From the NCBI GenBank assembly GCA_021234155.1, contig JAJEKV010000033.1, positions 8,114,635 to 8,178,634 of the forward strand: a DNA stretch of 64,000 nt, read 5' to 3'. Within the stretch, counting starts at the first letter, position 1; each line of letters starts with the position of its first letter. The translations under genes were made by a program, and so were the position numbers. The notes below the pieces were generated by a model. It was not told the origin of the DNA and did not search any database. It worked only from the letters and a program-made list of their open reading frames with translations. Shown piece by piece: positions 1-64,000 of this stretch. This DNA is from Isoetes taiwanensis. Taxonomy: Eukaryota; Streptophyta; Lycopodiopsida; Isoetales; Isoetaceae.

Positions 1-661
1 CTTCATCCTCTGTTTTTACAGTCAAAATTTGTGCCTCTGCTTTAGCACTTGGATCAAGTCTAGGACGTTTTAGGGACGTTGTGGTTGACTTCTGATCCCA
101 GTAAGGTTGTTCAGCTGTAGTTGATTGCTGTAGTGGTCTACAGGTATCGATCTTCCCGTTTTCACTATTCTTAGCTCCTGCATCGTCATTCTGTCCCTGT
201 GATGTAGAAGCCTCTTCTCTACCATGTGGACCAAGCAAACTTTGCCTTTCCTTGGCTTTGCGATCCCGATCTCGCACTCCTGTCCTTGCCTTACGGACAG
301 TAACATCCCCATTAGACAAAGCAGGACTTTGTGGAGCAGATTCATCATTTCCAGGTGATGGTGTGAGGGGCTTCCGACGTGTGCCTTTGACAAGCTTCGA
401 AGTATCATACACTGAAGATGGTGGTGAAGGGCTCTCGCCACAAGTGGCATTGCTCAAAATTGCTTTTACAAGCTGATTATGTAAAGCAATATTCTCTTTC
501 CCAATAGTCAAAAGCACTTGCCTGTCAAGCTCGGCTTTAGTTAACCTGTGGTTCAAAAATTTACAAAATATGATGAAATATTGATTCTCCTTCTCAGGCC
601 CTAATACTTTTAACAGCTTGGCCTTCAACTCCTGCAGATTAATCCGCTGTGAAGGTGGCAT
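1..661 (-). CDS. SAGA complex subunit HFI1/TADA1-like, 5' part (runs off window)
   Basis: The minus-strand frame stays open for 220 codons from ATG 661-659 to the window edge. Residues 5-70 match the plant Hfi1/transcriptional adapter 1 (SAGA-Tad1) N-terminus as I know it: RINLQELKAKLLKVLG, then NQYF, FLNHRLTKAELDR, and TIGKENIALHNQLVKAIL. A low-complexity Ser/Pro/Lys linker follows (residues about 80-220). Family members are nuclear, non-catalytic scaffold subunits of the SAGA transcriptional co-activator. The start is chosen because a TAG lies in frame just upstream, leaving MPPSQRIN as first Met. The leader contains a uORF and a spliced intron. The 3' part is outside the window. Confidence 0.85.
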   Translation of the reverse strand, partial: MPPSQRINLQELKAKLLKVLGPEKENQYFIIFCKFLNHRLTKAELDRQVLLTIGKENIALHNQLVKAILSNATCGESPSPPSSVYDTSKLVKGTRRKPLTPSPGNDESAPQSPALSNGDVTVRKARTGVRDRDRKAKERQSLLGPHGREEASTSQGQNDDAGAKNSENGKIDTCRPLQQSTTAEQPYWDQKSTTTSLKRPRLDPSAKAEAQILTVKTEDE

Positions 662-680
662 CTCCGGCAGCTGGAGCCTC

Positions 681-737
681 TCAACAAGATCCAGATCCTA
701 GCATGCTACTCAATGCCCTAACTGTCAGGACGTTCAT
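681..737 (-). promoter_or_regulatory. 18-codon upstream ORF in the HFI1-like leader
   Basis: ATG 737-735 opens an 18-codon frame (MNVLTVRALSSMLGSGSC) that stops at TGA 683-681, 19 bp before the main ATG at 661. It lies in the same exon as the start codon, so it would be in the mature mRNA. An upstream ORF this close usually lowers main-frame translation. Peptide conservation is unknown. Confidence 0.5.
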
Positions 738-755
738 TGTTCCCTCTATGTGCCC

Positions 756-2110
756 CTGCAAAAATGAATAAATAGATCCTCTTAAGAAAATTGGAAACAA
801 AGACAATTATCTCTGTATACGATGTTCAATAGTCAAATATATTAGCAGCTTTATATATTATCCTCTTTCTATTTCTTTTTAAAAAGAAAGGCAGAGAATA
901 TGAATTCACCATGCTAATCCTCAATATGCCCCCCCTATTTGTTTCTCTTAAAAGTTTGAAGCACACATCTTTTCTTCAACTACCTCTGGACCCCAGAATG
1001 CTTTTATAACGTAAAATATCGTGGCATAATCACTGCACATAAATAACATATCAGATCATCGTAACTTTCATGACTCCATTTCCCCATTCACAATGCCATG
1101 ACTTAGCTAACAAGAATTTAGAGACCTTAGGTGACTTTATTTATTGACCAAAACTCAAATGTAAAACTTGTCTAGTTACAAGGATAATTGTCAAACTGGC
1201 TTTCCCTCTCAATTTCCTTCTCCACTTAGACAAAATACAAAGACAATCAGGGTGTATATTTTGCTAACCTGGACGTTCAACACTGATTTTCTACATAGCC
1301 ATCCCATAAAATGCTACCAACCACGTCGAAGACAAAGTCTTGATCCACATCATACTGCCAGCCAAAGTACTTCGATACACCACCCAATCCAAGTGTATAG
1401 GAAATTGAGCAATGATGGAACAGGTATGTACCAGCTCAAAATCTTACTTTCCATTTACTCGTGCTAAATTAATGCCATACAAATGGGCTTTCCGTAATAC
1501 CTCCAAGCTCAATGTCACCTACGCTATGATAACTTCTGAGACGAAGCACAAACCCCCTTAAACGTAATAATTCACGACATACAATGTCACCGGTGCAGCA
1601 AATTCTCGCGCTCATCACAAAAACGAGAATGCTAACCTCCCTCAGCTGCAACAATCGCATTTGATCCTTCTAAATACCAGGTCCATAAAAGAGGGCAAAA
1701 ACCCCCAAGGATCATAACCCAAATCCCACATATTTACACTTGCACTAAACAACTGAGTCTGCTTTGTAAAGCCATACACAAAACAAACCCATTACTCCGT
1801 CACTGCCATAGCCCATAATCTCGGAAGCTGGGATCCAAATCAGTAAGATTTTACTTACTAGTATTAGAAAACCCTAAAAATGCAGATGTTTTGAGCCTGC
1901 CGGAAGATTTTAGTGCTAAAATATGCTGCTTCAAGGCTGCCCGGGATCCTGCCGACTGTCCCCTTCGTTGCCTCGTCCCTTTTTTCCTCGCTTCTGCCCT
2001 CATTGGAGTATGGAGTACTGTACTCGCTTAGGTTCGCGTTCCACCGGGACGGGTGAAAAGCGCTGTTCTTTATAAGGTTCTGATGTAAACGGACGCTAGG
2101 TTCAGTCAAC
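756..2110 (-). other. Leader intron and first (non-coding) exon of the HFI1-like gene
   Basis: On the minus strand a GTAAGT donor (1858-1853) and a TTTTTGCAG acceptor ending at 756 define a 1.1-kb intron in the 5' leader. The exon at about 1859-2110 holds a telo-box AAACCCTA (plus 1869-1876), common near start sites of plant housekeeping genes. An 81-codon frame at 1864-2109 falls in this exon but matches nothing known and is read as leader. The transcription start is not defined. Confidence 0.5.
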
Positions 2111-2247
2111 TCCCTTCCTTTTTCTTTTATGTTGCTAGTTCGTTGTTGACTCGAATGTCGTCAAAACGTTCTTATTTTATAAGCCTTCTTTCAAAAGTAG
2201 TCATATTGCCAACGTAGAAAAAATTTCTGCTAACTATTAAATCTAGC
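2111..2247. other. Intergenic, upstream of HFI1-like gene
   Basis: No coding frame or repeat recognised; presumed promoter side of the HFI1-like gene. Confidence 0.3.
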
Positions 2248-2790
2248 CGTAAAGTTTGGGTAGTTTCCATTCTGCCATATCGTCCAATCTTGGAGTGCCA
2301 CATGTGCAACATTCTTTTCCGGAATTGTTCTCTAGTTTCATTCTTCAATTATACTTGCATTCTAAGTTTTTACTTGTATTTTTTACAAAAAACGCTCAAG
2401 AAAGCTCAAGAAACCTCAAGAAACCTCTGTTTATCACGATCTTTACCCGATCTTGTGAAAAATAAATTGACCTTCCACCAACCTTGCGAAAAATCACTCC
2501 ACAAACTTCTCTAAGACTCCTAAACCATCGAATCTGACCTCAAAATCAACATCATCATCTTTATGGCTAGAATCATAAAACTTTAGCCGATCCTTGAAGA
2601 ATCCTTGCAAAAACATCCCTAAAACTCGTACAATATGTAATCTAACTTCAAGCTATCCTAGAAAAGAACAGCGCCATCATTCCGGCGCCATAGCCGCGCA
2701 CAAAGAGAGAGGGAAATGCTCGAAAAATATATTTTATGTAGCAGGACATGTCACCGCCACGTCAGAGTCAAAACTACCCAAAACTTTACG
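2248..2790. repeat. Inverted repeat pair flanking 0.5 kb (MITE-like remnant)
   Basis: CGTAAAGTTTGGGTAGTTT at 2248-2266 recurs in inverse orientation at 2771-2790 with one extra T. The interior is AT-rich and non-coding. This looks like the ends of a small non-autonomous DNA element, but no target-site duplication was identified. A diverged third copy lies near 2908. Confidence 0.4.
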
Positions 2791-2797
2791 TTACACC

Positions 2798-2883
2798 AAT
2801 TTCCTTCTACTTGCAATTCTGCCGTGTCAGACTGGCGTGCGTGGACACGTCTTCCACGGCGGAATTGCAAGTAAAAGGAAATT
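2798..2883. repeat. Fold-back hairpin with 29-bp arms
   Basis: Arms 2798-2826 and 2855-2883 are reverse complements with two mismatches (core TTGCAATTC), separated by a 28-bp loop. It abuts the 2248-2790 repeat pair, so it may be part of the same or a nested fold-back element. Confidence 0.55.
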
Positions 2884-3198
2884 CCTGTATACGCAAGAGC
2901 ATAGCTTTTACGTAAGTTTTGGCTATTTTTTGAAGTCTAACCTAGTAGTGTTATTCTGTTGGGAGCATGTTTCCTTTTCTAAGTGGTAAGGTCCATTTTG
3001 TCCAATGTACATAATCAGTAGTTGATGGATGCCTACTTGGAGAATCTCCTAATGTCTCTCCAAACAGTCGGATATTTTTAAAATTTCCAACTATAACTTT
3101 ATATTATCTTGGGCTTTTGGTTTACTGGTAACACATTAGTCCTTGACCATATATGTCTCGAGTTCAAAACTGCCCAGAGTTGCATTATGTATAGAATG
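2884..3198. other. Intergenic; weak SINE-like segment
   Basis: No gene. At about 3115-3175 a GGTTTACTGGTAAC stretch followed about 35 bp later by GAGTTCAAAAC resembles pol III A and B boxes of a tRNA-derived SINE. The match is weak. The stretch ends in the target site (GAATG) of the LTR insertion at 3199. Confidence 0.25.
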
Positions 3199-3649
3199 TG
3201 TGACGCTCCCTAAATATATACGGCACTCTGGACGTATACATACGGGGACTTTCCCCTCCCAAGGCAACCATCTCAGACCATCTATGAAAGATGCCCGGGT
3301 GAAGGATACGGAGGTGTCATTCGGCCCACGCCTTCGATGGGACTCCTATGTCGCAGAAGCGTGAATACAAGTTAGCATACAACATGATCATATCATAAAT
3401 AACCACCACGAAGGGTGGCACATCCATCCAACAGATAATAACAGAGGACATACATTTAATACTAGAGAAAACTCCCCAAACCCAAGGTTCTACCCCGGCT
3501 CAGACTCCAGTGAGGTTTGACTGACGGCTAGGTCTCAGGAGAACAGCAGACAGAATCATGACATGGTGTTGGCTGGCATAGAACATCGGCTAGGGTTGTC
3601 CACTCCATCCGCCCCTCCTGTGCACACTTTCACTACTACAAAAATAGGT

Positions 3650-4090
3650 ATAAATGGCACAATTATGTGCCATTTTTCCCCTATATAAATGGCACTTTTT
3701 GGGTGTGCCATTTGTGCATATTTGTGCCGTAAATGCTCCGCCTTTTTTGTGCCATTTACGCGTGGTCAAAATATGTGCCATTTAATTGACATGTGTGTGC
3801 CATTTAAGTGACTTGTGATTGTGCCATTCATGTGCCATTTAAATGACATGCATTGTGCCACTTAAATGCCATTCAAGTGACATGCATTGTGACATGTATG
3901 TATGGTGCATGTGCCACTCAAGTGCCATAAGTATGACATATATGTGTAGTGCTTGTGCCACTAAAGCGCCATAAGTATGGCATGTATATATAGTGTTTGT
4001 GCCACTCAAGCGTCATTAATGTGGCATGCATATGCCATTCAAGTGCCATGAAAGTGTCGTGGTCATTGTGACATGAATGTGTGTAGTGAT
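3650..4090. repeat. Left sub-terminal repeat region of the CACTA element
   Basis: About 440 bp contain more than 20 copies, in both orientations, of short motifs built on GTGCCATTT / AAATGGCAC, often with GTGACATG between. In En/Spm such sub-terminal arrays bind the TNPA-type protein. The sequence to about 4290 is AT-rich with no gene. Confidence 0.75.
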
Positions 4091-4292
4091 TGCCATTTTC
4101 ATATTCTTTAAATAGCATTAGTTGTTTTATGGTTATGTGAACAATATTGAATAGTATTTCTATAAAGTGAAATACAATAACAAAATATTCAATAAAATGT
4201 CATGTCATGGATACAATAATAGCAAATAGAATGTCAAATGTTATGTGGGTACAATAATAGTAAATAGAATGTCATACACAAGGACCCAATGT

Positions 4293-7200
4293 TTATTGGG
4301 CAATACGACTCAATAAAGATAATGGCCAAATGATCACTGAGTTTATCGCATCCTTGAATGTCGTAAGTTCGCTTGTTGGATACAACAACTGATCATTCAA
4401 GTGTCCAGGATTTATGCCTTGAACCATAATAGAAGCATTACCATTGCCAATTGGTTGACAGTGACAAGTTTTCTTTGGATCTAACGAGAAAATCCTTCCA
4501 TATCCAATGACTGATTTATTTCTCAAATCAAGAATTTGGACTTCGTTGTTTTCCTGTAATAAATGGACCAAGAAAATGTCACATGTTATTTTTGAAAAGT
4601 TAAAAAATCAAAACATAGATATAGATGTTACCTGTAAATCCTTTTGGACATGTTTTGTTGGCAAACACTGTTTTTTAAACTTGGGAATTGCACTTCCCTA
4701 ATATTCAAAATATAAATTACAATTAACGAAATTCTCATAGTTCATTAAATAGATGCTACTTTACCTGGCTTCCAATGGATGCTTCTTTGTTGATCACTTT
4801 CCTCACGGCCTGTATAGTTATTATATAAAGGGTTGATGACATTAAATGAGCAAGAACAATCGTTCGAGATGGTTTACTTACCTGGCTTCCAACAGATGCC
4901 TCTTTACAAATCACTTTTCCCATAGCCTGCATATTTTTTATATAAAAGATCAATGATATGAAGTGAGTAATAGCAACCAATAAAGATAATTTCGCAGTAC
5001 CTGGCTTCCAACTGATGCTTCCTTGTTGATCATTTTTCTTGCAACCTACGTAATTAATTTGTAAAGGATTGATGGCATAGAAAAATGCAAAAATATATTA
5101 CAAAGATATTTTCACAATACCTGGCTTCCAACTGAGGTTTCTCTACTCGTTACCTTTCCCAAAGCCTATTGTAAAGGATAAAAAATATAAGGTAAATAGA
5201 AACAATTAATGAAGATGTTTTCACAATACCTCCAAGTTTTTTCTTCTTAGCAGATAAGCTTTCAATCTGTTTGTGCAACTCTAGAAGCATAGATTTGGCA
5301 TCATTCACCATTTGTGTAACATCACCTTGAGTTTCTCTAGGCTCTTCGAAGCTTTCATGAATTCTTGACACGTTTGCATGTAGCTTTCACATTGAATGAC
5401 GGTGACGGATGTGCACATGTACCCTAAAATTCCATACAAAGAAGATAAATAGAAACATATAGTCACCACATAATTTAAAGGATCAAGAAAATGTAACCTT
5501 ACGTTTGATTTCTCTTCCCAATCTAGTGTCTTGGCTCCCCTTGGTAAGTTCCCATATCCTTTAGAGGTATGAGCTTCATTTGCAATTTCAGCTGTTGTTG
5601 GCGACCTTTGCATCTTTTTTTTCTACAATTTTGTAATCAAGTGAATTTTACACATTAACATGACACTTACCAAGTAGATGGACATTCTTACCAAATGCAT
5701 GTATGTTCCAGCATAGCCACTTCTTCCAGTGTTGTTAGTAACTTTTTGATCTGCTCGGTTCTTTTTGTTGCGACTACTGGAGCTCTGAAGAATATTAGCA
5801 TTTAGTATTTTACATCAAAAATTATTTATAAAGATATTAAACAATATAATATTTTACCTTGTATTCGTTTGTCTCCATATATGCAAGAAATCTAAACCAC
5901 GTGTCGTTCTTCATCCAATCTGGCTTTATTGGCTCTTCATTATTTTTTCGAGCTCTCAAGACCTTATTGCATGCATTCCTCCTTGCCTCTCTAATACCCT
6001 TAGAAAGGCGTGTCCGCCAATATTTTTTGTCCCACTCAGCCCATGGTATAACAAACCAATCCTGCATTCATGAAATAAAAAATCACTTTATCTATTTTGC
6101 TTAAAAAGAAATATAAAAAGCTTTGAAGACATCAATGAGAAATAATTAGATAGCTATGCATTTTTAATTAAAATCACCTATTTTTAATTAAAGTCACCTG
6201 CAATGTTCTTCGTACAAGGTCCAAGCGCCCACAGGGAACTTTTCTCATGTCCGAAATGGACAGATCAACATGCTTTTTGATGAGTAAATTTAGTTTTCGA
6301 TCAAAGTAATTCTTATACGCACCACATGGGATCATTTCACCATCAAGTTCCAATTTGTATGGTCTTTCCTCTCTTACAATTGCCCTTATAGCATTATTTG
6401 ATAATCTTCTTAGGTGGTTCCGCCGTGCTTTTTCATAGTTGGGTCGATGCTCTTCGCCTTTATTTTGTATATTCCCTCATAAAAAAAGTTAGTAAGTAAA
6501 ATAAATAAACTAGAAAAAAAATAGAATCTTGCACAAATGTTAACTTATTAGGATACAAACAAATACAAAATCTTGATCTTGAAGAAACTTTTTTTTATTT
6601 AGCTTCATAAGGAGTACGGCGTTAACACGTACTATATACTATTTGAAGCATAATTTTAAGGCAATTGATTTTGCATACTCAACAAAACTGTTAACCCGTA
6701 CTATATCCTCTTTCAAAGAAATGAATGCATAACAAGATTGTGCCTTTTTATGAAACCTTTAATTGAACAAAAAATCGAAACACTTCTTCTATTAGTTTGC
6801 TAGATAGGGTATTCTCGAAATGTCATGGTGTTGCATTGGTTTTATCATAAGAGTGCAAAATGGTCTAATTGGTATACTTGTTAAATATACCGAGACTCGT
6901 TTGCATAGTGCATGGTTTTTGCTTTTTTACACTAGCTAAGTTTCTTGGACTTCAATATACACATCTTATCATTGCGTGATATGGGGAGGCTTTAGAAAGC
7001 CAAGCATAAGAAAACGATGTTCCTTAGGAGGTTCGTATGGCTAACATGTAGATGACCTAAGGTTTGATTTACTAAGAATTGTAGATCACTAGCCTTGGTA
7101 AGTACAATTATAAGGAAAATAAAATACAAGGGGCCAAGTCTAAAGTTTTGAAACGATTGCTTTGAAAGGCTAAGCCTTATATTTTGGAAGTATCTTTTGT

Positions 7201-10200
7201 GGAATTGCTCAAGTAGCACAATGATTGAACACGGGCCGACCTCTAAAAGAATAAGAAATCTCAGTTGCTTTGGATAAAATTGCATGGAGCATTCAGATAG
7301 GAGCTCGATCTGTGAATTGGATTTTGACCTAAATTAAATCGCTAACGAACAATGTTTTGCATCGAAACCATTGAAATTTGCTTCATGACATAAAAATTGT
7401 TATTCCATAAACATCCTTGTTTGTCAAACACTAGAGATTGAATAAAGATTTAAGGTACATACAATTCTTGCAGATTTCAGCAGATGAAGATGCACAATGT
7501 AATTCTTGTAGTCCAATAAACCATATCCTTTAACAAATACTGACTTTGTTGATATTCAGCTGCGCCTTGACCTTGATCTGGAACAACACTTAAAGGAGGT
7601 TCGAGTCTGCCACTCTGCTCCGACAGATTAATATTCCCTGCCAAAACAAGCAGATCACAATATGAGCGAATCGACTATACAAGATTTCAATTGTCTTATT
7701 TAATGCAATTCCCCTACTTTGCCACGGTTGTGACATCAACATTATGTTGGCAACTGGGATTTATGGAAGTCTCAGCTTACATCACACAAGAAATCTTAGC
7801 AAAGCTTAACAAATACTGACCTTGTTGATATCCAGCTGCACCTTCACCTTGCTCTGCAACAACACTTAAAGGAGGTTCAAGTCTGCCACTCCTCTCCAAT
7901 AGATTGATATTCCCTGCCAAAAAATGCAGATCACAAATATTTAATGTTGAACAAATATTTAATGTTTAATATTCAAGCATGTCTTTATGCAAATCCAGCT
8001 TTAAGGTACAGAATCTGGCTTTTATCTTCTGCTACAGTAAATCCCAGCAACCTATAAATATGACACCAAAGTTCCCGAATGTGGATTTCAAGGCAATTGG
8101 TTTTCGATTGTCTGCAAAAAAGAACCCTAAAATATATGCAAATGATAATCCTATTTGCAACAGCCAGTATTTTGTAAACTGAAACTCTTGGAAAAGGAGG
8201 TAGACAACGCGAGAATCAAAAGCCAAGTTGATGATAGGCAGACGAATAGCAAGATTGAATATGCAGAGACTGGATACAAGAAAAAGATTACCATACTAGT
8301 GAGTACAAGACTAGTTTATATCTCTTTGATTTCTGAAGCGTCAACATAACCATGTTTTTAACGCTTGAACCATACAAGGAGGACATGGAAAGACTGCGGT
8401 TTAGCATAGGAGTTGCAGAGGATCGTATTAACAGATACGAGACAGAGATCATACTAGTGTAACAGAAGTTGAATTGCTAACTACGTTAGAACTTTTATTG
8501 CTGGAGATGATTGTAAGGATGCAGAGGTGCTGGATGTAGAACTGTCAGAAGTTTGCATGCAGAAACAAGTGATGGGGTTTCTGTATACACACATCAAAGG
8601 TTCGTGAAATAACACCCGGAAGTGTTGATAAATCTATCAGTCTGGGAAGGGTGAAAATGAGCCTTGAACAGCTTTAGGAGGCATAGTTGCCTTATGCCTG
8701 CTATCTGTAATTGCTTCTCATGACAGTAAATCCAAAGTGGCATCTCGAGATTAATAATATTTATCTTCTTATTTCCAAAGGTGGAAGTTGAAGAGAATGG
8801 AAGTACGTGGGTCTTTACTCTGCCTTAACTAAGTATTTGTCTCTTGGGCCACAGGATGCAATTGAGGAGGCTACAGCTGATCTTACGAGGATACTTTTTA
8901 GTTGTGCTGAGGTCCATTGACATGAATCTGCATTTGGGGCAGTAGATCAACTTGTAGCTGTTCTCCGCATGGGAACCAGAGACTCAAGGTATACTGCATC
9001 CCAAGCATTGGAAGCATTGTTCTCAGAAAGAAGTATCAAAATTGGAGATGCAGCAAGTCAATCTATCCAGCCTTTGGCAGAAACGTTAAATTCAGAAACT
9101 GAAAAAGAAAATATGCTGCTGTTGGTGCATTGCTTAAGCTAACTATGGACAACCCAACCAAGGCTCTGGCATTAGTTGACAATGAAACTAATCCTTTAGT
9201 TGTCTTAAGCAGGATAATGACATCCGAGTCCTCACTGGAATTGAAAGAGTCTACTGCAGATCTTTGCAGAGTGCTGTTTGCAAATGCCAAGATACGATCA
9301 AAAGTGGCTGTCACAACCTGCATCCAGCCACTTGTGGAGTTATTGACAAATGAAGTGATCAGCATGTGGATTACTGGCAATGCTATAGGTTCAGAAGACA
9401 TTATTGCAGATCTGGCTTCTGAGGAAGGAATTTTGCAAAGTAGCAAATGAGCCAAATACATTATTATATGCTACCACCATAGAGACCACTTATTTTCCAG
9501 AAGATCGTTATGTGGAAAAGGGATCGGAGGAGTTAAACAATCAAGAACAAGAGACATCTGAGGCTTTTCTTGATGCTATTGTTATTGCAGCAGAGAAAAG
9601 TGAGAAAAATACAAAAACAGATGCTGTAGAGAGTGATAGCAAAAAGGATTCAGACGACGGGATGCAAGGAACACTTGAAGTCCCCCTTGCACTCATTGCC
9701 ATCGATGGCTTTGTTAAAGTTGAAGATATGGGTACAGTTGAGCAGAGCAGGCAAGATGCATCTGTCAGTAGTGAGAATAAGGAAACATTGGTACATGATA
9801 TTGAAATTGAAAAGGCAGATGCAATTGAGCAGCGCATGCAAGATAGCAGTGAGAACAAGGAAATTATCATAAATGATTAAAGCCCAGGCGCAATTGAACA
9901 ATGCTGGCAAGATACATCCATCAGCAATGAGACGAAGGAAGTTATATTACATAACGTTGAAGGGGATACAAAACATAATGAACCTGTTGTAAAAACTAAT
10001 GTTCCATCCTCAGAATCAACAGACAGTACTACACTGCTGAAGGTGACTATAAATGAAAACTGTTTAAAGCATTATTAGATTTTATGCTGTTCTGAAATAA
10101 GTTTTTGTTAGCAAAGGTAGTAGAACCTTTTATTGACAATTTTGACAAGACCAGACTTGAGCCCTGCAGGTCAGCACAGTGCTAACAGCTGAATTGCTCT

Positions 10201-11264
10201 CCTATTTGCTCATATCTGTTATGCTGTATGTCATTTGGCGGCATGCCTTTCGGCTCAGTGCATATGTTTCACACTGCTGAAAGTGCAGGTTGTGATGATT
10301 GCAGGTTGTGAAGACCGACAAGATTCTCTAACTTCTCAAGGTTTATCGCAGATCTTAAAGAAAAACAAGCTTATAAACTCAAATTCTTGGCTTGCATCCA
10401 AAATTATGAATCTTTGCTCAATCTAGAAGGCAAAACAAGCTAAAATGTCCACGTCTCATAATCTGAGACCTGATGTCATGTTAGAATTTTGGATTTAAGA
10501 GAGGGCACTAGAGGAGGAAAATGGAAAGAACTGTGATATGTCCGCATATACGGTTTTATATTCTGCCATTAGCGAGGCACAAGGTCTTAGTAAGATGACA
10601 TTCATCAACTACTGTACAAATCTATAAAACATTCTATTGAATCATGAAATCAAACAGCAAAAAAATTTAATTCAAGGAGAGGCATGTCACGAAGTAAACT
10701 AAGAAATATAAAATACCTCTTGGAAGACTTTGTAAATCCAGGTCTGCATCTCGTAAATCCAGGTCTGCATCTTGAGCATAATCTGTCAACAAGAACCATG
10801 TCCCTTTTAAAAGAAAAAAAAATTGCATAATCGATCACTGATAGCTTTAGACGTAGCAGAGAAAAAAATAAATGAGACTAAACTAGGTATCTATCGAATT
10901 AAAAACTTGCCAGAAATAGAAAGGCAAACAACTTACGAGCAGTATGACCGCCTGCATTTTTCCCATTTTGCCTAAAACTAGGATCTGATATGGGAATGCT
11001 CATTGTAATACTTCCATCCAAGATTTCCTGAGCTGATGGACGATGGTATGCTTCTATTCTCTTCCTAGTCATAATCTTCTTCTTCTTAATTAGCTTCTTT
11101 TTCTGCAAGATATGCCGTTTTGGAGCGGGAGATGATACTTCATCCTCAAGACTCTCCTCGTCTCCATCTTCACTGTTCGCACCTTCCCTCATTTGAAAAT
11201 CTTCATCTTCAGTGTCTTGTTCCGAGCCTGACGAATCCATACCCATTCCATCTTCTGAATCCAT
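4293..11264 (-). CDS. CACTA second gene (TNPA/Ptta-like, Transposase_24 plus DUF8039), 15 exons
   Basis: Splice sites and phases give this model on the minus strand: 11264-10937, 10782-10717, 7913-7821, 7637-7545, 6475-6198, 6061-5858, 5784-5692, 5622-5503, 5423-5230, four 45-bp microexons (5165-5121, 5045-5001, 4926-4882, 4809-4765), 4697-4632 and 4553-4293, about 658 aa. The N-terminus is acidic ([10 protein letters not shown]) then Lys-rich. Exons 5-8 match plant Ptta/En/Spm transposase ([51 protein letters not shown]). A Lys-rich coiled coil follows, and the last exon is DUF8039-like ([20 protein letters not shown], then WP). Exon 9 needs two 1-nt corrections, one in an A-run, so it is broken or misassembled. 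Expected role: binding sub-terminal repeats during excision. Confidence 0.75.
4765..5165 (-). repeat. Four tandem 45-bp phase-0 microexons
   Basis: Microexons at 5165-5121, 5045-5001, 4926-4882 and 4809-4765 are each exactly 45 bp, bounded by AG and GT, and encode [45 protein letters not shown] and [15 protein letters not shown]. The period is about 120 bp, and the introns between them also resemble one another, so exon plus intron was duplicated as a unit. All are phase 0, so any number could be included or skipped without changing frame. Confidence 0.8.
7545..7913 (-). repeat. Duplicated 93-bp exon (phase 1-1) in the CACTA second gene
   Basis: Exons 7913-7821 and 7637-7545 are both 93 bp and encode near-identical peptides: [18 protein letters not shown] and [18 protein letters not shown], followed by Gln/Gly-rich tails. 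Each begins after GGCAG and ends before GTCAGT. The symmetric phase lets the duplication keep the frame. Confidence 0.75.
8155..8625 (+). pseudogene. Captured coiled-coil-like gene fragment
   Basis: Within the large intron of the CACTA minus-strand gene, the plus strand shows coding-like heptad stretches: [17 protein letters not shown] at about 8170, [20 protein letters not shown] at about 8365 and [19 protein letters not shown] at about 8513. They sit in different frames with stops between. The parent gene is not recognised. I read this as degraded exons taken from a host gene, possibly together with the CSI1-like exon downstream. Confidence 0.35.
8855..9450 (+). pseudogene. CSI1: Captured CSI1-like armadillo-repeat exon (cellulose synthase-interactive)
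   Basis: A plus-strand exon begins after CCACAG (8854) and encodes armadillo repeats typical of cellulose synthase-interactive proteins, which link cellulose synthase complexes to cortical microtubules. Visible blocks: [78 protein letters not shown] and CIQPLVELL. There is an in-frame TGA at 8918-8920, and a 1-nt shift near 9112 is needed to read [14 protein letters not shown]. The fragment ends at TGA 9448-9450, far short of a roughly 2,000-residue family member. It is antisense inside an intron of the CACTA TNPA-like gene, so it is transposon-captured sequence. Confidence 0.75.
9451..10070 (+). pseudogene. Captured acidic-repeat fragment next to the CSI1-like exon
   Basis: A frame open to about 9880 continues past one stop to about 10060. 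It carries an imperfect repeat of about 37 residues built around AIEQ-x2-QD-x-S-x2-NKE-x-hydrophobic, seen three times (near 9735, 9820 and 9890). It is rich in Glu, Asp and Ser, with no known domain. It may be another piece of the gene that donated the armadillo exon, or a separate capture. Confidence 0.35.
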
Positions 11265-12395
11265 TTCGTGCACCTTCTCAGCACTTTCTCAGGTAGAGAG
11301 AGCTCAGGATCAAATGGATCGAGATCAAGAATCGAGAAGCATTGGGTTCGCGGGTACTATTTTCCCTCTTTTTTTTTCATCATTTTCATTTCCTTTGTTT
11401 TTTCGTATAATGAATGTTCTAGTTACAATAAAGGATTACTATTCCGTTCTTGATTTTATTGTTATCATATTTGTTACGAGTAATGGTCTATAAATAATTG
11501 CTACTTATTACTAATTTGAAAATATCTTGATGTGAACTTAAAGCCACTCATAAAACCTCTTCACATGTCTAATGGATTTTGTGACCATCCACAACTTTTA
11601 AAGAATATATCTAAAAAAAATTAAAGAAATTTACAGAAATTTATCGCGGCGGTGGCCGCCGCGAACATTTCTCTTGTCAGGGCTTTCAAAATCCCCTCAC
11701 GGTAATATTTCAATAATCAAGAACTATGGAACAATTAAATATGGATAGTCCTGGTGTTAAATCCAGGACGAATATATGGGGCACGTCTTTACCTTGAATG
11801 GAGTCATATAGTGTAATTATTTTATATTATGTAGATATAAGTCTAGGTAAAAACGTCTCAGATATACTGTGGTGTGAGATATGGAATTAATAGTAGTTAT
11901 TTATTACCATTGCCAAGAGCAGATCACAAAAATACCTAATATCTGTAGTAGTTCTCTGCAACAGATGAAGCTTGTGCTGCTTCTGTGCTCCAGCGACGGC
12001 GGTGCAATGTGCCATAGCCAGCAAGCTACTCCGGCGGCATAGCAACAACAGGACGCCCGCTTGTGCTTGCCAAGTCAGTCCTTTTTTTCTCTTTTTTCTT
12101 ATTTTTTTTAAAGCCTGATTTTTTCCTCAGAAAGGTACGTGCCAGTTTTAGGGGAAAGCATCAATCAAGAATATTCTAAAAGCATATTTGTAGGAAAATT
12201 ATATATATTAGAAAAGATGCACTTGCTTACATTTCCCTTTAGTGTGCAAAAATTGAAACATAATATCACACTAATAGACTTTGTATTTCCAAATATTTCT
12301 CTTGTAGAAAGTGGAAATAGGCACACTAATAGACCATGATGTTCCAGATGTTCCATCCCTTAGAGATGACTCATAACTTGTAGTTCCACCATATA
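11265..12395. other. CACTA intergenic region between divergent genes
   Basis: AT-rich spacer between the minus-strand TNPA-like gene (start 11264) and the plus-strand TNP2 gene (12396). It probably holds both promoters. I see no additional gene; the frame at 11212-11493 overlaps the first exon of the minus gene and is a shadow. Confidence 0.4.
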
Positions 12396-15300
12396 ATGCA
12401 TGTAATGCTAATTACCTATGACTTTTATGATAGGAAATTAACCTCTATGGATCATGTTGATGGTCCTAAAACGTTTGAAGAATTGAAGCGCCAAGCCATA
12501 AAAGATGGAGTTTCAGCTGTGGAGTGCCCATGTACAAAATGCAATGGAAACAAATTGAAGTCACTTGACGACATTCATCGTCATCTCAAATGTAATGGTT
12601 GGAGTCAACAATTAAAAGAGGTGAGAGAACCTTCAAATTTCCATATTTATCTTTTAGCACATGTTTAGTTTAAAATTACAACCATTGCAGGACACTAGAC
12701 GTAAAGATCTGATGTCTCAAACAATTCGGGACACCTTCATGGTAATTGATAGCGACTATGAAAGTCCATTACCTTTGGAAGGTGCTAGGGATCATTTTCC
12801 AAGTAGAAATATAAGTGAAAGTCCACTTATTGATGGAGATCGGATATGAGATGGAGATCGGGGTAGCTTGGATGGAGATCGGATAACGTGATGGAGATCC
12901 ATTATGTGATAACACTAGCGACCCATTAAAGCCATTATATGATGGAAGTTCATTGAACATGTTATCTGCCGTACTTTTGATTCTTGATCTGAAGACTATG
13001 CATGGATGGTCAAATTCTAGCCTTGATGATCTTCTAAAAGTTTTGGGAGGACAGTTGTTACCCAAAGGAAACTTATTGCCACGATCATCTTATTATGCAC
13101 AAAAATTGATGAAGGATCTTGGTCTGGAGTATGAATCTATCCATGCTTGCCCAAATGATTGTATTCTGTATAGAGGGGAGTATGCTAATCTTGAGTCTTG
13201 CCCTAATGAAAAATGCCAAGAAAGTCGATGGAGCAAAAAAGGCAAACCTAGTGCACGTAAAGTTGTGCGTTACTTCCCTGTCGTACCTCGACTACTGAAA
13301 CTATATGAATGTCCATCAATGGCAAGACATATGACATGGCATGCTAACAATGTAAGTAAAGATGGCATTTGCAGATATGTCTCTGATTCACCAGCATGGC
13401 AGCACATCAACAACATGTGGCCTGACTTTGTTGAAGATCCCCGCAACATTAGGTTTGGTTTGGCATTTGATGGCGTAAGCCCGTTTAGTGAGATGAGATC
13501 TAACTGGAGTACTTGGCCTGTTATGTTGGTAAATTACAATATTGAACCATGGTTAGCTACGAAGCCGCATTTTATTATGTTGATATTGTTGATTCCTGGA
13601 CCACAGCAAGTACCTTCTTCAAAAATTGATGTTTACATGAGTCTTATTGTGGAAGAGTTCCATAAGCTTTGGGAAGGAGTAAAAGCATTTGACTTCAGCA
13701 AGCCTACTTTGGAGAGGGAATTCACCTTGTGTTTAATGATCATGTGGACTATACATGACTTTCCTGCATATGGTTTGTTGGCAGGATGTGTAACCCATGG
13801 ATATCGAGCATGTCCCCACTGTGGACCTGATATTCATGTTCGCAAGTCTAGCAGTCTTAAAAAATTTATTTATGCAGGCCATCGCCGATATCTTCCCATT
13901 GATCACAATTTTCGGAGAATGAAAGTATTTGATGGGAAAATTGAATTTGGAACAGCCCCAAATCTTGTGGAACCTACTGATATACAAAATTGGATAATGG
14001 AAAAGGAAGAATGGGAGAGAAAGGAGTTGTCTCGAAAAGAATTGAAACAAAAAAAGAAACTTGATGATGCAGATGATGATCCAGTGAAAAGGACGGGGTG
14101 GAAACGCCTTTCAATATTTTATGAGCTTCCATATTGGGAGGTATGTCATGCTTGCATATGTATATATGTACTTAGTAACTTATGTCATTACGTGTACTTA
14201 TCTTATTTCATATTACATATTACAGCATCTTCTTATCCGAAACACACTAGATGTGATGCACGTGGAGAAAAATGTTGCAGAAAATATAGTTAAAACAATA
14301 CTTGGAGATGCTGACAAGGACAATGAAAAGGTAGAGAGGACATGAGAGAGATTGGAATTCGTGAGTCCCTCTGGTCTCAATCACAAAACGGTAAAGTTAT
14401 TTTACCTCATGCTCCGTATGTTCTTACAAAAAAGAAAAAAAAAGCTTTCTTTCTTTGTTATACAAAGTGTGAAACCTCCGACAGGATTGTCCTCTAACTT
14501 CAAAAGATGTGTTGCAAATGGAAAGCTCAAATCGATGAAATCACATGATTATCATATTCTTCTTCAGCAGTTCCTTCCTTTGGCTATACGTGATTGTCTA
14601 GGAGAAGGACTCAGTGCTTTGCTTAAGCAAATTACTGCAAAAGAGATTCATTTGAGTGAGATGAGTAACTTGAAGAGCGAAGCTGTGAATGTGTTATGCT
14701 TGCTTGAGAAGCATTTTTCGCCATCTTTTTTCACGATCATGACGCATCTCGTCATACATCTAGTAGAAGAGCTAGCTATTTGTGGGCCTGTGACTGCACG
14801 ATGGATGTATCCCATTGAGAGATTCTTAAAACATCTCAAGAAATATGTTCGCAACATGGCATATCCAGAGGGATCCATTGCTGAAGGATATATAATTAAT
14901 GAAGCAATTACTTTCACCACCATGAAGGAGGACAAAAATATCGAACTTTTAGGTGAATATGATGGTGTCTTGGACGTAACACGTCTGAGGTTTTGGAAGG
15001 CAAAGGAACTTTGATAAAGTTGGATGTATCATTGCGACAACAAGCACATGAATGCATTCTAGCAAATTCAACCATCATCAACACATGGAGATTGTAAGTA
15101 TTCAGTTTTATAATTTAGATTGATGTGCTTTAATGACAAAGTTAACTTTCAACCTGTTAATAACAGAAAATATGACCAATCACAACATGGTGTCTTTTCT
15201 GGGCGCAAGCGACCGAGGGAGCAGGTTATGAACTTTCCAGAGTGGCTTAAAATGGAAGTCCAGCGTATGGTTCAAAATGAGGAGCAAGTAGATCCATTGT

Positions 15301-15970
15301 TGCTTGACCTTGCTTTTGGAGTTGAAGAATATGCTACAAGTTATAAAAGCATGTGGGCATATGGTTGGCATTTACGAGTGCAAGACTTAGACGCAAAGCA
15401 AGTGACACAAGATTCAGGCATTTCTGCAATATTTCAATCTACGAGCCGTAGTAGTGCTAAAGACAAGCATCCAATTGAAGCTCACATAGAATATTTTGGC
15501 AAAATTCAACAGATTTTACAGGTTCTATTAGTACTTGTAAATATATTATTAATACTATAGTACATTTAATTGATAACACTAATTCTTTTTTCGTGGTTTT
15601 GTAGGTCTGTCTTGGTTCATCGCATGTGGTGCTTTTGCAATGCCATTGGTATAGGCCTGATATTATTGGACAACGAGCATCTACAAAATTTGACAAGTAT
15701 GGCTTTCAACTGGTGGACACTACAAAAGCTGCATATAAATCTAATTCAAGTTCTCAACCCTTTGTCTTTCCAGAACATGTCCAACAGGTAAAACTGCAAT
15801 TATAGTTTCTTACTTGCAATAATTTTTTTGTGAAATCGTCTGGTTAATCATTCAAATATATGCAGGTTTTCTATTTTGATGATCCACATAACGTAGGTTG
15901 GTCTATTGTGCTCCAAAACCCATCTCGTAGATGGGCTACTACTTACGATGAAAGTGAAAAAGTAACTTGA
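12396..15970 (+). pseudogene. TNP2-type CACTA transposase (Transpos_assoc, TNP2, DUF4218, DUF4216), frameshifted
   Basis: Exon 12396-12620 encodes the transposase-associated domain (ECPCTKCNGNKLKSLDDIHR). Exon 12693-14140 holds the TNP2 body (CPNDCILYRGEYANLESCP; GLLAGCVTHGYRACPHC). Exon 14225 onward has the NTLDVMHVEKNV motif and DUF4218 (LEKHFSPSFFTIMTHLVIHL; ICGPVTARWMYPIERF; EGSIAEGYI). Exons about 15169-15521, 15605-15787 and 15866-15970 give DUF4216 (STKFDKYGFQLVD; PEHVQQVFYFDDP) ending at TGA 15970. In a working element this is the DDE-type nuclease cutting at the CACTA ends. Frame breaks occur at the 12829-12910 repeats and near 14343, 14470 and 15005. Family order and length are normal, so it is a recently decayed full-length gene. 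Confidence 0.85.
12829..12910 (+). repeat. Four-copy short repeat that breaks the TNP2 frame
   Basis: GATGGAGATC recurs at 12832, 12850, 12871 and 12890, spaced 18-21 bp. The upstream frame ends at TGA inside the array, and the conserved DPLCDNTSDPLKPLYDGSS frame resumes after it. Uneven unit length explains the loss of frame. Confidence 0.6.
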
Positions 15971-16742
15971 TGACATACTTGTATTTCATAAATCTTGTCT
16001 TGTAATATATCTCTCTTTCATTTTTGTAGTTCACAAGTGCAATTTAATTCAATTTTACGGTTCTGACATTGTAATATGATAATGTATGATCTTATAAATT
16101 AAATAAGAAACAAAAGTGAAGTCTATGCTTCTACTTTTTCACTATAGCAATATTATAACACAATGAATGAGGAGTTTTATAGTTACACTTAAATAAAAAA
16201 TATAGATAGTTGCCCGTATGATTACATGGCACTTGTATATATGCCACTTGTATTGAACAAATGGCAAAAGTCCCACCACACTTTAATGGCAAATAGAAGT
16301 CACTTATACAAGTGTCATTTGTTCATCTGCAAATGGCACCAACAAGCAGCACTAACATGTCACTTGTTAGTTTGCCATTTACGTCGCTCAAAATGGCAAA
16401 ACATTGCCCACACTTAGATGGCACATTCAAGTCACTTAGACATGTGACGTTTATTGCAACACAAATGGCACAAATAGGCAGCACTTATGGGGCACTTACA
16501 TGACACTTATTAGTTTGCCATTTATGTAGGTAGAAATGGCAAAATATTGACCACACTTAAATGGCACATGCATGACACTAATCTATGTGCCATTTATAAG
16601 GCAAACAAATGGCAACATAACTGTCACTTAAATGGCACATACTTGTCACGTTTTGTTATGTGCCAATTACAATGATACAAATGGCAAATTCATGAAATTG
16701 TGCCATTTCTTCGTGCCATTTATGCACATTTTTGTAGTAGTG
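15971..16742. repeat. Right sub-terminal repeat region of the CACTA element
   Basis: From about 16225 to 16735 there are more than 20 AAATGGCA / TGCCATTT motifs in both orientations with CACTT and TGACACTTA variants, mirroring the left end. 15971-16224 is AT-rich 3' flank of the transposase gene with no feature seen. Confidence 0.75.
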
Positions 16743-16781
16743 TTTGCAGATGAGTTGAATCAAGCTATGGCATCATTGTAG

Positions 16782-16812
16782 AACCATCATTCAATTAAAT
16801 TGGGTTTATGTC
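16782..16812. repeat. Left terminal inverted repeat of the 12.4-kb element
   Basis: A 31-bp end beginning AACCATCAT, preceded by target duplication GTAG (16778-16781). It pairs with 29156-29186 with two mismatches; homology stops abruptly inward. Confidence 0.8.
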
Positions 16813-16981
16813 TTAATTTTGGGACAAATTTCATATTGCATGTTTTTAGTAGCATATTCAAATTCACACATTTCACCTCAAAATTATGAAAACGTAATAT
16901 CATGTTATTTACAAAATAGTCAATATTTCACAATATAGCACCATATCATAAAAACGTGATAACAAAAATTTACATAGTTAT

Positions 16982-19770
16982 TCAACTTTCTTCAAGCACC
17001 CCCAATAATATCATAGCCTTCTTCCTGACATCCTGAGGTATTGTAATTCTCGCATTTCTAGCTGGAATAGTGTTTGGAGTCCATGAGTACAAAACACTTT
17101 CATAGTCTAGCCAAAGATCGAGGATCACTTTCGGATTTCTCCTCCGTCTCTTTGTCCAACAACGAGTACCTTTCTTTATCCGATCACGTTGGTCAACCGA
17201 TGCTTTGGACACCACCATTCCACCCGCACATGGTTGAAGTTAATATTACCTTCTTCTTTGCAAATATCGGAGATAGTGAACCCCAACCACACTTTGGATA
17301 TGTATCTAAATCGATGGCTTTACTACCACAAATTGGTGGCATTACAAGTCGATTGGAAGGTTCATAAGCATCCATGCCTAGAAACTTTGGCCTATTGTTC
17401 TTAGGACCAACATAGTGTTTGTCGGAAGGAGGAGGAGCATATTGCTTGCGAATGCTACTTACGGTGTCATCAAAATCCTCAGCACTGCTAAGGTCTTCCA
17501 CCTAGTCTTAGGCAACCACCCTTCTTTCAATTCATCCGAGGATGTGTCTATCTCCCCAACGGGTTAATCACCTTCTTCCGGTAAGCCACCAAGGCACGGT
17601 TGGTGTCATCTGGATTGGTTTGCCAATGCTTTTATATAGTCTTGGATTCCTTCCTTAGTCAATCCCAATTGCTTCACTTCTTCAGTGGGTTTTAAAGCTT
17701 TTGGTTGACCTAGAGGTATCATAGGCTTGCCATTCTCATCTCTACGCCATATTTCCTCCCCTCCTCTCCACTCATCCTCCGAAGGTCTCATCTTCCATTG
17801 GAAGATTGGAATCCCATCTCTCACCCAAAAGTGAACTGCAGAGGCCTGGAATGACCTTCAAGATCCAATGTATAACCATCCACAAAGCTCTTCCAATCGG
17901 GCACTTCTTCTATGAGAGAAGCTATAGGGTTTGGAGTAGTGCATTCATGCAAGATTTCCATTAGCCTAGGAAAGTTGGTCCTTTGTTTCTTTGCCCAAGT
18001 ATACAACTATATTTGCCAAATAATGCATCCACATCCTCATGGGTATGCGGGCATAAGAAACCCTAAATTAACTCTTTCAAATATCCCCCAATTTGTTAAG
18101 TAGGATAGGAAAGAAAACATCCACCTGTTCTTATTTTGGCCAAAGCACAATTATCAAGTTGCAAGAGAAACCTTTTGGGTAGATCTTGAGGTTTAGCACG
18201 ATGAAGTTGAAGCTCCAACATGTTCATTAGACCCATGCTTCCTAAACCTTGCCTTTGCTGAACTTTTCAATATTGTTAGGGTTTCCATCTAACAATGCTC
18301 TATGTAGTGCACGGCTAGTCAGAAGGTCCCGGAGGTGACCATTGTATCCATTTTCATAGTTTCTCAAACACCTCATGATACTCCCAATATGAAAATCGGA
18401 CCATCACTCCACAACTCCAAACTAAAATGGCCATAGTAGGTTTGATTACGCCCATGCAAGATTGCCCTGATCATTGAGATCTGTAAAGGGTATGATCTTC
18501 CACATGACTTTGGTATGTACTTGAATTGTGGAAGACAAGTCTTTTGTTTGGTCCATCTTGTCATGTATAATACATAAATAGTTATTGGGTTCCAATGTAG
18601 ATAAAGTCCTCCACATCCAATAACATGATCTACATGATAGTTGGTCAGTCATATGGTCCTTCATATGCTCCCTTATCCTAGCCCTTTGACTAGGTTGCAC
18701 AGTCTTATCAAGAGTCTCCTTCAACTTAGCACATAAATTGCACTTTGCAAAGTTGTTTGAAGTTGCTATGGTGACATGATTGAAATGCTTCTTCCATAAC
18801 CTACTAAAGCTAGGTTGGGATATTGGAAGAATTCCCAATTCTCGAAGTAGGGAATTCACTTCTTCCAAAATACTCTTTTGAGTACAATGTGATGGCAACC
18901 TTTTCTCAACAAGCTGCTCTTCCCTTTTCATCCCTTCTCGCTTTTTGTGTGGCATAGACTGCATTGAAATCAATATATTTTTCAAATATCTCCCCGGCAG
19001 CCGGGGTCCTAGCCATTGGTCTCAACAAACCATTATTTCCATGTAAAGCAATCCTGTTCCCCCTGCACTGCTTTTTTTTTTGCCAATTATGCCATGAAGA
19101 AGTTGGAATTGCATGGATACTCGCCATGCTTTTGCACATATCCATTTGCCTAGCAAAGGGTATCTTTTTTCTGTTTGGGTTTCTTTCATCTTGAAGTGCA
19201 TGCTCGAAGATTGTGTACATGTAGGTCCTCCTCTCATCAACAGGTGTACTCTTGAAAAGTGGCTCTTGCTTCCACCAATTGTTCTATTGTGAAGAATTGC
19301 ATACAATCACTCAACAACAATCGAGCCCCTAACCTTCACCATTGTCTCACGTTTGGTGTCACTAATCAACTTGGCTCTTTCTGCTAGGATAATGTCGGCA
19401 ACCGATACTTCTCCCCTTTTGCCTAGGTTTAGAGTTCCAAGCGCCAATGGATCAATATCAAGACAATCATTGTCCCCAACAACCTCGGGCTCGGAAAAAT
19501 ATAATCCTCCACAAATTGAACACTACTTATAGGCCATGCCATGATGCAAGGAACCTCCAATTGCTTGACACAACCAAAACATTCCTTGTCACCCAAACCT
19601 TTACCTTTCAGGTTGTCTTCCAACATCGAAATTGCAATACCAATATTGTCTTCCCCTAGCCTTTCATCATTAATGGCTTGACCCGGGATCGCTAGCACAA
19701 TGACTCCTTGGCCTACTATTTCCTTGTTGCACTTGTGCATGATTCTCACCTTCTTGTTCCTCCATTGCAC
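16982..19770 (-). pseudogene. DUF7869-type (RNase H-like) transposase, multiply frameshifted
   Basis: Reading from 19770 down through several frames reconstructs one long protein-like path. A CxxC segment (FAKCNLCAKLKETLDK, about 18720-18770) precedes HDKMDQTKDL (about 18560), then ALHRALL (about 18300). QLDNCALAKI (about 18150) follows, then LGIFERVNLGFLMPAYPHED and VDALFGKY (about 18000-18060). The LDNC...H-E-D-x-D layout is what I know from DUF7869 proteins of seed-free plants and animals, with an RNase H-like core. A C-terminal tail runs to about 16982 (KKAMILLGVLEES). At least five frame changes separate the parts, so no intact protein is made. It is the only transposase-like gene in this element. 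Confidence 0.6.
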
Positions 19771-20155
19771 CCTACTATAGAGGACTAATTGTTTTTCTTC
19801 AACATTCTTGCTAGGAGTTGGTTTTCATTGATATTGCTCTTTTCACCATCTTGAGTTGGAGGGGCACCATTGACCTAGGCAAATTGCACCCTTTTTAGTC
19901 AATGAGTAAGAAAAATTATTACACCATAAGATAAAAAAAAACATTACATTTATGGAATATGTAGAGGTAAATCAAATTTTTTTAAAAGCAAGAAATTCCT
20001 TGGAAATAGGTTTAATATAATAATAACAATGGGCTTAAAACGAAATCATTTAAAACAAAATTTTCATGGCAACAACAAAGGAAATGACATTTATATAAAT
20101 ATAATTTTAACTATCGAAAATTTGGATATATGATTCTGAAAAGACATATAACTAA
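19771..20155. other. Spacer between transposase and first plus-strand unit
   Basis: AT-rich. It may contain the lost 5' end and promoter of the minus-strand transposase. Nothing else supported. Confidence 0.3.
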
Positions 20156-20310
20156 TAGGCGTGAGAATTTATTATCCATAATAATATACCCTAGACTAGA
20201 TAATATAGTGGGCGGAATTTAAATGCGCTGGCGTGTTATTTGAGGCAATAAATTATTCACGCTAAGAGCTAATTAACCCTATATAAATCCGGTTCACGCT
20301 CTCAAGACCT
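20156..20310 (+). promoter_or_regulatory. TATA-box promoter module 1 of the 12.4-kb element
   Basis: GGCGTGAGAATTTATT (from 20156), GCTGGCGTG (20228), TTATTCACGCTAA (20254), a TATATAAA box (20280-20287) and CACGCTCTCAAG occur in the same order as at 21385-21560. The first ATG lies about 60 bp after the TATA box. Confidence 0.5.
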
Positions 20311-20340
20311 CCATTACGTCCCAATTTTTTTTTTTACGCC

Positions 20341-20376
20341 ATGAAGGCGTTCGGTCTCTCATTTCGACCTTCATGA
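20341..20376 (+). promoter_or_regulatory. 11-codon uORF overlapping the next start codon
   Basis: ATG 20341 opens an 11-codon frame ending at TGA 20374-20376. This overlaps the next ATG (20373-20375) as ATGA, a layout suited to termination-reinitiation. Confidence 0.4.
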
Positions 20377-20744
20377 AGAACCCGAGGTCTCCTCAAAAGA
20401 GGCGTCGGGTTGAAGAACTCGCTCAATTCCCCATTGATTTTTTTTCCCAATTCTCCTCTCGATTGGGATTGAGGAGGATGATTGATTTCGTTATGGAAGA
20501 GGAGGAGTTGAGCTCCTCGATTCCCTCGATTGAAGAGGAGGAAGAGGAGGAAGAGGAGGAGTTGGAGGAAGAGGAGGAGATGTCCTCCCAAGAGCACATG
20601 ACCGCTCTGCTTGGGGTTGGCTTGACCGAAACAGAGAATGAAATCTCTGAGGAGGAGGAGGAGGAGGAGGAGGAGGAGGAGGAGGAGGAGGAGGAGGAGG
20701 ATTGGGAAGAAGGTCGACAATTGACCCGGTTTTGGAGTGGTTAA
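20373..20744 (+). CDS. Small acidic protein with poly-Glu tracts (123 aa), unrecognised
   Basis: The intact frame begins MKNPRSPQKRRRVEELAQF, where PQKRRR resembles a nuclear localisation signal. It has a short mixed segment, then two long Glu tracts (residues about 54-69 and 91-110) around EHMTALLGVGLTETENEIS, ending EEGRQLTRFWSG. It lies 86 bp downstream of a TATATAAA box in module 1. No domain is recognised. The GAG repeats (20530-20702) make length variation likely. It could be a chromatin-directed accessory protein of the element; that is inference. Confidence 0.5.
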   Translation: MKNPRSPQKRRRVEELAQFPIDFFSQFSSRLGLRRMIDFVMEEEELSSSIPSIEEEEEEEEEELEEEEEMSSQEHMTALLGVGLTETENEISEEEEEEEEEEEEEEEEEDWEEGRQLTRFWSG

Positions 20745-21384
20745 GAGATGAACCAGTTTGCATGTGATTTCTTTTTTGTTTTTGTTTTTGCACCTTTCTT
20801 TTCTTTTCTAACACCTTTCTTTCTTCTTTGTTGCAAAGTGGAAGAAGAGTGATGCGATCCCGGCGGCCCATTTTTGTTTCCATTCTTCTGAAGTTTTGGA
20901 CACGCCTCAGGGCATTTTTTTTTTGTCAGAATTGTGTGAAAAGCCTTTGGGCAACTGCTTCCAAGCCTTGGGCATCTGTACATACAACTGTTTTTAATGA
21001 AATCAAAGCAGTTTTCTTCATAAACTTTGTCTTCAAACAGTTTTTCTTCAAAAGCTTTTTTTACGTACATAAATTTTTTTGGATAAAATCAAATCTGTAT
21101 TCTCCAATTATTTTGGCTCCAAAATTTGTTTTCTCTAAAATTTTGTCTCTCTAGAATTTTGTATCTGCAAATTTTGTCTCAACAAAGTCTCGGGAACACT
21201 ATAAATCAACCACATGAGAAATCTCTGATTCGTCACAGTAACCATAGGAAATTTTCCTATACGACCTAAAACAATTCCCCAACCTTACAAGTCATTTTTA
21301 GCCTTCATAATTTTGCCTTTAAAATCATTTTTAATGTAGCCTATATAAAATTTCTAAATTCTATTTTTTCGAATGCAATAAATG
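20745..21384. other. 3' flank of the poly-Glu gene
   Basis: Pyrimidine-rich then AT-rich sequence without a supported gene. Frames here are broken or low-complexity (poly-Phe/Lys shadows). Confidence 0.3.
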
Positions 21385-21894
21385 GAATAAAATGCCGTGA
21401 GAATTTATTGCATGAAATGCAATATTCTCCATATATACCATATACATGTCATGTCTGGCGGGAAGACCGTACGCCAGGCGTGTTAATTCAAGCAATCAAT
21501 TATTCACGCTAACTTTTTTCTAATTGTGCCTATATAAATCCATTTTACGCTCTCAAAGTTCCTACATTTTCTTCCTTCCTTCATACGATTTGCCGGTTGC
21601 GCTTCTGCTGTGTTTGGATCCGCCAGTCGAAATCTTGGTGAGCAGATTTATATTCATCAATGTTAGATGTTTGGTTTCGGCAATTCCTAACTTACTAAAA
21701 GACTCCGCCTTTTGTTCTGTAGCATCTGTAGCAGAGGAAATCGGAGACTCAGAATTAAAACCAAAAGCAGAGGACTAAGGTCTGCGAATCGAAAAGCCTC
21801 GGAATTAAAACCACAAGCATAGTCCTCCGTTCTTCGAATCCTTCCAGCCTCAGAACTCAAGGTTAGTTTTCATTTAGTTTTAAGTTGCATCTCA
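21385..21894 (+). promoter_or_regulatory. TATA-box promoter module 2 with a spliced leader
   Basis: A diverged copy of module 1: CCGTGAGAATTTATTGC, the palindrome ACGCCAGGCGTG (21470-21481), TTATTCACGCTAA, TATATAAA (21531-21538) and ACGCTCTCAAAG. Downstream a GTGAGC donor (about 21638) and a TTCTGTAG acceptor (about 21723) suggest a leader intron. After it, a segment containing GAATTAAAACCA is repeated in tandem (about 21754 and 21810). Confidence 0.4.
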
Positions 21895-21987
21895 ATGGCA
21901 GGTTTAATCCAAGAAGACAAGCTTTTGCATTTGCTCGAGGCAGAGGAAGCAGATGATGTTTATGAAAACCAGAATAGTTTTTTATAA
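21895..21987 (+). CDS. Possible 30-aa ORF after module 2
   Basis: ATG 21895 to TAA 21987 encodes a 30-residue acidic amphipathic peptide (MAGLIQEDKLLHLLEAEEAD...). It is the first ATG after the presumed leader intron. No homology recognised; it may be the first exon of a larger decayed gene. Confidence 0.25.
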   Translation: MAGLIQEDKLLHLLEAEEADDVYENQNSFL

Positions 21988-22455
21988 ACTTCATCTGCTT
22001 CTTTTTGTTTCGAGTAAATTCTTGAGTTTCTCTTCCTGAATTAATCATGCTATTGCATGCAAGTTTCTATTATGAATAAGTGTAGTAGAAAGCATTAGAA
22101 AAATCTGAAAGATAATATTTGAAACACGCTAAAAGCGTGTTTTAGGGTAACCTTAGCCTTCAACATGAATATTTCGGCGTGCATTCAGCCAGGAGGGAGA
22201 AAAAAAACCCCGTATGCGGATAGATAAGTAAATAGATAAAGGCCATGCAATTATTTACCGCGGTTGGCTGAATGCAATGCCGCCCGGCGTGTATAGTTTT
22301 TCCTATATAGCGGTTTACCGCGGCGTGCAAACAATTGTATCCCTACTTTCAACTTTTCGCTAAACACGCGTGTCTCTTAGTTTCTAAGTTTATAAATAAA
22401 GAAATATAACACGCCCAGCGTGAATAATCGATCTTCGCTCACTTCCTATTGATAG
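21988..22455. other. Spacer with palindromes and third promoter
   Basis: Contains AACACGCTAAAAGCGTGTT (22121-22139), ACACGCGTGT and ACACGCCCAGCGTG motifs and a TATAAATA (about 22391), 65 bp before the next ATG. No gene. Confidence 0.4.
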
Positions 22456-23096
22456 ATGCCGGGTTACATTAATCACGGGTTGGTGACGAAGATGGATTGG
22501 AATTACATTTGGGCCAGCAATCACACGGCCCGGCTCGGTTTCGGCTCCAATCTCCATCCGGTTGAACCGGTAGAGCACCGATTCGGCTGGAGCACCGATC
22601 TTGCAACCCCGGAGTACTTGGATCAAGTAATGATGATGGCAGCAGAGCTTGAGGGCAATGATAGATCGGGCTCTGGGGGCCCTTGCAATCGCCGCGGAGG
22701 CTCGCCCTCTTATCTAATCACTTCGAGAATGCAAGTACATGCATTGATCGAGAGTGAATCGTGATCCGTCATCTCGAGATTCAAAATGAGGAGCTGCGTT
22801 TCTTAGTGGTTAGCCTCTATGCCCGGATGCCCCAACACGAACCACTACCACAGGCGGTATACGATGCAATGGAGATGGCTCAACCAATGGAACCACTACC
22901 GCAGGCGCTATACGATGCATTGGAGGTTCAACCAATGGAGCAGGCGGAGCAGGAGCAGGAGCAGGAGGAGGAGGTGGAGGTGGAGCAGGCGGGGGTGGTG
23001 GAGCTAGAGCCTGGTGTTTTTGCTGGGGTTTTACCAGAAGAATTCACTATGCCCTGCAATGGAAATGGGAGTATCGATAGCCCAGCTACTCAGTAG
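22456..23096 (+). pseudogene. Coiled-coil, Glu/Gln-rich protein with one frameshift
   Basis: Frame 22456-22764 (MPGYINHGLVTKMDWNYIW...) ends in ALIESES. The next frame picks up with IRHLEIQNEELRFLVVSLYA and runs to TAG 23096. The join reads as one coiled coil if a base is restored near 22761, so this is a single gene of about 214 codons with a 1-nt lesion or assembly error. The C-terminal half has a tandem EPLPQAxYDAxE repeat (two copies) and a Glu/Gln-rich tail. No known domain. Confidence 0.45.
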
Positions 23097-23203
23097 ACTG
23101 GGCTTGAAACAGTAGTCTGGGATTTTGTCTGGTTTATCCAGTTTATCCAGATTATATACAATTGTAATCTTTTTCCAATGAATACAACAAATTTTGTCTA
23201 CTT

Positions 23204-23461
23204 CTATATTTCTACAATGTAATACATGTTACATACCTTTTTTAAGCGGTTTCTTGGCCATGCAACAAATGTTCCAACACTTTCTCCAACCGTATCCCCA
23301 CCGGGGTGTCTGCGAGGTAAAGCTTCATCCATAGCGCAGCAGTTAATCACTGTAACTCGGACATACTTATCCCCGAGCGGAATTCCATGACAGTTTACAG
23401 TCGGATCGATGGAGTCGATCTTGCATAATCCTACTTTCCTTTTCTGATTTGTAGTTAACAT
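23204..23461 (-). CDS. DUF8039-like exon
   Basis: An intact minus-strand frame encodes NCHGIPLGDKYVRVTVINCC, then a Pro-rich turn and DTVGESVGTFVAWPRNRLKK. The order 'HG..LG, hydrophobic strand, tl..aVG.fVaWP' fits the DUF8039 domain common in plant transposon proteins and also present in the last exon of the CACTA second gene here. After KK the sequence GTATGT is a good donor, so the real exon probably ends near 23237. The rest of the gene is not found. The opposite orientation to its neighbours suggests a transferred or independent unit. Confidence 0.5.
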   Translation of the reverse strand: MLTTNQKRKVGLCKIDSIDPTVNCHGIPLGDKYVRVTVINCCAMDEALPRRHPGGDTVGESVGTFVAWPRNRLKKVCNMYYIVEI

Positions 23462-23930
23462 GAAACATTCATCTTCGAACGCAGAAAATTGCTATTCGAG
23501 ACACCTACTATTGGAAATTAATGTTCAAGCTATTGGAATGAGATGAGTACCGAATTCTCAGAGCCATTCTTGAGAAGCTGATTTGAGAAAAGAAGGCTAT
23601 GGAAACTCTGGCGGTCGGCGGAAAAATTCGAATTAGAAGAAAGATTAGGTTAACTACGTTTAGGCGGGATAAATTTGGCGGGATACTTTTTGGGTAGATT
23701 GGTTTTTAAAAACTTAATGAAAGAAGTCGACGGACGGGTCTTCGTCATTATTATTTGTATGTGTCAAGAATATTTCAAAACCTGCATTTTGTGTTTTCTT
23801 GAAATTCAAATTTCTATATTTCGTCTGGTAGAAAAAGCTATTTCTTCGAAAGCAGCTTCGAAAGGCCAGATCCGAAAGTGACCTTCCGACTCTGTTACTA
23901 GGCGACTCGGAGATGTCTTTTTAATCGAGG
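23462..23930. other. Spacer
   Basis: No gene supported; short frames on both strands do not agree with any model. It may hold the promoter of the DUF8039 gene. Confidence 0.3.
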
Positions 23931-26900
23931 TCGAGGCGGGGCAAGGTGAGGAAGCGGTGGAAGAGGAATCTCTAAACCCGGCTCTTCTCAAGTTTCGGGA
24001 GGACGTTGATCGTAGAAATACAGAATACAGAGAACCCTATTCAAGGTATTTAATTTGCCACGAATACACCTTCGTGTGGAGAGTATTATGCTTGCATGAA
24101 TTTGAGATATTTCCTTGCCTTTCAGATAATATGCTTTGCATGAGTTTGAGTTATTATGCTTTGCATGAATTTCAAGTATTAACATCGAGTTAATGCTCGA
24201 TTGTCCGCTCAGTAGAACATAATTTTGCTCGCTTTTTATATATAGAATATAGCGGTGTTAGGCAGGTTGGAGATAGCAATGTTCAATGAGGTTAAATAGT
24301 GTGAAATATGGATTCATGAAGGGTATGTAGCTTAAAATGTGGATGCAAAATAATTTAGTTTCAAATTAACGCATAGCATGGTCAATAATAGGAGATACCA
24401 ACACGCCATGGCGTGATTTGTACTAATTTAGGTTTAAATGCACGCCAAAGCGTGATCTCTTTGTTCGAAAAGTACTCTAAAAAGTGCTCATCTTCATTTT
24501 GCGATTGCTCAAGAGGAAGAAAACCCCTACTAATTCGGGTTCTAATCCCGCCAAGAAAGCAAGGGCGCAGCGACCCGGATGCGATTACCATATGATCTCA
24601 CCTTAGATGATGAAGGGCCGATTCTTATAGCAACCCCGACCCCCGCCTGCCCCGAAGAGGAAATGGGCGAGGGTGCCGAGTGGTACGTTGACCTTGCCAA
24701 GACAAATGGCAAGCTCGACTTAACTCTCTTCTCGAGAAAAAGGAAGCGGAACAAGATGGCCAAACAAGGGATCCTAATCTCTTGTGAGGAAGAGGATGAC
24801 ACCCACCGCAAATTGCTCTTGGAGATTACGAAGCGGAAGAAAGATGCGCTCGGACTTACTCACTGTAGAGCTCGCATACAAGGATACGTTCATGAAGACG
24901 GATGTGAGCGGTGAGACATGTTTTAAGTATGGTTGGCCAACCAATGTAGCAGATTACGCCAATATCTATTTGCCAAGGGGTTACGGTATGCGTAGAGGCA
25001 TGTTCACTAAACCCACACCAAGTCACTATTTGCAGCAGCAAGCTAGGGAATTAGCTGACTTGAAAGCTTCTAAAAGGGTCCTAGATCTAGGGAAGAATGT
25101 TCAACCGCAGCGGTTTGTCGAAGGCATGGAGGCTTCGTTTTTAGAATGAACAGACAGAGTGGCGCTGACTAGAGGCCATGAACAAAATTTGAATAAATCA
25201 CCGACCATTATCCATTGGGTCTTAAGGAAACTTTTGCGATCCATGTGAAGTCCCTCATCCGTTCACCAAGCTCCATTTATGTTACCGGAGATATGATCCG
25301 GCACATGCCATGGAGATTGTTGAGCATGATTAGTAATCCGGGTCAAATGCCTATATGCCACCGGATGTGCTACCTTGGGATATGATCTCGAACAAGCCTG
25401 CTTTGTGTGGAATAACGTCCGGGAGCTATTATCAAGTGATGATATTAAATATGTCATCATCGGACGGGCAAGATTCGTTGAGGCACAAAAGGCCATCATC
25501 GGCGAGGCCAGAACAAATGGGCCAAAAGTGTTCTACAATCACTATGCGTATAGGAGATGTCGTATCTTGGATGCCAATACTTCACCGCAGATTTATTTGA
25601 GATTAGTGCAACTTTGAATGAAATGGGGAAGACATTTCTATACAAAAGGTAATCAACTTTGGTTTCATAAATTGTATTCACGCCAGCGTGCTTTCAAATC
25701 AAACCAATTCACGCCAGGTGTTTTGAAATCAATCAATTCACGCCCGCGTGTTTTCAAGTCAACCAATTGATTTGAAAACACGCCTGGCGTGAATTCGATT
25801 GATTTGAAAACACGCTGGGCGGAATTGGTTTACATTTGAAAGCGCTGGCGGAATTGCATTAGTAACTTTTATTCATTTCACGCCAGCGGTGATTTTTCTC
25901 TTTATCAATTCTATTCAAATCGCCCGCGTGTTTCTATTCTATGATATTGATTCAATATACGTACTATTGCAGTCCATACGTTGAACAAGCTGCGCCACGC
26001 CCGTCAGCGATGGGTGGAATATGGCTGCCCATTGCCCACCGCATGTATGGTCAAAGTCCGAGGCATTCAAGGCTGCTGGAGCGGACTCGCCTCGTCGCTG
26101 GAACAATTATACGGGGAGAAGAAGAAGACTGCAAGAAAATCAAAGAAAAAGGTGGTGATGACATTGCGGATCCTTCCAAAGCTCATCCAAAGCGGTCGGG
26201 ACCAACGGACTTCGTATAAGATTGTGTTTTGTAAGGAGGCGGTATGGCTCAAGTGGAATGAATTCGGGGACGCTTTATGCACAAGGGAAGGCGCGGATAC
26301 TATGGGTAGGGTGCCTCCCTGTTGATGTAAGCATCTTTGACTTGAATGTGAGAGATGAGAAAGACTCGGGGGCTAGACGACGGCCGAGACCATTTGGGTT
26401 TTAGACCGTGCTTAAAGAAGGAAGTCTTATACAAGAAGGGTGCTTTCACCAAGGATAGGATGTCCTTCGTTGAGTCTTTATCATGATCATGTAAAGGATG
26501 TGCATTACAATGAAGTCATTTGTAGGAGCTGAGTTACAAAGGCTATCGGGGGATGTGGCATTATCTGGAAATTGGATTCTTTGGACAAATACAAGGTCAA
26601 GAATGATGACATCAAGAAGTTTGTATTCGGTCAAAGGACTTCCTAAAGAATTGGAAGGCTAAAAATACAAAACATAAGGAGACTCTACCCCCTAAGGTAC
26701 TTGGCTGAGTTGAGAAGAAAAGTGGCCCTTGTGAAGAAGATTCTTGGAGAAGACGACAATCATCCGAAGATTCGGTCTCCATTGGGTACAAAGGTCTCTT
26801 GCCGATTCAACTTCCGGCCTTAAAAATATATCACTCTTTGTGTTGGACAGCGAGGGGTGGGAGAGGAGATATGGGCATGAACCGGAAGGACTACTGTTAG

Positions 26901-28001
26901 CTTCTTTACCCGGTGTATAGGATTGACAACCGAGAGGTCCTTCACTATTGTCATCGTTTGTCCTTGGTGAGTCACATGCATGCACTATCTGGCTGCTCAT
27001 GATCTGGAGTGCCTCAAAGTTATTAGGGAGGGATGCCTAATATATGATGTTAAGGATAATGAGTCGCGAAACGTAGCGAGCGGAAGATGGCACATGTGAT
27101 CTTTATTATGATATCCATCTTTGTCGGGGACGAGGAATATGATATTGCTAAGGCCAAGGGTGACAATAGCGGTGCATGGGAATGTTTTCTTCTAGATGAT
27201 CGGACTTAAGGACTATATTCTTTCATATGGATCGGGATCGGTCGAAACAGGATGAGTCGAGAAGAGGATGAGGATGGGACCCCCTCCTAAGTGGGGAAAT
27301 CAAGTACGAGCTACAAACTAAGGAGAAGGGCCCCTTAAATAAAAATGGATTTCCCCCGTCTATGGCTGCTTACCTCGTCGAGGCATTTGCTCCAATTGAT
27401 ACAACCTGCTTGGAGCTTCATGTTGGAGGTTATATTGCCCGAGAGGCTCTTATGGGTGCAAGAAGATGTCACTTTGCTTTGTGAGTGATGAGCAGGCCAA
27501 AGACTTTCTTGAACCATTCCTCATGCATGTGCTTGCCAAGTCTCCTAAAGGCCCTTATGGCAACCTGAAATCATCAGCAATCAAAAGTCTCGTAGACTTG
27601 TCCAATTCGAAAGTGGACGTTGCTCCTGGAGAGGGAACTAGTAATCTGCAGCCTGATAAGGAAAGCAGTAATGAACAAATAGCTGCTAAACTGGTTGCTC
27701 AAAGTACTGTGATGGCGGCGAACTTAGGGAATATCCTTGCCCACATTGCGGGTGATGCAAGCAACAATAGAGTAGATTCACGAGGTTAACAATGAAATAA
27801 TTGACAGGGGAAACCGAAAATGAAGGCAACGGCGGCTCTAGTGATTCCTGGGTTTGCCAAATCAATAGTAAAATAATGTCGGGTTGTGAAGGACCAGTGG
27901 AACTAATAGAAAATAACAATTCTAACAAATGTAAGAAGGCGAAGATTAAGGGTGGCGGAGGGAGAATGGCCCGATGACCGCATTTGTGGCGAAGATGATA
28001 G
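23931..28001 (+). pseudogene. Long decayed cargo gene of the 12.4-kb element, methyltransferase-like C-terminus
   Basis: Coding-like stretches follow each other on the plus strand, in changing frames. An acidic exon (EEESLNPALLKFREDVDRR, donor near 24043) precedes LIATPTPACPEEEMGEGAEW (about 24630) and NVADYANIYLPRGYGMRRGM (about 24950). Then come FVWNNVRELLSSDDIKYVII (about 25400), an intron 25649-25972, and a basic block (GEKKKTARKSKKKV, about 26117). Finally GFPPSMAAYLVEAFAP is followed by CLELHVGGYIAREALMGARR (27342-27470). The last blocks resemble motif X and motif I (DxFxGxGT-like) at the C-terminus of beta-class DNA adenine/cytosine-N4 methyltransferases. No DPPY motif was found, so this is tentative. 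A final exon ending at 28001 splices in phase to the phosphatase exon at 28213, so both may be one gene. Confidence 0.4.
25679..25930. repeat. Array of eight CACGCC/GGCGTG palindromes inside an intron
   Basis: CACGCCAGCGTG (25679), CACGCCAGGTG (25710), CACGCCCGCGTG (25739), CACGCCTGGCGTG (25779), CACGCTGGGCGG (25811), GCGCTGGCGG (25842), CACGCCAGCGGTG (25879) and CGCCCGCGTG (25921) are spaced about 28-42 bp, most followed by TTTTCAAATCAA-type spacers. All lie in the intron 25649-25972. Several copies show 1-2-nt losses. Confidence 0.8.
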
Positions 28002-28212
28002 GTATGGCCTTGCCCACGAAATAGCGCCCGCAGCGTGATTTAATTTGTATTACCTTTGAATTAAATCGCCAAGCGTGCTTTGATTATTTTTCGTTGTCAA
28101 ACTAAATCACTTGTTGTGGCCGATTTGGTTATGACTATTTCAAATCACGCTTGGCGTTTGTATTGTTTGTGTTATCGTATCTTCTTGACCGGATACATGT
28201 TTGATGTTTCAG

Positions 28213-28849
28213 CTTCCATTGCGTTTCTAAGAAGGTTGTGGTGTTCGACCTAAACGGAGTCCTTTGCAAGACTTTTCAGAAAAATAAAGTGGCTAGAGAA
28301 CAGTTTCATCAGACACCAGTAGAATCAAACACCAAGTGGATCTATCCGCGGCCGCACTTGAAGGAGATGCTAGACGAGGCATTCAGGTTATTTCGAGTTG
28401 GTATTTGGTCATCCATGGAACTAAGGAACATCAAGGATACTTTGGAGGCACTGGGGGAAATGCGTAGAAATTGGTTGACCCTTTGGGATCAGAACAAATG
28501 TGTGAAGTTCACTAATCCCAAGGATCCAACAGGCAAGCCTATCTTCATCAAACACTTGAGTAACATGATGGACGAACTTGGTATCGAGAATAAGGATGAT
28601 ATAATCATAGTGGATGATGATGCTCTCAAATGCTTCTACAATCAAACACAGGCCCTGAATCCACCATCTTACGATCCAAAAAACTTTGGGACAGATGATT
28701 TTCTGGTGAAGTTTGTGTCTATTATGCATAATTTGGCTATGGGGATGACGGTGGGTGAAGTGTTAGATTCGTACCCAGAACTGGATAGAACGGCTGACAT
28801 GGAACCACACCTTGTTAAATACGTGGAAAAACATGGATTGATCCCTTAA
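28213..28849 (+). CDS. NIF/FCP1-type HAD phosphatase, last exon (intact, about 212 codons)
   Basis: After a TTTCAG acceptor (28212), the frame runs unbroken to TAA 28849. It shows HAD motif I as VVVFDLNGVLCKT, the FCP1/NIF signature YPRPHLKEMLDEAF followed by VGIWSS, and the late acidic motif IIVDDDALKC, ending LVKYVEKHGLIP. The first Asp of DxDx is kept, but the second is Asn (DLN), as in a common plant subgroup, so activity is uncertain. The exon joins in phase 2 with an upstream exon ending at 28001 (EWPDDRICGEDD). It is the one large intact frame in a decayed element. A second, broken member of the family lies at 33550-34164. Confidence 0.75.
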
Positions 28850-29155
28850 TGTTTTATTGGAATATATGATATTTTTGTATGATATTTGTGCCATGTATCG
28901 ATAATTTCGAGTCTGGAATTGCCTCGCAAATAATGCAATTTGTTATTATCAAACCTAATATTATCATCTATTGAGCAAGCAATATTTGTCTCATCTATGT
29001 TAGCAACTTGCTCTTCATTTTTGCATATTTCAATTCGCATATGAAAAGTCACACGTGAATCGCAACCTTATGTTATTTTTGAAGTAAAAAAAAAAAGATT
29101 AAAAAAAACAAAAACCCCCTAGAAGACAATAGCAGGTTGGCGTGATTTTGGAGTT
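28850..29155. other. 3' end of the element downstream of the phosphatase
   Basis: AT-rich 3' flank with A-runs and a single GGCGTG motif at about 29140 just inside the right terminal repeat. No gene. Confidence 0.4.
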
Positions 29156-29186
29156 GACATAATCCCAATTTAATTGGATGATGGTT
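29156..29186. repeat. Right terminal inverted repeat of the 12.4-kb element
   Basis: Reverse complement of 16782-16812 with two mismatches, followed by GTAG (29187-29190). LTR sequence resumes immediately after. Confidence 0.8.
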
Positions 29187-29190
29187 GTAG

Positions 29191-30262
29191 CCTTCCGGAG
29201 ACGCAATCCCAAGGCATCACCCTTCGGGACTACTCCGGGTTGCATCTTCCCAGTCCGATGAGGCAGGTCAGGGAAGGGTCCCTTCCCAGAGTCGCAGTGA
29301 ATCCATGGGTGACCTAGAGAATGCGTGTCGTATCGGCGACCCCCGCATCCGTACCCGACCTACTCCCCTAATTCTACTCAAAGTACAGGGTGCTCACACA
29401 ACTGTACCCAGGGAGTGTCAGACCCATACCCGGCCGGGTTCACTAGCCAGCTATTAGGCCTAGCTCACTGAAGGAGTCCCCGTAGCCTTTTATGCTCAGG
29501 CGAGACCCCACCCCACACTTCACCACTACGGCCCCTTGTCTGGTGCTTCAACAATACCATAGATTCCACAGCTCGGTGGGATCTTGTACACAGGCCGCAA
29601 TTACTGGGTACTAGGGGAGCTACTAGGAGCATACTAATGAACATAGGTCACAGAGGTCTCTACCCCCCCTTAAACCCTGCTTTCAGGAAGAACTAACAAA
29701 GATACTAGCAAAGATATATCCATCCATACATCACAAGACATAATCCATAATTGAGAATAGTTCTAACTATCAAACAAGGGTTAAACATAACCAAAGACAA
29801 GCAGATAAGACTGACAGAGGCGCTGGCCCTAGAAATGTCAAGCTAATCTATCCACTAACCCGAATTCTTGCTGGATCCATTGTCATGTGGCATCTCCATC
29901 TTCAATCAATCTGGGCGCCCAGCAACTCCTCTCCTTGGAATCGATTTGGGGACTAATTGGGGTTAGGATCCAATTTGCTGGCCCAAAGTAGCAGTTTCCT
30001 GCTGGCCAATCGAGTTTGGCCAGGTGCCACCTTCATAATTAATCAATTATCCTAACTTAATTAGCTTAATTGAGTTAATTAGATAATGATTCCTTAATTA
30101 TAGGTAACTAACCTTTAATTAACCCTTTATTAATTTAGCATAGCTAAATTAATCCCTTTTAGGTCAACCCCCTAGGTTAACATACCCCATGGTGGCGTAT
30201 TCTTACTGCGTGACGTGTCAGTATATTTATACGTATAACGTATAAATACGTGGAACGTCACA
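29191..30262. other. Distal part of the split solo LTR
   Basis: GC-rich then AT-rich non-coding sequence ending in CGTCACA. It includes the near-palindrome TTATACGTATAACGTATAA (30227-30245). It is continuous with 3199-3630 once the two insertions are removed. No coding frame. Confidence 0.6.
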
Positions 30263-31153
30263 GAATGGTTCCATAGTTTGGTTTGTTGTAGGATTCTCGT
30301 GGTGGTTAGAATAATATCTATCTATCTTATAGAATCATGAAATCCTTTTAAAAAAATTCTTGACAATAGATATCATGTGGACATAGAGTTGGGAGACCAA
30401 GCAATCTTGCAAATTCGTAGATTAACCACTGGCTTTAAAGATCTTTAAGAACCAGTGGATTAACCACTGGACCTCTATGGAATATGCTAGAAGAGATTAA
30501 ATCTCATCCCTCGAGATGGATACTCTAAAAATGGAATACTCTGTGTATAAATACACCAGAAAATCTTGCATTTAAATGTGCAATACATAATGGTCACATA
30601 GGAGAATGACTTTAGTCTGCAAATTCATTTATATAGAATGATATTATAAAACAAGAGTATTTGAAACTTCAATATTTCCATATCATTATGGGATCATTAT
30701 AAAACCATAAACAATTGCACAAGATATAGAGGTGCAGCTCTTGAGGAATTGAACTCAAGCATATCCAATGAACTAGGAAATTGAAATCATACCTCAGGAG
30801 TTGGTCGCTCCTAAGCATTGCATCTCGCTCCACGCATCACGATCCTCGAATATGCTAGCAAGCACAACAATGAACCTACTAACCTATGACATATATGCAA
30901 AACAATAAATTTTCCAATTCTATTAATTTACGAATTCTAGTGTCCCAACTTCAACAATCTTCACTTCCTCATGTTTTAAAATATCACAAGTTCTTCATAT
31001 CAACATCAAGCAGAGCACATGTGTGAAGGCGTAATCACCTCACCATTACACCCTACAACACATCAGATGATTGTGATGGCGTAATCACTTTGCCAATCAC
31101 AAGTATAAAACATAAATAAAAACATAAAACATAAACATAAAACTATAAAGGAG
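30263..31153. other. Intergenic, no gene seen
   Basis: AT-rich sequence beginning with the LTR target duplication GAATG. A local repeat of AACCACTGG occurs near 30425-30475. No supported gene. Confidence 0.35.
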
Positions 31154-31488
31154 TTCAGGTTTCTTGCTTTGTTTATTAGCTCGATCATCCTCGAATGCCA
31201 GAGCATATAATAACAATGCATATTTCTATGCATGAGAGCCAATTCTCTAAGAAGGGCAACTCTTCTTATGATCCTATGGCTCATAGACTGCCTCTGGCCC
31301 CCAACATCCATGCATGTCAGCCACAAGTCTACGCAACAACTAATGTTGCTTATCGTGTCTAATGGCTGGTCCATGAATGCAGAGAGCCTGCGACATAACC
31401 CATCAACATGTAATAGCTCCTCAATTTCCAAAAATTGCGTATCATGTTCAGGAGTAATATGGACGAAAATATCATGATTCTGGCTCAA
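31154..31488 (-). pseudogene. Unrecognised coding-like fragment
   Basis: A minus-strand frame without stops (MSQNHDIFVHITPEHD... to ...MIELINKARNLN) has balanced, protein-like composition with an ELALMHRNMHCYYM helix. No family recognised. It lies just upstream of the SDG/GHGKG transposase remnant and may belong to the same element. Confidence 0.3.
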
Positions 31489-31757
31489 AGGATTAGATGC
31501 ATCATCAATATGGGGGCTTGGTACAGTATAACCCCATATAACCCTAACTCCAATAGGGTTTCCAGGTCTTTATATCTCTACCACATCACCTTGCTCAGTG
31601 CTCTCGTCCTCCATAAGGAACCCATCTGCTAGCAAAAATAATGAAATACAAGAAGACAACAAATTGACTATTATATTAAAACTAAGCTTCAAGAGCAACT
31701 AAATAATGGATCGACCCACCAAAGGGCTTACCAGGAAGCAGAACAAGCATGTTGTAG

Positions 31758-32961
31758 ATGTCAAAAATATCAGTGCAAAATTTGAGGGATGATTCTGTTT
31801 TGTCAGTAATGGATTTTGTAGAGAACTATACTTTGCAGCCACTCAGGGAGGTTCAGTCCGAGCATTGGAACAATGACCAAATAACCATTTTGGTGCACAT
31901 AACCATGATGAAAGTCAACGGCAAGCTTAAAAAAACTGTTCATTTGTATGTTTCCGATGTTATGAAGCATGATGCGTTCTTTGTTCAGGCTGTACTTAAG
32001 AAACACCATATTTGGATGATGCAAAAAGGTTTCGGGCACATCATATACCATGTCATGTGGTCCGATGGGTATGCTGCTCAGTTTAAGTGTTCTCACGCCT
32101 TCTATTTGAATGTGGCCCAGTATTATAACAGGTATGGAATTAGGATGCAGTGAAATTATGTTGGCTCAGGTCATGGAAAAGGAGAACATGATGGGCAGAC
32201 CGCTTTGGAGAAAAGGTTCCTTGCAGATGAGCAAAGGAAAGAGAATGGTGTTCCAATTTTGGGTGCCAACTTTGCTTGCAATTTGCTCAGATAAAGGAAG
32301 TGCAAAATGGACAGGGTCATATGGGAGGTCATGGCAGAAGACATTAACAGGGACCCTCATTCAAGTTGTGAGACATTGCCGGGTACTCTAGCTATACATT
32401 GTGTGTCTGCTATTAATCCAGCTGACCCAACACTTGTCATGTATAGATCCATGTGATGTTTTTGCAATGGTTGCTTAAATTTCAGATGGGGAGAATATGA
32501 GAATCTCCAGCATTGTGGTGCATGGAAGCTGCACGAACTAGAGCCTAGTTTGGCCCAAGTTGACGAACAAGAAGAGCTAGTTGGTCTATATGCAGCTGAT
32601 GAGCAAGAACTATCCGAAGTGCTCCAAATTGGAGACATATTTGCATCTTTTGCTGCTCCAGGGAATCATGAAAATGTTTCATACTTCGTTCTCCTATGTG
32701 TGAAGGAGATGCATATTCTTCAGAAAGATGTGGTTGACGACTATCGAAATAGAATGCTTGCTGGTGACAGGGTTATAGCTGGCCAAGTACAAGTTGTTGG
32801 ATGACAAAATAGTATTGGTACCAACTAAATCTATAATTGGAGCAAAGTTCACCATGCAGCAGGTCAAGCATAAGTTGAAGGGGGCGTGTACAGCATACAT
32901 GATCACACGAGAGGTGCATGGCATGCTTATATCAAGCCTACCTGGGATTGTTGAGTGCATA
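31758..32961 (+). pseudogene. Transposase-like gene with SDG...GHGKGxxDG motifs, frameshifted
   Basis: The plus-strand path reads LREVQSEHWNNDQITILVHI, then VMWSDGYAAQFKCSHAFYL (about 32055), then, after a 1-nt change and stop, NYVGSGHGKGEHDGQTALEK (32156). It continues through 32400-32961 (DIFASFAAPGNHENVSYFVL; KLLDDKIVLVPTKSIIGA) as a C-terminal small-domain region. I know this order from transposon proteins of seed-free plants and animals. D in SDG and D in GHGKGEHDG probably sit in an RNase H-like active site. At least four frame breaks. A possible distant relative of the DUF7869 type at 18 kb (LDNC...HEDVD). Confidence 0.5.
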
Positions 32962-33549
32962 TGACTAAGTTCTGTACAAAGGAACTTTCATATTTGCCAT
33001 CATCTTCTGTTAAGTTCAGAAAACTAGTCGATTGTTGCAGGTTTCTTCTTAGTTACTTATTTTTTAGTCCGAAGTATATTTATACACTTCAATTTCAGTA
33101 GCACACAATATCTTATGTTCTCAAAATGTAAATAAAAAAGTATAAAATGTTCATCAATTGTTGCATCAAGAAGATAACCTATTATGTGAACTTGTTCTGT
33201 TATAAAGGATATCAATGGCTTTTCTTTTGATTCATGAAACAAAGTAGAAAGTGCAACATGTAGATTGACATATGGAGACAAGAACTCTTGTATTAGATAT
33301 CGCAACAAGATATACAACCTGGTCACAAGAGATATGAAGCCAATATATACAAGTCTGTTGTTCATGTTTGAAATTTACATTACATTACATTACATTCAAA
33401 ATCTGGTCACAGCAGATGTGAAGCCGGTATGTACTTTTCTGTTGTTTATGCTTCAAACTAACTCAAAATTACTTTCAGTATGTCATTTTCTTGCAGTCTT
33501 TCGACAGCCTGCACAAGGCATCTCTGTCCCTGTAGCCCCATGAAATCAT

Positions 33550-34164
33550 TTATCTCCAGACAACTGTTGTTAGTGTGTCGGTTGGATTGCGTAAAGGGTT
33601 CTGCTTCACATACTGTTGCAGGTCTACTGCTGTCAACAGACCCTCTAGCCATGGTTGCAAAAGTGTCAAGAGACCTGTGTCTTCCACATCTTTTTCATGC
33701 CATGAAGGTGGGCATATGCAATTTTCATTGGGATTGAAAAGCATCTAGTACTTGGAATCGTCTACTATAAGTGTGTTACTCTCATTCCTGTCTGGATATT
33801 TCTCATATATAGACTCAATTGGCTTCAGATACAAAGGTTTATCTTTAAAAGGTGCAACCCCGAAAGGCAGTTCCACACAGTTGCTTCCATTAAAGGTGAC
33901 TCTTAAGTCTTTTATCTACGTCTCTGTGAAGATTTTGTCCATTACTCTTGACAGGTTCCATGGAGCTATTGATGACCATATTTCTACTTCAAAGTGCTCA
34001 AATACAAATTCGAGGAATCCGTCTAGATGGGCCTTATAAACAACACTTTCTTGCCTATTATCTCATGGTTTCTAACTAGCTGATCATTTGCTACCAGGGT
34101 CCTATGTATTTGTTTTGCCAAAATATTATTGATATCAGACACCGTCAAACTTTCTGTACACCAG
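33550..34164 (-). pseudogene. Second NIF/FCP1-type phosphatase fragment, with internal stops
   Basis: From a TTATAG acceptor (34165) the minus strand reads SLTVSDINNILAKQIHRTL, then VLFIRP and HLDGFLEFVFEHFEVEIWSS after a 1-nt shift. It goes on to YLKPIESIYEKYP and NTLIVDDSKY, a TAG stop, then MLFNPNENCICPPSWHEKD and EGLLTAVDLQQYV, ending at TAA 33550. These are the RPxLxxFL...IWSS and VDDSxxK...NPxxxxxxP signatures of plant FCP1/NIF phosphatases. Motif I is missing. There are at least two in-frame stops and one shift. Confidence 0.65.
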
Positions 34165-34359
34165 CTATAAAAGAACAGGCAATTTATCAATAAATATGGT
34201 GGAGTTAAATAAAAAGAGATTTTATTCATTAAAATTCAATAAAAAACTATATCTTTTACAATCGAATAGTGTTTAGCACTGACAATGGGGATGGGCTTTC
34301 TCAGCCACATTTACTAGTACCAGCTGGTCTAGTGGTTTTGGGTGCGATGTGAATGTGAT

Positions 34360-34684
34360 CTAACTCTGAAGTAGTGCTCGGATGAGAACATCACGACGAT
34401 CCTCCGCATACTTTGGCAAGAACCAATTTCGGGTAATCTGCAGATATGACAACCATACTTAGATATTGAAAACCATTTGTTTGCAAGATAAAAAAGCATG
34501 AGACACTCACATTGGTAGTTTTACCACCCACGATTGTGCCTACGAACTTCTGCATGTAAGCTATAACATAGAGGCCACATGACTGCCCATCTTTATGCTG
34601 CGGACACTTACGAATCTTCATAAGTGGTAAAGGGTTTTGTCCATGCTTCAAGAAGGTGGGACACTCGACACAACCGCGTGCCAT
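34360..34684 (-). pseudogene. Ulp1-type (C48) protease C-terminus
   Basis: Two exons on the minus strand, 34684-34511 and 34437-34360, join in frame through a GTGAGT donor and a CTGCAG acceptor. They read KIRKCPQHKDGQSCGLYVIA YMQKFV, then ITRNWFLPKYAEDRRDVLI RALLQS and TAG. The Q...D-x2-SCG-x-YV motif holds the catalytic Cys of Ulp1/SENP SUMO proteases. The His-Asp part upstream is absent. Ulp1 domains are common cargo in plant CACTA and MULE elements. It lies just upstream, on the same strand, of the broken NIF phosphatase. Confidence 0.65.
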
Positions 34685-34939
34685 AGCGAGGATGTGGAGC
34701 CTGCAAAAGACCAGATCAACTTTGTAGCAAATGAACGAAGAACACTGCTAACATGTAACCAATCTACTCAATCTACTTTAATAAAAGGAGATGTGAAATA
34801 CAAAATGCCTCATAAGTGTAACTATGTCAACATCAACGTCCTTGGCAGAATTGAAGATCTAGATATTTATGGTGTTCTTACACTTAGTAAGGGTCATGTT
34901 GAAGATGGCCAAAGAGTGATGTTCCGTGGCAGCATATAG

Positions 34940-37295
34940 CATTGGAATCTTAGGTGTGAAAGGGATTAAGATTGCTTTTCATGTTAACATGGTCATGCCT
35001 AGCAGATGCCTTTTTTTCCTTTAAATGATAGTCCTTTTTGCCAACATTATGCTTATGAAGCTGAAACATATACTTATCTATATGCCACTGTTCTTGTTCT
35101 AGACTTGCCAAACTTGAGAGTCATGTTGCTGTTGTTGATGAACATGTAATGAATTTTCCAGACTTGATTGTATTGTGAATTAGGATCATGCTAGTATTCT
35201 TGTTAAGATGTCTTAGCATCTCTCAATTCTGTCCACTTGCTTTGGATTTTTTGCTTTGGGTTTCTTCGCTCTTCCGATCCCCCTTGATGATTGCAGGTTT
35301 TTGTTATAAAATAAGGCAATCTGAGATTAGAAACTTTGCCATGTGTTTTGGATCCCAGGAGTCAGCTATAAGTCGAGGGATTAACCCAATAAAGCCTAAC
35401 ACAAGAGGTACTCGACTCATTTCATCTGTTAGCCAGCAGCTAAGCTTTAATGCCAGAGACTTATTGTGGATCACATTCTTTTTTCTCATTTGGGGGCCTG
35501 CCCCTTTGGTTTGTGACTGGATCCTGGATTTTGTTGCAGCATTTGACAGTAGACTTGCTTCAACCGATTTGAATCTGTCAAAAACAGTTGATTCTTACTA
35601 TTTTCCTCTGCTCTGCACTAGATTTCACGAAAATATACTGGTTCTTCTTTCAAACTACTTGATAAGGAGAGAACTACGGTTTATCTGTAAACTTCGTTAT
35701 GGAGGTGGGACCGTTAGTAAAGCATATCTAAGATTCCAACCTGTTCAAGATTATGTTGTATTGGTTCAATGAACTGGTCAACGACATCCCCAAAACCCAC
35801 CTATTCGTAAAAAAACATTTCTTTGTGCAAAAGCACCTTGTTTTTGTGATGAAGAAAGGACATAAGAAACTCAAACACTCTTATTCAATTTTTTATTTCT
35901 TAGACATCCCTAGTATGTTGTCTTACTTTAACACGTCCCTCCTACATAATGGGGAGAACTTTATCTGTACTGAAGGAATATTATCCTTTGCATAAATGAT
36001 GCAATGTATAGCATTTGTGTTGGAAGTATTGTCTGTTTGTTATGTTAACAATTGTAGAGGGTTTGCATTTAGTGCTTTTCATGCATGTCTCACAATTTCG
36101 CTTGTGCACTTTGTGCCAGGTTTGTTTGATAAATTCATGGAAGATAATTCGGCATATGCTAACAAGATAAACTAAATAGCCAATAAGGTTGTCATTGTGA
36201 GGTAAAATTCAAGAATGTGAGGTGAAATGCAAGAATGTTGAGTAAAAACTAATAATAATGTCAAAGCCTAAATCTATCTTAACTTGCTTTTATATACCTT
36301 AAATCATAGTGCAACCCTTTGTTCACTGTGCTCGTTCTATATCTCAAGTACCCGTAAATCATAGAGTTATTCGTTGCACAGTATCAATTATGTAAATTAG
36401 TTTGAAGTATTATTCTTTCCTCCCTTAGTTCTATAAATTGACCTTCATAGCTTCATAAACAAAACCCCTAGCTCAAGAAAATGACACCTTATGAACAAAC
36501 AAAAAGGACCCAACACGAAATGATGAAACAGAAACCATAAAAACACGCTTTCGCGGCACTGGAGGGCAACCCCTCATGCGCAACACCTTGTTTTTATAAT
36601 AATCCATTCAATTGTTTTAGAGGTATGATCAATGGTTCAAATCAACATATCATATCCCCTTGGAACGCCCAGTTATTGTGCTATATATTAGACTATAGAT
36701 CAACATATATTATCGTCTGAATCTAAACCATTGAATGAAGTGATTGAAAAAGTGTTTCAATCTTAAGCATCCAATCTTAGTTAGATCCATAGCCATGCAA
36801 CTTCATTGACAAAATTATTTTATTGTGAACCTATTGGTGCACCCTCTTATGTAGCGATCACATGGAGAATCACAACCGTGGCTGAGTTCTAGTTGATCCA
36901 GCGCTGAACAGAACTTTTTTGAGCCCGTTTTAGATTTTCAGCTCGCGACATCTAGGGCATGATGCGGGGCCTCTGCTGATAAGCTGGGGTTCTACTGTTA
37001 AGCTACGTTGTTAGGAGTGATGAAAAAGAACTCCATGTGAGTCGTCCATTAAAGTAGACTAGATGCAAGTTAATATGGACTTGAAACCAGTCTTAAACTT
37101 GATTATTAACCTGTATTAGCGCTTATAAGACCCAATATGCAAACGTATTTATTCCTCGCCAATCTGCCGTGTTCTCCTAATGCTTCACCTTTCCGCCTCC
37201 TCCTCCGACCTAATTTTCTTCTTCCCTCGTCCTTAAAATTGATTGCCAACCTCTTATTGCTCTTCCCATCCCTTTTGGTCCCGTCTTCCATCGCC
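34940..37295. other. Intergenic region upstream of TFIIA
   Basis: AT-rich; an open frame of 194 codons at 35188-35772 (plus) matches no family. A partial inverted similarity (CATTCAATTG / CCATTGAATG) spans about 36607-36740. The proximal 150 bp before 37296 is the likely TFIIA promoter/leader. A second in-frame ATG at 37137 would add about 53 hydrophobic residues atypical of the family. Confidence 0.35.
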
Positions 37296-39779
37296 ATGGC
37301 CAACCTAGAAGCCGCAGTTGGATCTTTTTATGTCCATGTTCTTGAAGATGTTATCAGCAAGGTCCACGCAGATTTCCAATCCGAAGGAGTGGATGATAGC
37401 GTCCTTCAAGAGCTCCAAGAGGTTTCCTTTGCCTTTCTTTTTAAAATCTCTTGGATGATCATCTGTTCTTTTTAAAAAGCAGAAATAATTGGAAAACTGG
37501 TGTTTTAAGAATTCGAATATGGCTGAGTTACCTGGCGTATTCACATGCAACTTTCTTGTGCTTATTAAATCTGGTTTTATTTACGGATCTTTCTGTAAGA
37601 TGCTGATTTGCTGGATTCTTTTTGTTAGCTTTGGGAGCTGAAGATGGTGCAGGTTGGTGCTCCAGTAAGAGTGCATCCTCACATGTTATCAACTGGTGGA
37701 CCAGGGATAGTTCCTCCAGTCCAAGATTTGAATATCCCTTACCAGGGAACCGAGGAAGATGATAGAATATTCTCTGCAGCAGGTTTTCAACCAGTAAGCT
37801 TATATATTATCTGCCACTATTTAAGTGCTGTATATTATATGGCTATAAATATGCATTTTCAGCGTCCAAACTTAGGGGGCACGTCCCAACATGTGATGTA
37901 CCAATATATGCCACCTGCACCTGGAATTGACCCTAGTGTTGGAAGACCTTCGCCATATATGGTACGGTCTGCTTTTCATCATTCACATATGTGAGCCTTG
38001 GTTTTGACAAGCTGCTTTTGCTTGATATTGCAGCAACAGCCAGCACCATGGATGAATCGAAGATTGCAAGGGGTGGATATCAATATTGGTACACGTTTCT
38101 TTGCTTTCCTGCTATCTCATAAAATGATTTTTTTTTTTTTTTTTTTACATTTTTAAGACATGTCATTTCTATTATGCGAGAGTTCTTATGCTTGAAATTG
38201 TTTGTCTGCAGCATATCAAGGTGAAGAAAATGATGGTGGTGAAGCCCCATATTACCAGGTTGGTGTCCGCTTCATCATCTTAATGATAGATGAGGACTTG
38301 CTTGTGTCAATAACAATTTGGAATGACACTAGAGGTTATGTGAATATGGGTCCTGATAAGTTATACAAACAAGGTAAGAGGGTCTGCATGAGGGACTTGC
38401 TTGTGTCAATAACAATTTGGAATGACACTAGAGGTTATGTGAATATGGGTCCTGATAAGTTATACAAACAAGGTAAGAGGGTCTGCATGAGAAGTCTTGG
38501 CATCATGATAAGTTCTAGCATGGTTTTTAGAGTAAAAAGTAAACAGACAATAGCCAACTGATTTAGTTTTTTAACGGATTCAAGTACACATTTGTTGCGT
38601 TTATTTAAAATGAATGCCTCCATATTTCATCTGTTTGGCCTTTATCATCTTTCATCATATATGATCAGTGTAAGTTCTGCAGGATCTGTCAGGACATTTA
38701 AGTGGGAAGCGGAAACGTGAGAGTCTGAATGCTGAGCATTTCACAGGAACTTATATACCACAACAGGATGGTGCTAGTGACTTTGAGTTTTACCAAAACC
38801 TTAATTTGTATGCCTCAAACTTACAGGTAAGTTGAAGATTTCCAGCGCTGTTATATATTGTAGTTTTTTATCATGATGATTCAGACAATTATAGCTCCTT
38901 CCAGCTTCTATTGATAGTAAAATTCTGCCCAGAACATGCAGACCCCTGCAGAGGTTCCATTAGCAGCAGCTCCTGTGACAGATAGCACGATTTATCCAAG
39001 GCTTCAACAACATGATCAAGTTGGTGAGGATTACGAGGCATGTTCTTTAACTTTGATTTATACTCTTCAACATTTTAGTCTTTTCCTGGTCTAAATGCTT
39101 GCATATTCTAGCAGCCAAAGTGATTACTAATATTCCAATTATTAATCTAGGATGTCGCTGAGGAGGATTACAATGAGCCAGAGCAGAAAGGTATGTATGT
39201 CATGGCATTTGTAGATTGTACCCCAACCGCTCTCATCGTGAACTTGGGTTTATCTGCTCAGTGTCTATGGGTTAGAGAGCTTAAATTATCTGACATAATC
39301 TACAGGGTTCTTATGTATTTGAAATTTCTCTAGGGCTGGGAAACCAATCTAATACTCCAGCATTAGTTAAGCCTGAGCCAGTTGAGGAACGGCCAGAGTC
39401 AACAAATGATGAGCCACCTCTGAATGAAGATGATGATGAAAATGATGATGCGGTTATCAATGAGGAAGAGAGAAATTTGGTGCTTTGTCAGTTTGAGAAG
39501 GTCTGAGTTACTTTTATTTCTTATCATTCAGATTGGTATGGAACACCTATTTATATGTAGGCTTACCTAAATGAGGAGTATGAGGATATTTGTTGCCCTT
39601 GTGCAGGTCACACGATCAAAAAATAAATGGAAATGTATGCTGAAGGATGGTATCATGCGTCTTAATAACCGTGACTCTGTGTTTTCAAAGGTGGGTTGAT
39701 AATCTGATATAAGGCTTTTTAAGTCTGTCAATTGAGACATCTTGTGTTTATGCAGGCAACTGGGGAGTTTGAGTTCTGA
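37296..39779 (+). CDS. TFIIA-L: Transcription initiation factor IIA large subunit (TFIIA alpha/beta), complete
   Basis: Eleven coding exons: 37296-37421, 37629-37793, 37863-37961, 38034-38088, 38212-38258, 38683-38826, 38942-39037, 39151-39190, 39334-39500, 39607-39690, 39756-39779; phases agree and give 348 aa. The N-terminal helical domain reads FYVHVLEDVISKVHADF ... LQELQELWELKM. The variable middle is Pro/Gln-rich. The acidic linker (NEDDDENDD) leads into the beta-barrel LVLCQFEKVTRSKNKWKCML, then DGIMRLNNRDSVF and terminal GEFEF. TFIIA stabilises TBP on the TATA box in RNA polymerase II pre-initiation complexes. The intron after 39037 must use a GC donor to keep frame. ATG 37296 is chosen from family length. 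Confidence 0.92.
38294..38492. repeat. Perfect 99-bp tandem duplication in TFIIA intron 5
   Basis: The unit starting GACTTGCTTGTG at 38295 repeats at 38394 with no visible difference over about 97 bp, so it is recent. It lies wholly between coding exons 38212-38258 and 38683-38826. Confidence 0.9.
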
Positions 39780-40201
39780 AACTTGTTTGAATCTTGAAGA
39801 CTATTGGGTTGTCTTCATTTTTCAGAAGCAGCTAAGCTGTACGGTGCAGATTGTCTATGGCTGCAGTGTGATACATCCATCCATTTGTAGTGGGATTGTT
39901 TATGGCTGCAGTGTGATACATTCATCCATTTTTAGTGGGAATGTCTAGAAATTGACTGTAAAGAGTGTCTGAAAAAGGCGTGCCATTTTTGTCCTGCTGG
40001 TGGACCATTCAAAGGTCATGGAGAGGTAGTGACACCCCATTCTAAAGTAGAAGTTGTACAGAATACATTTGACAGCAGAATGGCATAAATGAAAGAAATA
40101 TGTTTAAATGCCATATGAAGCCATGCTTGTAATGCAAGAAAAGTGAGATATTAATGGCAGTTAAGTGCATTTGTATATTGTTTTTTAATTTAGATTGTCA
40201 A
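39780..40201. other. TFIIA 3' flank
   Basis: 3' UTR and downstream sequence. It has a short direct repeat around TATGGCTGCAGTGTGATACA (about 39856 and 39900), 44 bp apart. No gene. Confidence 0.4.
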
Positions 40202-40377
40202 TCCCGATCTTATAAATGGCGAAATTTTAACCATCTTGAAATTTTGGCTCTAATCACCTTCATTTTTAAAGTCTAAATTTCAAGGTGAATCCCGATGTCA
40301 TAAATGGCAAAATTTTAACCATCTTGAAATTTTGGCTCTAATCGGCTCTAATCACCTTCATTTTTAAAGTCTAAATT
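40202..40377. repeat. Two-copy 88-bp tandem repeat
   Basis: The unit beginning TCCCGATCTTATAAATGGC at 40202 recurs at 40290 with a few changes and an extra GGCTCTAATC in the second copy. Non-coding. Confidence 0.75.
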
Positions 40378-40591
40378 TCAAGGTGATCTTCTATTGATTT
40401 TCAGTTCAAAGTTTTAGGCATTTACTATGAACAAGTGAAAACAGACAAAATTTTTGTTGTCCATATACCACAAAGTGGCTTCCACATACAGTTGCCATAA
40501 GTTGTGTGTTTACAAGAATTTGCATAAGGATTTATAGCATAAAATATCTGTTTTGTATACATCAAAGCTTTTGGGCAGAGCAAAATTGGCC

Positions 40592-40660
40592 AAAGCTGTA
40601 ACCCCAAAGCTCCATTCTTGCATGCAAAGCTGTAACCCCAAATCTCCATTCTTGCATGCA
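40592..40660. repeat. 34-bp tandem duplication
   Basis: AAAGCTGTAACCCCAAA followed by CTCCATTCTTGCATGC repeats at 40592 and 40626. Short frames seen here on both strands reflect the repeat and are not called genes. Confidence 0.7.
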
Positions 40661-43013
40661 AGCACTGTAGTAGCCACAACTCGCAACAAAAGCACAACAA
40701 AGAACAACAGACTCGCATATCGTTGCCAAAAACTCCGTAGACTCGCCAAAGCTCCATAGACTTGTCAAGATTGTGGTAAACCACCAAGAAACTCCAAAAA
40801 ATCGCAAAAAATTAAAACCACCAAGAAACGGTGGCGCTCCAAGACGTTTAGCAAGCGCCAGCAAGATTAGATCCTAGACTAGTAGAAAGACGCTGCAGAT
40901 CTCGCCAAAAGCTCTGGCAGCATGCCGGATTGAAGAAGATGCAGGCAAAAGGAAGAGGAAAGTGTCCCAAAATGTCTTTTATACCTCCGCCACGTAGGTT
41001 GACACGTCTACAAAATTTCAAGGTGATATAAAAATTTCGTAGGCAAATTTCGCTCAAATCTCGATGTTATAAATAGCTTAATTGATAATAATATAGGTCC
41101 ATTGAATTCTAATGGATTTTTTAAATAAATTCAAAAAGTTGTAAGCCAGATTTGGGTTGTTCCTTTTATGGTTTTGTGCAGTGGGATCTAGACGCATAAG
41201 ATCTCTCACCCACGTAGCGGTGGAGAATAATTAGTGCTAATATTGGCTATTGGCTCCCTTGTTTTAACCATAGCACGACGAGAGAAGCATTGTGATTTGC
41301 TTGAGCTAATCACAGGAAGACATGGCACGCGATAGCAAGCTGGCGGCCCTTTAATGCAATGATGTTATCACATGCTTTATTGAGCATTTATTACGCACGT
41401 GTGTGGTTTCAAAGGGTGCAATTCTAGAGAAACTTTGTGTAAGATGTGATTAGCTCGAGTTAATCACAGCCACCTCGTGAAGCGTGCAGAGTTGACTCCA
41501 CACTCGAGTGGACTTTACAGATCTGCATGTGCGTAGAACAATAGATTAGAGGGAAAAGAAACGAAAAAAAAAGGGGCACCACCTAGGTGCCACGAAATGC
41601 AAAAAACTTGTGCCACTTAGGTGCCACATCACTATAATTCTCTCGCGCAAACCCAAACTCGAGAGAATCACGTTGGCGCCCCGGTTAAACTGGGAAGTCA
41701 ATAAAGTGCATGGGGAATAATGGCAGATGGTCCAGACCAGATAGAAAGCTTCAGATTAAAGCACGAAAATGCACTTCTACATGCAGGCTTGACGGCTGAA
41801 TAAAAACCTCTGAACCTTGCTCCAAATCTCCGTTCCGCCATCGCTACCCTGTATGGCATAATCCAGTATCTTTCTTGCTTCAAACATTCTCCTCGCCATG
41901 GCCATCCTTGCAGCCTCTCACAGAATCGGCCATGCTTGTAAAACAATCGGCCATACAGCTTGGAAAATAGTCGGCCATGCTTGCAGCTTGTCACACAATT
42001 AGCCATGCTTGTCGCTTCTCTGCATGTGCAAATACAATGAGCCTGTGACCTGCGTCAATCCTATCTCTCATGTCCATGTCAAGCACCCATTATCTTGACT
42101 GTGAGAGACTGCTTGTTACAAGCAGGAAAATTTTGCAGGCTTCTCTTAACTACACTGCATAGACCACAAATAGAAACACCATGATCTTCAGCTGCACAAA
42201 TATAACCATTGAAGCAAAAAGCCAATCCAATGGCTATCATGTTTTCCACTAAAAAATAACTAAAATTCGAGCCTAAAAACCATTGCAAAAGTCATAGTGA
42301 TTTTTTCTAGAATTAAAAGTAAAAAAACCTTTTTTTTTTTCGTTAGGACATCCAAAAAATGATAATCAAAGGTATAGATTTTTTTTTTCCTTGACATCCT
42401 AAAGAAATTGTCGGGACATGTTTAATGCGATGATCAGATACTTAAGTAGTAACAAGTCCACATAAACACAATGAAAATTTATAGAAATCTCAGACTTGTA
42501 AGAAAGAGTACCTTAAACTTCTAAAGTGCCTTCCCATCCCCAGAGCCAGTTGGAAAGAAAAATAATATTTGAAAACAAAGGAAAAAGAAAGATGGAACTA
42601 CATATCAAGGATGAAGAAATAAAAATCTTCCTCTAGAACAAGATCCTATTTTTTGAAAATACAACTGTCATAGGATTTTAGGGCCGTTGTTCTAGCATTT
42701 AATATCTCATCAATGCTTGATCTCTCATCAATCCCTCTTCCTTTTCTCATGCAAGGAATTGGATGGGTTTTACTTTTCTTATTCTTTCATGCAGGGAAGG
42801 GCTTCTTCTTGAATGGGTTTTTAATTGTTGACGACCCTTCTCATTTTCTCTAGTTTCTTTCGCGTGTTCGCTTGTTCACATTGGAAAAATTATCATTATC
42901 CTTCATCTTAGGTCTAGTTTTTTAATAAAAATGGTCCTTTTCTTATTGAGAGTTTTGCCAATCTTATCTTATTATTGGTAGTCTTTTAATATTTGGTTAT
43001 TGTGTTTGGTGAT
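40661..43013. other. Repeat-rich intergenic region with possible LTR end and PBS
   Basis: No gene supported. At about 41665 a sequence ending ...ATCA is followed by GTTGGCGCCCCGG, resembling a plant LTR-retrotransposon primer-binding site (TGGCGCC). 41160-41668 could be a degraded LTR, but no partner LTR or gag/pol was found. The frames at 41698-42288 match nothing. Confidence 0.25.
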
Positions 43014-43115
43014 GGGGCCTAGTCCCCAGGTTTTAGATGGGCTGTTGCCCTTGCATGTGCCGTCCCATAACCCGTTGGGTTCCCGTGGACGTAAAAATTT
43101 ATCTTATCTTATCTT
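43014..43115 (+). mobile_element. Non-LTR (LINE-like) 3' end with TTATC tail
   Basis: A GC-richer 80-bp block (GGGCTGTTGCCC ... CCCGTTGGGTTCCCGTGG) is followed by ATTTATC and about four further TTATC units. A conserved-looking 3' block ending in a simple-repeat tail is typical of plant RTE-type LINEs. No reverse transcriptase is present, so this would be a 5'-truncated copy. Confidence 0.35.
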
Positions 43116-43478
43116 ATCTTATTTTGCAAGTCTACCATTAGACTGTATCAAATCAAGCTATCTGATTGAAATTCTTGAGATGGAGGAGCATTATCTTTTG
43201 GTAAGATTTAGAGCTAAGAGCCTATACCACATGCATCCAATTTGTATGGACATCGTATCAGCTATTGCATTCATCATGAGGGAAGAATGTTATGATCTTG
43301 GAGCCTTGGTCAAAGTATGCCATTATGTGCTATGTAGTTTGGAGTATTGTATCAAAAATATATATATGATAGTTAGACATGCAAGCCACTGAAGTGTAGT
43401 TATTGCATTGCAAACACAACAACTTTCTTGTACTTTAAAATTGAGCATTCATTAAAATAAGACAACTGTTTCCTTTTT

Positions 43479-43552
43479 ATAGAATAGAATAGAATAGAAT
43501 AGAATAGAATAGAATAGAATAGAATAGAATAGAATAGAATAGAATAGAATAG
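43479..43552. repeat. (AGAAT)n microsatellite, about 14 units
   Basis: An uninterrupted pentanucleotide array followed directly by AGGCTTTTATCGTCCATGG. The same junction recurs at 45515. Confidence 0.95.
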
Positions 43553-45243
43553 GCTTTTATCGTCCATGGAGACAAATTTGTCTATGGGACCTTAAAATTT
43601 AAAGCACATCAAATTTATTACTACCTCAGTTAAAAAACCCCCGCCCCAAAGGTTTTTGAGGAAAAACCGTGGCAGTAATAAGAATTTTATCAGAAATATA
43701 TAAGCACACATATAAAACAAGACAGATTTAAGTCACGCGAGTGTCTTAGGACATCGTTGGCCCCACAGATCCATGACCTCCTGGAGGTATGATCCCACCA
43801 TTTGGACTGAAGCCACGCGCAATATCGCGCGTAGCAGTTGCGCAGACCTGACCAACTTAGCACACTATATTTTACCTAACACTACAATGATCATTTAATG
43901 AGCGCTCATGCATGCAATCATTAGGTGCTCACGTGTATCATACCTTTTGAAGGATTTAACTCCATTTCGCATGCTTTTCTTAAATTGCTCCATTATGGCT
44001 TCGTTATACAAAGTATCGTTATTCACCAGTAATTTGCATGCTCCTCGTCACACCTTCCATCTTTCACTTAATTTGTCTATTTCTAAACAATAGGCTACTT
44101 GCATATACCTCTAGACAATTTTATTTAAATTGTCTCTGTCCATTCTCTTCATGTTGAATCGAACTCCTTTCCCTTCCAGTTACAGGTTATTGAAGATGAA
44201 AATCATACACTTCTCAAATGTCTTTCTTTTGAGATGGCCATGAATCATTATTTGACATTAGCATTCTATTCCACAACCCTATAAACTCCCAGAGCACCAT
44301 CTGTGTATGACTTGGCATTACATATACTTGAGGTTCTAGAGCATCTTCAATTGCTGCGCCTTCAGTGTGATCTATTTATTCCCGATTGTCTAGTATGATC
44401 ACTCTTGCAAAGGTCTCTTGAAAACCTTCTGAGGCAAGGGTTTTTTAATTCTAGTGGGAATGGTTGTACTAGTCTATTGTATGAGTTCCATGACCTCTTG
44501 GTCTTCATGATGTTAAAAAAAATCTAAACTATTTTATTCTTTCATACATTGCATCACCTTCAAATCTCAATTCCTTGAACCCATAGTTCATTGTGTCCTT
44601 ACAATAAAAGTATTGGAGTCTCAAGAGATAATATGGGGTTTTCAAAAAATGGCCCAAGAAATTATAAAATGTTATTTTCGTGAATAAAATGTCATTTGAA
44701 AGTATAAGCCATTTGAAGGCATAAATATGCAAAATCCACGAGATCTTTTCCACCCCTGCGAAATCTTTTCATCCCCTTTATAGTCCCTAACTGCCAGGTA
44801 GACTCCTAAAAGTATGGGAGTTAGTTTGAGAGATCTGGTTTTTTGGAAACTGGAGCTCTGTAGTCACCATATTTAAATACTATGAGATGTGTGAGATGAG
44901 TGACAACCCTAAACACAATATGGATTTGAAAACATGAAGTTTGTATTTAACAATGCCTAGCCTAACACCATGTGTGCACATGTGCTATATGTGGACATGA
45001 AATCCAGCCATGCAAACTACCTGATCCATCAAATTTACTTCAGGTACTTCCTTCCTCCATTCGATGTATTTTTGTGTTTTTTCCATTTTAAATTAAAAAA
45101 CAAATCAAATTTAGCGCCTTAGCATCAAATCCTGATATAAAATCAGTAAGAACTTTGGCCCGGGCAGTGTTCTTTCTACTGTTATTGCCCAAATCACAAT
45201 TAACCTTCCATCAACACAATACACTCAAATCACAAACAAGCAC
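43553..45243. other. Intergenic, no gene seen
   Basis: AT-rich sequence with only short, unrelated frames. 43640-43800 includes a GC-richer patch of unknown nature. Confidence 0.35.
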
Positions 45244-45444
45244 AGGTTAATTATAGGACATGAAGTACTAGAGAATGCAGAGAATGCATTGCGCAATTTT
45301 GATGTGAAGTATACTGACATTTGGCCAAGAGACAACATTCACACAAAAAACGCGTTGATGGAATCACATCCAGATTTTAATTCAGTTGCTAGCTTGGTGA
45401 ATTTTGCTTATGAAGGGAAATCAGTGGCTCTGATATTGTTGTGA
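45244..45444 (+). pseudogene. Unrecognised 67-codon coding-like exon fragment
   Basis: An open plus frame without ATG reads RLIIGHEVLENAENALRNFD, then VKYTDIWPRDNIHTK and FNSVASLVNFAYEGKSVALI, stopping at TGA 45444. Composition looks like a genuine exon. No family recognised. Confidence 0.35.
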
Positions 45445-45490
45445 TATGCTATACAGTAGTCAATTGATGGCTGAAATTGATAAATTAATA

Positions 45491-45515
45491 AGAATAGAAT
45501 AGAATAGAATAGAAT
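45491..45515. repeat. Short (AGAAT)n array with the same 3' junction
   Basis: Five AGAAT units followed by AGGCTTTTATCATCCACGG, matching the junction at 43552 with two changes. Confidence 0.85.
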
Positions 45516-45605
45516 AGGCTTTTATCATCCACGGAGACCAATCGGCGTGCATGCATAAAAAACAAGGTGTGCGCACGGAGGGTTGCCCTCCATGGCCGGA
45601 AGGTG

Positions 45606-47908
45606 GTGGCTTAATTCATAGTTCAAAGTCATGTTTTGACAATTAACTCAAGTTGCTACTTCTAGACAATAGAATACTTGAGAAAGAAGTGATATCTCTT
45701 GCAATTGACATTGTACTATAGATAAAATATGGAAGATTGTAAACTAGAACCGTGCCACTATTTTAGGCAATGGATGTTGCATCTGTTGTTGCAAATCTAT
45801 GAGGTTCTATGTTTGCTTACTTGCTTACTTAAAAGTGGTCATAATGTAGAAAACAACAGACTTTGACGATGCTTGAAGAACACAGTGAGGAACGGTTTGC
45901 CTTTTATTCTAAACCTAAAATCCTAAGCAATGCGACTATGTCACAGGCTTCTACATCAAGTATACAAGGGCATTTTGTTTGTGTTTGTGGGCCTCTGTTG
46001 CTGCTGAACTTAGAGGGTTTTGAGCCCTTGTGGTAGGTGCTTCTAAGAGAATGCTATATGCATATTCACGAGATTAATCTTGACTACGTTATATCAAGCA
46101 GGGCATAGGCATAAACGTCAATTTTCTTGCCTAATCTCATTGACAACAGACCTTTGTCAATACAAATTTCACTTCTTAAGTTAGTTAGCAGACCAAATGT
46201 TTAGAAATTTTAATTCAAGCTATATATCCTTAATGTGCCAGGAAGGAATGTGCCAGCAATGCTAGACTTTTTCAAACTATTTTATTAATAGCTTCTGAAG
46301 TAGAATGCAAAGATATGAACTATCAAACAAGGCTCTGATGTGTATAAGGACTGGCTAATACCAACTTGCGGCAAATTGTATGTCTCCATTTAAATTCATT
46401 CTATAACACAAAGCATGAAAAGACTAACTACTGAAAACAAAATGCATACTTAGCTGAAATTGTGGTTGGACTTGCAAAGTGGCTGCATCTCACCTCTATG
46501 AACTGCACAGAGCTGCTTTTTCTTTGAACAGAGATGCTTCCGTTTTAAACAGCAGACTGCAAGACTGAACAATGGCAAGAGTCATATGCATATCAACCTG
46601 CAAATAACGAAGGTATAGTAATACGATATGATATTTGAAAGTCATTCATTTTCGACCTTCTTGGACCTTCATTTTTTAGATCTCAAACCTGTCCAGCAAA
46701 GACAAACGGTGACCACAGGCGAAACCATTATAAAATGTGATAAACATTAAAAATTCAGCAGTACTACAAGTGATATGGTCAATGATTTCACTATGAACAT
46801 TTTAAAGATCACTCCTCAAAAATCAGAGTATCAAACTAGCATCAAACTATCTGGCCCTAATTTCCTAACGCTATAAGTTGAAATAAGCATCTGCTTATAC
46901 TAGGTCTATATTCAGATTAAAACAATCTATGGCTTTGATATTCAGGAACACTAACACCATATGAAGCTTTATATGGCCCTAAATAAGTCCAATCCAATTC
47001 CATAAAAAATAATCTATTCTATGGAGTAATATCAAGGCTCCACCTTGCTACATAGAACAGCTTTAAAATCCTTGCCAAACTATTGACAATATCATTAATA
47101 TCCGTGTCTTTAGCACTTCACGTGAACAGTAATAACTAAAACCATTAAATTTTACCAACAGGTAGCATATAGAAGTATGAGCAAGCTATTATCCTAGCTA
47201 TGTTCACCAGCACCATCATTATGCATTCTCCATAAACAGCCCTGAATCTCCATGGATTAAGTGCTGCATTATGTTTGCAAAACCAGCATATCTACGCACT
47301 GACTTATTAAATCCAGCATCCCTTAAAATTATCAGCTCCCCTACAAGTAGGCAAGACATATAGTACTACAGCCTACAATATGCAATGATTGTGCATTCTA
47401 CAATATAAATAACTAGCAGGACCGTATCCAAGCAAAGCAATCAACTGGCAAAAATAAATTATGCGCTATCCATGCATACCCTACATTAACAGATCCCTAA
47501 CAAGTAGGCAAGGCATATAGTACTAAAGCCTACAACATGCAATGATTGTGCATTCTACAATAAAAACAACTAGCAGGACCATATCCAAGCAAAGCAATCA
47601 GCTGGCAAAAACAAATTATTCGCTATCCATGCATACCCTAATCACCAATGGCCTTAAAGCCCTATTTTTTGCCCCAACAAACAATGCATAGCATTACCCT
47701 CCCTATTGCCTTTCTTCCCACCACTCAGAGACTGGTCCAATATAGGTAGCAGTAGATGCAGCGATAAATTTCTTATATGGCTAAATGGAGTTTTATTGGC
47801 ACGTATAAAAAAATGTTTAAGTTAGCCATGGCATCAAGTATTCTATTGTCTAGAAGTAGCAATTTGAATTAATTGTCAAAACATGACTTTGAATATGATT
47901 TAAGCCAC
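45606..47908. repeat. 2.3-kb unit bounded by inverted repeats of about 75 bp
   Basis: 45606-45681 and the reverse complement of 47835-47908 match closely (core GTCATGTTTTGACAATTAA and CTACTTCTAGACAATAGAAT), with a few changes and one small gap. Homology stops on both inner sides. The interior is non-coding. It resembles a non-autonomous TIR element or an inverted duplication; no target duplication was established. Confidence 0.6.
47343..47640. repeat. 157-bp tandem duplication
   Basis: The unit from ACAAGTAGGCAAGACATATA (47343-47483) recurs at 47500-47640 with about 90 percent identity by eye, including GCAGGACC and CTATCCATGCATACCCTA. It lies inside the 45606-47908 inverted-repeat unit. Confidence 0.8.
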
Positions 47909-49016
47909 TTCACCCTCCAATCAAAAGATGTTCTTACATTTCCAAATGCAATCGCAGTCTATCATTTACCTATTTCTTGTTCTTGTCTGCAATATCTAAT
48001 GTTTGCAGGCTTCTATGCTCTTGTTTTGCTTCTAAGCAGTTTTGCTTCTATGCTCTTGTTTTTCATTGCATGATTTTCATATGGTGGATGTATTCTAACC
48101 TTTGGAAGTCTGGAAACAACATCCTAGGAGCCATGGTGATAGCAACATCCGAAACAGCCAAGTCGAATATTTGAACTTCAAGATGCAGAATGTCATGTGG
48201 GACATTGTGGAAATGAACACTTAAAGAAGCTGGATAGCTTTGGAAGATGGATGAGCCGCGAGATAGGTAACGACAGCCAGAGTTCATTTCTTTCAGGGTC
48301 TACAGATCGTGGCGCATGCTGGACACCTATAAAAGACTAGTTTGATGAGATTTCTAGTCTTTCCAATCAAATACAACTTGATACAGGTCTGACGCCATCC
48401 TTGTCACAGGATTAGCGATTCACAATTATTGAGTTCTCTCCATATTGGGGTTTGCTACTGAAGAGACGAAGGTAAGCTGAAGCATTGTTCAATCTATGAT
48501 AATCCTTGAATTTTCTTGAGATAGAAGAGGACATATGACTGTCGAATGACCCTTCTTGCAAGTTCTGATGCACTCTTGCACCATAAGTTGGAAGAGTATT
48601 AATTATGTTGTGCTATGGGCTAATCTTAACGTCACACATTGAAATATATCTGCTTCAAATGGATCGCATGATAAATAAATTAAATTAGAAATTCTAATGA
48701 ATCCTCTTTATAGCAAGGAAGGGGAAGTAAAAGAATCAACTTACATCCTTTTAAACAACGAGAACATTGTTTTATGTAGTTTGTTCATCAATAATGTAAT
48801 TGATTGCATCCTTCTACAAAAATAAGCTTATCAAAGTTAAAAGAATGCAGCTTCCTCTTTGTTTATCCAATCAGCTCAATAAAATATTCCTCGGTTATGT
48901 TGCTTGTCTCCTGTGCACATCTCTTTGTTCCCATGTTCATCTATGTTTATGCTTTACAATGATGATTATATTTTATTGACTTGCTGTGACGTTGTTGATG
49001 TAGGTGGTTATAGTTG
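47909..49016. other. Intergenic, upstream of the CAMTA-like pseudogene
   Basis: Two spaced copies of CTTCTATGCTCTTGTTTTGC-like sequence (about 48010 and 48045). No gene supported; some of this may be decayed CAMTA introns. Confidence 0.3.
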
Positions 49017-49056
49017 GTAGTCTCCTTAAAGGCTCAATAGTCTCCTTAAAGGCTCA
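49017..49056. repeat. 20-bp perfect tandem duplication
   Basis: TAGTCTCCTTAAAGGCTCAA occurs twice in direct succession just upstream of the CAMTA-like exon. Confidence 0.85.
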
Positions 49057-50190
49057 AACTCTTTCACAGAAAACACATGGTGATGCATTTTTGGTGAAAT
49101 TGAGGTCCCAGCAGAAGTTATACAAGATGGAGTTCTTCGCTGTAAAGAACCTCCTCATAACTCTGGAATAGTTCCTTTTTACGTCAACCTAGGAGACAGG
49201 CTTGGCAGCGAAATGCGTGAATTTCATGATCGTGTTCACAACTCAGGTGCTTCAAGGCATCATATTCAAAGTAGTCTTTTCACTAGCTTCTAACAAGAAG
49301 ACATGCAACTACAGCTGAGGTTTCTACGCATCCTTATGGGATCAGGCAATATAGATGATAAGTTGCCAGAAGATACAGAATTGGATAATGCATTACAAAC
49401 ATCAGCCTATGACTTTAAAGAATGTGTAATACAGATATTACTGAAAAAGAGCCTGCAGGAATGGATCTCCAATGCTATTACTGGTCATGGGTAAATTACT
49501 CCTACTCTAGATAATAAAGGACAGAACTTCATATCCTAACTGCACTAGATTACGACTGGGCAATAAGCCCTCTCTTAGCCGCCAGTGTTCCTGACGTGCA
49601 AGGATGGACTGCTCTTCACTGGGCTGCATTTCGAGGACGGTTAGTAGAGCATGACATATTTACATTTGTTTGATAGTTCATTTCAGATTAATATTTGCAT
49701 ACTAGCACGGATTGTATGAAAATTCTTTGCCTATTTTGTTGTATGCTTTTGAAATTGGACATATCTTGCAATTAAGAATGCCCTTCTCTTTTAATAAAAG
49801 CGTAGCAAGTCGCATGCTGAAAGATCTTAAATCTGAACAGTTCTTAATTTGGCTATTTTTGTCATTGGGTGATGTGATTACATTATTAATATTCTTGTGG
49901 GTGATTGATTCAGTTTCCAGATTGACTATGCTAGCTTCCAGCAATGGAGGCATATCCTATGGCTAATGCGGTTTTAAACAACTTTCGCTTTTTATCACGT
50001 TGTGACACAAATGGCTTCTTGGAGAAGTATAGCTGATATTAGCATATTGCCCTTTTAGCAGTTGAAGCAGGACCCGGGCTTTTAACGGACCCAACACCAC
50101 GTCATCCAAACGCATAAACACCAGCTGATCTTGCTGCAAGTAGTGGTCATGGTGGAATTGCTGGGTACTTGGCGTCAAGGACCAAAAATT
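49057..50190 (+). pseudogene. CAMTA: CAMTA-like pseudogene (IPT/TIG and ankyrin part)
   Basis: Plus-strand exons show the TIG region (FGEIEVPAEVIQDGVLRCKE, then SGIVPFYVNLGDR and EMREFHDRV), then LLKKSLQEWISNAITGHG. Next come the ankyrin blocks LDYDWAISPLLAASVPDVQG / WTALHWAAFRGR (about 49549-49640) and EAGPGLLTDPTPRHPN / TPADLAASSGHGGIAGYLAS (about 50060-50175). The order and motifs are those of calmodulin-binding transcription activators. Lesions include TGA at 49081-49083 where the family has Ser of WSC, and a TAA between PRHPN and TPADL. The CG-1 and IQ/calmodulin-binding parts are missing. Introns are partly kept, so this is a duplicated, not retroposed, copy. Confidence 0.75.
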
Positions 50191-50476
50191 TACACTGGGC
50201 AAGGGGGAGTATCCTTAACAAGGGCAAACAAAATAACATGTAAAGGATATACTTCTAATTGCAGCGAGAGATTACATCCCGTCAAAAAATTTCCACCAAT
50301 AGCAATGGAGTCAATGGCGTAATAACACAGTGTGGCCATCCTCCTAGTCTTTCATACACATGCAGTACAAAAGTCAGACAACTGCAACAATGCTTGAGGA
50401 AAAATTCTTGTTTGAAAAGGAAAGGCTTACAAAAAGAGTGTCCCCTGCTGAAAGCTCTACTTTCTTGCATTCGCTA

Positions 50477-50560
50477 ACACTCATGATCGCATAAAGCTGA
50501 ACCTACAGCACATAAAACGAGTAAACCATTTATTTTAGCCAAGCTTGGAATTTCAACACT
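50477..50560. repeat. Direct repeat, copy 1 (second copy 51699-51782)
   Basis: About 83 bp (ACTCATGATCGCATAAAGCT ... AAGCTTGGAATTTCAACACT) recur with four or so changes at 51699-51782, flanking the P450 pseudogene. In copy 2 the segment directly precedes P450-like coding sequence, so copy 1 is likely a leftover of a second P450 copy. Confidence 0.8.
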
Positions 50561-50661
50561 GCTAAGAACTGCTAAGAACTTCTAATACTTTTTACAAATG
50601 TTCCTCTACCAGAGTAACCAATGCACATTTGCTAGCAATTGTTGTCACTACTATAAGGTCA

Positions 50662-51695
50662 TCAACATGGATTAGGCGACCTCTTCTTTATACAAGCCTT
50701 CAAAGGATTCTTCATAACCATAGTAAATGAGAACTTCTTAGACATAGCAACTTCTTCACCAGGCTTTGAAGCGGTCCACTCAAAGGTCTGCACAAGGCAA
50801 GGCAATGCTCCAGCCTGGGCAAATTCTGCGCCCTACACCAAAGGGGATCAATCTAATCTCTCTGGCACCAGTTATATCTACATCACACTCAAGAAATCTT
50901 TCAGGATTAAACTTTTCTGGTTCAAGCCAGACTTTGGGATCATTAGCAATGCTAAAGGTGTGGACCATAATGAGGGCATTTGTAGGAATATCATAACCTG
51001 CAAGCTTACATGGTTCACTAACAGAATGAAAAAGAGTACCTTCTCCAGGAGGATGTTTTCTCAGAGTCTCCTTTACTAATGCTTGCAAGTATCGCAACTT
51101 ATCTATGTCTTCTTCCTGCACAGCCCTTTGCCCTACATTCTTCTCAATTTCTTCTATCAGCTTTGTCTGGATATCAGGATACTTCACAACATTTGCCATG
51201 CACCATTCCAGACAATTGCTAGTTGTGTCTACCCCTGCATTTATAAGCTCAGAACAGAGCACTACCAAATCTTTGTCAGTTAATTCTTCTTCTTTCCACT
51301 CAGATTTCATGGCCAGCAAACTACTTAGATAGTAGTTAGGGTCCACTCTGCCTTCTTCTTTCAACTTCTTAGCCTCTTCAATCAGAGAAATGAAGAACCC
51401 GTCTTGCTTATCTGCTAGATGAGAGAGAATCTTTGCTTTCTTATTGGACAAGAAACATAGAAAAATCTCCTATTAAAAACCTAGGGCTAGTGATGATCTC
51501 TCTAAGAAGCTCATCCATGTATTTTATATTGGCCTACCGAAACAAATGTAAGAAAGAAGAACAAAGACGACAAACCTGCAATTCTTCAACACAGAAACAG
51601 CCCTTTCGTTGGCAGATTCTTCTTTGCATCGATTCAACAAGCCCTGAATAACATATTCTCTCACACTAGCATAGGAAGACATCCTTGAACTGCTA
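50662..51695 (-). pseudogene. Cytochrome P450 pseudogene (A-type, CYP77/CYP89-like)
   Basis: The minus strand reads SSRMSSYASVREYVIQGLLN, VLKNCRFVVFVLLSYICFG, MDELLREIITSPRFLIGDF, then after a shift SHLADKQDGFFISLIEEAK. The I-helix follows as ELINAGVDTTSNCLEW (A/G-G-x-D-T-T), then KETLRKHPP, the PERF motif (NPERFLE) and the haem loop PFGVGRRICPGW with its Cys ligand. After GWSIALPC about seven residues are missing and the frame shifts to LVQTFEWTASKPGEEV ... MVMKNPLKACIKKR. The N-terminal third is absent. In life such enzymes are ER-anchored monooxygenases; this copy cannot make one. Confidence 0.8.
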
Positions 51696-51782
51696 AGACA
51701 CTCATGATCGCATAAAGCTGAACCTGCAGCACATAAAACAAGTAAACCATTTATTTCAGCCAAGCTTGGAATTTCAACACTT

Positions 51783-52223
<441 letters not shown>

Positions 52224-52317
52224 TATTTTTATGTCATATCACATTGGCAGCGTGCACGAGGACATATGATGGACCTCAGAGAAGGATAAGACAATTTCAA
52301 TATTAAGGAATGAGATA

Positions 52318-52653
52318 TTGCAGCTCGAAGGAGACAAGGTTCTTATGGATTGTGTGCTCAAATGGGCATTATGGGAATGTGCAGCTGAGAAGGCTCGTGT
52401 AAATGATTCCAAAAGAAAACTTGTATGTTTTGACGAAATATTAGCTCGGATGAAGAAGACCTCTCTTGGAAAACTTGTATGTTTTGATGAAATATTAGCT
52501 CGGATGAAGAAGACCTCTCTTGGATTGCGAGAAAGGAGGCGGGGCAAAAAACCAATTGAGAATTTGAAAATGTTTTGTGGTGTTGTCAAGAGAAGAATTT
52601 ATGCAATCAAGAACGTGTTTAAAAGAGGCCAATCAATGCAAAAAAGGTGGTGA
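52318..52653 (+). other. Unrecognised ORF (111 codons) with a 54-bp internal duplication
   Basis: A Lys/Arg-rich plus frame (LEGDKVLMDCVLKWALWECA ...). A perfect-but-one 54-bp tandem duplication (52417-52470, 52471-52524) encodes KLVCFDEILARMKKTSLG twice. Upstream coding-like sequence continues in frame from about 52230. No family recognised; it is probably a fragment of a decayed gene. Confidence 0.35.
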
Positions 52654-53211
52654 GGAAGAATATAGGAGAGATTCTGATGACAATTGCGAACAATGACAAT
52701 TGCACCTTTAATTTAAAAGACAATTGCGAACAATGATGAAATAATTTCCATGTTACAGCCTGAGAAAAAGTGTGCTTGAACATGTAATTGGCGAGATATA
52801 CTCCAAAATTGATGCATCCCAGGTTCATGAAGTATGTCTTACTGTTGGGATTAGCACACGGAACTATAAGTTGCGCTTTAGACCTTTTCATGAAGCTATA
52901 AGTCACTAGGCACAAAAAAAACTGTAACACCAAGACCATACAACTTGGAGCTAATCAAAACCGAAAAAAATATTTCAGTTAATGAATGGCTTGTATGCAT
53001 TCTATGGAATGTGGCTTTTTTGTTATAGTTGAGAAAAGTAAAAAGAACAAGCATGGAAATGCATATAGTGGTGTTTATAAATTCGAGAAAAGATTGATTG
53101 AAGCAGAAGGGGATGAAACAGAAAGAGTGAATAGAATTGTGAGGAAAGTTAGTGCATGAATGCACTGTCAACTTTAAATACACTTTTATAGAAGACATAT
53201 TTATCTAAGGC
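52654..53211. other. Intergenic, no gene seen
   Basis: AT-rich; contains a short direct repeat of GACAATTGCGAACAATGA (52678 and 52720). No supported gene. Confidence 0.35.
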
Positions 53212-53470
53212 CGAAACAGCCAAGTCTCAGTTGGTGGTCAGGGAGTTTATACAGGCATGGGGTGAGGTTACTCATTACATCCACATTATTTATGCTCACA
53301 GCCTTTGGTTTGCTCAGAAGTATGGGAGTGTGGCAATTTGGAATACACAAGGTATGGAAAAGACTCATAAGTAGGCCAAGGTCGCTTATAACCAGAGAAG
53401 CCAAAGTGGAGGATCACTTGCCATGCCAAATCCACTCATGCAAATAGGATAAAAGTTCTATAAAAGAGTT
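53212..53470 (+). pseudogene. Possible transposase fragment
   Basis: The frame ETAKSQLVVREFIQAWGEVT HYIHIIYAHSLWF, then SVAIWNTQGMEKTHK, a stop, AKVAYNQRSQSGG resembles the 'W-x-TQG-x-EK-H' region of some plant/animal transposon proteins. Two stops; assignment is tentative. Confidence 0.25.
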
Positions 53471-54246
53471 TTTTCCCAACATGAAGAGAATTTGGAGATG
53501 GTGGCATTGGGGCCTCAAAGAAAAGAAAACGTGAGGTTTGGAAAAAATATGCTGCTAGCATTGGCTTGCTAGCATGGAGGGAGAAAATGCAATGAATTGG
53601 AAGCAGATATTTCTCCTGAAAGTTTCAATGTTTGTATTGTATTATGATTGAGTTTTGAGATATATTGGCATGTATTGAAAGTCAAGGTTGTCATGAATGT
53701 GTATGTAATAAGTTTGAGCATTGTCACCAATTTCTTTTTCTGCAATGCGCTAAATCAGTTCATTAGATCACTATATATAAAGTTTACAATCATGTTCCCT
53801 TTTGTTTTAAGGATGAAATGAACTTTAATTGAAGAGATTCAAAGTACATGGAGAACGATATTGAAGAACACTCGCCCAGGATAACATACTTCGAATATAG
53901 CTCAAATATCGTACAAACACACTCTACATCACCCCTATGGGATGAATACACTTTGGCTATCCACAACTTGAAGTGTCCTTTCCCAAACAGCAGATTTGAC
54001 CTATTCTTTCTGAGTGGATGCCTGGAATGAAAAGTATAGCTTATACCGCAACTGAAGAATCAGGGTACCAGGTTGCACCTTTGCATTATCCGCCACCTCT
54101 TCCAGATAAGCCATAATAACCACGCCTTACAAAGGTAAAAAGCTAACTTCTTTGCACATGGCCACCCAGTAGGATATTTTGACCAGAAGAACCTCTTGAC
54201 AACACAATGTAGCGTGAAATAATCCTTGGACCCTTCTCCATATGGG
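53471..54246. other. Intergenic, no gene seen
   Basis: AT-rich sequence with short unrelated frames only. Confidence 0.35.
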
Positions 54247-54621
54247 CTAAATCTTCGTATATAGAAACATACAATGCTTTAAGGTCTCAGGGCAGAGTCC
54301 ATACATAGGACATAACTCACTGATGAAAGGCTTAATCTGGTGCATGTGTTGATCCTTAGAGATCAGTGCACAATTTGCCATTAAAGAGTGTGAGTTTTGG
54401 GAGGCGAAATTGGGTTCTATATTCACTTCCACGTCTTTCACAAATTTGGAAGGATCAATATTCGGATTGCCTCGGCAAACGAGTCTTGTGCCTTGTGGCA
54501 GGTGGAGTGGGGTATTATGAGCCATATGAGCCCAAATCACCATATCCGACTCTTTAAGTCGAAATCTATCGCAGAACAATTGCCATAGTGCCAGCTGCTT
54601 CTCAAAATACCAGTCTTCCAC
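54247..54621 (-). other. Unrecognised ORF, 124 codons
   Basis: An intact minus-strand frame with balanced composition (EDWYFEKQLALWQLFCDRFR ... KPFISELCPMYGLCPETLKH). No domain recognised. Upstream minus-strand sequence to about 54900 is coding-like in broken frames, so it is probably a fragment of a larger decayed gene. Confidence 0.3.
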
Positions 54622-55656
54622 AAAGCAAACCCCATGCTATCTCCACCTACGCTGAACTCGAGGATCAATATATAAGGCCAATATGGGAGGCAACATGCTT
54701 GGAGCTAGCGAATCCACCATGGTGACGATGTTAACTGAATGCATCTAGTGATGTCGATCTTAAACAACGGGCGAACATGCTCCCAGGCTCACAGCATGCC
54801 TTTCAGAAATGGCAAGGCATTGACGTATGGCTTGATGTCAGGGAGTAATGCCCAGGGCAGTTACGCTGGGATTGCTGGCTTATGAAAACACCACCGAGTG
54901 AGATAGAGACTGATGGAGCAGAACTGGTGCTGAGAAGATCGAGCTGATGGTGATGTCTGATTTTAAGTGTGCACGCTGCTCAGCTGACACAATGGGGTGG
55001 ACCTTCGACAAGAATGCAGATTGCATATCCTCCTGAAAGGGCAACTGATGTCTGGAAAAAAATGAAGAAAAGTGGTCATGGAGATCCTTTTGGTTTTTGC
55101 AGATGGTGGGGATGACAATCTCTTCTTTGCAATGGCAGATGGTGGGGATGAAAAATTGTTTCCACTCAGTCTTGGAGATTTTTTGAATGCAGGAGAGCTG
55201 GAAACATTTGATTTTCTTATATTCTTTGATCATGGTCCAACAAAACCACCTGAAACTCAAAGAAGAGGAACTCGAAGCAAAAACAATTCTCCCACCAAAT
55301 CAAGAAAGTTAATTTTTTTTTCCTAAGCGAACGTAATTTTCTGTTGTATAATTATGGCAAGAAATAAACGTACGAAATTTAAATTCTAAACTTAATATTG
55401 TATATTTTAATGCACCCTTTCCTGCTTCTACTCTATATTATATACCTATGGAGAGTTGTGTTCTTGAGAACAAATGTTCAGTTCTTTACATATGGCTTAA
55501 GAATGTTTCATGCATATGTTTCGTGTTCATGCAAATCTTGATGGAATCTCGATTTACCTGAAAGTCTAACACGACAAGCCTGTCAATATAAGCCGCCTTT
55601 ACAATATAGCATGTATTATCCAGTTACATTGTTACTTTTAGTCAGTAGAACTATAA
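54622..55656. other. Intergenic with weak coding-like traces
   Basis: Broken frames on both strands. 55085-55150 repeats GCAGATGGTGGGGATGA twice about 40 bp apart. No gene supported. Confidence 0.3.
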
Positions 55657-55854
55657 CTAATGTGCTTAGAATTGTTGGTTCAATGATTCAGATATCTACC
55701 AACATCTACATATTTTTACATGTCAAAACACCAGTCTCGGACATTCATGTCATAAATAATGTGCCTAGAACATCATTGGTTCAATGTTTTAAGATATCTA
55801 TCAACCTCTATATATTTTTACATGTAAGTGATTTTTAAACATTCATGTGATAGG
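55657..55854. repeat. Imperfect 100-bp tandem repeat
   Basis: Segments containing AATGTGC(T/C)TAGAA ... TTGGTTCAATG ... AGATATCTA(C/T)CAAC ... TATTTTTACATGT recur with a period of about 100 bp (from about 55657 and 55758). Confidence 0.55.
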
Positions 55855-57299
55855 AAAATAAGCATGATAATTATTGATAAATTTCTAAGTCCTACCAAGT
55901 CCATTGATCTTATACTTATACTTTATATTTTCTACTAAATCCATTAATCCTAGACTTTTAGTCTCAATGTCATGAGACAATCAATGTCCTTATTAACATG
56001 TGCAGCAACATCTACAACCAACTGTCTCTAATGTCACTATAAAATGCCAGCAATGCCAAGCACACGTTTGCTGATGCATGTTTCAAATGTATATTTATTT
56101 ATGGTTGTGAATAAAGATTCAATTCGTTATTAAGATTTCTTGAGTTGCATTGTTTCAGCTAATGCATACTAACTTGTCATTGAATCACGGAAGTCCCAGG
56201 TCACTTAGAGGGCTAACCTCAAACAGTCCACAAAAGAAGAAGCGGAGCAGGCAAGCAAGCAGGGGTGACTAAAACAATAACCAAACTAAAACTTTGCAAT
56301 CAATATTTTGAATGAGTATTTTGACAGAAATGTACTAGACCTTATAAACACATGAAGTACTTTGAAAGCCTTCTCCAATGTCGTTTAAAAAAGAAATAGC
56401 TTTGATGCTTACACTGCGTTCGCATTTGTAGTGTGGGTTGTATTTGAGAGGTTGGTTGTTTGGGTCATGAGTGGATAGATTCATGATAAGCCAAGCCATA
56501 CAAAAAGCCATACGAAAAAGGAAATCAAATCAAAAGCCATACAAAAATATCAAAACCATACAAAAATTTGTTCTATATGTGGAATTTACAAAGATCTGAA
56601 AATGTGGAGACACAAATGCACGTGATCCATATTTTATCATTATTTAGAAATGGATTCTTATATAACTGCATGAGGCACACTCGAAATTAAGTCCACTAAT
56701 TGAAGACATTGGAGATGGATCTTATGCTGTCAAGTCAACAATTCTGAAAGGTGCATTCATAGCAGTCTTGTTTTTCTCCAAATTTTATGATCTGGAAAGT
56801 TAAAGATACCTTGAAGAGGTTAATCACCTTGCTTCTATGGACATTGGAGCTATAGTGATCTCTTACCATTCTTGAATTCATATAGTAGGTGCATACCTAC
56901 ATATTTGCAGCAATGCTCTATAATAGATAAACAATCATAGTTAAAGATTGAACAGAAGAAATCCTCTGAAGCAATTCATAAGGAAGATACATGCTAGATT
57001 TACAACCTCCAATAGAAGATAGAGGAAGCCCTATAGAATATATAGAGTGAAGATTAGTCAACTAAGATCACTACTGCTGCTTTGAGAATTTGCTACAAAA
57101 ATATCCCTACTTCAAATAGCTTTGAAATGCATTCTATAATCAACAAAAAAATAAACCAAAGATGTAAACAGATCACCTTTCACTTGTTTTGTCCCCCATA
57201 ACAATGTAACTTCTACATAAAATTTGAGAATATAACATTGGCATTCCAAAGACGGTGCATTCCTCTATAGACAAGAGTGAATTCCAACGTGGTATGTAT
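55855..57299. other. Intergenic, downstream of the 57-kb gene
   Basis: AT-rich, no supported gene. 56500-56570 repeats AAGCCATACAAAAA-type units several times. Confidence 0.35.
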
Positions 57300-58341
57300 T
57301 TAGCCACAATTCTGAAGTCCAATCTTAGGGTGAGATCTCGTTTCATCACCAAAATGAGTTTGCTTGTGAAGATATGGTGGTCTGTCTGACAAATAGCCCT
57401 GAATAACAGTGGGAAACTTCAAACTACTATCTTTACATATGGATGCTTTCCCCAAAAGGAGGACAGCCAAGCGGTAAGGGTCCTTTTGCTCCGTCACAAA
57501 ATGGTGGATCCAAGAATCAAGAGCATCCAGGTCCTTGGTGGAATTGCATCTTTCAACTTTTGCAACATTAGTATAAAACCTTGACATGCCAACTTCATCT
57601 TTCTGCGGTGAAGCATAGCGAGCACAGATGTGATTGTCTGGTTGGCAAGAAGTTGACATACTGTCATTTAGAGAAAGCAGGTTACAAAGCCTGTTCAGGT
57701 TCTCAAAGTCAATATCATAATCCTTGCCTTGTTCATTTTCTAAAATCTCCTCTTCATCATCTGCAGCAATAGGGTCAATGCAATGCTGAAACTTTTCAAA
57801 TGCCATATTTTTTATAGACAACAGATCTCCGGACATCTCATCAGAATCTGACATTGGAGCAGAAAGCCATGCACCTGCACTAAATATAAGTGGAGAGCTA
57901 CAGTCAGACTCCTCGAACAGCCTGGCAGCACTTTCAACATTTAGAACCCTAACGCTGCAACTCCTAGGGTTTTTATCTTTGCCTTCTTGGTTGTCTTGTA
58001 TTCCCAATTCATTGTCTCATTTAACTGCATCAGGTACGTTTTGATATGGTTCTTCCACTTTATAACTCTGTGTATAAGTGCTCGAAGTCTTACCTTGATG
58101 TTGCAAATCCTCAATAGATCCAGAGTTATTTAGGTTGATCTCAGAGCCGGATTTCTGCCTTTTGTGCCACTCTTTTCTGGACTCAACAGCAACACGCTTT
58201 TCAGCCTGACACAGAGGAAAATCCCATAAACTTGTAACTGGCTAAGGCAGATTTTAAAAGAAGCTATAAAAGAGAGATTAGAAAAGGAGAACTTACATTT
58301 TGAAGGGAGTGCAGAAATCGTCTGTGCTGCAAGGGCGTCAT
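57300..58341 (-). CDS. Three-exon gene of unrecognised function (about 290 aa)
   Basis: Exons 58341-58297, 58205-58094 and 58015-57300 join in phase to give MTPLQHRRFLHSLQN, then AEKRVAVESRKEWHKRQKSG, a Ser/Asn-rich linker, AGAWLSAPMSDSDEM, an acidic stretch (DDEEEILENEQ), and near the C-terminus DLDALDSWIHHFVTEQKDPY RLAVLLLGKAS and KFPTVIQGYLSDRPP, with TAA at 57302-57300. The helical WIHHF...DPYRLAVLLLGK segment looks conserved-gene-like, but I do not recognise the family. The last intron has two possible acceptors; only the one ending at 58016 (AATGAG) avoids a stop, while the nearer-consensus CTGATGCAG gives an early TGA. No signal peptide or membrane segment. Confidence 0.6.
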
Positions 58342-60239
58342 ATGTTATCATCAGCCCTGTTGTTTCAATACGTTGCAATAATGCACGGATCTTAGATGTA
58401 GAAACAATCTCAAATAAGGCTACCATAAAACTTGTCAAAATACAAAACGTAAAAATATGAACAAAAAAAGAGGCCTTCGGATCGCCCAAGTCCTGACCCA
58501 TGCCCAAAGCCCTGACAATACAGCTGTTATGAATAATCCCACCATAGCCCCGCCAAAGTATGAATGCGAAGAAAAAACTTACTTTTGAAGGGATAGACGC
58601 CTTTGGCGATGAGTCTGGGCATATAAAAATGCAAGGTGCATTCTGCAAGATTGTAGTCCAAAGAGCAAAACATGCAAAACTCCAAAAACCGATTTGCTTA
58701 CTCCAGTTTTCAGTCCTAGAATCAAAAATACGCTTTGCATCAAGAGCAGCTTACATAAAATGAACTTTGAAAAGCTCCAAATAGAAATTCCTGTACGAAA
58801 TCTGAAAGGGGCAATCTAATTTTGCCGTCCATATTAAATTAAGGAGGGGATCTCTCCACTCAAAAAATTCTGATTCAAAGTGGAAACCTCCCCAAGCTTC
58901 CATGGAAAGTTGGGGAGGTTTCCATATGGGAAAATTGGGGAGGTTTCCATTCTTGGGAGTCTAACCAAATTCGGGCGTAGATAATTTGATCGCACAGAAA
59001 TGGGTCCAACAGAGGACTTTGATCAAGTTAGAAATAGACACCTTCTTACCTTCATGTATTTTTGATAATAATGACCCTTATTGCATATTTAGAATAAACA
59101 TGGTCTTCCTAGCCGTCCTAATGAACTTGGCAATGGATGGCAGTTGTAAACAACCATGGACCATTCTACTCATCAAGTAGAGTTGAAAAACTAATTTAAG
59201 ACATGACCCTCATGTTGCAATCCTGAGTTCTGGCCTGCATGATGGTGGCCATTGGCCAGGATTTCAAACAGCTGTAGAGTTTGCCCCTGATTATTGGCAT
59301 GATCTTTGGATGAACACTACCAAAGACCTAGATGGTGTATAGATCACAGTGGCTCCTGCAGGAGGATCAAGAAGCATGCATTTTAACTGGCGAAAAATGG
59401 AGGCATATAACAGTAGTAAGGGAGCAAATTTAGAAGCATATGACATGACATAGCCATGGCATTCCGACCATCTTTTTAGTGATGGTGCCCTTATGGTAGG
59501 CCTCCTCCTCTAGTTCAGTGGTATGGAACAGATGGGCAGGCGCATGTATTTTTGTAGCTCTAATGTTGGGACATGCATTTTTGAATGCAACCTGCCGTTT
59601 GTTGGTGACCTACTGTGCATCTCAAACACTCTCAAGAACCCAAGGTATTCTGACGATAGGCAGAAGTAAACAATCACATCGGTAGAGCAGAAACACTATA
59701 TAAACGGAGCTACCGTTTGTTGACAAATGCATTTTATCTTGAACATGTTTGCTGTCCTGTATTATTAAAGAAACATCTAGAGAGAATCCAAGCAGAAACT
59801 ATTGTCAGGATGAGGCTGTGCCACTTGGGCAAAGGCATGGTGAACTGGATAAATCTAATGGTATTTTGGATCTGTAGGGTGTCCAGAATGTTATAAAGCG
59901 AGCATAAGTAAAACCCAGGTATGCAGATCCTTGAAGTGCCTTTGGAACCTGGTTCCTACAAAAAGCCGCTAAAGTCCTCATTTGTGAGGGTAGTTAATGC
60001 CTTTTTCTTAGTTTCGGAGGACATGAACAAATGTCTAAGCAATGGCAAATGTCATATCTGAGCCTGAAGATCCTCATTATAGTCACTGCAGTGGATGATG
60101 GAGCCAAAAGTGTGGGAACAAATGGAGACAAGTCCAAATAATCAGCTTCAATATCAATATGAGTTGCTCTGAGTCCATTGATTATGCTTCAACATGTAGC
60201 ATCACAGGAAGCAGTCATAGGAACATACTTGAATTGTAA
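58342..60239. other. 5' flank and intergenic region
   Basis: 58342-58650 is the likely leader of the minus-strand gene. The rest is AT-rich with weak coding-like traces near 59230-59345 in broken frames. Apart from the hairpin at 58882-58948 nothing is supported. Confidence 0.35.
58882..58948. repeat. 14-bp perfect hairpin with a third direct copy
   Basis: GGAAACCTCCCCAA (58882-58895) pairs with TTGGGGAGGTTTCC (58910-58923), and the latter repeats at 58935-58948. Confidence 0.85.
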
Positions 60240-60282
60240 GCACTAAGCACTAAGCACTAAGCAGTAAGCACTAAGCAGTTGA
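60236..60282. repeat. Short tandem array of a 7-bp unit
   Basis: GTAAGCACTAAGCACTAAGC... : about six copies of (A/C)TAAGCA with G/C alternation (CACTAAG, CAGTAAG). Confidence 0.85.
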
Positions 60283-60489
60283 AGGGCATACTTGAATTGC
60301 AGTCTTTGTTTATGGGGAACCACTTGCTCGACTTGATGGGATCTCTTGACGGCTAACCTGACAGGCTCATCACAGCATGACTAAAATAATAACCAAACTT
60401 CAGCTTTTGATCTTATCATCTATTCAACCAGGAAAAAAAATTGCTGGTCTCTAGTTTCTAGTCCCTGAATCTGTGCTAAGATTAAACTC

Positions 60490-60601
60490 CTCCCATTTTA
60501 AACCATTAAAAAGTCTACGAGAACGTGAGAAATTAGTCAAGCGCGTGAGACTTTTTAATTTCTCACATTCTCGTAGACTTTTTAATGGTTTAGAATGGGA
60601 G
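60490..60601. repeat. Near-perfect 46-bp inverted repeat (hairpin) upstream of the dabb gene
   Basis: Arms 60490-60535 and 60556-60601 are reverse complements with two mismatches (core AAAAAGTCTACGAGAA), separated by 20 bp. It lies 94 bp before the dabb-gene ATG. It may be a fold-back MITE; if transcribed it would form a long hairpin RNA. Confidence 0.85.
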
Positions 60602-60694
60602 GATTCGAATCATGACTCATAGCTGGAAACTGGTATTTTATTATTTCTCTGGTTTGAAGAAGCAAAGCAGAAAGTAGGCGAGAAGATAGAGCAG

Positions 60695-61120
60695 ATGGAA
60701 GGGCCTGTAAAGCGGATACTAGTGATCAAATGGAAGGACGAAATTACGGAGGAGAAGAAGACGGAGTTTCATAAAAAATACCTTGCTCTTCAAGCAGTTA
60801 TTCCTCAGATCAACAGCTTGGAAAGGTGAGTTTCTTTCGCAGCATTCAGAAAGAAAAAAAAACCAAGTACTGAGACCTAAACACAAGATTGGGTTGTTTG
60901 CAGCGGCTGGATCGATGCCGAAACAGCAGGATATAAGGATTTTGAGAGCCAGGGTTTTAGTCAAGTTTACATTGTCGGTTTTAACAGTGTTGAAGACAGA
61001 GATGCCTACCATGTTCATCCTGCCCATCAAGCATTCTCCAAAGAGGTCATTCCCGCTATCGATAAGCTTTTGCGCTTGGATTTCTCGCCTGGCATGCCTT
61101 TTCCATCCATTTGCGCATGA
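60695..61120 (+). CDS. Stress-responsive A/B-barrel (dabb) domain protein, two exons, complete
   Basis: Exon 60695-60825 (ATG to AG|GTGAGT) and exon 60904-61120 (after TTTGCAG, to TGA 61118-61120) give 115 aa. Motifs: VKRILVIKWKDEITEEKK, AVIPQINSLESGW, then GFSQVYIVGFNSVEDRDAYH and VHPAHQAFSKEVIPAIDKLL, ending RLDFSPGM. These match the dimeric dabb fold (ILvkfK ... I..le.G ... F.s.ed.eaY..HPaH..F ... DF). Plant members include small stress-induced proteins and polyketide-cyclase-like enzymes; the reaction here is unknown. Length is normal for a single-domain member. The hairpin at 60490-60601 falls in its promoter. Confidence 0.88.
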
Positions 61121-64000
61121 GGTCTAGCTTAGTGTTGGCATTAATTCCTTTGGTTAATTTGTGTTAACTACAGAGATTAGTTTTTAAACTCCTTTAATCA
61201 ATCTGATGGTTAACTAATGTGGCCATATAACCAGATTTTTTACTCGTATCTGCCTGCATATGCCTCACCTCTTGATGTTCAGATTGTATGGTCTGGAGAG
61301 GGGCTGTAAAACTAAACTTGCATATTACATAAAATCATATTCTATTCTATTATAATAGACTGAATTGAGTTGAATGTGTTTTTATCGCCCATGTTCTCGC
61401 ATTCTTTTTTTATTAATAGAATCCTATGGTACATTGTATTTCAATCTTTTAAAAACAATCTTTTAAAATGGCCTTAATAAGAGAATCAATAAATTTTAAA
61501 ATGCCTTTCATCCAAGGCATATTACAAGGACCCAGACGAAAAAGTTGCTTCTCTATATCCTAGTAATACTGTAGAGCCCAAAATAGAAAGATGTACAATC
61601 TGGTACCATTGCAGAGCCGAGCTGGGACTTAGTGGTCTCTATACACAAAGATTGGAGTCTCTGTATTCTTTGACACAAAGAATCGAACTACTGTCCTTCC
61701 GATCGAACCAGCGTATCATTTTACTCAAAATTTCGGAGGTATTTTCAAAGGATCCCCAAGACGTTATAGAAGGGCAGAAGCAAGCTCATCTTCTTCCTCA
61801 TCAATAATAGCTAGATTAGTGACCACCGGATCTAGCTACCAACCTATATCAATCCAGTCAGGGGGGAAAGCAAAGAACCACAGGGAGGCCGTGTCAGAGA
61901 AAAAGATAAGGGCTTCACCAAAGGCATCATGCTTGGCCTTACGATGGTAGTACATGTTCGTAAAGTGCAAAAATTGAGCCTAGACAACAATTATTCATAG
62001 CCGAAAAGAAATCTATCAAGCATAAGAGCCTGGTAACCATTCAACAAGAAAAGTTTAAGCTTTAGCAGATCTAAGGTGACACTAGTAGAGAGGGTCCATA
62101 GATGCTCTTTAGTGAAAATCTCGGCGGCAACAGCACAGGCAGATAAATCTTTTAGCCTGGTCTACAATTCATCCTGGTCATCAAGACACTCAGCATTGTA
62201 TTCATGTGGCATTGCATTCCTTGTGAGAAGTCACATTTACCTTCGTTTTCAACGAATAGATGGTAAATGGACTCCTGAGCTAGGTGACAAGTGTCTTAGG
62301 TAGTTAGGAACTATTAGTTTCTCGCCTATTTGTAGCTTAACATTTAGTTTTCTCATATCAGCGCATCTCCATTCTGAAAATTTCCCGTAGTTCACCTGCG
62401 CATCTCTATTCAGGATATTTTCCTTGAGCTTACTTTCTGGAAATTTTCTGAGATTATCTCTTTTGCTTTGACATATAGATCATCTTGTCATGTTTTCCCG
62501 TCTTCGATTCTATCGTTTGCTTCCTCTCTCATAATTTAGTCGTTTAGGGTGTTTTGAGACTGCCAACAGCGACCTTTTTGCAGTTCATGCTCCTTCTGGA
62601 ATTGCTGACAGGATTTGCAATCGCTCAGGGTTGTTCGTTCAAGAGCATGGCAGGATTGATTTGTTGGTGGTTTTGAAAAGCTGGTTTTCAAGAGCAAGCC
62701 AGAGCTATAGAAGGAAGCTTTGTTGGTGCAGCATACGCATCCTGAAGCATTCAAGATTCTGCAAGGGCGGGCCAGATTTGTTTGTGGGTTTTTTATAGTC
62801 GGTTTTCAAGAACAGCTCAGACTCTAAGGTTTGGTCCAGGTTATGTTGACTGCAGAGAGATGCCATTCCAGCCTCTTTTGCACGTTCTCAAGAGAGAAAG
62901 TGCTTATGGAGGCATTTACTAGCAAATGTTTACGGAGGCATTTCCACGAGTCTGGAATTATCTTCCTCTGGCACGATAGTATGTTTCTGTTTATGGAGAT
63001 GCCCACAAGGGCCATTTTGTCCAACTTGTCTCTATAGCTCTAGAAGTTGTATTCTTATTGGAGGAGGGGGGATGGTTCCAAGGAAGCATCTCCTTTAGGA
63101 AAATACTATGGACTTTCTATGTGCTTATGTTTGATGATAAATCTAGAGATGTTATGCTTAGATAACGATGTAGTCCACAATTGCTTAGTGTTAACATGTT
63201 TTTGTTGATTAGACATCATGATGTGGTAGCACATGAATGTAATTGGATCAATATGATATCATTGCAAGTGTTGGCATTGTTCTATACGCCCTTGGTATAT
63301 ATATATGGGAAATGCATGCGAAATGTGACTCTGGATTCTTAGATCATAATGATAAACGTGATTTAAGCTCTGCATATGGGACATGTATTACGTTATTGGT
63401 TGATGTATGAGTGCATATCCTCTGGGACCGGAGTCCATTTGCAGTGGCTTGGACTCGCGGTTGTTCTTTTGACATCAGGTGTTGTCACCCCGGCGAGGAT
63501 GCTTCGTCGTGCTACATGGCTTGGAAGTGCTCCTCTAACATTGGACGCTGGCTAAATGGGCATGTACACATGAGGCTTACTCCGGCCATATTTGCTAAAA
63601 AGCCTCATCAGCCCGGGTGGTCTGCATAAAACTGGAGTTGCACTGCATACTTATGGGTATCTAATGGTTACTTCATGGTTTCTCATGGTCTTGTAGTTAT
63701 CTTATGGTTATTGCGAAGTTATGGTATGTACATTTACAACGCATTTGGAATGATGTTTGTGTATTTCTCATAATGAGGGTTCTATTATGCTATGTATTAA
63801 CATTGCATTGCTAGTTTCTGACATAGAGGGATTATCAGGTGAAGCATCTAATCTAAGAATGATTCTTCTGATTGTTACCTCATAATTCTTGTTGATTATG
63901 CCAGCATTTTCGAAATGCCTCAGCCCCGCACTTAGTCTTTATGACTAACCCCCCTGTGCTCATGGTGTAAGCAAATAAACATGGTGTAAGCAGATATACA
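61121..64000. other. Intergenic, no gene supported
   Basis: 61360-61410 has ATTCTATTCTATTATAATAG and TTTTTATCGCCCATG, similar to the microsatellite/repeat junctions at 43.5 and 45.5 kb but inverted. 61740-62290 has coding-like traces on the minus strand in broken frames, such as LKDLSACAVAAEIFTKEHLW. 62645-62820 repeats GATTTGTT(G/T)GTGG...GGTTTTCAAGA twice, about 130 bp apart. Frames at 62824-63037 and 63411-63629 match nothing. Confidence 0.3.

Follow-up and report, generated by a model that had tools for sequence, protein, structure and literature searches.

Among the described DNA transposons, those of the Sola superfamily appear to be closest to the element analysed here. According to the account in PMC10741241, Sola elements produce 4-bp target duplications, encode a DDD transposase and carry terminal inverted repeats (TIRs) of 11–1124 bp, some of them exceeding 15 kb, and are found in some plants including moss; moss and Capsicum both contain Sola elements (PMC10741241, PMC9033089). 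Sola1-1_Ec32, a 21.5-kb element described in the brown alga Ectocarpus, has an accessory gene, ParB plus DNA methyltransferase, that is encoded opposite to its transposase, and the transposase genes of the giant elements of this alga often appear broken (PMC12477816). As to other superfamilies, Kolobok and piggyBac are described as TTAA-specific (PMC9587614), Ginger as having TG...CA termini (PMC10741241) and Zisupton (KDZ) as producing an 8-bp duplication (PMC12730594). The first-pass annotation of the present locus knew of no named plant superfamily with its combination of features; in view of the Sola description (some plants, 4-bp duplications, DDD transposase, some elements above 15 kb; PMC10741241), this was too strong.

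Analysis of the window, i.e. the whole stretch of 64,000 nucleotides under study, reveals at 16782–29186 an element of about 12.4 kb that is one member of a repeated DNA transposon family. Its 31-bp inverted ends (left, 16782–16812, plus strand; right, 29156–29186, minus strand) are equal at 29 of 31 bases and can also be read as 34 nt at 91%; the termini are AACC...GGTT, with AA...TT outermost. Within the window, the 29-base end pattern has two occurrences, which coincide exactly with the two ends, and 100 shuffles gave none. The element is flanked on both sides by GTAG (16778–16781 and 29187–29190). This flank is also readable as a 6-bp repeat, TTGTAG, TT being the last two bases of the right end. 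Rfam gave no match anywhere in the window.

The genome was searched with the first 201 bp of the left end; identity was 100% at 40 of 40 scored places, these being the best 40 of 1169 first-look candidates and thus a sample biased towards identity. Ten of the 40 were retrieved for analysis of the right end, flanks and interior. Both ends are present in seven; in one of the remaining three, about 2.7 kb of extra sequence pushes the right end outside the retrieved stretch, and the other two are cut short or interrupted, since the match ends at element positions 11,802 and 10,195 while the retrieved stretch continues for 1.1 and 1.8 kb. The target duplication is 4 bp long in all eight copies with both flanks, the window included (exactly 4 bp in six other copies, GTAA on both sides of the seventh), and its sequence differs: CTTT, ATGA, GTGT, TTAT, CACT, AATT, GTAA and, in the window, GTAG. 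The interior blocks recur in unchanged order in the seven complete copies. The first-pass annotation had proposed a large DNA transposon with defined 31-bp ends and a 4-bp duplication, and had suggested a genome search for further copies; this search bears the proposal out, as the ends recur together with 4-bp duplications in seven copies, and the cargo is not confined to the window.

The region 16985–19325 on the minus strand encodes, in a broken frame, a DUF7869 protein that is the predicted transposase of the element. The read-through pieces match Pfam PF25273 (DUF7869) with E = 1.7e-16, in agreement with the transposase-like gene annotated previously. Using a home-made frameshift aligner, 457 residues of P0001 align (74%, 16 frameshifts, 1 stop), and P0002 aligns at 19325–17454 (40%, 17 frameshifts). 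Conserved acidic residues are the D of HDKMD, the D of LQLDN and an acidic residue of HTHEDxD, from which we infer that DUF7869 is a catalytic DDE/D enzyme with these as its first, second and third acidic positions. The model of the protein core (pTM 0.64, mean pLDDT 58.9) has the DDE-type strand order; Foldseek with this model against the PDB and viral models returned nothing at E ≤ 0.001, and no neighbour stands out. The whole-protein model, also run in Foldseek, is too weak for use (mean pLDDT 46), and a sequence-profile search of the PDB gave 0 matches. No DUF7869 relative was confirmed in IMG/VR with two queries, and GTDB contigs gave two matches, both in 'Bacteroidetes' MAGs, which are probably eukaryote contamination. 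DUF7869 is absent from the open-access literature searched. The present locus ties this Pfam domain without known function to a many-copy mobile element and thereby offers a testable job for it.

Two further minus-strand segments may be related to the transposase gene. Segment 19429–19824, a possible though weak N-terminal exon, ranks second of 1595 window frames with a profile of the relatives' residues 60–160 (E = 1.3), eighth with a longer profile, and matches P0006 in BLASTP with E = 0.21. Segment 23204–23491 is a weak Transposase_23-like (DUF8039-like) exon, which matches PF03017 below the cutoff (E = 0.003, 17.7 bits vs. 21), ranks first of 1595 frames with the relatives' profile (E = 0.35) and fourth with a longer one, and matches P0006 in BLASTP with E = 0.028. 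The two DUF8039-like pieces gave no mutual match (E = 0.70). The DUF8039 exon of the first-pass annotation thus has a counterpart in the below-cutoff Transposase_23 match, but profile scans of the element gave no match under the name DUF8039; the reading is only suggestive, and the exon may be the N-terminal region of the transposase itself.

Opposite to the DUF7869 region, several coding blocks lie on the plus strand. A poly-Glu reading frame (20373–20744) and a second acidic, Gln/Glu-rich protein in two overlapping frames (22456–23096) match no Pfam family above cutoff, and the frame-broken blocks at 24546–25617 likewise have no family above cutoff. The exon at 28205–28849, open in the window copy, is of the NIF/FCP phosphatase type (PF03031, E = 2.2e-15, 57.1 bits vs. 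a cutoff of 21.8), with relatives P0012 (54%) and P0013 (52%) covering 66% of the query; a search of IMG/VR gave no NIF relative. The NIF-type phosphatase and poly-Glu cargo noted at first sight are therefore present, as is a multi-block cargo, its interior being common to the seven complete copies. The methyltransferase-like C-terminus claimed for the blocks at 26001–27790 did not survive: nothing exceeds cutoff in Pfam, NCBIfam, PHROGs or PADLOC, a Pfam search of the consensus pieces for methyltransferase gave no match, there is no meaningful PDB match, a nine-sequence N6/N4 methylase profile does not list the region, and 53% of shuffles align equally well. Of 3969 candidate relatives of these blocks, none reached E ≤ 0.001, and no phage matched. 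A ParB reading of 25.3–25.6 kb, made by eye only, found no support, with no family match on the frame-broken pieces, no plasmid match and no relative confirmed in IMG/VR; the single phage tblastn match (E = 0.8) lies in a long multi-domain protein judged by eye to be unrelated, and the phage protein taken as ParB comparison is itself without a ParB domain. Selection on the NIF exon was suggested by the window copy (0 lesions vs. about 5 expected) and dropped once the other rows were counted: the eight rows covering at least 131 residues contain 28 frameshifts and 4 stops, two rows covering 11 and 55 residues being left aside.

CACGC/GCGTG is the most enriched 5-mer of the element, with 35 occurrences (20159–29144) vs. 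8.5 expected, a number reached by none of 500 first-order random sequences. Clusters at 20.16–20.30, 21.48–22.42, 24.40–24.45, 25.68–26.00 and 28.03–28.15 kb hold 33 of the 35, the two single motifs being at 20901 and 29140, and these clusters stand ahead of five plus-strand blocks. By our own assignment of coding blocks, none of the 35 lies inside one in the window copy, and one (22524) of 39 does so in the ten-row consensus. A promoter-like module is common to two genes (module 1, 20230–20305, with CACGC motifs around a TATATAAA box; module 2, 21477–21556; both plus strand): the two align with a local score of 76, compared with a maximum of 27 across 300 randomised pairs, and the three CTATATAAA boxes of the module 1 region are kept in all ten other copies. 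We infer that the CACGC palindromes ahead of the plus-strand blocks are candidate binding sites for one factor controlling the cargo together, which amounts to a specific and checkable hypothesis of passenger genes with common control sites.

Taken together, the locus is very probably a copy of a repeated family of ~12.4-kb DNA transposons with 31-bp ends and a 4-bp duplication in what is likely a plant genome, and the predicted DUF7869 transposase likely drives its cut-and-paste movement, a reading that includes a presumed affinity to Sola and presumed CACGC control. Cleavage by the transposase would take place at the 31-bp inverted ends, the excised element would insert elsewhere with a 4-bp target duplication, and one factor, encoded by the element or the host, would bind the CACGC palindromes so that the cargo is controlled together. 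None of the copies examined has an open transposase frame. Over ten rows, the transposase part contains 145 frameshifts vs. 4 stops, and 14–22 indel events per kb vs. 3–11% substitutions; with many frameshifts and hardly any stops, the label 'pseudogene' is therefore unsafe. The chances are even, in our judgement, that these frameshifts are assembly indel errors in repeats, in which case the family could well be intact and still active, as suggested by this imbalance and by the ten-row consensus, proposed earlier as a means of restoring reading frames, which does lengthen them. However, 8 frameshifts persist in the ten-row consensus, a nearby 468-residue CACTA frame is open, and a homopolymer cause is not supported, lesions showing no clear enrichment in runs (mean longest run 2.9 at lesions vs. 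2.7). If the frameshifts are real, copies would be mobilised in trans by a copy with an open transposase frame. Another possibility is that the cargo consists of host fragments that were captured and ride along without function in the element, frameshifts being dense in the copies, NIF a common cellular family and the other blocks without a fit to any known one; we consider this doubtful, as the interior keeps its order in seven complete copies, stops are rare (4 in ten rows, transposase part) and motif clusters stand ahead of the blocks.

Regarding classification, our reading, with Sola compared by description, is that the element belongs to, or adjoins, this superfamily. We give equal weight to it being and not being simply a Sola of the Sola1 type, DUF7869 then being the Pfam name of its transposase and the cargo ordinary for a large Sola: duplication, TIR range and size agree with the Sola description (PMC10741241), the acidic pattern is compatible with its DDD transposase, and Ectocarpus has a giant Sola1 whose accessory gene is on the opposite strand (PMC12477816), but cargo of the Ectocarpus type is unconfirmed here, the methylase tests being negative and ParB without a family match. 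It seems rather unlikely that DUF7869 elements constitute a DDE/D transposon superfamily of their own, as yet without a name; the silence of the open-access literature searched, the lack of an outstanding structural neighbour and ends or duplication lengths unlike those described for Kolobok, piggyBac, Ginger, Mutator, Mariner, hAT, Harbinger and Zisupton argue for it, and the agreement of all Sola features open to test argues against it. Less likely still is a superfamily of its own with private control, in which an element-encoded DNA-binding protein would read the CACGC sites and the duplicated TATA module, co-activating a multi-gene cargo in a virus-like manner, with movement by cut-and-paste.

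EnSpm/CACTA elements produce a 3-bp target duplication. One such neighbour, at 3.6–16.7 kb of the window, carries Transposase_21, of which the scanned pieces of the DUF7869 element contain none. Both are DNA transposons, probably of plants, and the weak Transposase_23-like exon is a further likeness, whereas the DUF7869 element ends in AACC...GGTT instead of CACTA and has a 4-bp duplication. Kolobok and piggyBac, as described, share the 4-bp length, but the duplications here vary and are not TTAA (PMC9587614); the AA...TT termini differ from those given for Ginger (PMC10741241), and 4 bp differs from the length given for Zisupton (PMC12730594). For Mutator and Mariner (PMC10741241), as for hAT and Harbinger, the ends or the duplication length described do not fit. 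Sola1-1_Ec32, larger at 21.5 kb and with a ParB plus DNA methyltransferase accessory gene unconfirmed in the present element, resembles it in being large and in having an accessory gene that runs opposite to the transposase, and also in that transposase genes of the giant elements in that alga often look broken (PMC12477816). Should the host be a land plant, the locus would extend the record there by one large, multi-gene element of a type reported to be uncommon. NIF cargo and CACGC promoter motifs do not figure in the Sola descriptions consulted (PMC10741241, PMC9033089), whereas the 4-bp duplication, a TIR length within range, a possible large size and a compatible DDD-type acidic pattern are shared with Sola1-3 as described.

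The two 31-bp inverted ends of the element at 16782–29186 agree at 29 of 31 bases, and the pattern that they define occurs in the window at two places, which are the element's own ends, and in none of 100 shuffles. GTAG stands on both flanks, so that the ends and the 4-bp duplication proposed by the first-pass annotation are borne out. A search of the genome (1,658,258,908 bases in 1110 contigs) with the left 201 bases of the element yielded 1169 first-look candidates; the best 40 of these were scored and each matched at 100%, a value that describes the best candidates and is no measure of the average copy. Ten of the 40 were fetched for comparison. The interior is present in all ten, with matches 86.7–95.5% identical, and the exact right end lies inside the fetched stretch in seven, whose lengths range from 12,267 to 12,856 bp. 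Six of these complete copies have duplications of exactly 4 bp (CTTT, ATGA, GTGT, TTAT, CACT and AATT), and the seventh has GTAA on its left flank (fetched stretch L021) and on its right flank. On these copies, both ends recur together elsewhere and the cargo is present in copies other than that of the window. The remaining three (G000:C918:1989652, G000:C919:9861868 and G000:C907:50675295, in the searched genome G000) comprise one in which, at element position 7.4 kb, about 2.7 kb of additional sequence pushes the right end beyond the stretch, and two in which the listed match ends at element positions 11,802 and 10,195 with the stretch continuing past, and which are therefore cut short or interrupted. 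These features are nested insertions or truncations.

Concerning the plus-strand cargo, the NIF-type phosphatase-like assignment is confirmed by an exon scoring 57.1 bits, with two relatives at 52–54% over 66% of the exon. The usual first motif in the NIF/FCP phosphatase group is DxD; the exon carries DLNG instead, which makes phosphatase activity of the predicted product doubtful. The methyltransferase-like cargo also proposed failed when tested. For the two acidic proteins (20.4–20.7 and 22.5–23.1 kb) and the blocks at 24.5–25.6 and 26.0–27.8 kb, no family was found above the cutoff with the window pieces, nor with the consensus pieces examined for most of them. On the minus strand, the piece at 23.2 kb ranks 1 (E=0.35) and that at 19.4 kb ranks 2 (E=1.3) among 1595 window frames against a profile of residues 60–160 of the relatives of the predicted DUF7869 transposase; with a longer N-terminal profile the ranks fall to 4 and 8, and pairwise matches to the relative P0006 are weak (E=0.028 and E=0.21, respectively). 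These suggestive similarities indicate that both pieces may be transposase exons and not cargo.

The element is rich in the motif CACGC/GCGTG, with 35 occurrences where 8.5 are expected (the highest count among 500 first-order random sequences is 21), versus 29 against 25.5 expected in the window outside it, and this motif tops all 5-mers in enrichment inside versus outside the element. Removal of a tandem array at 25676–25841, which lies between two cargo blocks and consists of approximately 30-bp units with a CACGC palindrome, leaves 27 motifs against 8.3 expected (largest of 1000: 18). In the window copy none of the 35 falls within blocks assigned as coding: clusters precede the poly-Glu frame and the 24.5-kb block (4 motifs each), the second acidic frame and the 26-kb block (11 each) and the NIF exon (3), and two single motifs lie elsewhere in the element. 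The window contains seven CACGC–GCGTG palindromes, every one of them within the element. The two acidic genes have in common an 80-column module that contains a TATATAAA box with the motif on its flanks; the module pair scores 76, compared with a maximum of 27 among 300 randomised pairs and 28 at the next-best window place. An alignment of ten rows, namely the window and nine copies, the one with about 2.7 kb of extra sequence being excluded, contains 28–43 motifs per row; its consensus has 39 at largely the same positions, with one (22524) inside a block assigned as coding. Three CTATATAAA boxes are found in all ten fetched copies. Together, the motifs and shared modules are putative control sites.

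Analysis of the reading frames over the same ten rows reveals 145 frameshifts versus 4 stops in the transposase part covered by the protein relative P0001, and 14–22 indel events per kb in every row, window copy included. Neutral decay at 3–11% substitution would be expected to yield more than 4 stops. The excess of frameshifts could reflect either many assembly indel errors in repeats or unusually common indels, or an unusual indel process; the lesions have no clear tie to homopolymers, and the consensus keeps 8 frameshifts in the transposase part. Since assembly error and unusual indels are both possible, we do not term the transposase gene a pseudogene. The NIF exon has an open frame in the window copy. 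An early idea of selection on this exon alone was dropped because the eight rows covering at least 131 residues hold 28 frameshifts and 4 stops (two further rows cover just 11 and 55 residues).

On the left, the element is neighboured by a CACTA element (3631–16742) whose right end is 39 bases from the transposon's left end; its inverted ends (3631–3660 and 16713–16742) differ by 3 mismatches, and it contains a Transposase_21 frame (12887–14293), a DUF4218 frame (14346–15014) and 143-bp repeats (16349–16649). A cytochrome P450 exon is located on the minus strand at 50780–51469 (PF00067, E=7.6e-59). The CACTA element and this exon together suggest that the host is a plant. DUF7869 matches were also obtained in L001 and L002, GTDB contigs filed as Bacteroidetes MAGs, which are probably misbinned eukaryote DNA.

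With regard to classification, CACTA, Kolobok, piggyBac, Ginger and Zisupton were ruled out by their ends or duplications. The word DUF7869 had no match in the open-access papers searched, and the element may still be described elsewhere in the literature. Set beside published descriptions of Sola, the element has about an even chance of belonging to this superfamily: it resembles Sola in its 4-bp duplication and in a compatible acidic pattern, and the wide span of TIR and element lengths in Sola accommodates it. According to PMC10741241 and PMC9033089, Sola is present in some land plants and varies widely in the length of its TIRs and elements. The nearest described arrangement found is, from PMC12477816, a 21.5-kb Sola1 of Ectocarpus with a ParB-methyltransferase gene on the opposite strand.
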